64,000 nt of DNA from Lepisosteus oculatus (taxonomy: Eukaryota; Chordata; Actinopteri; Semionotiformes; Lepisosteidae), in assembly GCF_040954835.1 (NCBI RefSeq), contig NW_027168341.1, forward strand, positions 310,001 through 374,000, in the 5' to 3' direction. Shown here piece after piece: positions 1-64,000 of the stretch. Each line of letters opens with the position of its first letter. The first letter of the stretch is position 1. A program made the position numbers and the translations under genes. Below the pieces are notes generated by a model that worked only from the letters and a program-made list of their open reading frames with translations, ran no database searches and had not been told where the DNA came from.

Positions 1-878
1 AAGCAGCTTTTATTTCCATTGATAAATGCTAGATATTCCTACAGAGATTCTCCAGGTGAGTAAGCGATTCCTGTTTCTGTTTCTATTTCTGTTTCATATA
101 TACAGTATATATATGTTACATGTGTCTCTGCAATAGTATAAATGTGTTATACACTATCAGGGGCTGCTTTTTTGTGCACCTCATCTACAACAAGGGTTTT
201 TTTTTCATTTATGTTTGTGGACCTTCACCATTTGAGGAAGTGAGTTAGATAAGAAAGTTACAGGTATGGTGAGCAATGACTGACAAAGGCACGTACTGCG
301 TATTCCTTACAGAAGTGTAAGCAATTTGTTCTAAAAAACACCGGCTAAAGTCCAACATCGTTAGCAATCTTATTACTTAAACAGAATTAACATCAATAAA
401 CTGTAAGGTGCTGGTACATGCGAGTAGATTTGATCTTCTATTAAACAAAAATGCAATTACAGCTCTAAAAAGGTCAACCTAGACTTCTGTAACAGATCTG
501 TTCAGGTCATCGCTGTTTCTCTGACCTTGTGAGTCTTTGGAATTTTAAAAGTGTATTTTGCTTGCCTTTCATGTGGTCTGTGTACAAGTCACTGTGGCGT
601 ATGCGGTCCTACACAGCCTTGCTATAGACGTGACGAGCCTCCGCTATGTTGCAATGGAGAACAGGTTCAGTACGGAGCTGCCGAGAAAATTCAGCTGGAA
701 AGCTCGTTGCAGAAAAGCATCGTTCTCTGTGTCCAGCGGCAAAGCGTCCATCGTGGGTGCTGAAGAATCGATTTCACAGGCTGTGGGTCCAGGCGATTTA
801 GAGTGTTAAAGGTCCCAGCGAAAACGAAACGGCGCTGGTCCTTTTACACGCACGCACGCAACCAAATGCAAAGGACGC

Positions 879-960
879 CGTAGTCGGCAGGATTTGAACC
901 TGCGCGGGGAGACCCCAACGGATTTCAAGTCCGTCACCTTAACCACTCGGCCACGACTAC
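879..960 (-). tRNA. tRNA-Ser(TGA), array copy 1
   Basis: An 82-nt minus-strand class II tRNA with a long variable arm. The anticodon loop is CTTGAAA, so the anticodon is TGA (Ser, UCA codons). The acceptor stem GTAGTCG/CGACTAC pairs fully, with G as discriminator. No TTTT lies immediately downstream; the first T-run on this strand is about 45 nt away, near 829-832, so the precursor trailer may be unusually long. Confidence 0.95.
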
Positions 961-1087
961 AGCAAGCGCCACGGCCGCTGCCTTCTTGCTACAATCGAAC
1001 AGGGAGTGCGAGGCGGCGGCGGCAGCGGAGGCAACTTTTTTCAAGTTCGCTCTCCGTTTAAGAAACCTTTTACGCCATACGTGCAAG

Positions 1088-1104
1088 CACACACACACAC
1101 ACAC
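1088..1104. repeat. CA microsatellite in the array unit
   Basis: A short (CA)n run downstream of the Ser gene. Copy 1 has two more bases than copy 2 (5598-5612), which accounts for part of the period differences. It recurs in every copy. Confidence 0.9.
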
Positions 1105-1589
1105 CTCAGAGGACTTAAGGGTGGCTTCAAGTTGGAATGATAAAGTCTCCCCGTTCGGACATGAAAACAGAACGTTCTTAGACAGAAAGCAATCAACAAC
1201 AGAGACATCTGGACGACGATTTTAGTCACTGCACTTTGAATAGCATTTTTACTCCAGTTACAGGAGATGCACCAATGGCCCTTGACCTACGCTCTTACCA
1301 ATGCCTTGAACATTCAAACAAAACAGCCCTCAAGTCCTGCGGTTTAATATAACGCTGTTACGTGTCGAGGCAGTATTTGACTCTGTCCTACCGTTGAGAC
1401 ACGGGGCGTATATGGAAATGAACACATGCTACGGATCGTCTCTAATCGGTCCCTACAGTTGGAAGGCTCCTTGAAGCGTGCACCCCCATCATTCATCTTT
1501 GCGCATCTGTGAAAGGTAGACTCTTGAGCAATGTTTGAGCCAGCTCTAAGGCAACTAGTGCTATTGGACAGACACCTCTGGAAGATCCT

Positions 1590-1700
1590 AAGAGTCTCTT
1601 AACACCACTTCCAGCAGCAAGCTTAATTGTTCGCTGGAGGTCTCCCACCCAGGTACTGACCAGGCAAAGAATCACCAGTACATTGAATGAGGAAGTTAAT
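1590..1700. repeat. Diverged SINE-like segment with 5S-rRNA-like motif (array unit)
   Basis: The stretch with 'ccagcagcaagctt' and 'cccacccaggtactgacc' resembles the repeat at 34755-35025 and 43030-43300, whose core resembles the box C region of 5S rRNA. It is diverged and recurs in each array copy. Boundaries are approximate. Confidence 0.5.
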
Positions 1701-2334
1701 CCTGAAATCCAATTACATATCTCAAGGTAAGACAAATCCATAAGAACATGTCTTAGTATTACTTCGTTTACATTAGTATGGCACTGAGTTGGAGCTCCTC
1801 TTTAAGCTGTGGTTTAGTTTTGCATTCATGTGTTTCTAGAGCAGTTATTTATGGGGGTGGGTGGGTCTTCCACAGAGGCTCAGGACAAATCCCCCGCCTG
1901 AAAGTCTAATGTGTGCGTTCAGACAGTCACAGGTCAAGAGCCAGGCAGGAGGACAATGGACAGAAGAGCCAACGAACTAAAAATAAAAGAACAGATATGA
2001 AAAAGCCACCATCTTTTTCTTTTTGACATTTTCCGACTTTCATGCAAGCCAGGACAAAGTTGCTCGTAGCTACTTGTGGATTCAAATACTCTATCGAGTG
2101 CTTTGATGAGTTTTTGCAATTTGATTGTCGTCCTATCAGCCTGTTTCTGTTTTTTTTTTTCAATCTTGGGATGGAAAGTATGAGGGAAATGATGGAGCAA
2201 TCAATAACCGCTCCGGAAAAATGGCAGAATGAAATGGTCCGTCACTAAGGACATTTGTGAAGCAGAGGAGTGACATCACCACAAAGGCGACACATTCTGC
2301 TGATGGTTTTGGTGAATAATGATTGAGGTGCGTT

Positions 2335-2445
2335 AAGAGAAAGGTAGCTGTGTCAGCATGCGTAGGCTGCAAAGGATCAAGCAAAGGTTTACTCCATGCT
2401 GAAAAGAGAAGAAAAGAAGCACAACGTTTCGACTGTGGAGCCTTC
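2335..2445 (-). repeat. Dispersed repeat tail, first occurrence in the unit
   Basis: Read on the minus strand, it contains a 'cgaaacgttgtg' motif, 'ttcagcatgg' and 'tttgcagcctacgc'. Related tails occur in the same unit at about 3340-3450 and 4275-4400, so the unit holds three copies of one interspersed family. I cannot name the family with confidence. Confidence 0.55.
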
Positions 2446-2498
2446 TGCGCCATCTTCTTTAGCGGTGATGATGTTTACATTGGAAAAACTGAGACATG

Positions 2499-2505
2499 CG
2501 TCCCT

Positions 2506-2566
<61 letters not shown>

Positions 2567-2572
2567 AGAGAC
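2499..2572 (-). tRNA. tRNA-Asn(GTT), array copy 1
   Basis: A 74-nt cloverleaf on the minus strand. The anticodon loop CTGTTAA gives GTT (Asn). The acceptor GTCTCTG pairs with CAGGGAC and the discriminator is G. A T5 Pol III terminator lies about 12 nt downstream. Its 3' end is the sequence matched by the primer-binding site of the LTR fossil at 41617-41634. Confidence 0.96.
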
Positions 2573-2815
2573 TGACGGCCGCTTGTGCTACCTACATTTG
2601 CAGGTTTATGGTCAAAGAAAACAATCACTTGCGCTTCTTGCAGCCGGCAATCTTTTTCCACTGACAACCAAGAAATGGATTTCATCTTTCACAAGCTGTA
2701 TGGATTTCTTCAAAAACAAGTTATTCCAGAAAGGAAATGAATTCTTGCATTAAACTGAACCAAGCTGTACATGTTTGTCTGAAATGATACATTCGGCACA
2801 ACAAGACACGGAGAG

Positions 2816-2889
2816 AGGCACCGCTGGTATTCAGACCCAGGATCGCCTGCTTACTAGGCGGGCACTTTAAGCCACTAGGGAACAGCGCC
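2816..2889 (-). pseudogene. Decayed tRNA-Thr(AGT)-like sequence, array copy 1
   Basis: A 74-nt minus-strand sequence with the length and order of tRNA-Thr. The acceptor ends GGCGCTG/CGGTGCC still pair with wobbles and the loop CTAGTAA gives AGT. The D arm, anticodon stem (one mismatch) and T stem-loop (CTGAATA where TTCGAAT is usual) have decayed. All six full copies carry it with the same differences, so the decay predates the array. Confidence 0.75.
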
Positions 2890-3339
2890 AGCGGAGCACC
2901 GTGCTTTTACAGACACTTGGACACATCTGCGTTCGGTGTGCACTTAACCTGCTCTCTGAACCCGTTGCCTCCGTCCCATTTAATAGCAGAACTGACGCCA
3001 AGAGAAATGATGAGAAATGGCATTTATCGGGCACTTTTCATATCCAAGGAGCTCAATGCCCTTGACACCTCCCCAAGGCGACAGAGCTGTGCATTCTTTG
3101 GCGACACCATTTTTTCTTTTGTTTAATTTCTATACTTATTGATAGAATAAAAACGATATGTCATGTACTGTAAGGGAAATGTCTCTTTTCATGGGGAAAG
3201 CTAGCACCAGCAAATGTTGTGTTTAGAAGAAGTGATTTAACATGACACGTGACCTAATTTACCGGAGCAAAAGCTCACCCAGCAAGCCCTGCTTTACTTC
3301 TACAGGAGAGAAGTACTGTAGAGTCTGCAAGATGTTCAG

Positions 3340-3510
3340 CTGGGTAGCTACGTCAGCATGCCTCGGCTGCAAAGGAACAAGTACTAGGTTTATTGCATGC
3401 TGAAAAGAGAAGAACGGAAACACAGCGTTTCGACTGTGAGGTCTTCTCACACCTGAAGAAGCCTCACACCTGTAAAAGGCTCCATGGTTTTCTTTCTTCT
3501 CTTTTCAACA
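3340..3510 (-). repeat. Dispersed repeat tail, second occurrence in the unit
   Basis: Same family as 2335-2445. It is followed by a partly palindromic stretch in which 'cttctcttttcaacatgg' mirrors 'gcatgctgaaaagagaag', so transcripts could fold into a hairpin. It recurs in all full copies. Confidence 0.5.
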
Positions 3511-3765
3511 TGGAATACACCTATTGTCTGCAAGATGTGACAATTTCATGGTGTTTTGGAAGAAAACCTTTTTTCTTTGAATTCAAAATCAATCGGAATT
3601 TCAGCACAACACATCAACACTTTTTCTGTTTTAAGGAGATGATATTTTAAACCTGACAAAAATAGTAGGAAACACAAGTTTCTTGCTGTGAAAATTTAGA
3701 TGGGGAAGTGTACTACTAGTAGCAGTGTAGAGCTCTCTGTGGTGGAGTGCAAGCGCATGTTCTAT

Positions 3766-3838
3766 GGGCCAGTGGCGTAATGGATAACGCGTCTGACTTC
3801 GGATCAGAAGATTGTAGGTTCGAGTCCTGCCTGGCTCG
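3766..3838 (+). tRNA. tRNA-Arg(TCG), array copy 1
   Basis: A 73-nt cloverleaf on the plus strand. The loop CTTCGGA gives anticodon TCG (Arg). The acceptor GGGCCAG pairs with CTGGCTC including one G:T, and the discriminator is G. TTTT follows at 3845-3848. This is the only plus-strand tRNA of the unit. Confidence 0.95.
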
Positions 3839-4274
3839 TGAGGCTTTTAAACCTCTCAGGTTCCTAGGTAACAGGTTGCCGTCATGTATATGAACTATAG
3901 AAAAGCATTTGCCACAACCCGTAAATTAGCACGCAAGTGCGGGCTGGTGAACACAGAACTGTATGGAGATCATCTCCAGCTCCGAGCTCAATTGCAATGA
4001 AAAAACATGCAGAACAGAACTGGAGAGCAGCTGAATTTGTGCTCAGTAGGGTGGGGAGGACTCAGCATTGCTATTGTTCTAATTGGCATGAACTGCAGGG
4101 GATCTGAATCAGAACATGTCAGTCAGTTTGATCATTGCGTCAATATGTAGGCCACGTTAATACAGAATTATTACTTTGTCTGTCTCGTCTTTGTATATAG
4201 CTGAATGTCCCTGACAATTTCATGTTAGTTTTTAAGAACGACATTGGTGCTAATATATACATATATAGCATATA

Positions 4275-4405
4275 AGGAACACGTAAAAGTTTAGTCCATG
4301 CTGAAAAGATAAGAAAACCGCCACAACGTTTCATCTTGGAATAAATCTTTACTTGTTGTTTTGCAGCCTACCCATTCTGACCTAACTCCTCCCTTGAAAT
4401 TCCCT
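4275..4405. repeat. Dispersed repeat tail, third occurrence in the unit
   Basis: Contains 'ccatgctgaaaagataag', 'acaacgtttcatc' and 'ttttgcagcctaccc', a diverged inverted-arm version of the same family. Boundaries are approximate. Confidence 0.5.
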
Positions 4406-5388
4406 AACAGATAAGGGTACGTAACGGCTCATGCGATGCTCAGTTGCAATTTGTCCCAAAACAAACAAGAACAGCAGCTGAGGGTTTGAGTTTGAACATG
4501 CACTGTATTAAAGCAGCTTTTATTTCCATTGATAAATGCTAGATATTCCTACAGAGATTCTCCAGGTGAGTAAGCGATTCCTGTTTCTGTTTCTATTTCT
4601 GTTTCATATATACAGTATATATATGTTACATGTGTCTCTGCAATAGTATAAATGTGTTATACACTATCAGGGGCTGCTTTTTTGTGCACCTCATCTACAA
4701 CAAGGGTTTTTTTTTCATTTATGTTTGTGGACCTTCACCATTTGAGGAAGTGAGTTAGATAAGAAAGTTATAGGTATGGTGAGCAATGACTGACAAAGGC
4801 ACGTACTGCGTATTCCTTACAGAAGTGTAAGCAATTTGTTCTAAAAAACACCGGCTAAAGTCCAACATCGTTAGCAATCTTATTACTTAAACAGAATTAA
4901 CATCAATAAACTGTAAGGTGCTGGTACATGCGAGTAGATTTGATCTTCTATTAAACAAAAATGCAATTACAGCTCTAAAAAGGTCAACCTAGACTTCTGT
5001 AACAGATCTGTTCAGGTCATCGCTGTTTCTCTGACCTTGTGAGTCTTTGGAATTTTAAAAGTGTATTTTGCTTGCCTTTCATGTGGTCTGTGTACAAGTC
5101 ACTGTGGCGTATGCGGTCCTACACAGCCTTGCTATAGACGTGACGAGCCTCCGCTATGTTGCAATGGAGAACAGGTTCAGTACGGAGCTGCCGAGAAAAT
5201 TCAGCTGGAAAGCTCGTTGCAGAAAAGCATCGTTCTCTGTGTCCAGCGGCAAAGCGTCCATCGTGGGTGCTGAAGAATCGATTTCACAGGCTGTGGGTCC
5301 AGGCGATTTAGAGTGTTAAAGGTCCCAGCGAAAACGAAACGGCGCTGGTCCTTTTACACGCACGCACGCAACCAAATGCAAAGGACGC

Positions 5389-5470
5389 CGTAGTCGGCAG
5401 GATTTGAACCTGCGCGGGGAGACCCCAACGGATTTCAAGTCCGTCACCTTAACCACTCGGCCACGACTAC
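5389..5470 (-). tRNA. tRNA-Ser(TGA), array copy 2
   Basis: Identical to the copy 1 Ser gene over the 82-nt cloverleaf: TGA anticodon, full acceptor pairing. Confidence 0.95.
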
Positions 5471-7007
5471 AGCAAGCGCCACGGCCGCTGCCTTCTTGCT
5501 ACAATCGAACAGGGAGTGCGAGGCGGCGGCGGCAGCGGAGGCAACTTTTTTCAAGTTCGCTCTCCGTTTAAGAAACCTTTTACGCCATACGTGCAAGCAC
5601 ACACACACACACCTCAGAGGACTTAAGGGTGGCTTCAAGTTGGAATGATAAAGTCTCCCCGTTCGGACATGAAAACAGAACGTTCTTAGACAGAAAGCAA
5701 TCAACAACAGAGACATCTGGACGACGATTTTAGTCACTGCACTTTGAATAGCATTTTTACTCCAGTTACAGGAGATGCACCAATGGCCCTTGACCTACGC
5801 TCTTACCAATGCCTTGAACATTCAAACAAAACAGCCCTCAAGTCCTGCGGTTTAATATAACGCTGTTACGTGTCGAGGCAGTATTTGACTCTGTCCTACC
5901 GTTGAGACACGGGGCGTATATGGAAATGAACACATGCTACGGATCGTCTCTAATCGGTCCCTACAGTTGGAAGGCTCCTTGAAGCGTGCACCCCCATCAT
6001 TCATCTTTGCGCATCTGTGAAAGGTAGACTCTTGAGCAATGTTTGAGCCAGCTCTAAGGCAACTAGTGCTATTGGACAGACACCTCTGGAAGATCCTAAG
6101 AGTCTCTTAACACCACTTCCAGCAGCAAGCTTAATTGTTCGCTGGAGGTCTCCCACCCAGGTACTGACCAGGCAAAGAATCACCAGTACATTGAATGAGG
6201 AAGTTAATCCTGAAATCCAATTACATATCTCAAGGTAAGACAAATCCATAAGAACATGTCTTAGTATTACTTCGTTTACATTAGTATGGCACTGAGTTGG
6301 AGCTCCTCTTTAAGCTGTGGTTTAGTTTTGCATTCATGTGTTTCTAGAGCAGTTATTTATGGGGGGTGGGTGGGTCTTCCACAGAGGCTCAGGACAAATC
6401 CCCCGCCTGAAAGTCTAATGTGTGCGTTCAGACAGTCACAGGTCAAGAGCCAGGCAGGAGGACAATGGACAGAAGAGCCAACGAACTAAAAATAAAAGAA
6501 CAGATATGAAAAAGCCACCATCTTTTTCTTTTTGACATTTTCCGACTTTCATGCAAGCCAGGACAAAGTTGCTCGTAGCTACTTGTGGATTCAAATACTC
6601 TATCGAGTGCTTTGATGAGTTTTTGCAATTTGATTGTCGTCCTATCAGCCTGTTTCTGTTTTTTTTTTTCAATCTTGGGATGGAAAGTATGAGGGAAATG
6701 ATGGAGCAATCAATAACCGCTCCGGAAAAATGGCAGAATGAAATGGTCCGTCACTAAGGACATTTGTGAAGCAGAGGAGTGACATCACCACAAAGGCGAC
6801 ACATTCTGCTGATGGTTTTGGTGAATAATGATTGAGGTGCGTTAAGAGAAAGGTAGCTGTGTCAGCATGCGTAGGCTGCAAACGATCAAGCAAAGGTTTA
6901 CTCCATGCTGAAAAGAGAAGAAAAGAAGCACAACGTTTCGACTGTGGAGCCTTCTGCGCCATCTTCTTTAGCGGTGATGATGTTTACATTGGAAAAACTG
7001 AGACATG

Positions 7008-7014
7008 CGTCCCT

Positions 7015-7075
<61 letters not shown>

Positions 7076-7081
7076 AGAGAC
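7008..7081 (-). tRNA. tRNA-Asn(GTT), array copy 2
   Basis: Identical 74-nt cloverleaf to copy 1, anticodon GTT. The 5' flank differs by one base (gctccc instead of gctacc), a variant shared with copies 4-6. Confidence 0.96.
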
Positions 7082-7324
7082 TGACGGCCGCTTGTGCTCC
7101 CTACATTTGCAGGTTTATGGTCAAAGAAAACAATCACTTGCGCTTCTTGCAGCCGGCAATCTTTTTCCACTGACAACCAAGAAATGGATTTCATCTTTCA
7201 CAAGCTGTATGGATTTCTTCTAAAACAAGTTATTCCAGAAAGGAAATGAATTCTTGCATTAAACTGAACCAAGCTGTACATGTTTGTCTGAAATGATACA
7301 TTCGGCACAACAAGACACGGAGAG

Positions 7325-7398
7325 AGGCACCGCTGGTATTCAGACCCAGGATCGCCTGCTTACTAGGCGGGCACTTTAAGCCACTAGGGAACAGCGCC
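7325..7398 (-). pseudogene. Decayed tRNA-Thr(AGT)-like sequence, array copy 2
   Basis: Same decayed 74-nt Thr-like sequence as copy 1, 244 bp from the Asn gene. Confidence 0.75.
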
Positions 7399-8274
7399 AG
7401 CGGAGCACCGTGCTTTTACAGACACTTGGACACATCTGCGTTCGGTGTGCACTTAACCTGCTCTCTGAACCCGTTGCCTCCGTCCCATTTAATAGCAGAA
7501 CTGACGCCAAGAGAAATGATGAGAAATGGCATTTATCGGGCACTTTTCATATCCAAGGAGCTCAATGCCCTTGACACCTCCCCAAGGCGACAGAGCTGTG
7601 CATTCTTTGGCGACACCATTTTTTCTTTTGTTTAATTTCTATACTTATTGATAGAATAAAAACGATATGTCATGTACTGTAAGGGAAATGTCTCTTTTCA
7701 TGGGGAAAGCTAGCACCAGCAAATGTTGTGTTTAGAAGAAGTGATTTAACATGACACGTGACCTAATTTACCGGAGCAAAAGCTCACCCAGCAAGCCCTG
7801 CTTTACTTCTACAGGAGAGAAGTACTGTAGAGTCTGCAAGATGTTCAGCTGGGTAGCTACGTCAGCATGCCTCGGCTGCAAAGGAACAAGTACTAGGTTT
7901 ATTGCATGCTGAAAAGAGAAGAACGGAAACACAGCGTTTCGACTGTGAGGTCTTCTCACACCTGAAGAAGCCTCACACCTGTAAAAGGCTCCATGGTTTT
8001 CTTTCTTCTCTTTTCAACATGGAATACACCTATTGTCTGCAAGATGTGACAATTTCATGGTGTTTTGGAAGAAAACCTTTTTTCTTTGAATTCAAAATCA
8101 ATCGGAATTTCAGCACAACACATCAACACTTTTTCTGTTTTAAGGAGATGATATTTTAAACCTGACAAAAATAGTAGGAAACACAAGTTTCTTGCTGTGA
8201 AAATTTAGATGGGGAAGTGTACTACTAGTAGCAGTGTAGAGCTCTCTGTGGTGGAGTGCAAGCGCATGTTCTAT

Positions 8275-8347
8275 GGGCCAGTGGCGTAATGGATAACGCG
8301 TCTGACTTCGGATCAGAAGATTGTAGGTTCGAGTCCTGCCTGGCTCG
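8275..8347 (+). tRNA. tRNA-Arg(TCG), array copy 2
   Basis: Identical 73-nt cloverleaf to copy 1, anticodon TCG, with a downstream TTTT. Confidence 0.95.
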
Positions 8348-9897
8348 TGAGGCTTTTAAACCTCTCAGGTTCCTAGGTAACAGGTTGCCGTCATGTATAT
8401 GAACTATAGAAAAGCATTTGCCACAACCCGTAAATTAGCACGCAAGTGCGGGCTGGTGAACACAGAACTGTATGGAGATCATCTCCAGCTCCGAGCTCAA
8501 TTGCAATGAAAAAACATGCAGAACAGAACTGGAGAGCAGCTGAATTTGTGCTCAGTAGGGTGGGGAGGACTCAGCATTGCTATTGTTCTAATTGGCATGA
8601 ACTGCAGGGGATCTGAATCAGAACATGTCAGTCAGTTTGATCATTGCGTCAATATGTAGGCCACGTTAATACAGAATTATTACTTTGTCTGTCTCGTCTT
8701 TGTATATAGCTGAATGTCCCTGACAATTTCATGTTAGTTTTTAAGAACGACATTGGTGCTAATATATACATATATAGCATATAAGGAACACGTAAAAGTT
8801 TAGTCCATGCTGAAAAGATAAGAAAACCGCCACAACGTTTCATCTTGGAATAAATCTTTACTTGTTGTTTTGCAGCCTACCCATTCTGACCTAACTCCTC
8901 CCTTGAAATTCCCTAACAGATAAGGGTACGTAACGGCTCATGCGATGCTCAGTTGCAATTTGTCCCAAAACAAACAAGAACAGCAGCTGAGGGTTTGAGT
9001 TTGAACATGCACTGTATTAAAGCAGCTTTTATTTCCATTGATAAATGCTAGATATTCCTACAGAGATTCTCCAGGTGAGTAAGCGATTCCTGTTTCTGTT
9101 TCTATTTCTGTTTCATATATACAGTATATATATGTTACATGTGTCTCTGCAATAGTATAAATGTGTTATACACTATCAGGGGCTGCTTTTTTGTGCACCT
9201 CATCTACAACAAGGGTTTTTTTTTCATTTATGTTTGTGGACCTTCACCATTTGAGGAAGTGAGTTAGATAAGAAAGTTACAGGTATGGTGAGCAATGACT
9301 GACAAAGGCACGTACTGCGTATTCCTTACAGAAGTGTAAGCAATTTGTTCTAAAAAACACCGGCTAAAGTCCAACATCGTTAGCAATCTTATTACTTAAA
9401 CAGAATTAACATCAATAAACTGTAAGGTGCTGGTACATGCGAGTAGATTTGATCTTCTATTAAACAAAAATGCAATTACAGCTCTAAAAAGGTCAACCTA
9501 GACTTCTGTAACAGATCTGTTCAGGTCATCGCTGTTTCTCTGACCTTGTGAGTCTTTGGAATTTTAAAAGTGTATTTTGCTTGCCTTTCATGTGGTCTGT
9601 GTACAAGTCACTGTGGCGTATGCGGTCCTACACAGCCTTGCTATAGACGTGACGAGCCTCCGCTATGTTGCAATGGAGAACAGGTTCAGTACGGAGCTGC
9701 CGAGAAAATTCAGCTGGAAAGCTCGTTGCAGAAAAGCATCGTTCTCTGTGTCCAGCGGCAAAGCGTCCATCGTGGGTGCTGAAGAATCGATTTCACAGGC
9801 TGTGGGTCCAGGCGATTTAGAGTGTTAAAGGTCCCAGCGAAAACGAAACGGCGCTGGTCCTTTTACACGCACGCACGCAACCAAATGCAAAGGACGC

Positions 9898-9979
9898 CGT
9901 AGTCGGCAGGATTTGAACCTGCGCGGGGAGACCCCAACGGATTTCAAGTCCGTCACCTTAACCACTCGGCCACGACTAC
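9898..9979 (-). tRNA. tRNA-Ser(TGA), array copy 3
   Basis: The 82-nt gene is intact. The 5' flank carries a copy-specific base (gcgccatggcc instead of gcgccacggcc). Confidence 0.95.
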
Positions 9980-11514
9980 AGCAAGCGCCATGGCCGCTGC
10001 CTTCTTGCTACAATCGAACAGGGAGTGCGAGGCGGCGGCGGCAGCGGAGGCAACTTTTTTCAAGTTCGCTCTCCGTTTAAGAAACCTTTTACGCCATACG
10101 TGCAAGCACACACACACACACCTCAGAGGACTTAAGGGTGGCTTCAAGTTGGAATGATAAAGTCTCCCCGTTCGGACATGAAAACAGAACGTTCTTAGAC
10201 AGAAAGCAATCAACAACAGAGACATCTGGACGACGATTTTAGTCACTGCACTTTGAATAGCATTTTTACTCCAGTTACAGGAGATGCACCAATGGCCCTT
10301 GACCTACGCTCTTACCAATGCCTTGAACATTCAAACAAAACAGCCCTCAAGTCCTGCGGTTTAATATAACGCTGTTACGTGTCGAGGCAGTATTTGACTC
10401 TGTCCTACCGTTGAGACACGGGGCGTATATGGAAATGAACACATGCTACGGATCGTCTCTAATCAGTCCCTACAGTTGGAAGGCTCCTTGAAGCGTGCAC
10501 CCCCATCATTCATCTTTGCGCATCTGTGAAAGGTAGACTCTTGAGCAATGTTTGAGCCAGCTCTAAGGCAACTAGTGCTATTGGACAGACACCTCTGGAA
10601 GATCCTAAGAGTCTCTTAACACCACTTCCAGCAGCAAGCTTAATTGTTCGCTGGAGGTCTCCCACCCAGGTACTGACCAGGCAAAGAATCACCAGTACAT
10701 TGAATGAGGAAGTTAATCCTGAAATCCAATTACATATCTCAAGGTAAGACAAATCCATAAGAACATGTCTTAGTATTACTTCGTTTACATTAGTATGGCA
10801 CTGAGTTGGAGCTCCTCTTTAAGCTGTGGTTTAGTTTTGCATTCATGTGTTTCTAGAGCAGTTATTTATGGGGGTGGGTGGGTTTCCACAGAGGCTCAGG
10901 ACAAATCCCCCGCCTGAAAGTCTAATGTGTGCGTTCAGACAGTCACAGGTCAAGAGCCAGGCAGGAGGACAATGGACAGAAGAGCCAACGAACTAAAAAT
11001 AAAAGAACAGATATGAAAAAGCCACCATCTTTTTCTTTTTGACATTTTCCGACTTTCATGCAAGCCAGGACAAAGTTGCTTGTAGCTACTTGTGGATTCA
11101 AATACTCTATCGAGTGCTTTGATGAGTTTTTGCAATTTGATTGTCGTCCTATCAGCCTGTTTCTGTTTTTTTTTTTCAATCTTGGGATGGAAAGTATGAG
11201 GGAAATGATGGAGCAATCAATAACCGCTCCGGAAAAATGGCAGAATGAAATGGTCCGTCACTAAGGACATTTGTGAAGCAGAGGAGTGACATCACCACAA
11301 AGGCGACACATTCTGCTGATGGTTTTGGTGAATAATGATTGAGGTGCGTTAAGAGAAAGGTAGCTGTGTCAGCATGCGTAGGCTGCAAAGGATCAAGCAA
11401 AGGTTTACTCCATGCTGAAAAGAGAAGAAAAGAAGCACAACGTTTCGACTGTGGAGCCTTCTGCGCCATCTTCTTTAGCGGTGATGATGTTTACATTGGA
11501 AAAACTGAGACATG

Positions 11515-11521
11515 CGTCCCT

Positions 11522-11582
<61 letters not shown>

Positions 11583-11588
11583 AGAGAC
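11515..11588 (-). tRNA. tRNA-Asn(GTT), array copy 3
   Basis: Intact 74-nt cloverleaf, anticodon GTT, with the gctacc flank also seen in copy 1. Confidence 0.96.
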
Positions 11589-11831
11589 TGACGGCCGCTT
11601 GTGCTACCTACATTTGCAGGTTTATGGTCAAAGAAAACAATCACTTGCGCTTCTTGCAGCCGGCAATCTTTTTCCACTGACAACCAAGAAATGGATTTCA
11701 TCTTTCACAAGCTGTATGGATTTCTTCAAAAACAAGTTATTCCAGAAAGGAAATGAATTCTTGCATTAAACTGAACCAAGCTGTACATGTTTGTCTGAAA
11801 TGATACATTCGGCACAACAAGACACGGAGAG

Positions 11832-11905
11832 AGGCACCGCTGGTATTCAGACCCAGGATCGCCTGCTTACTAGGCGGGCACTTTAAGCCACTAGGGAACA
11901 GCGCC
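11832..11905 (-). pseudogene. Decayed tRNA-Thr(AGT)-like sequence, array copy 3
   Basis: Same decayed Thr-like sequence as in the other copies. Confidence 0.75.
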
Positions 11906-12781
11906 AGCGGAGCACCGTGCTTTTACAGACACTTGGACACATCTGCGTTCGGTGTGCACTTAACCTGCTCTCTGAACCCGTTGCCTCCGTCCCATTTAAT
12001 AGCAGAACTGACGCCAAGAGAAATGATGAGAAATGGCATTTATCGGGCACTTTTCATATCCAAGGAGCTCAATGCCCTTGACACCTCCCCAAGGCGACAG
12101 AGCTGTGCATTCTTTGGCGACACCATTTTTTCTTTTGTTTAATTTCTATACTTATTGATAGAATAAAAACGATATGTCATGTACTGTAAGGGAAATGTCT
12201 CTTTTCATGGGGAAAGCTAGCACCAGCAAATGTTGTGTTTAGAAGAAGTGATTTAACATGACACGTGACCTAATTTACCGGAGCAAAAGCTCACCCAGCA
12301 AGCCCTGCTTTACTTCTACAGGAGAGAAGTACTGTAGAGTCTGCAAGATGTTCAGCTGGGTAGCTACGTCAGCATGCCTCGGCTGCAAAGGAACAAGTAC
12401 TAGGTTTATTGCATGCTGAAAAGAGAAGAACGGAAACACAGCGTTTCGACTGTGAGGTCTTCTCACACCTGAAGAAGCCTCACACCTGTAAAAGGCTCCA
12501 TGGTTTTCTTTCTTCTCTTTTCAACATGGAATACACCTATTGTCTGCAAGATGTGACAATTTCATGGTGTTTTGGAAGAAAACCTTTTTTCTTTGAATTC
12601 AAAATCAATCGGAATTTCAGCACAACACATCAACACTTTTTCTGTTTTAAGGAGATGATATTTTAAACCTGACAAAAATAGTAGGAAACACAAGTTTCTT
12701 GCTGTGAAAATTTAGATGGGGAAGTGTACTACTAGTAGCAGTGTAGAGCTCTCTGTGGTGGAGTGCAAGCGCATGTTCTAT

Positions 12782-12854
12782 GGGCCAGTGGCGTAATGGA
12801 TAACGCGTCTGACTTCGGATCAGAAGATTGTAGGTTCGAGTCCTGCCTGGCTCG
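12782..12854 (+). tRNA. tRNA-Arg(TCG), array copy 3
   Basis: Intact 73-nt cloverleaf, anticodon TCG. Confidence 0.95.
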
Positions 12855-14404
12855 TGAGGCTTTTAAACCTCTCAGGTTCCTAGGTAACAGGTTGCCGTCA
12901 TGTATATGAACTATAGAAAAGCATTTGCCACAACCCGTAAATTAGCACGCAAGTGCGGGCTGGTGAACACAGAACTGTATGGAGATCATCTCCAGCTCCG
13001 AGCTCAATTGCAATGAAAAAACATGCAGAACAGAACTGGAGAGCAGCTGAATTTGTGCTCAGTAGGGTGGGGAGGACTCAGCATTGCTATTGTTCTAATT
13101 GGCATGAACTGCAGGGGATCTGAATCAGAACATGTCAGTCAGTTTGATCATTGCGTCAATATGTAGGCCACGTTAATACAGAATTATTACTTTGTCTGTC
13201 TCGTCTTTGTATATAGCTGAATGTCCCTGACAATTTCATGTTAGTTTTTAAGAACGACATTGGTGCTAATATATACATATATAGCATATAAGGAACACGT
13301 AAAAGTTTAGTCCATGCTGAAAAGATAAGAAAACCGCCACAACGTTTCATCTTGGAATAAATCTTTACTTGTTGTTTTGCAGCCTACCCATTCTGACCTA
13401 ACTCCTCCCTTGAAATTCCCTAACAGATAAGGGTACGTAACGGCTCATGCGATGCTCAGTTGCAATTTGTCCCAAAACAAACAAGAACAGCAGCTGAGGG
13501 TTTGAGTTTGAACATGCACTGTATTAAAGCAGCTTTTATTTCCATTGATAAATGCTAGATATTCCTACAGAGATTCTCCAGGTGAGTAAGCGATTCCTGT
13601 TTCTGTTTCTATTTCTGTTTCATATATACAGTATATATATGTTACATGTGTCTCTGCAATAGTATAAATGTGTTATACACTATCAGGGGCTGCTTTTTTG
13701 TGCACCTCATCTACAACAAGGGTTTTTTTTTCATTTATGTTTGTGGACCTTCACCATTTGAGGAAGTGAGTTAGATAAGAAAGTTACAGGTATGGTGAGC
13801 AATGACTGACAAAGGCACGTACTGCGTATTCCTTACAGAAGTGTAAGCAATTTGTTCTAAAAAACACCGGCTAAAGTCCAACATCGTTAGCAATCTTATT
13901 ACTTAAACAGAATTAACATCAATAAACTGTAAGGTGCTGGTACATGCGAGTAGATTTGATCTTCTATTAAACAAAAATGCAATTACAGCTCTAAAAAGGT
14001 CAACCTAGACTTCTGTAACAGATCTGTTCAGGTCATCGCTGTTTCTCTGACCTTGTGAGTCTTTGGAATTTTAAAAGTGTATTTTGCTTGCCTTTCATGT
14101 GGTCTGTGTACAAGTCACTGTGGCGTATGCGGTCCTACACAGCCTTGCTATAGACGTGACGAGCCTCCGCTATGTTGCAATGGAGAACAGGTTCAGTACG
14201 GAGCTGCCGAGAAAATTCAGCTGGAAAGCTCGTTGCAGAAAAGCATCGTTCTCTGTGTCCAGCGGCAAAGCGTCCATCGTGGGTGCTGAAGAATCGATTT
14301 CACAGGCTGTGGGTCCAGGCGATTTAGAGTGTTAAAGGTCCCAGCGAAAACGAAACGGCGCTGGTCCTTTTACACGCACGCACGCAACCAAATGCAAAGG
14401 ACGC

Positions 14405-14486
14405 CGTAGTCGGCAGGATTTGAACCTGCGCGGGGAGACCCCAACGGATTTCAAGTCCGTCACCTTAACCACTCGGCCACGACTAC
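14405..14486 (-). tRNA. tRNA-Ser(TGA), array copy 4
   Basis: Intact 82-nt gene, anticodon TGA. Confidence 0.95.
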
Positions 14487-16021
14487 AGCAAGCGCCACGG
14501 CCGCTGCCTTCTTGCTACAATCGAACAGGGAGTGCGAGGCGGCGGCGGCAGCGGAGGCAACTTTTTTCAAGTTCGCTCTCCGTTTAAGAAACCTTTTACG
14601 CCATACGTGCAAGCACACACACACACACCTCAGAGGACTTAAGGGTGGCTTCAAGTTGGAATGATAAAGTCTCCCCGTTCGGACATGAAAACAGAACGTT
14701 CTTAGACAGAAAGCAATCAACAACAGAGACATCTGGACGACGATTTTAGTCACTGCACTTTGAATAGCATTTTTACTCCAGTTACAGGAGATGCACCAAT
14801 GGCCCTTGACCTACGCTCTTACCAATGCCTTGAACATTCAAACAAAACAGCCCTCAAGTCCTGCGGTTTAATATAACGCTGTTACGTGTCGAGGCAGTAT
14901 TTGACTCTGTCCTACCGTTGAGACACGGGGCGTATATGGAAATGAACACATGCTACGGATCGTCTCTAATCAGTCCCTACAGTTGGAAGGCTCCTTGAAG
15001 CGTGCACCCCCATCATTCATCTTTGCGCATCTGTGAAAGGTAGACTCTTGAGCAATGTTTGAGCCAGCTCTAAGGCAACTAGTGCTATTGGACAGACACC
15101 TCTGGAAGATCCTAAGAGTCTCTTAACACCACTTCCAGCAGCAAGCTTAATTGTTCGCTGGAGGTCTCCCACCCAGGTACTGACCAGGCAAAGAATCACC
15201 AGTACATTGAATGAGGAAGTTAATCCTGAAATCCAATTACATATCTCAAGGTAAGACAAATCCATAAGAACATGTCTTAGTATTACTTCGTTTACATTAG
15301 TATGGCACTGAGTTGGAGCTCCTCTTTAAGCTGTGGTTTAGTTTTGCATTCATGTGTTTCTAGAGCAGTTATTTATGGGGGTGGGTGGGTTTCCACAGAG
15401 GCTCAGGACAAATCCCCCGCCTGAAAGTCTAATGTGTGCATTCAGACAGTCACAGGTCAAGAGCCAGGCAGGAGGACAATGGACAGAAGAGCCAACGAAC
15501 TAAAAATAAAAGAACAGATATGAAAAAGCCACCATCTTTTTCTTTTTGACATTTTCCGACTTTCATGCAAGCCAGGACAAAGTTGCTCGTAGCTACTTGT
15601 GGATTCAAATACTCTATCGAGTGCTTTGATGAGTTTTTGCAATTTGATTGTCGTCCTATCAGCCTGTTTCTGTTTTTTTTTTTCAATCTTGGGATGGAAA
15701 GTATGAGGGAAATGATGGAGCAATCAATAACCGCTCCGGAAAAATGGCAGAATGAAATGGTCCGTCACTAAGGACATTTGTGAAGCAGAGGAGTGACATC
15801 ACCACAAAGGCGACACATTCTGCTGATGGTTTTGGTGAATAATGATTGAGGTGCGTTAAGAGAAAGGTAGCTGTGTCAGCATGCGTAGGCTGCAAAGGAT
15901 CAAGCAAAGGTTTACTCCATGCTGAAAAGAGAAGAAAAGAAGCACAACGTTTCGACTGTGGAGCCTTCTGCGCCATCTTCTTTAGCGGTGATGATGTTTA
16001 CATTGGAAAAACTGAGACATG

Positions 16022-16028
16022 CGTCCCT

Positions 16029-16075
<47 letters not shown>

Positions 16076-16094
16076 CCGATTGCGCCACAGAGAC
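16022..16094 (-). tRNA. tRNA-Asn(GTT), array copy 4, one base short in the D loop
   Basis: 73 nt instead of 74: the D loop reads CGGTAGC where the other copies read CGGTTAGC. The stems, the GTT anticodon and the T arm are unchanged. D-loop length varies among real tRNAs, so it may still fold, but it is the only Asn copy with this loss. Confidence 0.85.
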
Positions 16095-16337
16095 TGACGG
16101 CCGCTTGTGCTCCCTACATTTGCAGGTTTATGGTCAAAGAAAACAATCACTTGCGCTTCTTGCAGCCGGCAATCTTTTTCCACTGACAACCAAGAAATGG
16201 ATTTCATCTTTCACAAGCTGTATGGATTTCTTCAAAAACAAGTTATTCCAGAAAGGAAATGAATTCTTGCATTAAACTGAACCAAGCTGTACATGTTTGT
16301 CTGAAATGATACATTCGGCACAACAAGACACGGAGAG

Positions 16338-16411
16338 AGGCACCGCTGGTATTCAGACCCAGGATCGCCTGCTTACTAGGCGGGCACTTTAAGCCACTAG
16401 GGAACAGCGCC
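16338..16411 (-). pseudogene. Decayed tRNA-Thr(AGT)-like sequence, array copy 4
   Basis: Same decayed Thr-like sequence. Just 5' of it the flank reads accgcgc, a variant shared with copies 5 and 6. Confidence 0.75.
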
Positions 16412-17287
16412 AGCGGAGCACCGCGCTTTTACAGACACTTGGACACATCTGCGTTCGGTGTGCACTTAACCTGCTCTCTGAACCCGTTGCCTCCGTCCCA
16501 TTTAATAGCAGAACTGACGCCAAGAGAAATGATGAGAAATGGCATTTATCGGGCACTTTTCATATCCAAGGAGCTCAATGCCCTTGACACCTCCCCAAGG
16601 CGACAGAGCTGTGCATTCTTTGGCGACACCATTTTTTCTTTTGTTTAATTTCTATACTTATTGATAGAATAAAAACGATATGTCATGTACTGTAAGGGAA
16701 ATGTCTCTTTTCATGGGGAAAGCTAGCACCAGCAAATGTTGTGTTTAGAAGAAGTGATTTAACATGACACGTGACCTAATTTACCGGAGCAAAAGCTCAC
16801 CCAGCAAGCCCTGCTTTACTTCTACAGGAGAGAAGTACTGTAGAGTCTGCAAGATGTTCAGCTGGGTAGCTACGTCAGCATGCCTCGGCTGCAAAGGAAC
16901 AAGTACTAGGTTTATTGCATGCTGAAAAGAGAAGAACGGAAACACAGCGTTTCGACTGTGAGGTCTTCTCACACCTGAAGAAGCCTCACACCTGTAAAAG
17001 GCTCCATGGTTTTCTTTCTTCTCTTTTCAACATGGAATACACCTATTGTCTGCAAGATGTGACAATTTCATGGTGTTTTGGAAGAAAACCTTTTTTCTTT
17101 GAATTCAAAATCAATCGGAATTTCAGCACAACACATCAACACTTTTTCTGTTTTAAGGAGATGATATTTTAAACCTGACAAAAATAGTAGGAAACACAAG
17201 TTTCTTGCTGTGAAAATTTAGATGGGGAAGTGTACTACTAGTAGCAGTGTAGAGCTCTCTGTGGTGGAGTGCAAGCGCATGTTCTAT

Positions 17288-17360
17288 GGGCCAGTGGCGT
17301 AATGGATAACGCGTCTGACTTCGGATCAGAAGATTGTAGGTTCGAGTCCTGCCTGGCTCG
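17288..17360 (+). tRNA. tRNA-Arg(TCG), array copy 4
   Basis: Intact 73-nt cloverleaf, anticodon TCG. Confidence 0.95.
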
Positions 17361-18910
17361 TGAGGCTTTTAAACCTCTCAGGTTCCTAGGTAACAGGTTG
17401 CCGTCATGTATATGAACTATAGAAAAGCATTTGCCACAACCCGTAAATTAGCACGCAAGTGCGGGCTGGTGAACACAGAACTGTATGGAGATCATCTCCA
17501 GCTCCGAGCTCAATTGCAATGAAAAAACATGCAGAACAGAACTGGAGAGCAGCTGAATTTGTGCTCAGTAGGGTGGGGAGGACTCAGCATTGCTATTGTT
17601 CTAATTGGCATGAACTGCAGGGGATCTGAATCAGAACATGTCAGTCAGTTTGATCATTGCGTCAATATGTAGGCCACGTTAATACAGAATTATTACTTTG
17701 TCTGTCTCGTCTTTGTATATAGCTGAATGTCCCTGACAATTTCATGTTAGTTTTTAAGAACGACATTGGTGCTAATATATACATATATAGCATATAAGGA
17801 ACACGTAAAAGTTTAGTCCATGCTGAAAAGATAAGAAAACCGCCACAACGTTTCATCTTGGAATAAATCTTTACTTGTTGTTTTGCAGCCTACCCATTCT
17901 GACCTAACTCCTCCCTTGAAATTCCCTAACAGATAAGGGTACGTAACGGCTCATGCGATGCTCAGTTGCAATTTGTCCCAAAACAAACAAGAACAGCAGC
18001 TGAGGGTTTGAGTTTGAACATGCACTGTATTAAAGCAGCTTTTATTTCCATTGATAAATGCTAGATATTCCTACAGAGATTCTCCAGGTGAGTAAGCGAT
18101 TCCTGTTTCTGTTTCTATTTCTGTTTCATATATACAGTATATATATGTTACATGTGTCTCTGCAATAGTATAAATGTGTTATACACTATCAGGGGCTGCT
18201 TTTTTGTGCACCTCATCTACAACAAGGGTTTTTTTTTCATTTATGTTTGTGGACCTTCACCATTTGAGGAAGTGAGTTAGATAAGAAAGTTACAGGTATG
18301 GTGAGCAATGACTGACAAAGGCACGTACTGCGTATTCCTTACAGAAGTGTAAGCAATTTGTTCTAAAAAACACCGGCTAAAGTCCAACATCGTTAGCAAT
18401 CTTATTACTTAAACAGAATTAACATCAATAAACTGTAAGGTGCTGGTACATGCGAGTAGATTTGATCTTCTATTAAACAAAAATGCAATTACAGCTCTAA
18501 AAAGGTCAACCTAGACTTCTGTAACAGATCTGTTCAGGTCATCGCTGTTTCTCTGACCTTGTGAGTCTTTGGAATTTTAAAAGTGTATTTTGCTTGCCTT
18601 TCATGTGGTCTGTGTACAAGTCACTGTGGCGTATGCGGTCCTACACAGCCTTGCTATAGACGTGACGAGCCTCCGCTATGTTGCAATGGAGAACAGGTTC
18701 AGTACGGAGCTGCCGAGAAAATTCAGCTGGAAAGCTCGTTGCAGAAAAGCATCGTTCTCTGTGTCCAGCGGCAAAGCGTCCATCGTGGGTGCTGAAGAAT
18801 CGATTTCACAGGCTGTGGGTCCAGGCGATTTAGAGTGTTAAAGGTCCCAGCGAAAACGAAACGGCGCTGGTCCTTTTACACGCACGCACGCAACCAAATG
18901 CAAAGGACGC

Positions 18911-18992
18911 CGTAGTCGGCAGGATTTGAACCTGCGCGGGGAGACCCCAACGGATTTCAAGTCCGTCACCTTAACCACTCGGCCACGACTAC
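18911..18992 (-). tRNA. tRNA-Ser(TGA), array copy 5
   Basis: Intact 82-nt gene. The 5' flank has the variant aaacgccgcgg that only copies 5 and 6 share. Confidence 0.95.
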
Positions 18993-20528
18993 AGCAAACG
19001 CCGCGGCCGCTGCCTTCTTGCTACAATCGAACAGGGAGTGCGAGGCGGCGGCGGCAGCGGAGGCAACTTTTTTCAAGTTCGCTCTCCGTTTAAGAAACCT
19101 TTTACGCCATACGTGCAAGCACACACACACACACCTCAGAGGACTTAAGGGTGGCTTCAAGTTGGAATGATAAAGTCTCCCCGTTCGGACATGAAAACAG
19201 AACGTTCTTAGACAGAAAGCAATCAACAACAGAGACATCTGGACGACGATTTTAGTCACTGCACTTTGAATAGCATTTTTACTCCAGTTACAGGAGATGC
19301 ACCAATGGCCCTTGACCTACGCTCTTACCAATGCCTTGAACATTCAAACAAAACAGCCCTCAAGTCCTGCGGTTTAATATAACGCTGTTACGTGTCGAGG
19401 CAGTATTTGACTCTGTCCTACCGTTGAGACACGGGGCGTATATGGAAATGAACACATGCTACGGATCGTCTCTAATCGGTCCCTACAGTTGGAAGGCTCC
19501 TTGAAGCGTGCACCCCCATCATTCATCTTTGCGCATCTGTGAAAGGTAGACTCTTGAGCAATGTTTGAGCCAGCTCTAAGGCAACTAGTGCTATTGGACA
19601 GACACCTCTGGAAGATCCTAAGAGTCTCTTAACACCACTTCCAGCAGCAAGCTTAATTGTTCGCTGGAGGTCTCCCACCCAGGTACTGACCAGGCAAAGA
19701 ATCACCAGTACATTGAATGAGGAAGTTAATCCTGAAATCCAATTACATATCTCAAGGTAAGACAAATCCATAAGAACATGTCTTAGTATTACTTCGTTTA
19801 CATTAGTATGGCACTGACTTGGAGCTCCTCTTTAAGCTGTGGTTTAGTTTTGCATTCATGTGTTTCTAGAGCAGTTATTCATGGGGGTGGGTGGGTCTTT
19901 CACAGAGGCTCAGGACAAATCCCCCGCCTGAAAGTCTAATGTGTGCGTTCAGACAGTCACAGGTCAAGAGCCAGGCAGGAGGACAATGGACAGAAGAGCC
20001 AACGAACTAAAAATAAAAGAACAGATATGAAAAAGCCACCATCTTTTTCTTTTTGACATTTTCCGACTTTCATGCAAGCCAGGACAAAGTTGCTCGTAGC
20101 TACTTGTGGATTCAAATACTCTATCGAGTGCTTTGATGAGTTTTTGCAATTTGATTGTCGTCCTATCAGCCTGTTTCTGTTTTTTTTTCTCAATCTTGGG
20201 ATGGAAAGTATGAGGGAAATGATGGAGCAATCAATAACCGCTCCGGAAAAATGGCAGAATGAAATGGTCCGTCACTAAGGACATTTGTGAAGCAGAGGAG
20301 TGACATCACCACAAAGGCGACACATTCTGCTGATGGTTTTGGTGAATAATGATTGAGGTGCGTTAAGAGAAAGGTAGCTGTGTCAGCATGCGTAGGCTGC
20401 AAAGGATCAAGCAAAGGTTTACTCCATGCTGAAAAGAGAAGAAAAGAAGCACAACGTTTCGACTGTGGAGCCTTCTGCGCCATCTTCTTTAGCGGTGATG
20501 ATGTTTACATTGGAAAAACGGAGACATG

Positions 20529-20535
20529 CGTCCCT

Positions 20536-20596
<61 letters not shown>

Positions 20597-20602
20597 AGAG
20601 AC
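20529..20602 (-). tRNA. tRNA-Asn(GTT), array copy 5
   Basis: Intact 74-nt cloverleaf. A base in the 3' flank (aaacggag instead of aactgag) is shared only with copy 6; the T5 terminator beyond it is retained. Confidence 0.96.
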
Positions 20603-20845
20603 TGACGGCCGCTTGTGCTCCCTACATTTGCAGGTTTATGGTCAAAGAAAACAATCACTTGCGCTTCTTGCAGCCGGCAATCTTTTTCCACTGACAACCA
20701 AGAAATGGATTTCATCTTTCACAAGCTGTATGGATTTCTTCAAAAACAAGTTATTCCAGAAAGGAAATGAATTCTTGCATTAAACTGAACCAAGCTGTAC
20801 ATGTTTGTCTGAAATGATACATTCGGCACAACAAGACACGGAGAG

Positions 20846-20919
20846 AGGCACCGCTGGTATTCAGACCCAGGATCGCCTGCTTACTAGGCGGGCACTTTAA
20901 GCCACTAGGGAACAGCGCC
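20846..20919 (-). pseudogene. Decayed tRNA-Thr(AGT)-like sequence, array copy 5
   Basis: Same decayed Thr-like sequence as in the other copies. Confidence 0.75.
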
Positions 20920-21795
20920 AGCGGAGCACCGCGCTTTTACAGACACTTGGACACATCTGCGTTCGGTGTGCACTTAACCTGCTCTCTGAACCCGTTGCCT
21001 CCGTCCCATTTAATAGCAGAACTGACGCCAAGAGAAATGATGAGAAATGGCATTTATCGGGCACTTTTCATATCCAAGGAGCTCAATGCCCTTGACACCT
21101 CCCCAAGGCGACAGAGCTGTGCATTCTTTGGCGACACCATTTTTTCTTTTGTTTAATTTCTATACTTATTGATAGAATAAAAACGATATGTCATGTACTG
21201 TAAGGGAAATGTCTCTTTTCATGGGGAAAGCTAGCACCAGCAAATGTTGTGTTTAGAAGAAGTGATTTAACATGACACGTGACCTAATTTACCGGAGCAA
21301 AAGCTCACCCAGCAAGCCCTGCTTTACTTCTACAGGAGAGAAGTACTGTAGAGTCTGCAAGATGTTCAGCTGGGTAGCTACGTCAGCATGCCTCGGCTGC
21401 AAAGGAACAAGTACTAGGTTTATTGCATGCTGAAAAGAGAAGAACGGAAACACAGCGTTTCGACTGTGAGGTCTTCTCACACCTGAAGAAGCCTCACACC
21501 TGTAAAAGGCTCCATGGTTTTCTTTCTTCTCTTTTCAACATGGAATACACCTATTGTCTGCAAGATGTGACAATTTCATGGTGTTTTGGAAGAAAACCTT
21601 TTTTCTTTGAATTCAAAATCAATCGGAATTTCAGCACAACACATCAACACTTTTTCTGTTTTAAGGAGATGATATTTTAAACCTGACAAAAATAGTAGGA
21701 AACACAAGTTTCTTGCTGTGAAAATTTAGATGGGGAAGTGTACTACTAGTAGCAGTGTAGAGCTCTCTGTGGTGGAGTGCAAGCGCATGTTCTAT

Positions 21796-21868
21796 GGGCC
21801 AGTGGCGTAATGGATAACGCGTCTGACTTCGGATCAGAAGATTGTAGGTTCGAGTCCTGCCTGGCTCG
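21796..21868 (+). tRNA. tRNA-Arg(TCG), array copy 5
   Basis: Intact 73-nt cloverleaf, anticodon TCG. Confidence 0.95.
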
Positions 21869-23418
21869 TGAGGCTTTTAAACCTCTCAGGTTCCTAGGTA
21901 ACAGGTTGCCGTCATGTATATGAACTATAGAAAAGCATTTGCCACAACCCGTAAATTAGCACGCAAGTGCGGGCTGGTGAACACAGAACTGTATGGAGAT
22001 CATCTCCAGCTCCGAGCTCAATTGCAATGAAAAAACATGCAGAACAGAACTGGAGAGCAGCTGAATTTGTGCTCAGTAGGGTGGGGAGGACTCAGCATTG
22101 CTATTGTTCTAATTGGCATGAACTGCAGGGGATCTGAATCAGAACATGTCAGTCAGTTTGATCATTGCGTCAATATGTAGGCCACGTTAATACAGAATTA
22201 TTACTTTGTCTGTCTCGTCTTTGTATATAGCTGAATGTCCCTGACAATTTCATGTTAGTTTTTAAGAACGACATTGGTGCTAATATATACATATATAGCA
22301 TATAAGGAACACGTAAAAGTTTAGTCCATGCTGAAAAGATAAGAAAACCGCCACAACGTTTCATCTTGGAATAAATCTTTACTTGTTGTTTTGCAGCCTA
22401 CCCATTCTGACCTAACTCCTCCCTTGAAATTCCCTAACAGATAAGGGTACGTAACGGCTCATGCGATGCTCAGTTGCAATTTGTCCCAAAACAAACAAGA
22501 ACAGCAGCTGAGGGTTTGAGTTTGAACATGCACTGTATTAAAGCAGCTTTTATTTCCATTGATAAATGCTAGATATTCCTACAGAGATTCTCCAGGTGAG
22601 TAAGCGATTCCTGTTTCTGTTTCTATTTCTGTTTCATATATACAGTATATATATGTTACATGTGTCTCTGCAATAGTATAAATGTGTTATACACTATCAG
22701 GGGCTGCTTTTTTGTGCACCTCATCTACAACAAGGGTTTTTTTTTCATTTATGTTTGTGGACCTTCACCATTTGAGGAAGTGAGTTAGATAAGAAAGTTA
22801 CAGGTATGGTGAGCAATGACTGACAAAGGCACGTACTGCGTATTCCTTACAGAAGTGTAAGCAATTTGTTCTAAAAAACACCGGCTAAAGTCCAACATCG
22901 TTAGCAATCTTATTACTTAAACAGAATTAACATCAATAAACTGTAAGGTGCTGGTACATGCGAGTAGATTTGATCTTCTATTAAACAAAAATGCAATTAC
23001 AGCTCTAAAAAGGTCAACCTAGACTTCTGTAACAGATCTGTTCAGGTCATCGCTGTTTCTCTGACCTTGTGAGTCTTTGGAATTTTAAAAGTGTATTTTG
23101 CTTGCCTTTCATGTGGTCTGTGTACAAGTCACTGTGGCGTATGCGGTCCTACACAGCCTTGCTATAGACGTGACGAGCCTCCGCTATGTTGCAATGGAGA
23201 ACAGGTTCAGTACGGAGCTGCCGAGAAAATTCAGCTGGAAAGCTCGTTGCAGAAAAGCATCGTTCTCTGTGTCCAGCGGCAAAGCGTCCATCGTGGGTGC
23301 TGAAGAATCGATTTCACAGGCTGTGGGTCCAGGCGATTTAGAGTGTTAAAGGTCCCAGCGAAAACGAAACGGCGCTGGTCCTTTTACACGCACGCACGCA
23401 ACCAAATGCAAAGGACGC

Positions 23419-23500
23419 CGTAGTCGGCAGGATTTGAACCTGCGCGGGGAGACCCCAACGGATTTCAAGTCCGTCACCTTAACCACTCGGCCACGACTAC
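23419..23500 (-). tRNA. tRNA-Ser(TGA), array copy 6
   Basis: Intact 82-nt gene with the same 5' flank variant as copy 5. Confidence 0.95.
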
Positions 23501-25036
23501 AGCAAACGCCGCGGCCGCTGCCTTCTTGCTACAATCGAACAGGGAGTGCGAGGCGGCGGCGGCAGCGGAGGCAACTTTTTTCAAGTTCGCTCTCCGTTTA
23601 AGAAACCTTTTACGCCATACGTGCAAGCACACACACACACACCTCAGAGGACTTAAGGGTGGCTTCAAGTTGGAATGATAAAGTCTCCCCGTTCGGACAT
23701 GAAAACAGAACGTTCTTAGACAGAAAGCAATCAACAACAGAGACATCTGGACGACGATTTTAGTCACTGCACTTTGAATAGCATTTTTACTCCAGTTACA
23801 GGAGATGCACCAATGGCCCTTGACCTACGCTCTTACCAATGCCTTGAACATTCAAACAAAACAGCCCTCAAGTCCTGCGGTTTAATATAACGCTGTTACG
23901 TGTCGAGGCAGTATTTGACTCTGTCCTACCGTTGAGACACGGGGCGTATATGGAAATGAACACATGCTACGGATCGTCTCTAATCGGTCCCTACAGTTGG
24001 AAGGCTCCTTGAAGCGTGCACCCCCATCATTCATCTTTGCGCATCTGTGAAAGGTAGACTCTTGAGCAATGTTTGAGCCAGCTCTAAGGCAACTAGTGCT
24101 ATTGGACAGACACCTCTGGAAGATCCTAAGAGTCTCTTAACACCACTTCCAGCAGCAAGCTTAATTGTTCGCTGGAGGTCTCCCACCCAGGTACTGACCA
24201 GGCAAAGAATCACCAGTACATTGAATGAGGAAGTTAATCCTGAAATCCAATTACATATCTCAAGGTAAGACAAATCCATAAGAACATGTCTTAGTATTAC
24301 TTCGTTTACATTAGTATGGCACTGACTTGGAGCTCCTCTTTAAGCTGTGGTTTAGTTTTGCATTCATGTGTTTCTAGAGCAGTTATTTATGGGGGTGGGT
24401 GGGTCTTTCACAGAGGCTCAGGACAAATCCCCCGCCTGAAAGTCTAATGTGTGCGTTCAGACAGTCACAGGTCAAGAGCCAGGCAGGAGGACAATGGACA
24501 GAAGAGCCAACGAACTAAAAATAAAAGAACAGATATGAAAAAGCCACCATCTTTTTCTTTTTGACATTTTCCGACTTTCATGCAAGCCAGGACAAAGTTG
24601 CTCGTAGCTACTTGTGGATTCAAATACTCTATCGAGTGCTTTGATGAGTTTTTGCAATTTGATTGTCGTCCTATCAGCCTGTTTCTGTTTTTTTTTCTCA
24701 ATCTTGGGATGGAAAGTATGAGGGAAATGATGGAGCAATCAATAACCGCTCCGGAAAAATGGCAGAATGAAATGGTCCGTCACTAAGGACATTTGTGAAG
24801 CAGAGGAGTGACATCACCACAAAGGCGACACATTCTGCTGATGGTTTTGGTGAATAATGATTGAGGTGCGTTAAGAGAAAGGTAGCTGTGTCAGCATGCG
24901 TAGGCTGCAAAGGATCAAGCAAAGGTTTACTCCATGCTGAAAAGAGAAGAAAAGAAGCACAACGTTTCGACTGTGGAGCCTTCTGCGCCATCTTCTTTAG
25001 CGGTGATGATGTTTACATTGGAAAAACGGAGACATG

Positions 25037-25043
25037 CGTCCCT

Positions 25044-25104
<61 letters not shown>

Positions 25105-25110
25105 AGAGAC
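25037..25110 (-). tRNA. tRNA-Asn(GTT), array copy 6
   Basis: Intact 74-nt cloverleaf with the copy 5/6 flank variant. Confidence 0.96.
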
Positions 25111-25353
25111 TGACGGCCGCTTGTGCTCCCTACATTTGCAGGTTTATGGTCAAAGAAAACAATCACTTGCGCTTCTTGCAGCCGGCAATCTTTTTCCACT
25201 GACAACCAAGAAATGGATTTCATCTTTCACAAGCTGTATGGATTTCTTCAAAAACAAGTTATTCCAGAAAGGAAATGAATTCTTGCATTAAACTGAACCA
25301 AGCTGTACATGTTTGTCTGAAATGATACATTCGGCACAACAAGACACGGAGAG

Positions 25354-25427
25354 AGGCACCGCTGGTATTCAGACCCAGGATCGCCTGCTTACTAGGCGGG
25401 CACTTTAAGCCACTAGGGAACAGCGCC
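25354..25427 (-). pseudogene. Decayed tRNA-Thr(AGT)-like sequence, array copy 6
   Basis: Same decayed Thr-like sequence as in the other copies. Confidence 0.75.
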
Positions 25428-26303
25428 AGCGGAGCACCGCGCTTTTACAGACACTTGGACACATCTGCGTTCGGTGTGCACTTAACCTGCTCTCTGAACC
25501 CGTTGCCTCCGTCCCATTTAATAGCAGAACTGACGCCAAGAGAAATGATGAGAAATGGCATTTATCGGGCACTTTTCATATCCAAGGAGCTCAATGCCCT
25601 TGACACCTCCCCAAGGCGACAGAGCTGTGCATTCTTTGGCGACACCATTTTTTCTTTTGTTTAATTTCTATACTTATTGATAGAATAAAAACGATATGTC
25701 ATGTACTGTAAGGGAAATGTCTCTTTTCATGGGGAAAGCTAGCACCAGCAAATGTTGTGTTTAGAAGAAGTGATTTAACATGACACGTGACCTAATTTAC
25801 CGGAGCAAAAGCTCACCCAGCAAGCCCTGCTTTACTTCTACAGGAGAGAAGTACTGTAGAGTCTGCAAGATGTTCAGCTGGGTAGCTACGTCAGCATGCC
25901 TCGGCTGCAAAGGAACAAGTACTAGGTTTATTGCATGCTGAAAAGAGAAGAACGGAAACACAGCGTTTCGACTGTGAGGTCTTCTCACACCTGAAGAAGC
26001 CTCACACCTGTAAAAGGCTCCATGGTTTTCTTTCTTCTCTTTTCAACATGGAATACACCTATTGTCTGCAAGATGTGACAATTTCATGGTGTTTTGGAAG
26101 AAAACCTTTTTTCTTTGAATTCAAAATCAATCGGAATTTCAGCACAACACATCAACACTTTTTCTGTTTTAAGGAGATGATATTTTAAACCTGACAAAAA
26201 TAGTAGGAAACACAAGTTTCTTGCTGTGAAAATTTAGATGGGGAAGTGTACTACTAGTAGCAGTGTAGAGCTCTCTGTGGTGGAGTGCAAGCGCATGTTC
26301 TAT

Positions 26304-26376
26304 GGGCCAGTGGCGTAATGGATAACGCGTCTGACTTCGGATCAGAAGATTGTAGGTTCGAGTCCTGCCTGGCTCG
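26304..26376 (+). tRNA. tRNA-Arg(TCG), array copy 6
   Basis: Intact 73-nt cloverleaf, anticodon TCG. Confidence 0.95.
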
Positions 26377-27926
26377 TGAGGCTTTTAAACCTCTCAGGTT
26401 CCTAGGTAACAGGTTGCCGTCATGTATATGAACTATAGAAAAGCATTTGCCACAACCCGTAAATTAGCACGCAAGTGCGGGCTGGTGAACACAGAACTGT
26501 ATGGAGATCATTTCCAGCTCCGAGCTCAATTGCAATGAAAAAACATGCAGAACAGAACTGGAGAGCAGCTGAATTTGTGCTCAGTAGGGTGGGGAGGACT
26601 CAGCATTGCTATTGTTCTAATTGGCATGAACTGCAGGGGATCTGAATCAGAACATGTCAGTCAGTTTGATCATTGCGTCAATATGTAGGCCACGTTAATA
26701 CAGAATTATTACTTTGTCTGTCTCGTCTTTGTATATAGCTGAATGTCCCTGACAATTTCATGTTAGTTTTTAAGAACGACATTGGTGCTAATATATACAT
26801 ATATAGCATATAAGGAACACGTAAAAGTTTAGTCCATGCTGAAAAGATAAGAAAACCGCCACAACGTTTCATCTTGGAATAAATCTTTACTTGTTGTTTT
26901 GCAGCCTACCCATTCTGACCTAACTCCTCCCTTGAAATTCCCTAACAGATAAGGGTACGTAACGGCTCATGCGATGCTCAGTTGCAATTTGTCCCAAAAC
27001 AAACAAGAACAGCAGCTGAGGGTTTGAGTTTGAACATGCACTGTATTAAAGCAGCTTTTATTTCCATTGATAAATGCTAGATATTCCTACAGAGATTCTC
27101 CAGGTGAGTAAGCGATTCCTGTTTCTGTTTCTATTTCTGTTTCATATATACAGTATATATATGTTACATGTGTCTCTGCAATAGTATAAATGTGTTATAC
27201 ACTATCAGGGGCTGCTTTTTTGTGCACCTCATCTACAACAAGGGTTTTTTTTTCATTTATGTTTGTGGACCTTCACCATTTGAGGAAGTGAGTTAGATAA
27301 GAAAGTTACAGGTATGGTGAGCAATGACTGACAAAGGCACGTACTGCGTATTCCTTACAGAAGTGTAAGCAATTTGTTCTAAAAAACACCGGCTAAAGTC
27401 CAACATCGTTAGCAATCTTATTACTTAAACAGAATTAACATCAATAAACTGTAAGGTGCTGGTACATGCGAGTAGATTTGATCTTCTATTAAACAAAAAT
27501 GCAATTACAGCTCTAAAAAGGTCAACCTAGACTTCTGTAACAGATCTGTTCAGGTCATCGCTGTTTCTCTGACCTTGTGAGTCTTTGGAATTTTAAAAGT
27601 GTATTTTGCTTGCCTTTCATGTGGTCTGTGTACAAGTCACTGTGGCGTATGCGGTCCTACACAGCCTTGCTATAGACGTGACGAGCCTCCGCTATGTTGC
27701 AATGGAGAACAGGTTCAGTCCGGAGCTGCCGAGAAAATTCAGCTGGAAAGCTCGTTGCAGAAAAGCATCGTTCTCTGTGTCCAGCGGCAAAGCGTCCATC
27801 GTGGGTGCTGAAGAATCGATTTCACAGGCTGTGGGTCCAGGCAATTTAGAGTGTTAAAGGTCCCAGCGAAAACGAAACGGCGCTGGTCCTTTTACACGCA
27901 CGCACGCAACCAAATGCAAAGGACGC

Positions 27927-28008
27927 CGTAGTCGGCAGGATTTGAACCTGCGCGGGGAGACCCCAACGGATTTCAAGTCCGTCACCTTAACCACTCGGCC
28001 ACGTCTAC
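27927..28008 (-). tRNA. tRNA-Ser(TGA), array copy 7 (edge copy, acceptor mismatch)
   Basis: 82 nt with the TGA anticodon. The 5' end reads GTAGACG against CGACTAC, an A:A mismatch at acceptor position 5 that no other copy has. This is the terminal, truncated unit, where homogenisation is weakest, so early decay is plausible. Confidence 0.85.
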
Positions 28009-29565
28009 AGCAAGCGCCACGGCCGCTGCCTTCTTGCTACAATCGAACAGGGAGTGCGAGGCGGCGGCGGCAGCGGAGGCAACTTTTTTCAAGTTCGCTC
28101 TCCGTTTAAGAAACCTTTTACGCCATACGTGCAAGCACACACACACACACCTCAGAGGACTTAAGGGTGGCTTCAAGTTGGAATGATAAAGTCTCCCCGT
28201 TCGGACATGAAAACAGAACGTTCTTAGACAGAAAGCAATCAACAACAGAGACATCTGGACGACGATTTTAGTCACTGCACTTTGAATAGCATTTTTACTC
28301 CAGTTACAGGAGATGCACCAATGGCCCTTGACCTACGCTCTTACCAATGCCTTGAACATTCAAACAAAACAGCCCTCAAGTCCTGCGGTTTAATATAACG
28401 CTGTTACGTGTCGAGGCAGTATTTGACTCTGTCCTACCGTTGAGACACGGGGCGTATATGGAAATGAACACATGCTACGGATCGTCTCTAATCGGTCCCT
28501 ACAGTTGGAAGGCTCCTTGAAGCGTGCACCCCCATCATTCATCTTTGCGCATCTGTGAAAGGTAGACTCTTGAGCAATGTTTGAGCCAGCTCTAAGGCAA
28601 CTAGTGCTATTGGACAGACACCTCTGGAAGATCCTAAGAGTCTCTTAACACCACTTCCAGCAGCAAGCTTAATTGTTCGCTGGAGGTCTCCCACCCAGGT
28701 ACTGACCAGGCAAAGAATCACCAGTACATTGAATGAGGAAGTTAATCCTGAAATCCAATTACATATCTCAAGGTAAGACAAATCCATAAGAACATGTCTT
28801 AGTATTACTTCGTTTACATTAGTATGGCACTGAGTTGGAGCTCCTCTTTAAGCTGTGGTTTAGTTTTGCATTCATGTGTTTCTAGAGCAGTTATTTATGG
28901 GGGTGGGTGGGTCTTCCACAGAGGCTCAGGACAAATCCCCCGCCTGAAAGTCTAATGTGTGCGTTCAGACAGTCACAGGTCAAGAGCCAGGCAGGAGGAC
29001 AATGGACAGAAGAGCCAACGAACTAAAAATAAAAGAACAGATATGAAAATATGATCATTTGTGAAACAGGCAAATGAGTGTCTGCTACAATATGATTGCT
29101 ACAGATGCAGCCATTCAAAATGTGCGGGCGATACTGCATTATTTTCCGGTACGCTGTACGCAGTCTACCGCGAGTTACCGGTAAATACCGCGAGTTACCG
29201 GTAAATACCGCTAGCAAAATAATAGTATCCGGAATTTCCGCAAGGTGGAGCTAATAAAGCTCAACTTCTCATGTTTGAGCTGTAGCCATCAAAGTCTTTA
29301 ATGAAGATATTACTAATAGTATTAATAATAAATGACCTTGGACAAGCTGTAAACTCAAAGTATTGCCCTGGTCCACATTATTTTTTTCACTGACCTTCTT
29401 TGTAAAAGTAACACCACAGCATTTCGCAATCACGCATTTTTTTCCAATCATGCAAAGTACAGTAATTTTTGAGAATCGATTCACCATGCCTTTCACATGC
29501 TCATAAAAGAGATTGATTTAGGAACATAAACATATTACCGTATGCAAACTGTACTGTATACAGTT

Positions 29566-29566
<1 letters not shown>

Positions 29567-29596
<30 letters not shown>
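29567..29596. repeat. (TATATG)n microsatellite
   Basis: About five tandem TATATG units, imperfect at the ends. Confidence 0.9.
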
Positions 29597-30640
29597 TTAA
29601 TGTCTTAACTGTGCCCGTTTAAGTATTGAATATTTATATGGAATTTTACCACTGAAGGGAAATCTTAGTGCCTGAGCATAAAAAGAATAGGAGCGTAATG
29701 CAACGCGTGTGAAGGCCATAAACGATATTAATTTTGGAACATAAACATACAGTATATGGCTGGTCTCGGTACTTTAAAGAAAACATACACGAAACATGGT
29801 TTCATTATGACCAGAATCGGTCTTGAGATATTTTTAACTTGATTTACAGTATTTAAGAGGTATGTCTTGACACCGATACTACGTAAATACTCCTCACGTA
29901 TATGTTTCTAGGTTTATATTATGCATTTCATACGGTCAAATTGCTTTTGAGCAACTGATAAGAAGCGCGAAACGGTATGCCCAGGGCGTTTTAGTTTTTG
30001 TTTTGTTTTAATGCAGTGCAGTGGATTGATTAGAGATATCAAGTACATACAAGTCATTTTTTAAATGTTGTAGTTCGTCTTGTAAAAATGTTACGAGTAC
30101 ATCATCTGTCAACAATTACACAGGTTCTGTTTCCATATTGCGGTTTTTGGTTACGTAATACTATTTTCTAATTTCACGTTGTGAATATATGATTTGGGCA
30201 AACAGAGCCGCAAAGAAGTACATTATGGGTTGTTGTTGTTTTTTTGCAGTTTTATCTAAAATAAGCGATGCTTAAACCTTTGTCTGATTCTTGTGAAACT
30301 ATCCACACGACAGTTACCTAGGAGTTGACTTCAGTGATGTCACTGATGGGATGTTTCTAAAAATCCATCCTCTGTAAAACATCTTCTCTAGTTGTTCTGC
30401 ATATGTATTCGCTAATGAAGCTGTGTGTTCTGAGCCTGGTTCTCTACATTTCTGTATGAACCAGCTTAGAGGGCTAAAGACAGCTTGTGTTTAAATTGAG
30501 TGTAAGGTAATTTATGCTTCTAAAGTCATGGTCAGCATTTATTATTGTACTGTGCTGTAAACTTCTTCTGTGCCTAATTACATTATTTTATAGTCGATAA
30601 TGTTTCTGTAGTGCTTTTTCAGCCCTCAGCATGTGACTGC

Positions 30641-30709
30641 GCTGGTGGTGCTGTGGGTTAGGTTCCTGACTCCTATGTCACATGGTCTGTGGTTGAATCT
30701 CATGGAACT
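30641..30709 (+). pseudogene. Degenerate tRNA-like sequence (possible SINE head)
   Basis: An A-box-like 'tgtgggttagg' and a B-box-like 'ggttgaatctc' are spaced as in a tRNA, but the stems pair poorly. It may be the head of an old tRNA-derived SINE. Low confidence. Confidence 0.3.
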
Positions 30710-32754
30710 ATGACTTTAATTTTTAACAAACATTTTTTGAAAAAATGAAACATTTCCCTTGGTCAGAGATTAAATAAAACCTCACTCGCATCAAAACAAA
30801 TTTATATTTCTAAATATCACAACATGATCGAATTTACGTCTTTTTAATAACAATGAATAGTCACCTATGCGTTACAAAATAAACATTTATATTGATTTGA
30901 ATCGAGTTTTGATTTAAATCGTAAACGCGTGTTTAAAGGCGATATACTGTATAAAAGCGCTGATTCTTATGGAATGTGTTTGGCCGGGGATTCAAAAAAA
31001 TTATTTTTTTTAATCGCGTATCTAAGGAAAATTGCAGTATAACTTTGTTCATGCACAAACAGTGGCATGTTACATTATAATTTGGGTGTCTCCTCTTGCC
31101 AGAAAGCTCTAAATTGGATTTTGAGTGCGGTTTTTGACTTTTTCTAAATTGCAACCCATAAATAAAGCTGATACAGTTTAGACTTACTGTATTCTAAACT
31201 GTATTACAACATCACATTGGACAATGCAACGTAAATTGCAAAAATGCACTTGGAATCTGTCCAAGCCCTACTACGAAAATTATTAAAACTGCGACACTTA
31301 TCATTCATCTTTAAATAAACTTTATTTTATATAGCGTTTTAAGCGAATAGGTAATTAGATTGCTCATAAACCTAATCGCTTTTTCTACATAAACACAGCG
31401 TGATTGCTCTCTGAAAATGCTTTTTTCTTTATATTAAGGCTCAGATTTCAACTATAGATTGTATTATTATAAACTTTCTTGGAAAAATGTCTTTTATGTA
31501 AACCATGTTTGCTATTAATTCATTTAGGGCTAAAATACGTTCATTGTCTTCCAATCGAGTCGAGTTGACATTGGAAGCTTGCCACGCCCGGACTGTTACA
31601 CCAACGCATTAGCATGTTGAAGCGATTTCATTGAGGAGGCCATCTACTAGTTAACACTGTACTTCCTACTTTGAAAACACCTGTGAAATTGGTTTAATTC
31701 GTCACAGCCAGCACTCCGGCAGAGAGGGGGGTTGTACTCGTTAATGTCTGATGACATACAAGTGGAAAGATTACAGATTTTAATCGTTTTTTTTCTGAAC
31801 CAGGGAAAATCTGATCATGTTTCTCTATAACAATAATAAAAAACTTTATTTTAAATTATTTTACATATCCCGCTTGCACATCGCACGACTTTAATAAATC
31901 TATTCTTTATTAATACTAAATAAATAATACTAAAAATACTACAGCAAAGAGCTCACTTGATTTTTGGAATAATTCCAAATAGCACAATGATCCGCTGGCA
32001 TTCCTGAAGTCTGTTTAGTGCATAATCTTCCAAATACAATCACTAAGCAATTATAAGAATTATACCATCCTATTTCTTTGTGATGTCCTGTAAAAACTAA
32101 ACCTATTTTTATAAGGCTTTTACTCAAAAGGTTTCCAAACACACAAAGCATTTGTGAAGTACTATAGTATTTCTAAAGGTTACTGGTACAACATCAATCA
32201 TTAAAGCTTAACAATAAAGTTTAGATTGCTGACTATGGACTAACTACATTAACTAACTGCAATGCAACATTATACATTTTACAAGAATATCTGGTTGAAT
32301 TCTTGCATTTGTAGCCAATTTAATGCGAGAGAAATAAGCCAATTTAATTATTTCACAAAAAATAATGTAATATAAAATGGATGTTTTTAACTTTATTGTA
32401 GTGTTTTAGAAACTAATATGTCTTCAAAAATGGTTGTTTTTCACTCCTAGGAATGAAAGCTGTTGTTATATGATGTTTATTTTCAAATTTGGAAAAATCA
32501 AAGGGTTCTAGCTTTCTCCCCTTGCAGGCATCGGACACAGAGAACCTCATGGTTTTCCTAAAAATCATTTTTTATGTTCCCTGGTGTTCCAAACTTAGTT
32601 TTAATTTGTTATTATGTTAAAAACAGGGTAATAAATTTCTAATTGGACTATAAATAATGTCATATTGTCTGCTATAAAACTGATGTTTTCAACTCTATTG
32701 TAGAGATTCTAGAATCATCTAATAGAGAATTGAAATAAAAAAAGGGCATAAGAA

Positions 32755-32833
32755 AACATTACCAACAACGACCACAAGATGGAGATATTGTCTAGACATT
32801 ACCAACAACGACCACAAGATGGAGATATTGTCC
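32755..32833. repeat. Two-copy tandem duplication of ~40 bp
   Basis: A 40-bp stretch containing 'ccaacaacgaccacaag' is present twice in direct succession with almost no change. Confidence 0.9.
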
Positions 32834-32875
32834 AAAAAGGCAAGAAGGGCAAAGCCGCGATAAGGTAAAATCATT

Positions 32876-33055
32876 TTTTGAAAGAGATTGCTGTCAGAAT
32901 GCACAACTGAATCCCAAACAGAATCTCTAGTCAAATATGATCATTTGTGAAACAGGCAAATGAGTCTCTCAGGTGCCCATTGCTCATTTTCAGACACATT
33001 TATGCAATACTTTCACCATGCGTTGAGCAATAGGGATTAAAGATACCAGAGGTAA
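32876..33055. repeat. Dispersed repeat with 'catttgtgaaacaggcaaat', copy A
   Basis: Matches 33903-34087 over about 180 bp with scattered differences. Its core also appears at 29052-29078, exactly where the tRNA array breaks off. The family is not recognised. Confidence 0.8.
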
Positions 33056-33303
33056 GGTTTAAAAGTGATTCTGAGGTGCAACACATCAGCAATACAGCTA
33101 GGCATCTGAAATGCGGGGTTTGAGAGCCCTTCAGGGAACACCGTACCCTAAAGGTACCAGAAGTCCAGTAGTATAAGCATTAAGTCACTGTCACCCCTGT
33201 TACAATGTGATTGCTACATATCTTCATTTCTTTGGTTTTTAAGGAGTAAGAGTGCAGGGGGTCTAAATCTGCGATCCAGTGTGTTGAAGTATTTCACAAC
33301 ATT

Positions 33304-33412
33304 ACCTGTAGCCCGTATGGAAATAAATACTAATTCTGATTATTGCCCTGGGCATGTACCAATAAATCACTGAGCATATATATATATATCACTGTGTTGA
33401 AGCTAGAGACCT
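33304..33412. repeat. Dispersed repeat with 'gccctgggcatgtaccaata', copy A
   Basis: Matches 33728-33830 with moderate divergence. Together with the neighbouring repeat it suggests that a composite element was duplicated here. Confidence 0.8.
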
Positions 33413-33727
33413 GTATGTAATATTATGGTGCTAAAATGTCATTTTCACATATATTAATGTAATAAATGATTGCTTATGCTTTATAAACAAATCTAATTAA
33501 AATAAATGATTAAGTTTTGTATTTATCTTGTACCATAGAACATGATTTTCTTTGTATTTCAAGCCCACAAAGTGTCCAAATGACGCACTACATGATATAA
33601 GGAAGATTATCACATGCATATCGGTATTATCTTTCTTATGAAAATGCATTCCTTTCATTACCTTTTACTTTTTAAAATGAACTCAAATTGTGTATAATGT
33701 AATAATTTAAGTAGAAGTGCTTCACTG

Positions 33728-33830
33728 CTCTATGCCGTCTGGAAATAAATCCTCAGACTACTTACTGCCCTGGGCATGTACCAATAAATTACAGGAGCAC
33801 ATCTATATATCACTGCGTTGAAGCAGGAGA
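33728..33830. repeat. Dispersed repeat with 'gccctgggcatgtaccaata', copy B
   Basis: Partner of 33304-33412, in the same orientation. Confidence 0.8.
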
Positions 33831-33902
33831 CACACAATCACTGCAAACACATCCTAAATACAGTGTTCTAGCACCTTTGACCTCATCCAGAACATATCAT
33901 TT

Positions 33903-34087
33903 CTTGAAAGGGATTGCTGTCCGAATGCACATCTGAATCCCAAACAGAATCTCTAGTAAAATACGATCATTTGTGAAACAGGCAAATGACTGTCTCAGGG
34001 GCCCATTCCTCATTCTCAAGACACATGTATGCAGTACGTACACCATGCATTGAGCAATAGGGATTAAAGACACCACAGCTAAGGTTA
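33903..34087. repeat. Dispersed repeat with 'catttgtgaaacaggcaaat', copy B
   Basis: Partner of 32876-33055, in the same orientation. Confidence 0.8.
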
Positions 34088-34425
34088 GAAGTCATTCTGA
34101 CTATATTCTAAAATATTGGACTCATATTCTTATGATGGCAGACATGATGCTGCGTTTAAAACCGGGGTTAATGGACATTATATGACTGTCAATTCTGTTT
34201 TGTTTTGGAGACTCTTGGCTGCCTATATGGTACACTGCAGCGTGAAGGAATTATTTTCCAAAACTGTGTCAGCTCAAAAGTTGTAAGAGAACCTCTCCAG
34301 CTGCTTTAACTCTCTTCATTTTTGTCATTTAATTGTCTGTCGGCACTATGTGGCAGCGTTGCATGACAACCCCTCTCACCACGGAAAGGAACCTAACAGC
34401 TTTGGTAAGAGAGGAGAAAAGGACC

Positions 34426-34499
34426 TGGCCAGTAAGGGGCACGAACCCGTGACTTTGGCGTTATTAGCACCATGCTCTAACCAACTCAGCTAACCGGCC
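34426..34499 (-). tRNA. tRNA-Ile(AAT), slightly degenerate
   Basis: A 74-nt minus-strand sequence. The acceptor GGCCGGT pairs with ACTGGCC and the loop CTAATAA gives AAT (Ile). The D stem has one G:G and the T stem one C:T mismatch. It could be a weak gene or an early pseudogene. The homologous slot at 43538 carries a different anticodon. Confidence 0.75.
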
Positions 34500-34754
34500 T
34501 CACGACAGTGGTTCTCTCTGTGCTGCAAAAAATCGAACTCAGGGAATTTCTTTTGCCCTCCTTTGAATAGAAAGCCGTGTAATTCAGTGTACGGGCTTTC
34601 TCATGCAGTTTCATGGTTCTTGTAACCCAAATCCTACACTGGCCTGAAGTGCCCCCCATTTCACAGAATTTTTCAGCTGATTTAAAATGTACCTAAAGGA
34701 GAAGCATTATTGAAGACGATCAATTACCAAGAGCTTTTGTCAAAGGTTTTGGTG

Positions 34755-35025
34755 GTCATTTTTAATGACCACAGAGCGATGTGACCTCGGTTTTACATCT
34801 CATCCAAAAGACAGCGCCCTTTTACAACACAGTGTCTCCGTCACTATGCTGGGGCATTGGGACCCGCACAGACCTCAGGGTGAGCGCCCCACCGCCGGCA
34901 CCATTAACACCGCTTCCAGCTGGAAGCTTTGTTTTTCCCTGTAGCTCACCCTCATCCGGGTATTGACCTGGCTCACACCTGCTTAGCTTCAGTGGGTTTT
35001 CAGTTGCGAGTTGCAAGGGGATGCA
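34755..35025. repeat. SINE-like repeat with 5S-rRNA-like core
   Basis: Runs from 'gacctcggttttacatctc' to 'ttgcgagttgcaagggg'. The core 'catccgggtattgacctggc' followed by 'cctgcttagcttc' resembles the antisense of the box C/IE/box A stretch of 5S rRNA. A near copy lies inverted at 43030-43300 and a diverged one inside the 5S-U1 units (about 55310-55550). Confidence 0.7.
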
Positions 35026-35055
35026 AGTGATGGAGCAGCTAGCTGCAAAAGCCAC

Positions 35056-35126
35056 TGCATTGGCGGGGAATCAAAGCCGAGCCTCCCGCGTGGCAGGCGA
35101 GAATTCTACCACTGAACCACCAATGC
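35056..35126 (-). tRNA. tRNA-Gly(GCC), T stem degenerate
   Basis: A 71-nt minus-strand sequence. The acceptor GCATTGG pairs with CCAATGC and the loop CTGCCAC gives GCC (Gly). The D and anticodon arms look normal. The T arm reads TCGGC TTTGATT CCCCG with two mismatches, so the B box is weakened and it may be a pseudogene. Confidence 0.75.
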
Positions 35127-35339
35127 TCAGAACCCGGGCCTTCAAAAAAGACGCTTTTTTGGTGCTCTGTGCAAAAAGCGTCGACATCTGCTTCCAGCTG
35201 TAAAATGCCATTCGCGGACGCTGAAGAACTTATTTGCAAGGGAGCGGGTACAAGCAATTTGGCATTTTAAAACCACCAGGGACACCGAACAGGCGCGCTT
35301 CTTTGCTTGCGCCGAAACACAACGACAGGAGGTGGACAA

Positions 35340-35362
35340 CGTAGTCGGCAGGATTCGAACCT
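35340..35362 (-). pseudogene. 3' fragment of tRNA-Ser
   Basis: Only the T-arm and acceptor end of a tRNA-Ser remain, matching the Ser genes of the array. It then joins sequence resembling positions 4170-4250 of the 4.5 kb unit, so a deletion or recombination joined two parts of that unit here. Confidence 0.8.
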
Positions 35363-36815
35363 CTTTCTGTCTATTATATACTAAATGTTCTCTTGTCTGT
35401 CTCTTGTTTGTATAGAACTGAATGTCCCTGACAATGTACTGTTAGTTTTAATTGAAGAACGGCATTTGTGTTCAAATATATCAGACAAGTTTACGTAACT
35501 GCTCATGCGACACTCAGTTGTAATTAGTCAAGAAATAAAGTCGAACAACAGCTGCGGGTTTGATTCTGAACGTATCAGATTGCAGCACCTTTTACTTCCA
35601 TTGACAAATGATAGAGATTCGAAGAGAGATCCTTCAGACCAGCAAGCAAACCCACGGCTATTTCGGTTTTCTATCTAGGCAACGTTGGTGTCTGCAATAG
35701 CATACATGAAAGCGTGATGCAATTTCTGTGGCTAAATTTGTTGCACGTCATGCACAGTAAGAGTGTTTCTAACACCAAATAAAAAGTCAACAATTAGCGA
35801 TCACGCCTTCTCCTCAGTTAACCCACTGAAACCCTTGCTGTTAACAGTTCTTTAATGCATGCTTTACGAGCACCTACATATTGTGTCGGTTCTTTCAGTT
35901 TTATTCATTAGGTTTTCAAAGGCATAAGTAGAACACCAGAGGTGCGAACGCAAGATGTGTGGTTATCTGAAGAACTCATTTCCATGGCAGCGGGGCCAAG
36001 CTATTTAGTGTTTTTATAGTACCAGGGAAGGAGAAGCGGCACTTCACCTTTGCCGCGCAGGCACAAGGAGACGTGCGGCAGACGCCGTAGTCGGCAAGAT
36101 TTGAACCTGCATGGGGAGTCCCCAACGGATTTCGAGTCCATCGCCTTAACCACTCGGCCACGACTACAGCGAGTTCACCATCGCCGCATTCCTCCTTTAA
36201 TCTAACACGGAGTGCGACGTGGCTGCGGAAACCTTTTCAAAGTCGCTCTCCGTTAAAAAAAAATAATACCTTTGACAAAATACGTGCCGGCAGACAGACA
36301 CGCCTCAGAGGGTTTAAGGCTGGCTTCATGTCGGAATGATAAAGTCTCCCCGTCCGGACATGAAAATGCCACTTTGTTACACACAAAAAAAGAATCAACA
36401 ACAGAGAAATGCCCACAAGCATTTGAAAAGCCGCACCACGTCGCACTTGAAATAGCTCTTACATTAGTGGTAGACGCAGGAATCGCATTTTTATTTACGC
36501 TCTTACCAACGCGATGGAAAGCAAAACAAAGCAAAGCAGAGCAAAACAAAACGAACAAACGAAAACCCTGCACATAACGCCATTACGTGCCCAAGTGGTA
36601 TTGTACGTCATCCTAGCACTGCACCCCGGGGCATACGGTACATGGGAACGAGCACACGCCACGAATCGTCTCGAATCACTCCCTACAGCTGTAAGGCGCC
36701 TTGAAGCGTGCACCCCCAACATTCTTCTTTGCGCATCTGTGAAAGGTAAACTCTTGAGCAAACTCTGAACCAGCTCTAAGGAAACTAATCCGATTAGACG
36801 TAACTTTGACTCATC
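35363..36815. repeat. Diverged relative of the 4.5 kb tRNA unit, carrying Ser(CGA)
   Basis: The flanks of the Ser gene match the array unit in order: 'ctgaatgtccctgacaat', the Ser gene, 'gataaagtctccccg' and 'gcgcatctgtgaaaggta'. There are many substitutions and some indels. It represents an older, unhomogenised copy outside the array. Confidence 0.8.
36086..36167 (-). tRNA. tRNA-Ser(CGA)
   Basis: An 82-nt minus-strand class II tRNA. The loop CTCGAAA gives CGA (Ser, UCG codons). The acceptor GTAGTCG/CGACTAC pairs fully. The anticodon stem GGA/TCC pairs but its outer pairs and the T stem (AATCTTG) carry small changes. It occupies the slot that holds Ser(TGA) in the array, so isoacceptor identity changed within one gene lineage. 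Confidence 0.85.
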
Positions 36816-37432
36816 TTTTTACGCTCAGTGCTGGATTGCTCAAACTCCAGCTAGGGTTAGGGTTAGCATTACCACGCTACTTAGACACTTTGTTTACGCT
36901 CAGTGCTGGATTTTGGGAACTTCAGGACGAGTGGGAATTTTCTCCTATCTGTCCATTCTGTTTTGTTTTGGAGACTCTTGGCTGCCTATGTTGTACAGTT
37001 CAGCGTGAAGGAAACATTTTCCAAAACTGTGTCAGCTCAAGAGTTGTAAGAAAACCTCTCCAGCTGCTACAACTCTCTTCATTTTTGTCATTTAATGTGA
37101 CACTCGATGTATAACTGGAGCCTCACATATGCAAATGGTGCGGCTCCAGTTCGACACCCAGTTCGACACCACTTTACAGTATATGACAAAAGCATGGCAA
37201 ACTGTGCCGGACCAGCAGATAACTTCCGCTTATTTTGACCATATTAAACATTGGAAATCTTCCCACTTGCATTTGTGACACTTGATTTTGGCTCCACCTA
37301 AGAAACTCTTAAATCTTCTAACACTTTTCTCTTCTCCCGCAACACACTTGTCTGTCGGCACTATGTGGAAGCGTTGCATGACAACCCATCTCACCACGGA
37401 AAGGAACCTAACAGCTTTGGTAAGAGAGTAGA
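36740..37432. repeat. Second relative of the 43620-44275 spacer module (inverted)
   Basis: Reads as the reverse complement of 43620-44275, including the short TTAGGG motif. It joins Ser-unit sequence after 'ggtaagagag' and lacks the tRNA-Ile gene that follows there in the other copy. Confidence 0.85.
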
Positions 37433-37990
37433 ATTACCTGAAGAACTGCTTTCCATGGAAGCAGGACCAAGTGATGTAGCATTTTTATAGTACCAGGAAA
37501 GGAGAAGCGGCACTTCGCCTTTGCCACAGAGGCACAAGGCGACGTGCAGCAGACGCCGTAGTCAGCAGGATTTGAACCTGAGCGGGGAGTCCTCAATGGA
37601 TTTCAAGTCCATCGCCTTAACTACTCGGCCACAACTACAGTGAGCTCGCCGCCGCCGCATTCCTCCTCCGGAGTGCGAGGTGTCTGCGGAAACCTTTTTA
37701 AAGTCGCTCTCCGTTAAAAAAAAAATACCTTTCACAAGATACATGCCGGCAGACAGACACGCCTCAGAGGGTTTAAGGCTGGCTTCACGTTCAAATGATA
37801 AAGTCTCACCGTCCGGATGTCAAAATGCAACTTTGGCAGACAGAAAAAAAACATCAACAAACCACAAATGTGGACAAGGATTTTACAAGCTGCACCACAC
37901 TGCACTTTCAAAAGCATTTACATTCGTGTTAGACGCAGGAATTGTCCTTGTTTTGCGCGCTTACGAACGCCATACAAATAAAACAGGTCT
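37433..37990. repeat. Third diverged Ser unit fragment
   Basis: Carries a Ser(TGA) gene with the same flanks as 35940-36480, such as 'gccggcagacagacacgcc' downstream of the tRNA. It is a second old paralogue of the array's Ser region. Confidence 0.8.
37557..37638 (-). tRNA. tRNA-Ser(TGA), diverged copy outside the array
   Basis: 82 nt with loop CTTGAAA, anticodon TGA. The acceptor GTAGTTG/TGACTAC has one G:T-type pair change. Several differences from the array Ser genes lie in the variable and T arms (GCTGACTACG end). Confidence 0.82.
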
Positions 37991-38337
37991 ACGGGTCTGA
38001 AACCTGCTCCACGGAAAACAGTTCTGTTGCGCTTTTGATCAAAGGGAGATTCTCTGTTCTTACTTTTTCATGACATAACACCCAAAGGGGCTTCTTTGGA
38101 GCTGGATTCCAACCAGCATCCTAAAGTTTCTTGGTCGTATCCTTTACAGTCCTCTGTTCGGTCGACATGGAACAGAAGGGGGCAGCTTTCCTCACACATA
38201 CAGTGCAGTTCTGCATCAGACCTCTAACTCGTTTCCTTAGCTTGGATTTAAGCCACGAAGCAGGCTTCTACTGTATAAACGTCTAGAGGAATCACAAACT
38301 ATTTGAGAGGCCATCATCCCAGGGGGAACTGACAAAG

Positions 38338-38350
38338 TCTATCCCTAAAC
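38338..38350 (-). promoter_or_regulatory. Degenerate snRNA 3' box of the U4-like copy
   Basis: On the minus strand it reads GTTTAGGGATAGA, aligned to GTTTAAAGACAGA of the intact U4 genes and at the same distance from the U4 3' end. In vertebrate snRNA genes the 3' box directs 3' end formation. Confidence 0.6.
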
Positions 38351-38357
38351 ACCTAGC

Positions 38358-38487
38358 GCAGTCTCTCGAGAGACTGTCAAAAATCGCTTTCTCCGTTTGT
38401 GCTGCAAGTAAGTGAAAATGCGGTCTCAACCCAGAGCCACTTGGCAGCAGCGGCACGTAAATACTGTTACTGCCACTGCTCGATACC
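38358..38487 (-). pseudogene. Degenerate U4 snRNA copy
   Basis: About 130 nt on the minus strand against 145 in an intact U4. Both ends are recognisable: GCAGTGGCAGTA near the 5' end and TTTTTGACAGTCTC with its terminal hairpin at the 3' end. The middle, which should hold the U6-pairing stem II and the 5' stem-loop, is strongly changed and shorter. The 3' flank is also conserved, so this is a duplicated gene that decayed and not an inserted RNA copy. Confidence 0.7.
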
Positions 38488-38601
38488 GACGTTAGCCTAC
38501 TATACCATGTTCAGCCACCGCTAAAAAATGTACAGCTCTAGTACTGGAGCAAACAGAAGGAGAGCCAACATCTAACAGGCACACGTGTCAGACATAGAGA
38601 G

Positions 38602-38683
38602 CGCCGAGGATGGGATTCAAACCCATGCGTGCAGAGCACAATGGATTAGCAGCCCATCGCCTTAACCACTCGGCCACCTCATC
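38602..38683 (-). tRNA. tRNA-Ser(GCT)
   Basis: An 82-nt minus-strand class II tRNA. The loop CTGCTAA gives GCT (Ser, AGC/AGU codons). The long variable arm TGTGCTCTGCACG is intact. The acceptor GATGAGG/CCTCGGC has one A:G mismatch. It looks like a gene or a very recent pseudogene. Confidence 0.85.
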
Positions 38684-39062
38684 AATGAAACTGGGCTGTC
38701 CAGACACGGGTTGGCACGCTCCAGATGATCTTTTTCTTTTTTTTCCCTCGTACTCGAGGGTCCTTTTCCTGTTCCACATGCGATTTCAACATTTTCCTTG
38801 GGAGATGTCAAGCCAGCAAGCCACTGCTGTGGTTCAGTGGCCAGTGTGGAGTTCAGTGGCCCTGTTGTACACAGAAAGCACATTGAGCTCCTTGGACATG
38901 AAAAGTTCCAGATAAAAGCCATTTGTAATCCTTTCTCTTGGTGTCGATGTTGCTATTGTATGTAAAGGTGGCAACTTGCTCAGCGAGCAGGCGGAGCACA
39001 CACCGAATGCAGATGTGTCTGAGTGGTGTGTCCAAGTGGCTGCAAAAAAACAGTACTCCCGG

Positions 39063-39136
39063 GGTGCCGTGGCTTAGTTGGTTAAAGCGCCTGTCTAGTA
39101 AACAAGAAATCCTGGGTCCGAATCCCAGCGGTGCCT
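39063..39136 (+). tRNA. tRNA-Thr(AGT)
   Basis: A 74-nt plus-strand cloverleaf. The acceptor GGTGCCG pairs with CGGTGCC including wobbles, and the loop CTAGTAA gives AGT (Thr). The T arm CTGGG TCCGAAT CCCAG is intact. The anticodon stem has one C:A mismatch. A T7 Pol III terminator follows at once. This is the intact relative of the decayed Thr slot in the 4.5 kb unit. Confidence 0.88.
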
Positions 39137-39544
39137 TTTTTTGTGCTGTGTTCTCGAACAGAACTGGTCATTATGGACAACCGCATACGCCTAGACTTAA
39201 TTAAATGCAAGTATTCATTTCCTGTCTTGAACGACTTGTTTTTCTTAAAATGGATGCAACTTGCAAAACATGAAATACAAACCTCGCTAATCAGCGCTCG
39301 CGGCTGGCAAAAAAAAAAGAAGTCAGCAATGTTTTTTTTTCTTTAACCTTAACCCTGCTAATGGAGAAGAGTTAAACGACCGAGTCTATGCAGCTTAAAC
39401 GGTGCTCACGTCGGGTTCTTAGCTGAAAGGGTGATAAATCCCGCTCACCCCAGTCCTTAATCTTTTAAAAGGATACAAAATTGAACCTAGTCGCCACATC
39501 ACATACATCCTGTTCAACGATAAAAAGGTGACATCTATCCTTGA

Positions 39545-40245
39545 TCCAGAGTAAATCCCACGTTGAGGGCATATTTTTTTCCACTTTACCATGAGTCGGG
39601 CTCGGCTGCACAGAGGCGAGAGCAGAGCAATGAGGTCACGGGGACAGGAGAGCCACACGCTGGCGGTTTAAACACGCGGAAGAAAACTGAGGGATCCACA
39701 GTATGTGGACCCTCCGTGCGCCATCAGTCCGCACTCCGGACTCTGAATCCTGCCATCCGAGTTAAGATCTCGGCGGAACCTGAGGCGCAGTTCTTTCTTA
39801 AAACGTAATCTGGTGAGCATTTCTAGAATCGTACTTGTATAGATGCAGCCTTTAATGTGTTGCTAGGTTAAAATTGATGACTTCTTGAACTTCAGTAGGC
39901 AACTGCCCTCTTGATTTTGGATTTAATTTCTTTATTACAGGGGCGCTTTTATGAAGACCGAGTCATGTTCAGGTACTTTGCTTGATGGAGGAAGCATATT
40001 TCGGACTCTGTGATCTGCTCACCTGGAAAGGTCTGCTGTACTACTACAAGAGAGAAGTAGAGTCTGGAAGAATGGACAATTTTATGATGCTTTGGAAGAT
40101 AATGTTTTTTTTTTTCTTTGAAATTGAAATGAATCAGAATATCAGTGCAAAAGACAAACTCTTGGTTTGGTTTAAAGAGATATGGTTTTAAAACAGACAA
40201 AATGTAGAAAACAGGTGTTTCTCACTTTTGGAAGAGAATGGACCG
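39545..40245. repeat. Duplicated segment, partner of 62430-62995
   Basis: Matches 62430-62995 over several hundred bases: Gln-like pseudogene, 'tgttgctaggttaaaattg', 'gggcgcttttatgaagac'. Its last ~250 bp also resemble positions 3270-3700 of the 4.5 kb unit, linking three loci. Confidence 0.85.
39707..39781 (+). pseudogene. tRNA-Gln(CTG)-like pseudogene, copy 1
   Basis: 75 nt with loop CTCTGAA (anticodon CTG, Gln). The T arm CCGAG TTAAGAT CTCGG keeps its stem but not the TTC. The acceptor ends GGACCCT and CGGAACC pair poorly and the D arm is enlarged. Copy 2 lies at 62594. Confidence 0.65.
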
Positions 40246-41616
40246 GGGGTAATATTTTACAAGTTATATAATAGTAAAATATTATATAATAGGGGTAATA
40301 GTCGCGAGGGGCTTCAGCTTTTTCGTGCTTAATATGGTGCGCTGTGGCCACGGCAGATATGGGATCTATAAAAGCCGAAAATTCTCCGATCATTGCCTGA
40401 CACAGCTCCTCAAAGCTATTACAGACCTCAGGTCCTTGTCTAGACATCCACTCGTGGACCGCTCGGCTGGTAGTTTTCCTTACTAACATAGCCTTTTCCT
40501 GTTCGGACGCTTCGGGCATAAACTGCAAAGTATATCTCAGCTCATCAATGTAGGTCTCCACATTATTCCCTGACACTGTCGGGTCAAACCTTTCTACATC
40601 TTTGGCTAACTGCCTCAGGGAGTGGAGGTTAATTTTTACAGTTTCTCCGTGGGCAGGGAGACGGCCGTGATCAGGAGCAGGGGGTCTATGCCTGAATTGA
40701 ATCGCCCTTGCGTCTCGCGCAGGACTCGGCGATCTCCCCCATGCCGATCCGACCACAGACCCTGGCCGGGAGAAACCTCCTGGGTGAGCGCTCCGGGCTG
40801 CTAGGTGGGCTGGCATGTAAGTGGGATCTAGCCTGTTTTGCTTCCAGTACGGCAGCATCTAACTCCTTTTGCCTTTCCTGGCTGAGCTCATTTAAACTCT
40901 CAATTTCTTTTTCTTTTTCTTTCAAGCTCGCTTCTAGGTCTCTCCTAGCTACCTCAGCCGCAGTTTCTCTAGCAGACAGGTCATCTAATTTACCTAAAAC
41001 TTCCCTGAGTCTGTCTTCACTTTCCTCACTTTTCACTCTCTTTTCTCTGATTATATCCAACAACTCAACTCGCTCCGCCTTATATCTTTCTAGCTTTCCC
41101 TGAAGCGTTTGAAACTTTGTCAGCTCGGACAAAGACAGTTCCAGCTGTTTAGCTAGATTTAAGGCGAAACTAGATAGGACCTGAACTGCGTTCACAGACC
41201 CTCCTGTGTTAAGCTGGTTCGCTACCTTAGCTACTAAATCTACTTGCAGCTTCTCAATATCATCAAAGTTCAACTTTTCGATACCGCTCCAGTAACCAGG
41301 ATTGTCGTCGCTAGAAATAGTACTTATAAGCGACTCCACTTCAGACATTTTAGCAGCCATTGTCATTACGTCAGAGAAACTTTAAGAGTATTACTTTTTT
41401 TCCTTTTACCAAAATACAGTATGGAATCTAAACACCCGAGCAGATGGATTTCCAATCAGCACACGTTACACTAAACGCTAGAAAACAGGGGGATTTCTTT
41501 ACGCAGTTATCAGCACACCCGGTATTCGCGTATAAAAGCCACGGTGCTGTGCTGAACTTGAACTCACAGCAACATCAGTTATTCTGTGCGATTGAGTCTC
41601 ATTTCATTCTAAACTC

Positions 41617-41634
41617 GCCCACCCAGGGACGCCA
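41617..41634 (-). other. Primer-binding site of the LTR fossil (tRNA-Asn type)
   Basis: On the minus strand it begins TGG and then matches the complement of the 3' end of tRNA-Asn(GTT) over 15 bases. It lies five bases after the LTR end. The cognate tRNA genes are in the array in this same window. Confidence 0.85.
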
Positions 41635-41639
41635 TTAAA

Positions 41640-43019
41640 TGTAGTGGTTTGATGGGTTTACTGAGACACTTATTAATTGTAGCAGTAATCACGAGGTTGT
41701 TCGTTGGGGCTTTTAGAAAATCAATCGCCAGAACAACTAACAACGCACACACACGGGTTCAATACACGAGATACATTTATTAATATAAATTGTGCACCAA
41801 ACATATACTAGTCTGCCTGGATACGAGCGGCAGACCTTACTGTGAGGGTTATCAATATACAAGATATATAATCTCGAAGAGATGCAAACACAAAGAGATA
41901 CACAACAGAGAATATATGTCAATATATATCGTTCGGTTACCAAATCGCTAATCAGTGTTATTACCCATTGTTACTCTAAACTCGGAAGTAAATACATTAC
42001 TCATGAATTAAATTGATAACAACTTGTGTTGAGGTACAATTGAATTCTCGAGACGCAATGTAGAACATGGGGTTAACTTATCCACTGTGTATGGATTTGG
42101 AATTTCCCGGCACGAACACCAAACCAGCTGACAAACTCTGTTGCAGCCTCTGTTCCAGCGGTTGTCCAATGGGCGTTGTGTCGGCGTCCTCTGGCTACCA
42201 GCCAACCAGTCAAGGTGCAGCTCGGAGTAGGACGGGCGGAGGAATCTGACTGCGGCGCGCAGGGCAGTCGTTGCTCCGAGGGGATCTACCAGCAGTCCGG
42301 CTGGCTAGTAGAAAGTCTCTATGCACAGAGTGTGACCGCGAGTCCTCACAAGTCACTCTTTTGCCTGGGAAGAAACTGGTTCGTTCCCGGTCCAGCGCTG
42401 CTTCTGAATAAGCTATTCAGGTTGTCGACGAGGGTCCAACTGTAGGCTGCCGTTGATCAAACGGAGCATTCACGTTAGTAGAATTCTGAGTACGTACGGG
42501 ATGCTTGGCCTCGCGCTTAGAACAAAGTCCAAGTCCCTATGCAGACAACAGCAGTTGTCACGTGATTGTCTCTGAGGATGCGCGAAAATGGCCAAGGAGA
42601 GCCCCGATCTGAGCTTGCGCTCCCTTTTTGACCAAGACACAGATGTGTGCTGATTGGTTGAGAGTTTGGCGGGCATTGGAGACCCACGTGGTATTACCAC
42701 GCCCTGCCAGTCCCTGATTGGTTGGTCAAGGTGAGATATAAGTCACTTACTCTTGACACTTAAGAATGCAGTCCAGATGTCCATTCAGCACTCCCTAGAC
42801 AGATAGGCGCCAATGGATGACCATTGATCATGATAGCCAGGCTTAGCTAAGTGCATCCCTGTCTGGGAGCTGTTCCCTATCAAAAGAAAACAACTTAAAT
42901 CAGTCTGCATGAATACTTTCTCTGTGGCTGCACCACAGAGATGGGGGGTGAGATGGGGCTTCATTTAGGACAGCATACCAACGCTTAATTCTGTCTTATT
43001 AACAAGCATTGCCGCTACA
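41640..43019 (-). repeat. Long terminal repeat of the fossil element
   Basis: 1380 bp, starting TGTAG and ending CTACA on the minus strand, the usual TG...CA form with short inverted ends. The primer-binding site follows its 3' end. No partner LTR lies in the window, so its target duplication cannot be checked. Confidence 0.8.
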
Positions 43020-43537
43020 CTTGTATCCCAACTTTTGCAACTCGCAACTGAAAACCCACTGAAGCTAAGCAGGTGTGAGCCAGGTCAGTACCAGGATGAG
43101 GGTGAGCTACAGGGAAAAACAAAGCTTCCAGCTGGAAGTGGTGTTAATGGGCGCTCACTCTGAGGTCTGTACGGGTCCCAATGTCCCAATATAGTGACGG
43201 AGAAGCTGTGTTGGAAAAAGGGCGCTGTCTTTTGGATGAGATGTAAAACCGAGGTCATAGTGCTCTGTGGTCATTAAAAATGACCACCAAAACCTTTGAC
43301 AAAAGCTCTTGGTAATTGATGGTCTTCAATAATGCTTCTCCTTTAGGTACATTTTAAATCAGCTGAAAAATGCTGTGAAATGGGGGGGCACTTCAGGCCA
43401 GTGTAGGATTTGGGTTACAAGAACTATGAAACTGCACGAGAAAGCCCGTACACTGAATTACACGGCTTTCTATTCAAAGGACAAAAGAAATTCCCTGAGC
43501 TTGATTTTTTGCAGCACAGAGAGGACCACTGTTGTGA

Positions 43538-43611
43538 GGTCGGTTAGCTCAGTTGGTTAGATGGTGGTGCTAGTAACGCCAAGGTTGCGGGTTTGAGCCG
43601 CGTACGGGCCA
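43538..43611 (+). pseudogene. tRNA-Ile body with AGT (Thr) anticodon
   Basis: 74 nt aligned over its whole length with tRNA-Ile(AAT), but the loop is CTAGTAA, so the anticodon reads AGT. The anticodon stem pairs well. The D stem (GCTC/GATG) and T stem (one G:G) have mismatches, which favours a pseudogene. If it were expressed and charged as Ile it would misread Thr codons. Confidence 0.7.
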
Positions 43612-44185
43612 GGTCCTTTTCTCCTCTCTTACCAAAGCTGTTAGGTTCCTTTCCGTGGTGAGATGGGTTGTCATGCAACGCTGCCACATAGCACCGACAG
43701 ACAAGAGTGTTGCGGGAGAAGAGAAATGTGTTTGAAGATTTAAGAGTGTCTTAGGTGCAGCCAAAATCAAGTGTCACAAATGCAAGTGGTTGGATTTCCA
43801 TTGTTTAATATGGTAAAAATAAGCGGAAGTAATCTGCCGGTCCGGCACAGTCTGCCATGCTTTTGTCATTTACTGTAAAGTGGTATTGAACTGGGTGTCG
43901 AACTGGAGCCTCACCATTTGCATATGTGAGGCTCCAGTTATACATCGAGTGTCACATTAAATGACAAAAATGAAGAGAGTTAAAGCAGCTGGAGAGGTTT
44001 TCTTACAACTTTTGAGCTGACACAGTTTTGGAAAATGTTTCCTTCACGCTGCACTGTACAACATAGGCAGCCAAGAGTCTCCAAAACAAAACAGAATTGA
44101 CAGATAGGAGAAAATTCCCACTCGTCCTGAAGTTCCCAAAATCAAGCACTGAGCGTAAACAAAGTGTCTAAGTAGCGTGGGAATG

Positions 44186-44201
44186 CTAACCCTAACCCTA
44201 G
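44186..44201. repeat. Short interstitial telomere-like motif
   Basis: Just over two CCCTAA units, present in inverted form at 36851-36866 in the homologous spacer. It is too short to mark a telomere fusion. Confidence 0.7.
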
Positions 44202-44483
44202 CGTAAAAAGATGAGTCAAAGTAACGTCTAATCGGATTAGTTTCCTTAGAGCTGGTTCAGAGTTTGCTGAAGAGTTTACCCAGTGGGCACTGATTCGTCG
44301 AATATACGTATATTCACGGCGAAAATACGGCTATACGTATATATACGTCGCCTCGACGTATAATCAAAGTCGAATTGCAACCGTAAAATCGACGACATTA
44401 ATAAACGCATATATAACGTCGAAAACACATCTAACACAGTGCCTGAGGCTTTTTACTGTATGTATCGTGTGTGCCGCAACTAG

Positions 44484-44630
44484 GAGTATACGGCACTCTG
44501 CACAGTGTACGAAGTAAATTATTTTCGCAGTAATTAATTTACACGTGTATAATAAATATAGTAAATATAATAAATTAATTACTGCGAAAATTACTTCGTA
44601 CACTGTGCAGAGTGCCGTATACTCCTAGGT
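44484..44630. repeat. Long inverted repeat (hairpin) inside the element
   Basis: Two arms of about 60 bp, 'aggagtatacggcactctgc' and its reverse complement onward, separated by an AT-rich loop of about 25-30 bp. Pairing is nearly perfect. Confidence 0.9.
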
Positions 44631-45124
44631 AAGTTAGGTACATCTTTTTGCCCAAAACTGAAGGGGCGACATTCCTCCCTCCCCCCGTGATGCCAGGCCT
44701 GTCCCCATCCTATTCCATAATGTCATTATACTGTATATAATACCATACAACAGTGACCGATCCTTACTAACTGCATGCGTTAAAATTGCACATCAGCTCA
44801 TAGCAGGGGGCACATAGCCGCGATGTATTATCAATGTTAAATTTCAACCATAATATCGACAACATTAATAAACGCATACGTTGAGAAAATATCGAACCCA
44901 GCATATTTTCCGGTTATATACCACAATGCATTGCTAGTATTCCTTGGTCACCATTTTGGACACGTTTTTCAAACGTAGAAGTATATCCGCAAATATCTCA
45001 GCAATCCTCTTTTGACGAGTAAGTATGAACAATAATAATACTATCTGAATACATACAGATCTTTCTTAATATTATTTTGATTAAAATAGTAAGTGAATAA
45101 GCAAAAAATGGCACATAAAATAGT

Positions 45125-45445
45125 GGAGCTTTTTAAACGTCTGTACTTACTGCGCCCCATAAGAAATCGTTTGTCCCCGTTCAAAAGAGGTTGTGCGATG
45201 TCCTGCAGCGTTCGCAAAGCAAACCTTTGACAGTTTGAAAAGAGGAATTTATTCTGCTTCCTGTGCGTGCAGTAGTTACAAAGTTGAACGTCTTTACACG
45301 ATCTGCTGCAGTTTTCAGTGGGCAGGCGTTGTCAAATGGCTTGGAAAAACGCACTGTGTTTCGGCTCGGCAAACATCGTGAGCAGTGTCCTGCATGTTTT
45401 CTGTGTATAGCTGTCTTTTAACGCATACAGAATTCATTCGAAATG
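45125..45445. repeat. Captured snRNA-cluster spacer segment
   Basis: Nearly identical to 46832-47150 and 61770-62095, and inverted at 48475-48655. Here it lies inside the terminal-repeat element, starting at 'gtggagctttttaaacg' and ending at 'attcattcgaaat'. No RNA gene is recognised in it. Confidence 0.85.
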
Positions 45446-46228
45446 GGGAATGGTGTGAATGGGGAAGATGACACTAAATCGTTTTGCCGTTTCTCTATTC
45501 TTATTCTATGTTGTACTTTCAAACTTTGGGTACTCTTTAATTAGGACAGACTTTATTGCTCAACTTCTATGATGCAAGCCAAATTTTATACATTTATTTC
45601 AGCTTTGAGCTTAGTAAACCGTTCATTTTTTAGATTATACTAAAGAAGATATTAATCATCATTAATTTGGGAAGTAATATTATATAATTTTCTCCTAGCT
45701 GCGGTGCTGAAGTCCCGCCCTAAATCAGCAGAAAAAGAAATAAAGGAGCACGCAATGTGTTACTTGAAGAATGCATATGCAAGGCAGGGGGCCAGGAGAT
45801 CTGGACACTGAAAATACTAGGTTTTTGGTTCTAACTGTTAGGACAATTACACAGGGTTTGCAAATAGTGGACAAAAATCGTCTTAACTTCCATTGTAATA
45901 TTTTTTTTCTTGGAAATATAGAAGTTGTACATTTTAAAATGTATATTTGAATCAAAATGTGGTTTTGAGTTAGTGTGTTAATGTAATTAGTTTGTGTTTG
46001 CCGTTACTATACTGTATATTGCCATATTACCAGAATTTGTAGCTGAAGTTTAAGACTAGTTGTGTTTTTTATGATTATTGCCCATATGTTGATTGTTGAT
46101 TGATTGTATACAATGTATAATTTGAAATACATATTTTTCAGGTGTGAATGTGTATTTTCAGAATAAATTTCTAAACCAAATCATTGGGTTGATTTACTAG
46201 TTTCTACACCTGTAAAACCTAACTTTGA

Positions 46229-46545
46229 TGTATAATAGACCTCTACCCATATACGTATAATAGACCTCTAAAGTTATCCGTATAATAGACCTCTAACCAT
46301 ATACATATAATAGACCTCTAAAGTTATCCGTATAATAGACCTCTACCCATATACGTATAATAGACCTCTAAAGTTATCCGTATAATAGACCTCCAACCAT
46401 ATACGTAGAATAGTCCTCTAAAGTTATCCGGAACTCCTACCATATATGTATAATAGTCCTCTAAATTTATCCGTATAATAGAACTCCAACCATTTACGTA
46501 TAATGAACATCTAATCATAGACGTATAATTGACGTATAACAATAG
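46229..46545. repeat. Minisatellite with alternating ~25-bp monomers
   Basis: The core 'ataatagacctcta' recurs about a dozen times, followed alternately by a 'ccatatacgt' or an 'aagttatccgt' tail, making a ~50-bp dimer. Copies degrade toward the right end. Confidence 0.9.
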
Positions 46546-46649
46546 ACGTATATTAGAATTTCATTCTAGACGAATTGCAGACCACATTTAGACGTCTAAG
46601 GTATGCGTTTAATAGACGTATATTATACGTCTTTTGCCCACTGGGTTAC

Positions 46650-47155
46650 GTCTCAACAGAAACGCTCTTTAGCTCTTTCAGTGTTATGCAGAGAACAGCG
46701 TCTGTCGAGATCACTTTTGAGTCAGCGCGAAACGCCGTGTGCTGTCAGTTTGATTTCATATTGCTCGTAGCGGCGCCCGGCTTTTGTCTGTCAAACGTTA
46801 GGTTGCGCTTCTTCATGCTGCATCGTCGGCATGAGTGGAGCTTTTTAAACGTCTGTACTTACTGCGCCCCATAAGAAATCGTTTGTCCCCGTTCAAAAGA
46901 GATTTTGCGATGTCCTGCAGCGTTCGCAAAGCAAACCTTTGACAGTTTGAAAAGAGGAATTTATTCTGGTTCCTGTGCGTGCAGTAGTTACAAAGTTGAA
47001 CGTCTTTACACGATCTGCTGCAGTTTTCAGTGGGCGGGCTTTGTCAGATGGCTTGGAAAAACGCACTGTGTTTCGGCTCGGGAAACATCATGAGCAGTGT
47101 CCTGCATGTTTTCTGTGTATAGCTGTCTTTTGACGCATACAGAATTCATTCGAAA
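46650..47155. repeat. U4 downstream spacer copy without its U4 gene
   Basis: Matches the DNA that follows U4 at 61585-62105, and the inverse at 48475-48840. The U4 gene is missing here; the sequence begins right after the terminal repeat of the 44279 element. Confidence 0.85.
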
Positions 47156-47522
47156 TCATTGATTTCTCCAATTATCAAGGGTCCCTTAAAGGATGAGTCA
47201 AAGTAACGTCTAATCGGATTAGTTTCCTTAGAGCTGGTTCAGAGTTTGCTCAAGAGTTTACCTTTCACAGATGTGCAAAGAAGAATGTTGGGGGTGCACG
47301 CTTCAAGGTGCCTTACAGTGCGTTGTTTCCGACACAGTGTGGCCGGGTGTTTTCCGAGTTATCGCACGGATTGGGCACGCCCACAAGCCGAGAGCCGCAG
47401 GCGATGAGCCCGGGGCTGAACGGGCCCCACTGGCTAGTTTGTAAGGCCAGGTGCATTGCCAACCACGACCGGCAGCGCAGAGGCTTTGAAGGCGGTCTGG
47501 GCTCCTGCAGCTGTGCAGCCAC

Positions 47523-47645
47523 GCACTCTGGTTTCTCTTCATCTCGTACAAATCTTTCGCCTTTTATTAAAGATTTCCGTGGAGAGGAGCATGAATAAGT
47601 TCCATGCAATTTTTGTGCTTCCCTGCCTTCGGGTGGGGCGCAGCC
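47523..47645 (+). ncRNA. U5 snRNA, copy 1 (loop I variant)
   Basis: Matches U5: CTCTGGTTTCTCTTC at the 5' end, the loop I region, AAAGATTTCCGTGGAGAG, the Sm site CAATTTTTG and a 3' hairpin closed by TTCG. U5 loop I holds exon ends in the spliceosome and its core GCCUUUUAC is very conserved; here it reads GCCTTTTAT. That change makes full function doubtful. A 3' box-like GGTCAAAGAGAGA follows at 47651-47663. The end coordinate is approximate. Confidence 0.85.
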
Positions 47646-48030
47646 TGGCTGGTCAAAGAGAGAAAACAAAAACGTTCGCAATCACTCTTGTTATGGCAAT
47701 TGTGGCCGTCTGCTCCGCGAGTCCTCGGTCTCCGGCTGTCTGATTGGCGCTCTTTTCTTTGGGGGGCGGGAAGTGTCCGGCCGCAGGGGATCTTGGGACC
47801 TCGCTTTGCATAGCGGCTTCCCAGAGTGCGTCGTTTCCGGCACAGTGTGGCTGGGTGTTTTCCGACTTATCGCACGGATTGGGCACGGCCGCAAGCTGAG
47901 AGCCGCAGGCAATGAGCCCGGAGCTGAACGGGCCCCACTGGCTCGTTTGTAAGGCCAGGTGTATTGCCAACCATGACCGGCAGCGCAGAGGCTTTGAAGG
48001 CGGCCTGGGCTCCTGCAGCTGTGCAGCCAT

Positions 48031-48152
48031 GCACTCTGGTTTCTCTTCATCTCGTACAAATCTTTCGCCTTTTACTAAAGATTTCCGTGGAGAGGAGCAT
48101 GAATGAGTTCCCTGCAATTTTTGTGCTTCCCTGCTTTCGGGTCGCGGGCAGC
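48031..48152 (+). ncRNA. U5 snRNA, copy 2
   Basis: Same architecture as copy 1 but with the canonical loop I GCCTTTTAC. The Sm site CAATTTTTG is intact and the 3' hairpin has compensating differences (CTGC TTTC GGGTCG). A 3' box-like GGTCAAAGAGAGA lies at about 48159-48171. It is the best candidate for a functional U5 here. Confidence 0.9.
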
Positions 48153-48474
48153 TGGGCTGGTCAAAGAGAGAAAACAAGCACGTTCGCAATCGCTCTTGTA
48201 ATGGTGATTGTGGCCGTCTGCTCCGTGAGTCCTCGATCTCCGGCCGTCTGATTGGCGCTCTTTTCTTTGGGGGGCGGGAAGTGTCCGGCCGCAGGGGATC
48301 TTGGGACCTCGCTTTGCATAGCGGCTTCCCAGAGTGCGTCGTTTCCGGCACAGTGTGGCCGGGTGTTTTCCGAGTTATCGCACGGATTGGGCACGCTCGC
48401 AAGCCGTGAGCCGCAGGCGATGAGCCCGGAGCTGAACGGGCCCCACTGGCTCGTTTGTAAGATCTGCGGCAGAT

Positions 48475-48840
48475 CGTATAAAGACGTTCAACTTTGTAAC
48501 TACTGCACGCACAGGAAGCAGAATAAATTCCTCTTTCAAACTGTCAAAGGTTTGCTTTGCGAACGCTGCAGGACATCGCACAATCTGTTTTGAACGGGGA
48601 CAAACGATTTCTTATGAGGCGCAGTAAATACAGACGTTTAAAAAGCTCCACTCATGCCGACGATGCAGCATGAAGAAGGGCAACCTAACGTTTGACAGAC
48701 AAAAGCCGGGCGCCGCTACAAGCAATATGAAATCAAACTGACAGCACACGGCGTTTCGCGCTGACTCAAAAGTGATCTCGACAGACGCTGTTCTCTGCAT
48801 AACGCTGAAAGAGCTAAAGAGTGTTTCTGTTGAGACGTAA
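48475..48840. repeat. Inverted U4 downstream spacer
   Basis: Reverse complement of the spacer at 61560-61990. It lies correctly downstream of the minus-strand U4 at 48901-49046 and is fused at 48464 to a truncated U5 unit. An open frame across it with several CxxC pairs depends on a one-base difference from the other copies and is not taken as coding. Confidence 0.85.
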
Positions 48841-48880
48841 CAAGCTTGTTTCTTTCTACCATGATGTTACCATGACAAAA

Positions 48881-48893
48881 TCTGTCTTTAAAC
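48881..48893 (-). promoter_or_regulatory. snRNA 3' box of U4 (minus)
   Basis: On the minus strand it reads GTTTAAAGACAGA, a close match to the vertebrate snRNA 3' box, located 7-8 nt after the U4 3' end. Confidence 0.85.
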
Positions 48894-48900
48894 ACCTTGC

Positions 48901-49046
48901 TCAGTCTCTGACGAGACTGTCAAGAATTGCTTTCGCCGATTGTATTGCAAACCGGCGGAAGCGGGGTATTGGGAAAAGTTTTCAACTAGCAATAATCGCG
49001 CATCGGCTAAACCTCACAGGCTACGATACTGCCACTGCGCAAAGCT
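48901..49046 (-). ncRNA. U4 snRNA (minus copy)
   Basis: AGCTTTGCGCAGTGGCAGTA at the 5' end, the U6-pairing stem regions, the 5' stem-loop, TTGAAAACTTTTCCC, the Sm-like site CAATTCTTGA and the 3' hairpin GTCTC..GAGAC are all recognisable. The length of 146 nt fits U4 (about 145). In the U4/U6 di-snRNP it keeps U6 inactive until activation. The Sm site differs by one base (ATTCTTG) from the ATTTTTG of the 61378 copy, which may weaken Sm binding. Confidence 0.88.
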
Positions 49047-49271
49047 GACGGTTGCCAGGCAACCGCGTGGATCCTATGGAAATCGTTATCAATCGTCTCA
49101 TGGCATGTCGTTGCTGTAACGCTTCATATTTGCGGCCGGACACTTCCCGCCCCCCAAAGAAAAGAGCACCAATCAGACAGGCGGAGACCGAGGACTCGCA
49201 GAGCAGACGGCCATAGTCGCAGTAATAAGAGCGATTGTGAGCGGTTTTGTTTTCTCTCTTTGACCAGCCCA

Positions 49272-49393
49272 GCTGCGCCCCACCCGAAGGCAGGAAAGCA
49301 CAAAAATTGTATGGAACTCATTCATGCTCCTCTTCATGGAAATCTTTAGTAAAAGGCAAAAGATTTGTACGAGATGAAGAGAAACCAGAGTGC
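49272..49393 (-). ncRNA. U5 snRNA, copy 3 (minus)
   Basis: U5 on the minus strand with the 5' CACTCTGG, loop I GCCTTTTAC, Sm site CAATTTTTG and TTCG-closed 3' hairpin. Stem changes (CTTTTGCC, CCATGAAGAG) differ from the plus copies. It lies upstream of U4 in the same orientation, so the order here is U5 then U4. Confidence 0.85.
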
Positions 49394-49528
49394 GTGGCTG
49401 GACAGCTGCAGGAGCCCAGGCTGCCTTCAAGGCCTCTGCCCTGCCGGTCGTGGTTGGCAATGCACCTGGCCTTACAAACGAGCCAGTGGGGCCCGTTCAG
49501 CTCCGGGCTCATCGCCTGCGGCTCTCGG

Positions 49529-49557
49529 CTTACCTGGCAGGGGAGATACCTTGATCA
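49529..49557 (+). pseudogene. U1 snRNA 5' fragment (nt 4-32) before the LINE
   Basis: CTTACCTGGCAGGGGAG and on to TTGATCA equals U1 nucleotides 4-32 of the intact copies, including the 5' splice-site-recognising ACTTACCT minus its first three bases. It abuts the LINE at 49558. To its left is U5-gene flank, not U1 promoter, and the two share CGGCTT/CTT at the joint. Confidence 0.9.
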
Positions 49558-49624
49558 GCCTGTAGTTGGAGTAGTTGGATTGTTTTCTTGTTTTGTGGAA
49601 GCAGTGTTTGTTTTGCAGTTTGAG

Positions 49625-50569
49625 ATGGCAACCTTTGGATCCCGCAAGAATGCTGTACGTTTTGAGCTTTTGGATGACCTGTTCATGGATCGTATGCAGT
49701 TCAGCAGAAAAGTGTTACAGAAGGAACTTGGCTTTGAACCTCGGCACTTGGATTTCATCTTTGCTCTCCCAGGTCAGAAAGCATTTGAGGTTGTATTTGG
49801 TACCTATCCTCTGTTTGAACAATGCGTGGATGTGTTTGAGGCAAAAAGAGGGAAAGTTCCTGCACTTGAGAAGATCAACTTGCAGCCTCTGACACAGAGA
49901 GAGAGGAAAACGGTGCATGTTGTTATGTTCTCGGAACTGGCAAAGACGGAGGACATTCACACCTGGCTTAACCAGTACTGCACCGTCCACCATGGAACTG
50001 AGGTTAGAGATGTTGACGGTATAAAAACAGGAGCAAGGAAATTCGAGGTTCGCTTACTACCGGACAATGTAAATGGAGGCTTAAGGCACCTGCCCTCTAC
50101 AATCCGGCTGGGCGCCTGCAATGGCTATGTTTTTTATGTGGGACAACCAAAGGTGTGTCGGCGCTGTGGTGCTGTGGGACACCTGGCATCTTCCTGCACT
50201 GTGAAATGCTGCAAGACCTGTGGCAAACAGGGACATTTAGCCTCTGACTTTTCAATGCTGCCAAAGTGCAATTTATGTGGCTCGGAAGGACACGTTTTTA
50301 AGAACTGCCCTCACGCCTACGCCAATAAACTCAAAATGAGAAAGGATGAGGCAGTGCTTGTTTCAGCCAAACCGGCCCGAAAAGCCAAAGCAAACAACAA
50401 GTCAAACAAAGAACCCTTGTTGGACAAAGAGTCTCAGCCTCCAGCCAGGATCAGTCCTGCTGTGGCTCCGGGGCCGGTGGAAGAGAAATCCACTACGCTC
50501 CCACAACCGCAGACTGCACCAGACAAGCAAGGGTGGAGCTACTCAAGGCACTCTCTCCCCTATTGTTAA
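49625..50569 (+). CDS. LINE ORF1: CCHC zinc-knuckle protein
   Basis: 314 aa starting MATFGSRKNAVRFELLDD. The frame is open further upstream, but that part is U5-gene DNA, so the ATG at 49625 is chosen. The N-terminal ~160 residues are a globular part seen in Tx1/L1-like ORF1 proteins. Residues ~175-225 hold three tandem knuckles: CRRCGAVGHLASSC (C-x2-C-x4-H-x4-C), CKTCGKQGHLASDF (last C replaced by F) and CNLCGSEGHVFKNC. A K/S-rich tail follows. Such proteins bind the element RNA and form the RNP with ORF2p. The tail overlaps the ORF2 frame, probably because a deletion joined the two ORFs. Confidence 0.85.
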   Translation: MATFGSRKNAVRFELLDDLFMDRMQFSRKVLQKELGFEPRHLDFIFALPGQKAFEVVFGTYPLFEQCVDVFEAKRGKVPALEKINLQPLTQRERKTVHVVMFSELAKTEDIHTWLNQYCTVHHGTEVRDVDGIKTGARKFEVRLLPDNVNGGLRHLPSTIRLGACNGYVFYVGQPKVCRRCGAVGHLASSCTVKCCKTCGKQGHLASDFSMLPKCNLCGSEGHVFKNCPHAYANKLKMRKDEAVLVSAKPARKAKANNKSNKEPLLDKESQPPARISPAVAPGPVEEKSTTLPQPQTAPDKQGWSYSRHSLPYC

Positions 50570-53500
50570 GTAGCACAGACGTGATAGTGGGAGGGGATTT
50601 TAATTGTATCTTAGAGCACACAGACAGGCAGTCTAGCTCTCCGATAAAATTGGATTCCAGCTCACTGGCCCTGCAAAACTTAGTTCAAGACTTTAAACTC
50701 TCAGACACATATAGATGTATATATCCCACAACAGCAGGATATGCATGGTCAGGGAGGAATAGCAGCTCCAGAATTGACTATTGCTTTGTCTCAGAGAGAG
50801 TGAAAGTTGTTGGGGTCACTCTTCAGCCTGTCTTCTTCTCAGATCATCAGGCTTTAGGGTGTAGAGTGGAACTCCAGGGCGGGACTGTCTTTGGCCCAGG
50901 CCTCTGGAAACTCAACACAAAGCTGCTAGAGAACGAGGGGGTAGTATCCCGCTACAAGGAGAAACTATCACAGTGGCTGTCCTTGCAGTGTCTGTACGGG
51001 TCAGTAGGAGAGTGGTGGGAGGAGGTGAAGATGAGGACAAAGACCTTTTTCATGGCTGAGGGAAGGAAGGCTGCTGCCAGACGGAGAGGAGTGCTAGCCA
51101 GGAAACAGAGGCAGCTGCAGCGTCTCTACACGATGCTGCACAGTGGCTTCGATGTGCTCGAGGATATCACCCTTTTAAAAAAGGACATCCGGAGCATAGC
51201 CGAAGAAAGTAGTCGAGGAGTGCTGTTAAGAGGCAGAGTGCAGTTCTTGGAAGAAAATGAGAAGTGTACTCGCTTCTTTTTCAGGAAAGTGGTAGGCTCC
51301 AAGTCTGTCATGGAAAGTGTAGTTGATGAGGAGGGACGAGAGAGAACAGAGCCGAGTGCTATCCTCTCCTGCACCGAGGCCTTCTACTCAAGACTGTACA
51401 GCTCTACAGAGGTAAAGGATGAAGAAATTCATTTTTTTACCTCAAAGCTAGAAAACGTTTTGAGTGAAGAAGATAGGGAAGTACTTGAGAGGGATTTGAC
51501 AGTAGAAGAGCTGAGACAGGCTATGGAGAGCTTACAGAAGGGGAAAACTCCAGGTGCTGACGGGCTCCCTAAAGAATTTTATTGCACCTTTTGGGATCTG
51601 CTTCAGGATCCGCTACTGGTCCTATTCGAGGAAAGATATAAGACAGAATTGCTGCCTGACTCCTTAAGAGAAGGCACTATCTCTCTCTTGTTTAAGAAAG
51701 GAGCAAAAAATGACATAAAGAACTGGAGACCCCTCAGCCTGTTAGGCGTGGACACTAAGATCCTGTCCAAAGCCCTTTTCCTGCACCTACAAAATGTAGT
51801 GGCCTCACTGGTAGGGAAAGAACAGACTTGTGGGATAGCAGGACGCCTGATGAGCGACAACCTGGCCTTGTTGAGGGATGTCTGTCTGTACTCTGAGGAT
51901 CGCTCCCTCCCTCTTTGCATTTTAGGTGTAGACCTAGAAAAGGCCTTTGACCGCCTAAACCGGCAGTACTTAACATCGGGACTTGAGCACATGAAGTTTG
52001 GCCCCATCATGAGAAAGTGGATTAACCTGCTGTACACAGGTAGCAACAGCAGAGTCATGGTTAATGGCAATAGATCACGCCCCTTTGAAGTCTGTTCAGG
52101 GGTGAGGCAGGGCTGCCCATTATCCCCCTTGTTATGCGTTTTGGCTATGGAGCCCTTAGCCTGTGCCTTGCGCCAGGATCAGGCCATTAATGGGATACCA
52201 GTGCCTGGAAGTGGGGGAGGAGAGGTAAAGACATCTCTATACATGGATGACGTCACCCTGCTCCTCTCTGACAATGCCTCAATTAGCAGAGCTCTGCAGT
52301 GCTGTGATCGGTTCTCTTTGGCTTCCTCCGCAAAAATTAACACATCTAAGAGTGAGATTTTTTATCAGAACTGGAGGGAGCCAAAAGAAGGACATGATCT
52401 CAGGCTGCAAGAGAAGAGAATTAAGGTCCTGGGGGTGTATTTTGGAGAAGAGATGGGAACAGTAAATTGGCAGAACAAATTGCCAATCTTAAACAAAAAA
52501 CTGATGCAATGGAAGGACCGAGACCTCACCATGACAGGGAAGGTGCTGGTCATCAAAGCCGAGCTCTTGCCTGTCTTGAATTTTCTGGCTTCTACCTTCC
52601 CAATCCCACACCGTGTTGCGGCGGTGATGAGGAGATTGATGTTTCAATTTCTATGGGGTGGGAAGCAGGAAAGACTCAGAAGGGAAATAATGTACAGGCC
52701 GCTACCCTCAGGGGGGAAGTCTGTCCCAGATATTGCTACGAAGCTGCTGTGCATTTTCCTGGCCTCTGTGCTGAGAGGCTTTGCAACAGCACCTGCAGCG
52801 CGTACCTGGACTTATTTTTCCAGGCTCTGGGTAGGTAGGGAGGTGTTCAGAGTGTGGGGTGTCAGACCCAAGCTGGACGTCCCACTCTCTGACACATGCC
52901 CTGCAATTTATGGGACAGTTAAAAGTTTTCTAAGATCTCACCCAATTGGCCATATTCCCCTCCGAGATGTCAGCGTCCAAAAACTGGAAGATTTCGTTGC
53001 ACCCCAGAACAATAGGCAGACCCATGTGGGCATTTTAACATCAGCCCAAACAAGGAAGGTGTGGAAACACACATCCTCTAAGTTTCTGTGCAACATTCAC
53101 AGAGATTTAGCCTGGAGTGTCGTCCACCAGTGCTTACCGGTACGAACTTTCTTGTACCGTAGGGGCCTCACCCCCAGCCCTCGCTGCGTTAGGGTGGGCT
53201 GCGGCGAGGAGGAGACTGTATCCCATCTCCTGTGGTCCTGCTTTTTTGCTAAGGCCTTCTGGGCACAGTTTGAAGATTGGTTGCTGGCTCTCTCGCCCCA
53301 ATTTACCCTGACCGCTGCTTTCGTCATATACGGCATCTCTCCTGTCAAACTTCCTCCTGACGTGTTTGACAGGATCTGGGCCGTGGTGAACAGTGGGAAA
53401 GTTGCCCTGTGGAGAGTGAAGAACATGGGGCTGTTCAAAGGCATCGAGATCCCAGTCAAGGCAGCAGGTAGCCTGGCCCTGTTCATCACCCGAGAGAACT

Positions 53501-53592
53501 ATTACCTCAGAGATCTGTGGAGAGAAGGGAGGGAGGAAGCAGAGAATCTGTGGGAAATAGAGAGCATAGGTCAATATCTCAAGAAACTGTGA
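50533..53592 (+). CDS. LINE ORF2: endonuclease (partial) and reverse transcriptase
   Basis: About 1019 codons, open throughout, but the frame has no ATG at its left end (GTG at 50533). Residues 1-110 are only the C-terminal half of an APE-type endonuclease: GGDFNC near 20-25, RIDYCF near 80 and SDH at 103-105. The N-terminal half with the first catalytic residues is missing. RT: GKTPGADGLP near 335, RPLSLL near 400, VDLEKAFDR near 475, RQGCPLSPLL near 530 and YMDD at 570-573 (52240-52251). A zinc motif C885-x4-C890-x7-H898-x4-C903 follows, as in other Tx1-like proteins. The RT looks intact; nicking its own target looks impossible without the missing part. Confidence 0.9.
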   Translation: MELLKALSPLLLSSTDVIVGGDFNCILEHTDRQSSSPIKLDSSSLALQNLVQDFKLSDTYRCIYPTTAGYAWSGRNSSSRIDYCFVSERVKVVGVTLQPVFFSDHQALGCRVELQGGTVFGPGLWKLNTKLLENEGVVSRYKEKLSQWLSLQCLYGSVGEWWEEVKMRTKTFFMAEGRKAAARRRGVLARKQRQLQRLYTMLHSGFDVLEDITLLKKDIRSIAEESSRGVLLRGRVQFLEENEKCTRFFFRKVVGSKSVMESVVDEEGRERTEPSAILSCTEAFYSRLYSSTEVKDEEIHFFTSKLENVLSEEDREVLERDLTVEELRQAMESLQKGKTPGADGLPKEFYCTFWDLLQDPLLVLFEERYKTELLPDSLREGTISLLFKKGAKNDIKNWRPLSLLGVDTKILSKALFLHLQNVVASLVGKEQTCGIAGRLMSDNLALLRDVCLYSEDRSLPLCILGVDLEKAFDRLNRQYLTSGLEHMKFGPIMRKWINLLYTGSNSRVMVNGNRSRPFEVCSGVRQGCPLSPLLCVLAMEPLACALRQDQAINGIPVPGSGGGEVKTSLYMDDVTLLLSDNASISRALQCCDRFSLASSAKINTSKSEIFYQNWREPKEGHDLRLQEKRIKVLGVYFGEEMGTVNWQNKLPILNKKLMQWKDRDLTMTGKVLVIKAELLPVLNFLASTFPIPHRVAAVMRRLMFQFLWGGKQERLRREIMYRPLPSGGKSVPDIATKLLCIFLASVLRGFATAPAARTWTYFSRLWVGREVFRVWGVRPKLDVPLSDTCPAIYGTVKSFLRSHPIGHIPLRDVSVQKLEDFVAPQNNRQTHVGILTSAQTRKVWKHTSSKFLCNIHRDLAWSVVHQCLPVRTFLYRRGLTPSPRCVRVGCGEEETVSHLLWSCFFAKAFWAQFEDWLLALSPQFTLTAAFVIYGISPVKLPPDVFDRIWAVVNSGKVALWRVKNMGLFKGIEIPVKAAGSLALFITRENYYLRDLWREGREEAENLWEIESIGQYLKKL

Positions 53593-53788
53593 AAAACATT
53601 ATCAAGTTTAAGTAAAGAATGTGATTTGCACCAGAAAAAAAGAAAATTGTTGCTATGTAACTGTCAAAATGTAATGAGATGTGATCATATATACTGTTTT
53701 AAGTATGTATATGAATGTAAAGCTTTCTGATTTGTGATGTCCTGTATTTTTTTGTGAAAAGAAAATAAAGTTCTTAAAAATCGAAATC
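53593..53788 (+). other. LINE 3' UTR
   Basis: Runs from the ORF2 stop to the U1 joint. It contains AATAAAG near its end and finishes with a short A-run and TCGAAATC, without a poly(A) tail. In site-specific LINEs the 3' end often anneals to target DNA; the next bases are U1 GGTTCACCC. Confidence 0.8.
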
Positions 53789-53913
53789 GGTTCACCCAGG
53801 GCGAGGCTCGGCCATTGCACTCCGGCTGTGCTGACCCCTGCGAATTCCCCAAATGTGGGAATCTCGACTGCATAATTTCTGGTAGTTGGGGACTGCGTTC
53901 GCGCTCTCCCCTG
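53789..53913 (+). pseudogene. U1 snRNA 3' part (nt 40-164) after the LINE
   Basis: 125 nt identical or nearly so to the intact U1 copies from nt 40 to the end, including the Sm site region CATAATTTCTGG and the last hairpin. Its 3' box GTCCAAAATCAGA follows at 53923-53935. It is disrupted by the LINE and lacks its promoter. Confidence 0.93.
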
Positions 53914-54548
53914 ATGTGCTTGGTCCAAAATCAGATACGGGAGGGTTAGGACACCACGAGCTGCGTGGCTGCGGAAGGATCCCGGTTCGAAAGGAGTCGA
54001 CGCCGCTGCTGGTTCTCGCTGGCTTTTAGTTAGGGGTCCGGAGAAGCATCTCAAGCTAGTTCCACTACTCCTTCCGGACGTTCATTCCCTTTTCAAAGTC
54101 AGTCGTTTTGCTATAGTCTGCGTTCTTTAGGCTGATTATCGAGGTTAGCCTTTATTTGGTCATGGGGGGCCTCGGTACTGTATGCTGAGTCTAAAGACAG
54201 TTTCACCCGTTTTCTGATTGCTCGGTTCTGTACCAGTGCAGACATGTCAAACAGTGAATGGCTGTACCTCTATTGTATCCGTGCTCAATGAATGAAATCG
54301 GTAACAAATGAATATATGTCTAGTTATACGAAAAACGAGTGGTTTATCGACTCATCTTCATTTGCAGATTTAGAGGCAGCTTCGATATTCGTTTTACAGA
54401 CGGGTTTTTTTTTTGGAATATGGGTCACACACATGCCACAGCAACAAAACATCTCTAGAGATGAGGCTATAGATCACCTTTCCATCCTGCAGGTTTTCCT
54501 CCCAAAGCCTACGGCACCAACGGCGACCCCTGCTGGCCGGGAGAGCAA

Positions 54549-54668
54549 AAGCTAACAGCACCTGGTATTCCCAGGCAGTCTCCCATCCAAGTACTAACCA
54601 GGCCCGACGCTGCTTAGCTTCCAAGATCAGACGAGATCGGGCGTGTTCAGGGTGGTGTGGCCATAAGC
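54549..54668 (-). rRNA. 5S rRNA, copy 1
   Basis: 120 nt on the minus strand, starting GCTTATGGCCACACCACCC. The internal control region (A box AAGCTAAGCAG, C box TGGATGGGAGAC) is present and a TTTT terminator follows. Its 3' end reads GTTAGC where copies 2 and 3 read GTAAGC, which adds one mismatch to helix I; the 5' TTAT may partly compensate. Confidence 0.93.
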
Positions 54669-55309
54669 GAAAACCCCGGCGCCTGACTCGCTACTTGAAG
54701 CTGTGTGTGGCGGGGGTTCCGTGCCCCCCGAGCGGGACTGAAGGATCGTTCGTGTGCAACTCTTTGGAAAGGAGCTGCTTTCCAAATCGCATTGCGTGCC
54801 TGGATGTTGGCGAATGCGCTCCCTTGTGTTGGCTCGTCCCGCACTGGAGGAGGACAAACAATCTGCACGGAGGAGCACCAGGCAAGTCTTCACCAGACAA
54901 AAACCTCCAGTGCACAGCACTCTGGAAACATTTCGGGGCTTTCGCGTGTTTATTTCAGCACGTAAAGCGCACCGGTCCAACACGTCGGCCGCGTGCGCGG
55001 CGCCTCCGCCCTCTTGTGGCCTTGCGGCGTCAGAGCAAGAGGCTCCTTCTCGCTGCCCTTCCGCTGTGTTGCAGGACCCGGAGCGCGCACTTTGTGGGGG
55101 GCGGGGGACCGCGTTCGCGCTCTGCCCCCGGTCTCTTGCGCGAGTACTAAATCTCACGGACAGGGGGGCCTCGTCATTGATTGTTACAGGTGAGACGGGG
55201 ATTAGGAGGAGACCCCGACTGATGTGTAAAGGGGAGCACTAACACCAGAGGGACACCCCCGGCGTCTCTTTTTGAGAGACGCCCTGGGGTTTCCTAATGG
55301 CCAAGGAGG

Positions 55310-55560
55310 GTCGGGACCTCGGTTTGACCTCTGTTTGTGCAGCAGAGTGTCGCCATCAGGAGGCTGGGGCGTAAGAGAGCCACACAGCCCGCAGGGTGAG
55401 CGCTCCCAACTGGTCCCAGTCACACCTCTTGCAGGAGCAGCAGCAACCGGAGCTTTTCCGGGGTGGAATCTCCCATCCGGGTGCCGGCCAGGCTCACACC
55501 TGCTGGGCTGCCCCGGGGGTGAGCCCAGTTGAGAGTCGCAGGGCCAGATCTAGTCACCGG
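55310..55560. repeat. Diverged SINE-like repeat inside the 5S-U1 spacer
   Basis: Same order of motifs as the repeat at 34755-35025: 'gtcgccatcaggaggctggg', 'gggtgagcgctcc' and 'catccgggtgccggccaggc' with a 5S-like core. It recurs in the next unit at about 58060-58280. It has been GC-enriched relative to the outside copies. Confidence 0.6.
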
Positions 55561-56202
55561 GGAGAAACGATACAAGTGAAGGATTGCTCGGCTCTCAGCA
55601 CTTGAAAAGACCGACAAATGTCTTGTTCCCGCCGGAGCTGAATGTACCCGCATGTGTGGTGTCGTCTTCTTCCCCCGCCCCGCTGTGTTTGCTGTATTGT
55701 CTCTGAAGCCGGCCCCCCCGAGACGAGACGGGCTGTTCCTGTGCCCCAATTAACACTTTACAGGTGCCATTCCCCGGTATTGTGGCCATTGTCGGTGCTC
55801 ACACGCGATAAGATAAGGCGGAGGAGAGCGGGGCATGCCCAGCGGCAGACATTCAAGGAGGGGGCAGTGCGAGGTGAGGTGAGGTGCGACACGCCGGAGC
55901 CCCAACGCAGCTAATGCGGAGCACTTTTTGGACTGGCATCGAAAGGACGTGTGCGCACGGAGCAAGCCTTCCCTGCGGCGGAGCGCGGGAACTTTCTCCC
56001 CCCCTCCCGCTGCAGGGGTTTTGTGCACTGCAGCGGTGCCGAGAGAAAAGCACAGAAGGCAGCAGGCTCTGGAGAGCAGGTAAGAGATGGAGCCTTGTGG
56101 GCAGGCGAGCAGGCCCGTTTTTTGGAAATTGCTGAAAAGGTTTGTTCGGTGTGTGGCAGGCGCACGTCGCGAGCTTGCGTGGCGATCTGCCGGTCTGGAG
56201 TT

Positions 56203-56210
56203 ATGCAAAT
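56203..56210 (+). promoter_or_regulatory. Octamer of the U1 distal sequence element, copy 1
   Basis: ATGCAAAT at -241 to -234 from the U1 start. Vertebrate snRNA genes carry an octamer-containing enhancer about 200-250 bp upstream, so position and sequence fit. The proximal element near -60 cannot be defined confidently; 'ggtggcctaggctgcgcgat' occupies that place. Confidence 0.75.
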
Positions 56211-56443
56211 GAGGCCGAATTGCATCCCGGGACATGCTGCGAATGCGCAACGGCGACTGCAGATGTGTAGGAAACGGCGCGCTCGTTTTCTCGTTTTGCC
56301 CACACTTTTGAGTGTTAGTGTGGCGTGTGAGTGTGTGAAAGAGTGGGCCCAGCAGGAGGCGGTGGCGTGCGGGGCGAGGAGGTGGCCTAGGCTGCGCGAT
56401 TTGTGCTGTGGGTGCGGGCCGCTTGCAGGGGCCTGTTTAACTC

Positions 56444-56607
56444 ATACTTACCTGGCAGGGGAGATACCTTGATCAAGAAGGAGGTTCACCCAGGGCGAGG
56501 CTCGGCCATTGAACTCCGGCTGTGCTGACCCCTGCGAATTCCCCAAATGTGGGAAACTCGACTGCATAATTTCTGGTAGTGGGGGACTGCGTTCGCGCTC
56601 TCCCCTG
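56444..56607 (+). ncRNA. U1 snRNA, copy 2
   Basis: 164 nt, the usual U1 length. The 5' ATACTTACCTG pairs with 5' splice sites. Stem-loops I-III, the Sm site (CATAATTTCTGG) and the terminal hairpin are present. Two bases in the body (ccattgaactcc, gggaaactcg) differ from the other copies. It is transcribed by Pol II; the 3' box GTCCAAAATCAGA lies at 56617-56629. Confidence 0.95.
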
Positions 56608-56616
56608 ATGTGCTTG

Positions 56617-56629
56617 GTCCAAAATCAGA
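56617..56629 (+). promoter_or_regulatory. snRNA 3' box of U1 copy 2
   Basis: GTCCAAAATCAGA, 10 nt after the U1 end, matches the snRNA 3' processing box pattern. Equivalent boxes lie at 53923-53935 and 59343-59355. Confidence 0.8.
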
Positions 56630-57242
56630 TACGGGAGGGTTAGGACACCACGAGCTGCGTGGCTGCGGAAGGATCCCGGTTCGACAGGAGTGGACGCCGC
56701 TGCTGGTTCTCGCTGGCTTTTAGTTAGGGGTCCGGAGAAGCATCTCAAGCTAGTTCCACTACTCCTTCCGGACGTTCATTCCCTTTTCAAAGTCAGTCGT
56801 TTTGCTGTAGTCTGCGTTCTTTAGGCTGATTATCGAGGTTAGCCTTTATTTGGTCATGGGGGGCCTCGGTACTGTATGCTGAGTCTAAAGACAGTTTCAC
56901 CCGTTTTCTGATTTCTCGGTTCTGTACCAGTGCAGACATGTCAAACAGTGAATGGCTGTACCTCTACTGTATCCGTGCTCAATGAATGAAATCGGTAACA
57001 AATGAATATATGTCTAGTTATACGAAAAACGAGTGGTTTATCGACTCATCTTCATTTGCAGATTTAGAGGCAGCTTCGATATTCGTTTTACAGACGGGTT
57101 TTTTTTTTTGAATATGGGTCACACACATGCCACAGCAACAAAACATCTCTAGAGATGAGGCTATAGATCACCTTTCCATCCTGCAGGTTTTCCTCCCAAA
57201 GCCTACGGCACCAACGGCGACCCCTGCTGGCCGGGAGAGCAA

Positions 57243-57362
57243 AAGCTTACAGCACCTGGTATTCCCAGGCAGTCTCCCATCCAAGTACTAACCAGGCCCG
57301 ACGCTGCTTAGCCTCCGAGATCAGACGAGATCGGGCGTGTTCAGGGTGGTGTGGCCATAAGC
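57243..57362 (-). rRNA. 5S rRNA, copy 2
   Basis: 120 nt on the minus strand with the 3' GTAAGCTT end. It has TCTCGGAGGCTAAGC where copies 1 and 3 have TCTTGGAAGCTAAGC, closer to the general vertebrate 5S. The downstream TTTT is present. Confidence 0.95.
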
Positions 57363-58928
57363 GAAAGCCCCGGCGCCTGACTCGCTACTTGAAGCTGTGT
57401 GTGGCGGGGGTTCCGTGCTCCCCGAGCGGGACTGAAGGATCGTTCGTGTGCCACTCTTTGGAAAGGAGCTGCTTTCCAAATCGCATTGCGTGCCTGGATG
57501 TTGGCGAATGCGCTCCCTTGTGTTGACTCGTCCCGCACTGGAGGAGGACAAACAATCTGCACGGAGGAGCACCAGGCAAGTCTTCACCAGACAAAAACCT
57601 CCAGTGCACAGCACTCTGGAAACATTTCGGGGCTTTCGCGTGTTTATTTCAGCACGTAAAGCGCACCGGTCCAACACGTCGGCCGGGCGCGCGGCGCCTC
57701 CGCCCTCTTGTGGCCTTGCGGCGTCAGAGCAAGAGGCTCCTTCTCGCTGCCCTTCCGCTGTGTTGCAGGGCCCCGAGAGGGAACCCGGAGCGCGCACTTT
57801 GTGGGGGGCGGGTGACCGCGTTCGCGCTCTGCCCCCGGTCTCTTGCGCGAGTACTAAATCTCACGGACAGGGGGGCCTCGTCATTGATTGTTACAGGTGA
57901 GACGGGGATTAGGAGGAGACCCCGACTGATGGGTAAAGGGGAGCACTAACACCAGAGGGACACCCCCGGCGTCTCTTTTTGAGAGACGCCCTGGGGTTTC
58001 CTAATGGCCAAGGAGGGTCAGGACCTCGGTTTGACGCCTCCCCCGAAGGACGGCGCCTGTTTGTGCAGCAGAGTGTCGCCATCAGGAGGCTGGGGCGTAA
58101 GAGAGCCACACAGCCCGCAGGGTGAGCGATCCCTACTGGTCCCAGTCACACCTCTTGCAGGAGCAGCAGCAACCGGAGCTTTTCCGGGGTGGAATCTCCC
58201 ATCCGGGTGCCGGCGAGGCTCACACCTGCTGGGCTGCCCCGGGGGTGAGCCCAGTCGAGAGTCGCAGGGCCAGATCTAGTCACCGGGGAGAAACGATACA
58301 AGTGAAGGATTGCTCGGCTCTCGGCACTTGAAAAGACCGACAAATGTCTCGTTCCCGCCGGAGCTGAATGTACCCGCATGTGTGGTGTCGTCTTCTTCCC
58401 CCGCCCCGCTGTGTTTGCTGTATTGTCTCTGAAGCCGGCCCCCCCGAGACGAGATGGGCTGTTCCTGTGCCCCAATTAACACTTTACAGGTGCCATTCCC
58501 CGGCATTGTGGCCATTGTCGGTGCTCACACGCGATAAGATAAGGCGGAGGAGAGCGGGGCATGCCCAGCGGCAGACATTCAAGGAGGGGGCAGTGCGAGG
58601 TGAGGTGAGGTGCGACACGCCGGAGCCCCGACGCAGCTAATGCGGAGCACTTGTTGGACTGGCATCGAAAGGACGTGAGCGCACGGAGCGAGCCTTCCCT
58701 GCGGCGGAGCGCGGGAACTTTCTCCCCCCCTCCCGCTGCAGGAGTTGTGTGCACTGCAGCGGTGCCGAGAGAAAAGCACAGAAGGCAGCAGGCTCTGGAG
58801 AGCAGGTAAGAGACGGAGCCTTGTGGGCAGGCGAGCAGGCCTGTTTTTTGGAAATTGCTGAAAAGGTTTGTTCGGTGTGTGGCAGGCGCACGTCGCGAGC
58901 TTGCGTGGCGATCTGCCGGTCTGGAGTT

Positions 58929-58936
58929 ATGCAAAT
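58929..58936 (+). promoter_or_regulatory. Octamer of the U1 distal sequence element, copy 2
   Basis: ATGCAAAT at the same -241 to -234 position upstream of U1 at 59170. Confidence 0.75.
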
Positions 58937-59169
58937 GAGGCCGAATTGCATCCCGGGACATGCTGCGAATGCGCAACGGCGACTGCAGATGTGTAGGAAA
59001 CGGCGCGCTCGTTTTCTCGTTTTGCCCACACTTTTGAGTGTTAGTGTGGCGTGTGAGTGTGTGAAAGAGTGGGCCCAGCAGGAGGCGGTGGCGTGCGGGG
59101 CGAGGAGGTGGCCTAGGCTGCGCGATTTGTGCTGTGGGTGCGGGCCGCTTGCAGGGGCCTGTTTAACTT

Positions 59170-59333
59170 ATACTTACCTGGCAGGGGAGAAACCTTGATC
59201 AAGAAGGAGGTTCACCCAGGGCGAGGCTCGGCCATTGCACTCCGGCTGTGCTGACCCCTGCGAATTCCCCAAATGTGGGAATCTCGACTGCATAATTTCT
59301 GGTAGTGGGGGACTGCGTTCGCGCTCTCCCCTG
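59170..59333 (+). ncRNA. U1 snRNA, copy 3
   Basis: 164 nt with the same fold and Sm site as copy 2 and the 5' ATACTTACCTG intact. One base in stem I's 3' neighbourhood differs (gagaaacc instead of gagatacc). The 3' box is at 59343-59355. Confidence 0.95.
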
Positions 59334-59968
59334 ATGTGCTTGGTCCAAAATCAGATACGGGAGGGTTAGGACACCACGAGCTGCGTGGCTGCGGAAGGAT
59401 CCCGGTTCGACAGGAGTGGACGCCGCTGCTGGTTCTCGCTGGCTTTTAGTTAGGGGTCCGGAGAAGCATCTCAAGCTAGTTCCACTACTCCTTCCGGATG
59501 TTCATTCCCTTTTCAAAGTCAGTCGTTTTGCTGTAGTCTGCGTTCTTTAGGCTGATTATCGAGGTTAGCCTTTATTTGGTCATGGGGGGCCTCGGTACTG
59601 TATGCTGAGTCTAAAGACAGTTTCACCCGTTTTCTGATTGCTCGGTTCTGTACCAGTGCAGACATGTCAAACAGTGAATGGCTGTACCTCTATTGTATCC
59701 GTGCTCAATGAATGAAATCGGTAACAAATGAATATATGTCTAGTTATACGAAAAACGAGTGGTTTATCGACTCATCTTCATTTGCAGATTTAGAGGCAGC
59801 TTCGATATTCGTTTTACAGACGGGTTTTTTTTTTTGAATATGGGTCACACACATGCCACAGCAACAAAACATCTCTAGAGATGAGGCTATAGATCACCTT
59901 TCCATCCTGCAGGTTTTCCTCCCAAAGCCTACGGCACCAACAGCGACCCCTGCTGGCCGGGAGAGCAA

Positions 59969-60088
59969 AAGCTTACAGCACCTGGTATTCCCAGGCAGTC
60001 TCCCATCCAAGTACCAACCAGGACCGACGCTGCTTAGCTTCCAAGATCAGACGAGATCGGGCGTGTTCAGGGTGGTGTGGCCGTAAGC
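59969..60088 (-). rRNA. 5S rRNA, copy 3 (edge copy)
   Basis: 120 nt on the minus strand, starting GCTTACGG. It carries GGTCCTGGTTGGTACTTGG where the other copies read GGGCCTGGTTAGTACTTGG, two changes in otherwise conserved 5S positions. It is the last gene before the array breaks, so it may be drifting. Confidence 0.88.
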
Positions 60089-60415
60089 AAAAGCCCCGGC
60101 GCCTGACTCGCTACTTGAAGCTGTGTGTGGCGGGGGTTCCGTGCCCCCCGAGCGGGACTGAAGGATCGTTCGTGTGCAACTCTTTGGAAAGGAGCTGCTT
60201 TCCAAATCGCATTGCGTGCCTGGATGTTGGCGAATGCGCTCCCTTGTGTTGGCTCGTCCCGCACTGGAGGAGGACAAACAATCTGCACGGAAGAGCACCA
60301 GGCAAGTCTTCAGTGCACAGCACTCTGGAAACATTTCGGGGCTGTCTCGTGTTTATTTCAGCACGTAAAGCACACCGGTCCAACATATCGGCCGGGCGCG
60401 CGGCGCCTCCGCCCT

Positions 60416-61320
60416 GTTGCTGCCCCTGCAGCTTCTTCACTTTTCCCTTTAGTTGCCATCGATTTTTTTGTAGTGCTATACATATACGATTGAGGTATCT
60501 TAGAGTTCTCCTTCGAAGACCCAGCACTCTCTTTTCTTTTCCCAGTGTTACTCATATCGGACTTTTTAAACCTAAAAAAAAATCGTTTTTTCTTTCAATT
60601 ATAACTGAAGTTTAAACAACTAGTGTTAAGTCCTTATTTTTCTGTAGTCAAAAAAAGCAAAAATTAACATTCAGGTCATGAAAAACTCAAAAAAACTCCC
60701 GAACCACTAAACTTTACCTCCCACCTGAGCGCCATCTTGAACGCCCCTACCACCAGAGAATGCTCACGATTTCGGAAGCTGCCTCCGGGACGTGCTGATT
60801 CCACACATCCTGAATAAATCATGATATTGTTAGTTGCTGTAGCTAGACGTTCAAATGAGTTTCATGGCCAGATGGACTGTTTCCTCCAGCGGTATAATAA
60901 TGCAGTGAGACAGCACGATGCCTGCAAGACTCTTTCACGCTAAACGCCACAGATTGTGTTTGTCCGTTCGTGTCAGTCGTCCCGCAGCCACGGGAAGTGT
61001 GACACAAACATGCTGCAATGCTTTCAAGACGTTAGGATTTGTTTGTGCAACATCCAAGAAGAGTACTTGTGGCTTGAATGTGAACTGTACGTGCCCGCCC
61101 CCTTTCCTCTATAGTGCATGAGTTCCTCCCGGCATGCCCTTCGTCATTGTTCTGTCATCTTGTATTTAAAGGGTTGTATTTCTGCTGCTGAAAATAAGCA
61201 ACGGTTTTCTCACAACGCCCTTTGTTCCCAACGGAGCCCTTGTCTGTCATGAAATTCTTCAAAACCTCAAGCTAGAAGAAGAAGAAGACGACAAATATGA
61301 AGCGTTATAGCAACGACATG
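60416..61320. other. Spacer with no recognised gene
   Basis: Unique DNA between the broken 5S-U1 unit and the U4 gene. T-rich runs near 60460-60660, no domain-bearing frame and no RNA gene recognised. It should contain the upstream control elements of the U4 at 61378. No clear octamer is seen; 'gccatgagacgatcgataac' near -60 is also present before the other U4 and may be the proximal element. Confidence 0.6.
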
Positions 61321-61338
61321 CCATGAGACGATCGATAA
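61319..61338 (+). promoter_or_regulatory. Candidate proximal sequence element of U4
   Basis: 'gccatgagacgatcgataac', about 40-60 bp upstream of U4, is kept with one change before the minus-strand U4 (near 49088-49107). Position and conservation suggest the PSE; the sequence match to the vertebrate consensus is weak. Confidence 0.45.
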
Positions 61339-61377
61339 CGATTTCCATAGGATCCCCGCGGTTGCCCGGCAACCGTC

Positions 61378-61522
61378 AACTTTGCGCAGTGGCAGTATCG
61401 TAGCCTGTGAGGTTTAGCCGAGGCGCGATTATTGCTAGTTGAAAACTTTTCCCAATACTCGCTTCCACCGGTTTGCAATACAATCGGCGAAAGCAATTTT
61501 TGACAGTCTCGTCAGAGACTGA
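61378..61522 (+). ncRNA. U4 snRNA (plus copy)
   Basis: 145 nt, exactly the usual U4 length. GCGCAGTGGCAGTATCGTAG at the 5' side, GCGCGATTATTGCTA, TTGAAAACTTTTCCC, the Sm site AATTTTTG and the terminal hairpin are all present. The RNA starts AAC where AGC is usual. The Sm site is canonical, unlike the minus copy. The 3' box GTTTAAAGACAGA lies at 61530-61542. Confidence 0.92.
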
Positions 61523-61529
61523 GCAAGGT

Positions 61530-61542
61530 GTTTAAAGACAGA
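61530..61542 (+). promoter_or_regulatory. snRNA 3' box of U4 (plus)
   Basis: GTTTAAAGACAGA, identical to the box of the minus-strand U4 and at the same spacing. Confidence 0.88.
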
Positions 61543-61559
61543 TTTGGTCACGGTGATAT

Positions 61560-62110
61560 CATGGTAGAAAGAAACGAGCTTGTTACGTGTCAACAGAAAC
61601 GCTCTTTAGCTCTTTCAGCTTTATGCAGAGAACAGCGTCTGTCGAGATTACTTTTGTGTCAGCGCGAAACGCCGTGTGCTGTCAGTATGATTTCATATTG
61701 CTCATAGCGGCGCCTGGCTTTTGTCTGTCAAACGTTAGGTTGCGCTTCTTCATGCTGCATCGTCGGCATGAGTGGAGCATTTTAAACGTCTGTACTTACT
61801 GCGCCCCATAAGAAATCGTTTGTCCCCATTCAAAAGAGATTGTGCGATGTCCTGCAGCGTTCGCAAAGCAAACCTTTGACAGTTTGAAAAGAGGAATTTA
61901 TTCTGCTTCCTGTGCGTGCAGTAGTTACAAAGTTGAACGTCTTTACACGATCTGCTGCAGTTTTCAGTGGGTGGGCTTTGTCAAATGGCTTGGAAAAACG
62001 CACTGTGTTTCGGCTCGGGAAACATCATGAGCAGTGTCCTGCATGTTTTCTGTGTATAGCTGTCTTTTAACGCATACAGAATTCATTCGAAATCATTGAT
62101 TTCTCCAATT
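61560..62110. repeat. U4 downstream spacer, intact context
   Basis: The only copy lying directly after a plus-strand U4 gene. Parts recur at 45125-45445, 46650-47155 and, inverted, 48475-48840. No gene is recognised in it. Confidence 0.85.
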
Positions 62111-62366
62111 AACAAGGGTCCCTTTTTGAACCTGCCAGAAGCATTCTTTCAATGGAACAGATTTACTCCGGGGAAGGGCAGCATGACATTGAGAGTAGCT
62201 CAAGCTTTCAGCACCTTTATCTGACTGCATGTATGCAGACACTGCTCAGAATCCCCTGTAAGATTCTCCTTCAATTCCGTTTTGCAGTGCTTTAGCTCTT
62301 TCAAAAGGCTTCGCTTTGCTAGTCACAATCCAAGGCTCATGACAGCATTTGAAAACATTCGCAACT

Positions 62367-62437
62367 GCGTTGGCCGGGAATCGAACCTGGGTTAACTGCT
62401 TTGAAGGCAGCTATGCGCAACACTGGCTCGCTCCAGA
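62367..62437 (-). pseudogene. tRNA-Gly-derived pseudogene with TCA anticodon
   Basis: The 3' two thirds match tRNA-Gly(TCC), ending CCCGGCCAACGC, but the loop is CTTCAAA, so the anticodon would be TCA (read UGA). The 5' third does not match and cannot pair with the acceptor end; the break lies where the duplicated segment 62430-62995 begins. It is therefore a broken gene. Confidence 0.7.
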
Positions 62438-62995
62438 ATAAATCTCACGTCGAGGGCATATTTTTTTCCATTTTACCGTGAGTCGTGCTCAGCTGCACAG
62501 AGGAGAGAGCAGAGCAATGAGGTCACGGGGACAGGGGAGTCACACGCTGGCGGTTTGAATACGCGGAAGATCACTGAGGGATCCTCAGTATATGGACCCT
62601 CCGTGCGCCATCAGTCCGCACTCCGGACTCTGAATCCTGCCATCCGAGGTAAGATCTCGGCGGAACCTGAGGCGCAGTTCCTTCTTAAAACGTAATCTGG
62701 TGAGCATTTCTAGAATCGTACTTGTATAGATGCAGCCTTTAATGTGTTGCTAGGTTAAAATTGATGACTTCTTGTATTTCAGTAGGCAACTGCCCTCTTG
62801 ATTTCGGATTTAATTTCTTTATTACAGGGGCGCTTTTATGAAGACAGAGTCATGTTCAGGTACTTTGCTTGATGGAGGAAGCTCATTTCGGACTCTGTGA
62901 TCTGCTCACCTGGAAAGGTCTGCTATACTACTACAAGAGATAAGTAGAGTCTGGAAGAAGGGACAATTTTATGATGCTTTGGAAGATAATGTTTT
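62430..62995. repeat. Duplicated segment, partner of 39545-40245
   Basis: High identity to 39545-40095. Here it lies directly upstream of the host gene and has two plausible splice signals: a donor at 62649 (GAG|gtaaga) and a small exon at 62828-62859 with a good acceptor and a GT donor. It may supply 5' untranslated exons of that gene. Confidence 0.75.
62594..62668 (+). pseudogene. tRNA-Gln(CTG)-like pseudogene, copy 2
   Basis: 75 nt, same as copy 1 at 39707 except a few bases. One change (GAGGTAAGA in place of GAGTTAAGA) turns the T loop into a strong splice-donor sequence. Confidence 0.65.
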
Positions 62996-63166
62996 TTTTT
63001 CTTATACTGAAAATGAAAGGTAGTTGTTTCTATATGGACTCAGTCTTTGGAATTTGTATATTTATATATTTCAGTGAACCCTCAGCCATTCCTTCTGTAT
63101 TGTAATTCAATTTCTCTTTTAAAATTCCTTCCCCACTTCTAGGACCTGCAGTTCCTAAACTCCACA

Positions 63167-63917
63167 ATGGCTTCTATTGGAAAGTCTGTGACTGAGACCA
63201 AGTAAGTGTTCATTATGCTCAAACTATGAGAGAGAAAATTAAGGATAATTTAAGAAATCAGTCTTAGCTTGTTTCTATACACAGATGGTATTATTTATTT
63301 TCAAAGGAAACCCGCGAGGATTCCCCTGGTGTGCAAGATGTGCCTGAATACTCTTGATCAGCTTCCTGCTCACTTGAAGAGGGCGTGTATGAAGCACGCC
63401 ACGGCAGAAAACATCAGGATGGCCTCTCAACAGGCGAGGGAGGACATGATGAATCACCTGAAGAACGGGGTCATCGTGGATTACCACAGAATAGAGATCG
63501 TGTCTGGTGAGGCAAACAGGATAGTGGTTATAAGACTGCTAGAGTCCTTGGGCCTTTTTGTACATGGGAAGCCTGAAGACACATTGGCAAGGTGAGATAT
63601 TTTTAATCTGTAAGGCTTCTGTAGTTTCTTTTTGAAATCATTGTTACAACATATTATGTAAAAGCATGTTGAAAAGAATCTACCTGCATTCCAGCGGCCC
63701 TGAGCAAGAGGCCGCTGTCCTGGAGGAAGAGATGCCAGAGGCTGCTCTAGAAACTGAAACAGAAGCGGATAAGGAAGGGGAAGATGTGAGCTCTGAAGAA
63801 CTCTATCAGCAGTAAGACTTTTTATTTTTCAGATGTATCTATTTTTTACTAAAATTCTAATTTGTCTTATAGGTATAAAATGTTTAAACCGGTGTTTTAT
63901 ATCCTTACAGGCCCTGA
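63167..63917 (+). CDS. Spliced host gene: small C2HC-finger-like protein
   Basis: Four exons in matching phase: 63143-63201 (ATG at 63167), 63307-63591, 63695-63811 and from 63911, where the frame meets TGA at 63915. All introns are GT-AG with pyrimidine-rich acceptors. The product would be 147 aa, starting MASIGKSVTETKKPARIP. A finger-like motif CKMC-x9-H-x4-C lies near residues 21-38, then a helical region (AREDMMNHLKNG) and an acidic E-rich tail. Fish genomes encode many uncharacterised proteins with such a finger, some linked to tyrosine-recombinase elements; I cannot assign a function. Open frame continues after the TGA, so the protein may once have been longer or the last splice may differ. 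Confidence 0.6.
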
Positions 63918-64000
63918 GTAGTTAAAAAGTATCAGCAGGCCGGAAGAGAGTGGCCCAAGCTGGACTCTATAGAAAGCACTCCCTGGATGCTCCTCTCCTG

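Follow-up and report, generated by a model that had tools for sequence, protein, structure and literature searches.

Does a LINE that lies between two pieces of a U1 snRNA gene in the gar Lepisosteus oculatus belong to a lineage that targets U1 genes, or did it arrive there by accident? The question is raised by an analysed stretch of 64,000 nucleotides (the window, to which all positions refer), in which a 4,231-bp LINE separates U1 nucleotide (nt) 32 from U1 nt 40, the two U1 pieces standing in the right order and orientation. The features of the locus are listed below.

49131-49531, minus strand: inverted, truncated U5 repeat unit forming the left flank, with its U5 gene at 49280-49393, minus strand (blastn, Rfam U5, alignment)
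49529-49557, plus strand: U1 snRNA nt 4-32, 29/29 identical to the intact U1 gene at 56444; three bases (CTT) are common with the U5 unit
49558-49624, plus strand: LINE 5' untranslated region, 67 bp, between the U1 stub and the ORF1 ATG
49625-50569, plus strand: ORF1, with ZCCHC3-type RNA-binding domains and a CCHC knuckle (Pfam PF23057, PF23058, PF00098)
50533-53592, plus strand: remainder of ORF2, 1,019 aa (Pfam PF03372, profile positions 133-225 only; PF00078; PF13966)
53593-53788, plus strand: LINE 3' untranslated region, 196 bp, with AATAAA at 53764 (from the sequence)
53789-53913, plus strand: U1 snRNA nt 40-164, 124/125 identical to the U1 gene at 59170
53914-56443, plus strand: spacer of the U1-5S unit, with a 5S rRNA gene at 54550-54668 (minus strand), 97.4% identical to the next spacer (Rfam)
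56444-56607, plus strand: intact U1 gene with an empty site (Rfam, 163 bits)
59170-59333, plus strand: intact U1 gene with an empty site (Rfam, 169.4 bits)

The joints were examined by blastn self-comparison and alignment. The left U1 piece is also identical to the gene at 59170 in 28 of 29 positions, and the right piece to the gene at 56444 in 122 of 125; Rfam recognises the broken gene on the 3' side of the LINE with 92.2 bits. U1 nt 33-39 are missing at the insertion, which amounts to a loss of 7 bases, and there is no target duplication. That the stub matches throughout, and agrees in order, orientation and register with the 3' piece, is by eye far beyond chance. A previous reading of this DNA, made from the sequence only, had U1 nt 4-32 ending at 49557 and U1 nt 40-164 resuming at 53789; its letters and coordinates proved exact by Rfam and self-comparison, and the neighbouring genes at 56444 and 59170, which it had taken as the uninterrupted site, were recovered by Rfam as intact. 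Structure prediction for intact U1 pairs nt 24-27 with nt 35-38 around a loop of nt 28-34 (a fold that is weak overall against shuffled sequences, z = -1.61), and this pairing would place the insertion within the loop and the 3' strand of its stem. The loop region of stem-loop I is a strongly conserved part of U1, and such a target would explain the persistence of a lineage that uses it.

The same reading described the LINE as sitting inside a U1 gene, which holds for the right side and does not for the left. On the right, a genuine U1-5S repeat unit follows: it shares 97.1% identity with its neighbour across 3,970 aligned positions, and an alignment of the two U1-5S spacers (2,561 columns) contains 34 mismatches and 32 gap positions. 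From 53789 to 60435, a unit of 2,726 bp that links a U1 snRNA gene with a 5S rRNA gene of opposed orientation is repeated next to U4 and U5 units.

On the left, U5 units stand in tandem at 47317-48461, and the stretch 49131-49531 is an inverted copy that ends mid-unit (blastn self-comparison: 92.8% identity to 47385-47785 and 90.8% to 47893-48293). The copy closes with CTT, three bases that also make up U1 nt 4-6. When the 303 bp running up to and including nt 3 of an intact U1 gene were compared with the window, full matches occurred at the two intact genes only. Since the U5 unit abuts U1 nt 4 and this upstream sequence is absent, the left U1 piece is an isolated stub of 29 bp without the U1 promoter. 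A rearrangement is thus present at 49529-49531, and any account of the insertion needs either such an event or an unusual 5' joint as well. Self-comparison revealed other module joints near the LINE, at 48461/48464, 49131/49132, 47187/47188 and 60435, and this frequent rearrangement of the region favours a plain DNA break at the left joint. Against this, only 3 nt separate the break from the U1 start in a unit whose spacer measures 2,562 bp; this closeness weakly suggests a cDNA end copied from a U1-LINE read-through RNA. More widely, U4 and U5 units of either orientation form a mosaic at 45122-49531 and 61292-62124, where several joints are abrupt, with only 0-3 bases of overlap or gap, and an AT-rich tandem repeat of 25/50 bp lies near the U5 units at 46230-46557.

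The LINE carries two reading frames. In ORF1, Pfam placed PF00098, PF23057 and PF23058 above the cut-off and PF13696 below it. CCHC zinc knuckles in ORF1 are a feature of the Tx1 clade, and the knuckle found here as PF00098 is of this kind. The 1,019 open codons of ORF2 encode the C-terminal part of an APE-type endonuclease, a reverse transcriptase and a zinc-binding domain. On the strength of PF03372, PF00078 and PF13966, and of a score of 262 bits against human L1 ORF2p (R2 proteins give at most 77 bits), the element classifies by sequence as a non-LTR retrotransposon of the L1/Tx1 type.

The closest match to ORF1 is a ZCHC3 protein of the gar Atractosteus spatula (P0121, which represents a cluster of 13 sequences and is the only gar row among 18 ORF1-matching proteins), identical at 224 of 228 residues (98%) over the aligned part, a single match that by itself makes a gar (Lepisosteidae) the very probable host. 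In the window ORF, residue 301 is the last to match, whereas P0121 extends 151 residues further; the ORF1 family sequence stops at about 50527 and a deletion junction follows. Full-length ORF2 relatives align from their residues 122-124 in all seven compared of the 17 closest. The end of ORF1 and about 121 N-terminal residues of ORF2 are thus gone, most simply through one internal deletion, and one knuckle cysteine differs from P0121. The copy is therefore defective. Since P0121 runs on beyond the junction, there is a copy that is free of this deletion. Judged by its open frames, the gar copy may be young.

ORF1 starts 67 bp after U1 nt 32, and the copy therefore appears to reach its 5' end. 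Rfam found no ribozyme there (49400-49750), and a match to a lncRNA family at 49495-49626 was taken as chance (19.1 bits against a gathering score of 60). At the other end, AATAAA stops 19 nt before the 3' joint, and a poly(A) or repeat tail is absent. In this one copy the joint at 53788/53789 with U1 nt 40 marks a precise end without a tail. A comparison of the LINE 3' end with U1 showed only 6-mers in common and no sign of a U1-like tail.

Relatives of the element were sought at the protein level. With the whole ORF2, 8,000 candidates were scored and 360 matched; the best 17 cover at least 97% of the query and are 44-49% identical to it. Among the best 120 of the 360, the top values were 49% across the full protein and 51% across 77% of its length. 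With the reverse transcriptase piece, the top identity among the best 120 of 1,322 matches was 64% over 70%, and a Huso huso protein gave 62% over 55%. No near-identical ORF2 and no gar ORF2 occurred among the matches listed in either search (best 120 of 360 and best 120 of 1,322). Within the 64-kb window, no second copy was found by blastn or by tblastn with 120 ORF2-related proteins. Searches for copies of the LINE in viral contigs gave 7 and 228 pattern stretches, none confirmed; in prokaryote genome contigs one search gave 18 stretches, none confirmed, and another 37, of which one was confirmed (L001). The last, a relative of 29% identity in an Anaerolineae metagenome-assembled genome, was set aside as presumable contamination. 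A protein of this fish LINE lineage (P0021) is also filed under a metagenome-assembled genome of Aeromonas and is probably host contamination.

Two trees were calculated, both with warnings of long branches and uneven letter make-up. The first held 106 rows, namely the window ORF2 and those 105 of the 120 listed proteins with at least 980 aa, and placed the window ORF2 with its 17 closest relatives (P0001-P0017) at an SH-aLRT of 100. The second held the window ORF2 and 48 proteins chosen by hand from 258. Here the order was Huso (whose row fills only 33% of the columns), the window, and then 21 rows that include Xiphophorus, with bootstrap/SH-aLRT values of 100/97 and 97/91; 12 rows stand as sister to these and include Danio proteins named "pol-like" and "transposon TX1 149 kDa" together with Pleurodeles and Gastrophryne. 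The order of sturgeon, gar and others would fit vertical descent in ray-finned fishes, but most rows lack a species name. In these comparisons ORF2 groups with fish and amphibian proteins, and the Tx1 label would come from the names ("TX1", "pol-like") that two of them carry from their sources. The element had been called a Tx1-like LINE from its sequence; the L1/Tx1 type is borne out by the domains and the L1 score, and the Tx1 part follows the names of the grouped proteins.

With moderate confidence, and from one copy, we propose that this Tx1-clade-like LINE is probably of a lineage that targets U1 snRNA genes. At the first U1 gene of the U1-5S array, target-primed reverse transcription would have carried the LINE into the region of stem-loop I. 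The endonuclease of the element may have nicked the bottom strand between U1 nt 39 and 40, and the nicked strand would have primed cDNA from the 3' end of the untailed LINE RNA. The top strand would have been cut about 7 nt upstream, at nt 32, with the loss of U1 nt 33-39. The U5 joint on the left and the loss in ORF1 and the endonuclease would be rearrangements during or after the insertion, and the proteins could have been supplied by complete family members elsewhere in the genome. L1 prefers to nick at TTTT/AA, and the putative nick at this site, GGGTGAACC/TCCTTC, is unlike it. Because the 5' start is apparently complete, poly(A) and a target duplication are absent and the site is unlike TTTT/AA, a site-specific element fits better than a random L1-type event. 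Most target-specific families fall into three groups, among them the Tx1 clade, and the target of Keno is U2 (PMC4640811). Against U1 specificity stand the presence of one copy only, the picking of the case after the fact and the U5 unit on the left flank.

The main rival, which we consider possible though unlikely, is that a LINE without U1 specificity landed by chance in a U1 gene of an RNA-gene-rich region. An apparently complete 5' end, the absence of poly(A) and of a target duplication, and a site unlike TTTT/AA are unusual for random L1-type insertions and speak against it. In its favour, the copy is single, and RNA genes occupy 3,388 of the 59,769 window bases outside the LINE (5.7%) and U1 alone 482 (0.8%), so that a chance hit on an RNA gene is not remote. 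Kojima is said to have reported in 2015 that Tx1-Mar of crocodilians prefers a Mariner element. Target specificity can also be weak, as for crocodilian Utopia, of another clade, which occurs outside U2 with U2-like letters at its joints (PMC4640811).

The proposed targeting of U1 could be carried further, in a form that is doubtful when all its parts are taken together. The LINE, with a 5' region of 67 bp, would have no promoter of its own and would live on read-through from the U1 promoter. Its RNA would begin at the U1 start site and carry the first 32 nt of U1 as a leader, which on re-insertion would anneal to the upstream half of the next U1 gene. Two successive U1 insertions would then be recorded at this locus, nt 4-32 deriving from the donor RNA and nt 40-164 from the new target, and the cDNA end would have been joined to the U5 unit in place of U1.

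A retargeting or off-target event of a U2-targeting element of the Keno type appears improbable. The motif GATCAAG occurs at U1 nt 28-34 and at U2 nt 25-31, upstream of both sites. The 3' target of Keno is TCTGTTCTTATCAGTTTAAT (PMC6136364), and a similar case is that of Dada-U1 and Dada-U6, whose sites lie in nearly the same surrounding letters (PMC8869645). Common target letters in U1 and U2 are thus suggestive by eye, but they were not significant in an anchored test: among 140 U1 positions, nt 39 is tied for 4th to 8th place, and 17% of 20,000 positions drawn at random from the window reach at least its score. Moreover, another 7-mer common to U1 and U2 lies away from the site.

An assembly chimera in this repetitive RNA-gene region is very improbable. 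The region is a mosaic of repeats, but the joints between its adjoining parts (LINE, U1 and U5) overlap by only 0-3 bases, and repeat misassembly usually needs longer common stretches.

Elements moved by Tx1-clade machinery can have U1 or U2 at their 5' end, as do SINEU, with its U1 or U2 heads, and Tx1-Mar of crocodilians. In SINEU, U1 is the head of the SINE with none on the 3' side, whereas the gar LINE has U1 nt 40-164 on its 3' side as well; a SINEU-type head, with U1 at the 5' end only, was therefore rejected. Least probable of all is that the 5' stub arose independently of the target, by a template switch from the 5' end of the LINE to U1 RNA. SINEU heads could be a parallel. The process is supported in general by snRNA/L1 chimeras, and the stub does start at U1 nt 4, close to where U1 RNA begins, but in the best-characterised chimeras, those of U6 and L1, the U6 part is consistently complete (PMC13174262). 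Here the U1 part ends at nt 32 and leaves 7 bases to the 3' joint at nt 40, an arrangement that a target explains without coincidence.

The proposed U1-targeting LINE was compared with known systems. Keno is likewise an LINE with an APE-type endonuclease in a spliceosomal snRNA gene, and its insertion destroys the target gene (PMC4640811, PMC6136364). The Keno site lies about 37-38 nt into U2 (PMC6136364), a distance from the RNA start similar to that of the gar LINE in U1. The two differ in target, and the single gar copy was not assigned to Keno, which is defined here by insertion in U2, as it sits in U1. Utopia is also a LINE specific for an snRNA gene (U2), but has a restriction-like endonuclease and belongs to another lineage (PMC4640811). 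Dada-U1 DNA transposons share the location in U1 snRNA genes of ray-finned fishes (PMC3706591, PMC8869645). They have a DDE transposase and a target duplication of 6-7 bp, whereas the gar element has a reverse transcriptase and an endonuclease and shows a loss of 7 bases without duplication, which rules out Dada-U1 identity; the Dada-U1 site, CTGCGAAT, starts at nt 89 of the window U1, and the gar LINE lies elsewhere in the gene. The Tx1 clade also includes Mutsu and Dewa. In zebrafish these are target-specific for small multicopy RNA genes too, with targets (5S rRNA genes and a tRNA-Leu spacer, respectively) that differ from U1 (PMC3706591).

In the passage of a 2015 paper that lists elements inserting in snRNA genes, only Keno and Utopia (U2), Dada-U1 and Dada-U6 are named (PMC4640811). 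No LINE targeting U1 genes was found among the full-text literature matches listed, a scope that lies outside Repbase, bioRxiv and most subscription papers; within it, the suggestion of the sequence-only reading that such a lineage is little or not described agrees with the result. If specific, the gar LINE would be, within the literature covered, the first LINE recognised as U1-targeting, and would parallel Keno in U2. It would then allow a comparison of how related endonucleases switch targets between snRNA genes, and would represent a natural U1-directed integration system.

The remainder of the window is also rich in repeats. At 40172-41366, on the minus strand, two overlapping ORFs of 228 and 226 aa appear gag-like by eye, and Pfam assigned them to no family at E 0.001. 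Large inverted repeats (584 nt at 95%, others at 90-97%) surround scattered tRNA genes at 34333-44202. Positions 1-29049 are occupied by a tandem array with a period of about 4,508 bp and copies that are 99.7-99.8% identical, the units of which carry genes for tRNA-Ser(TGA), tRNA-Asn(GTT) and tRNA-Arg(TCG).
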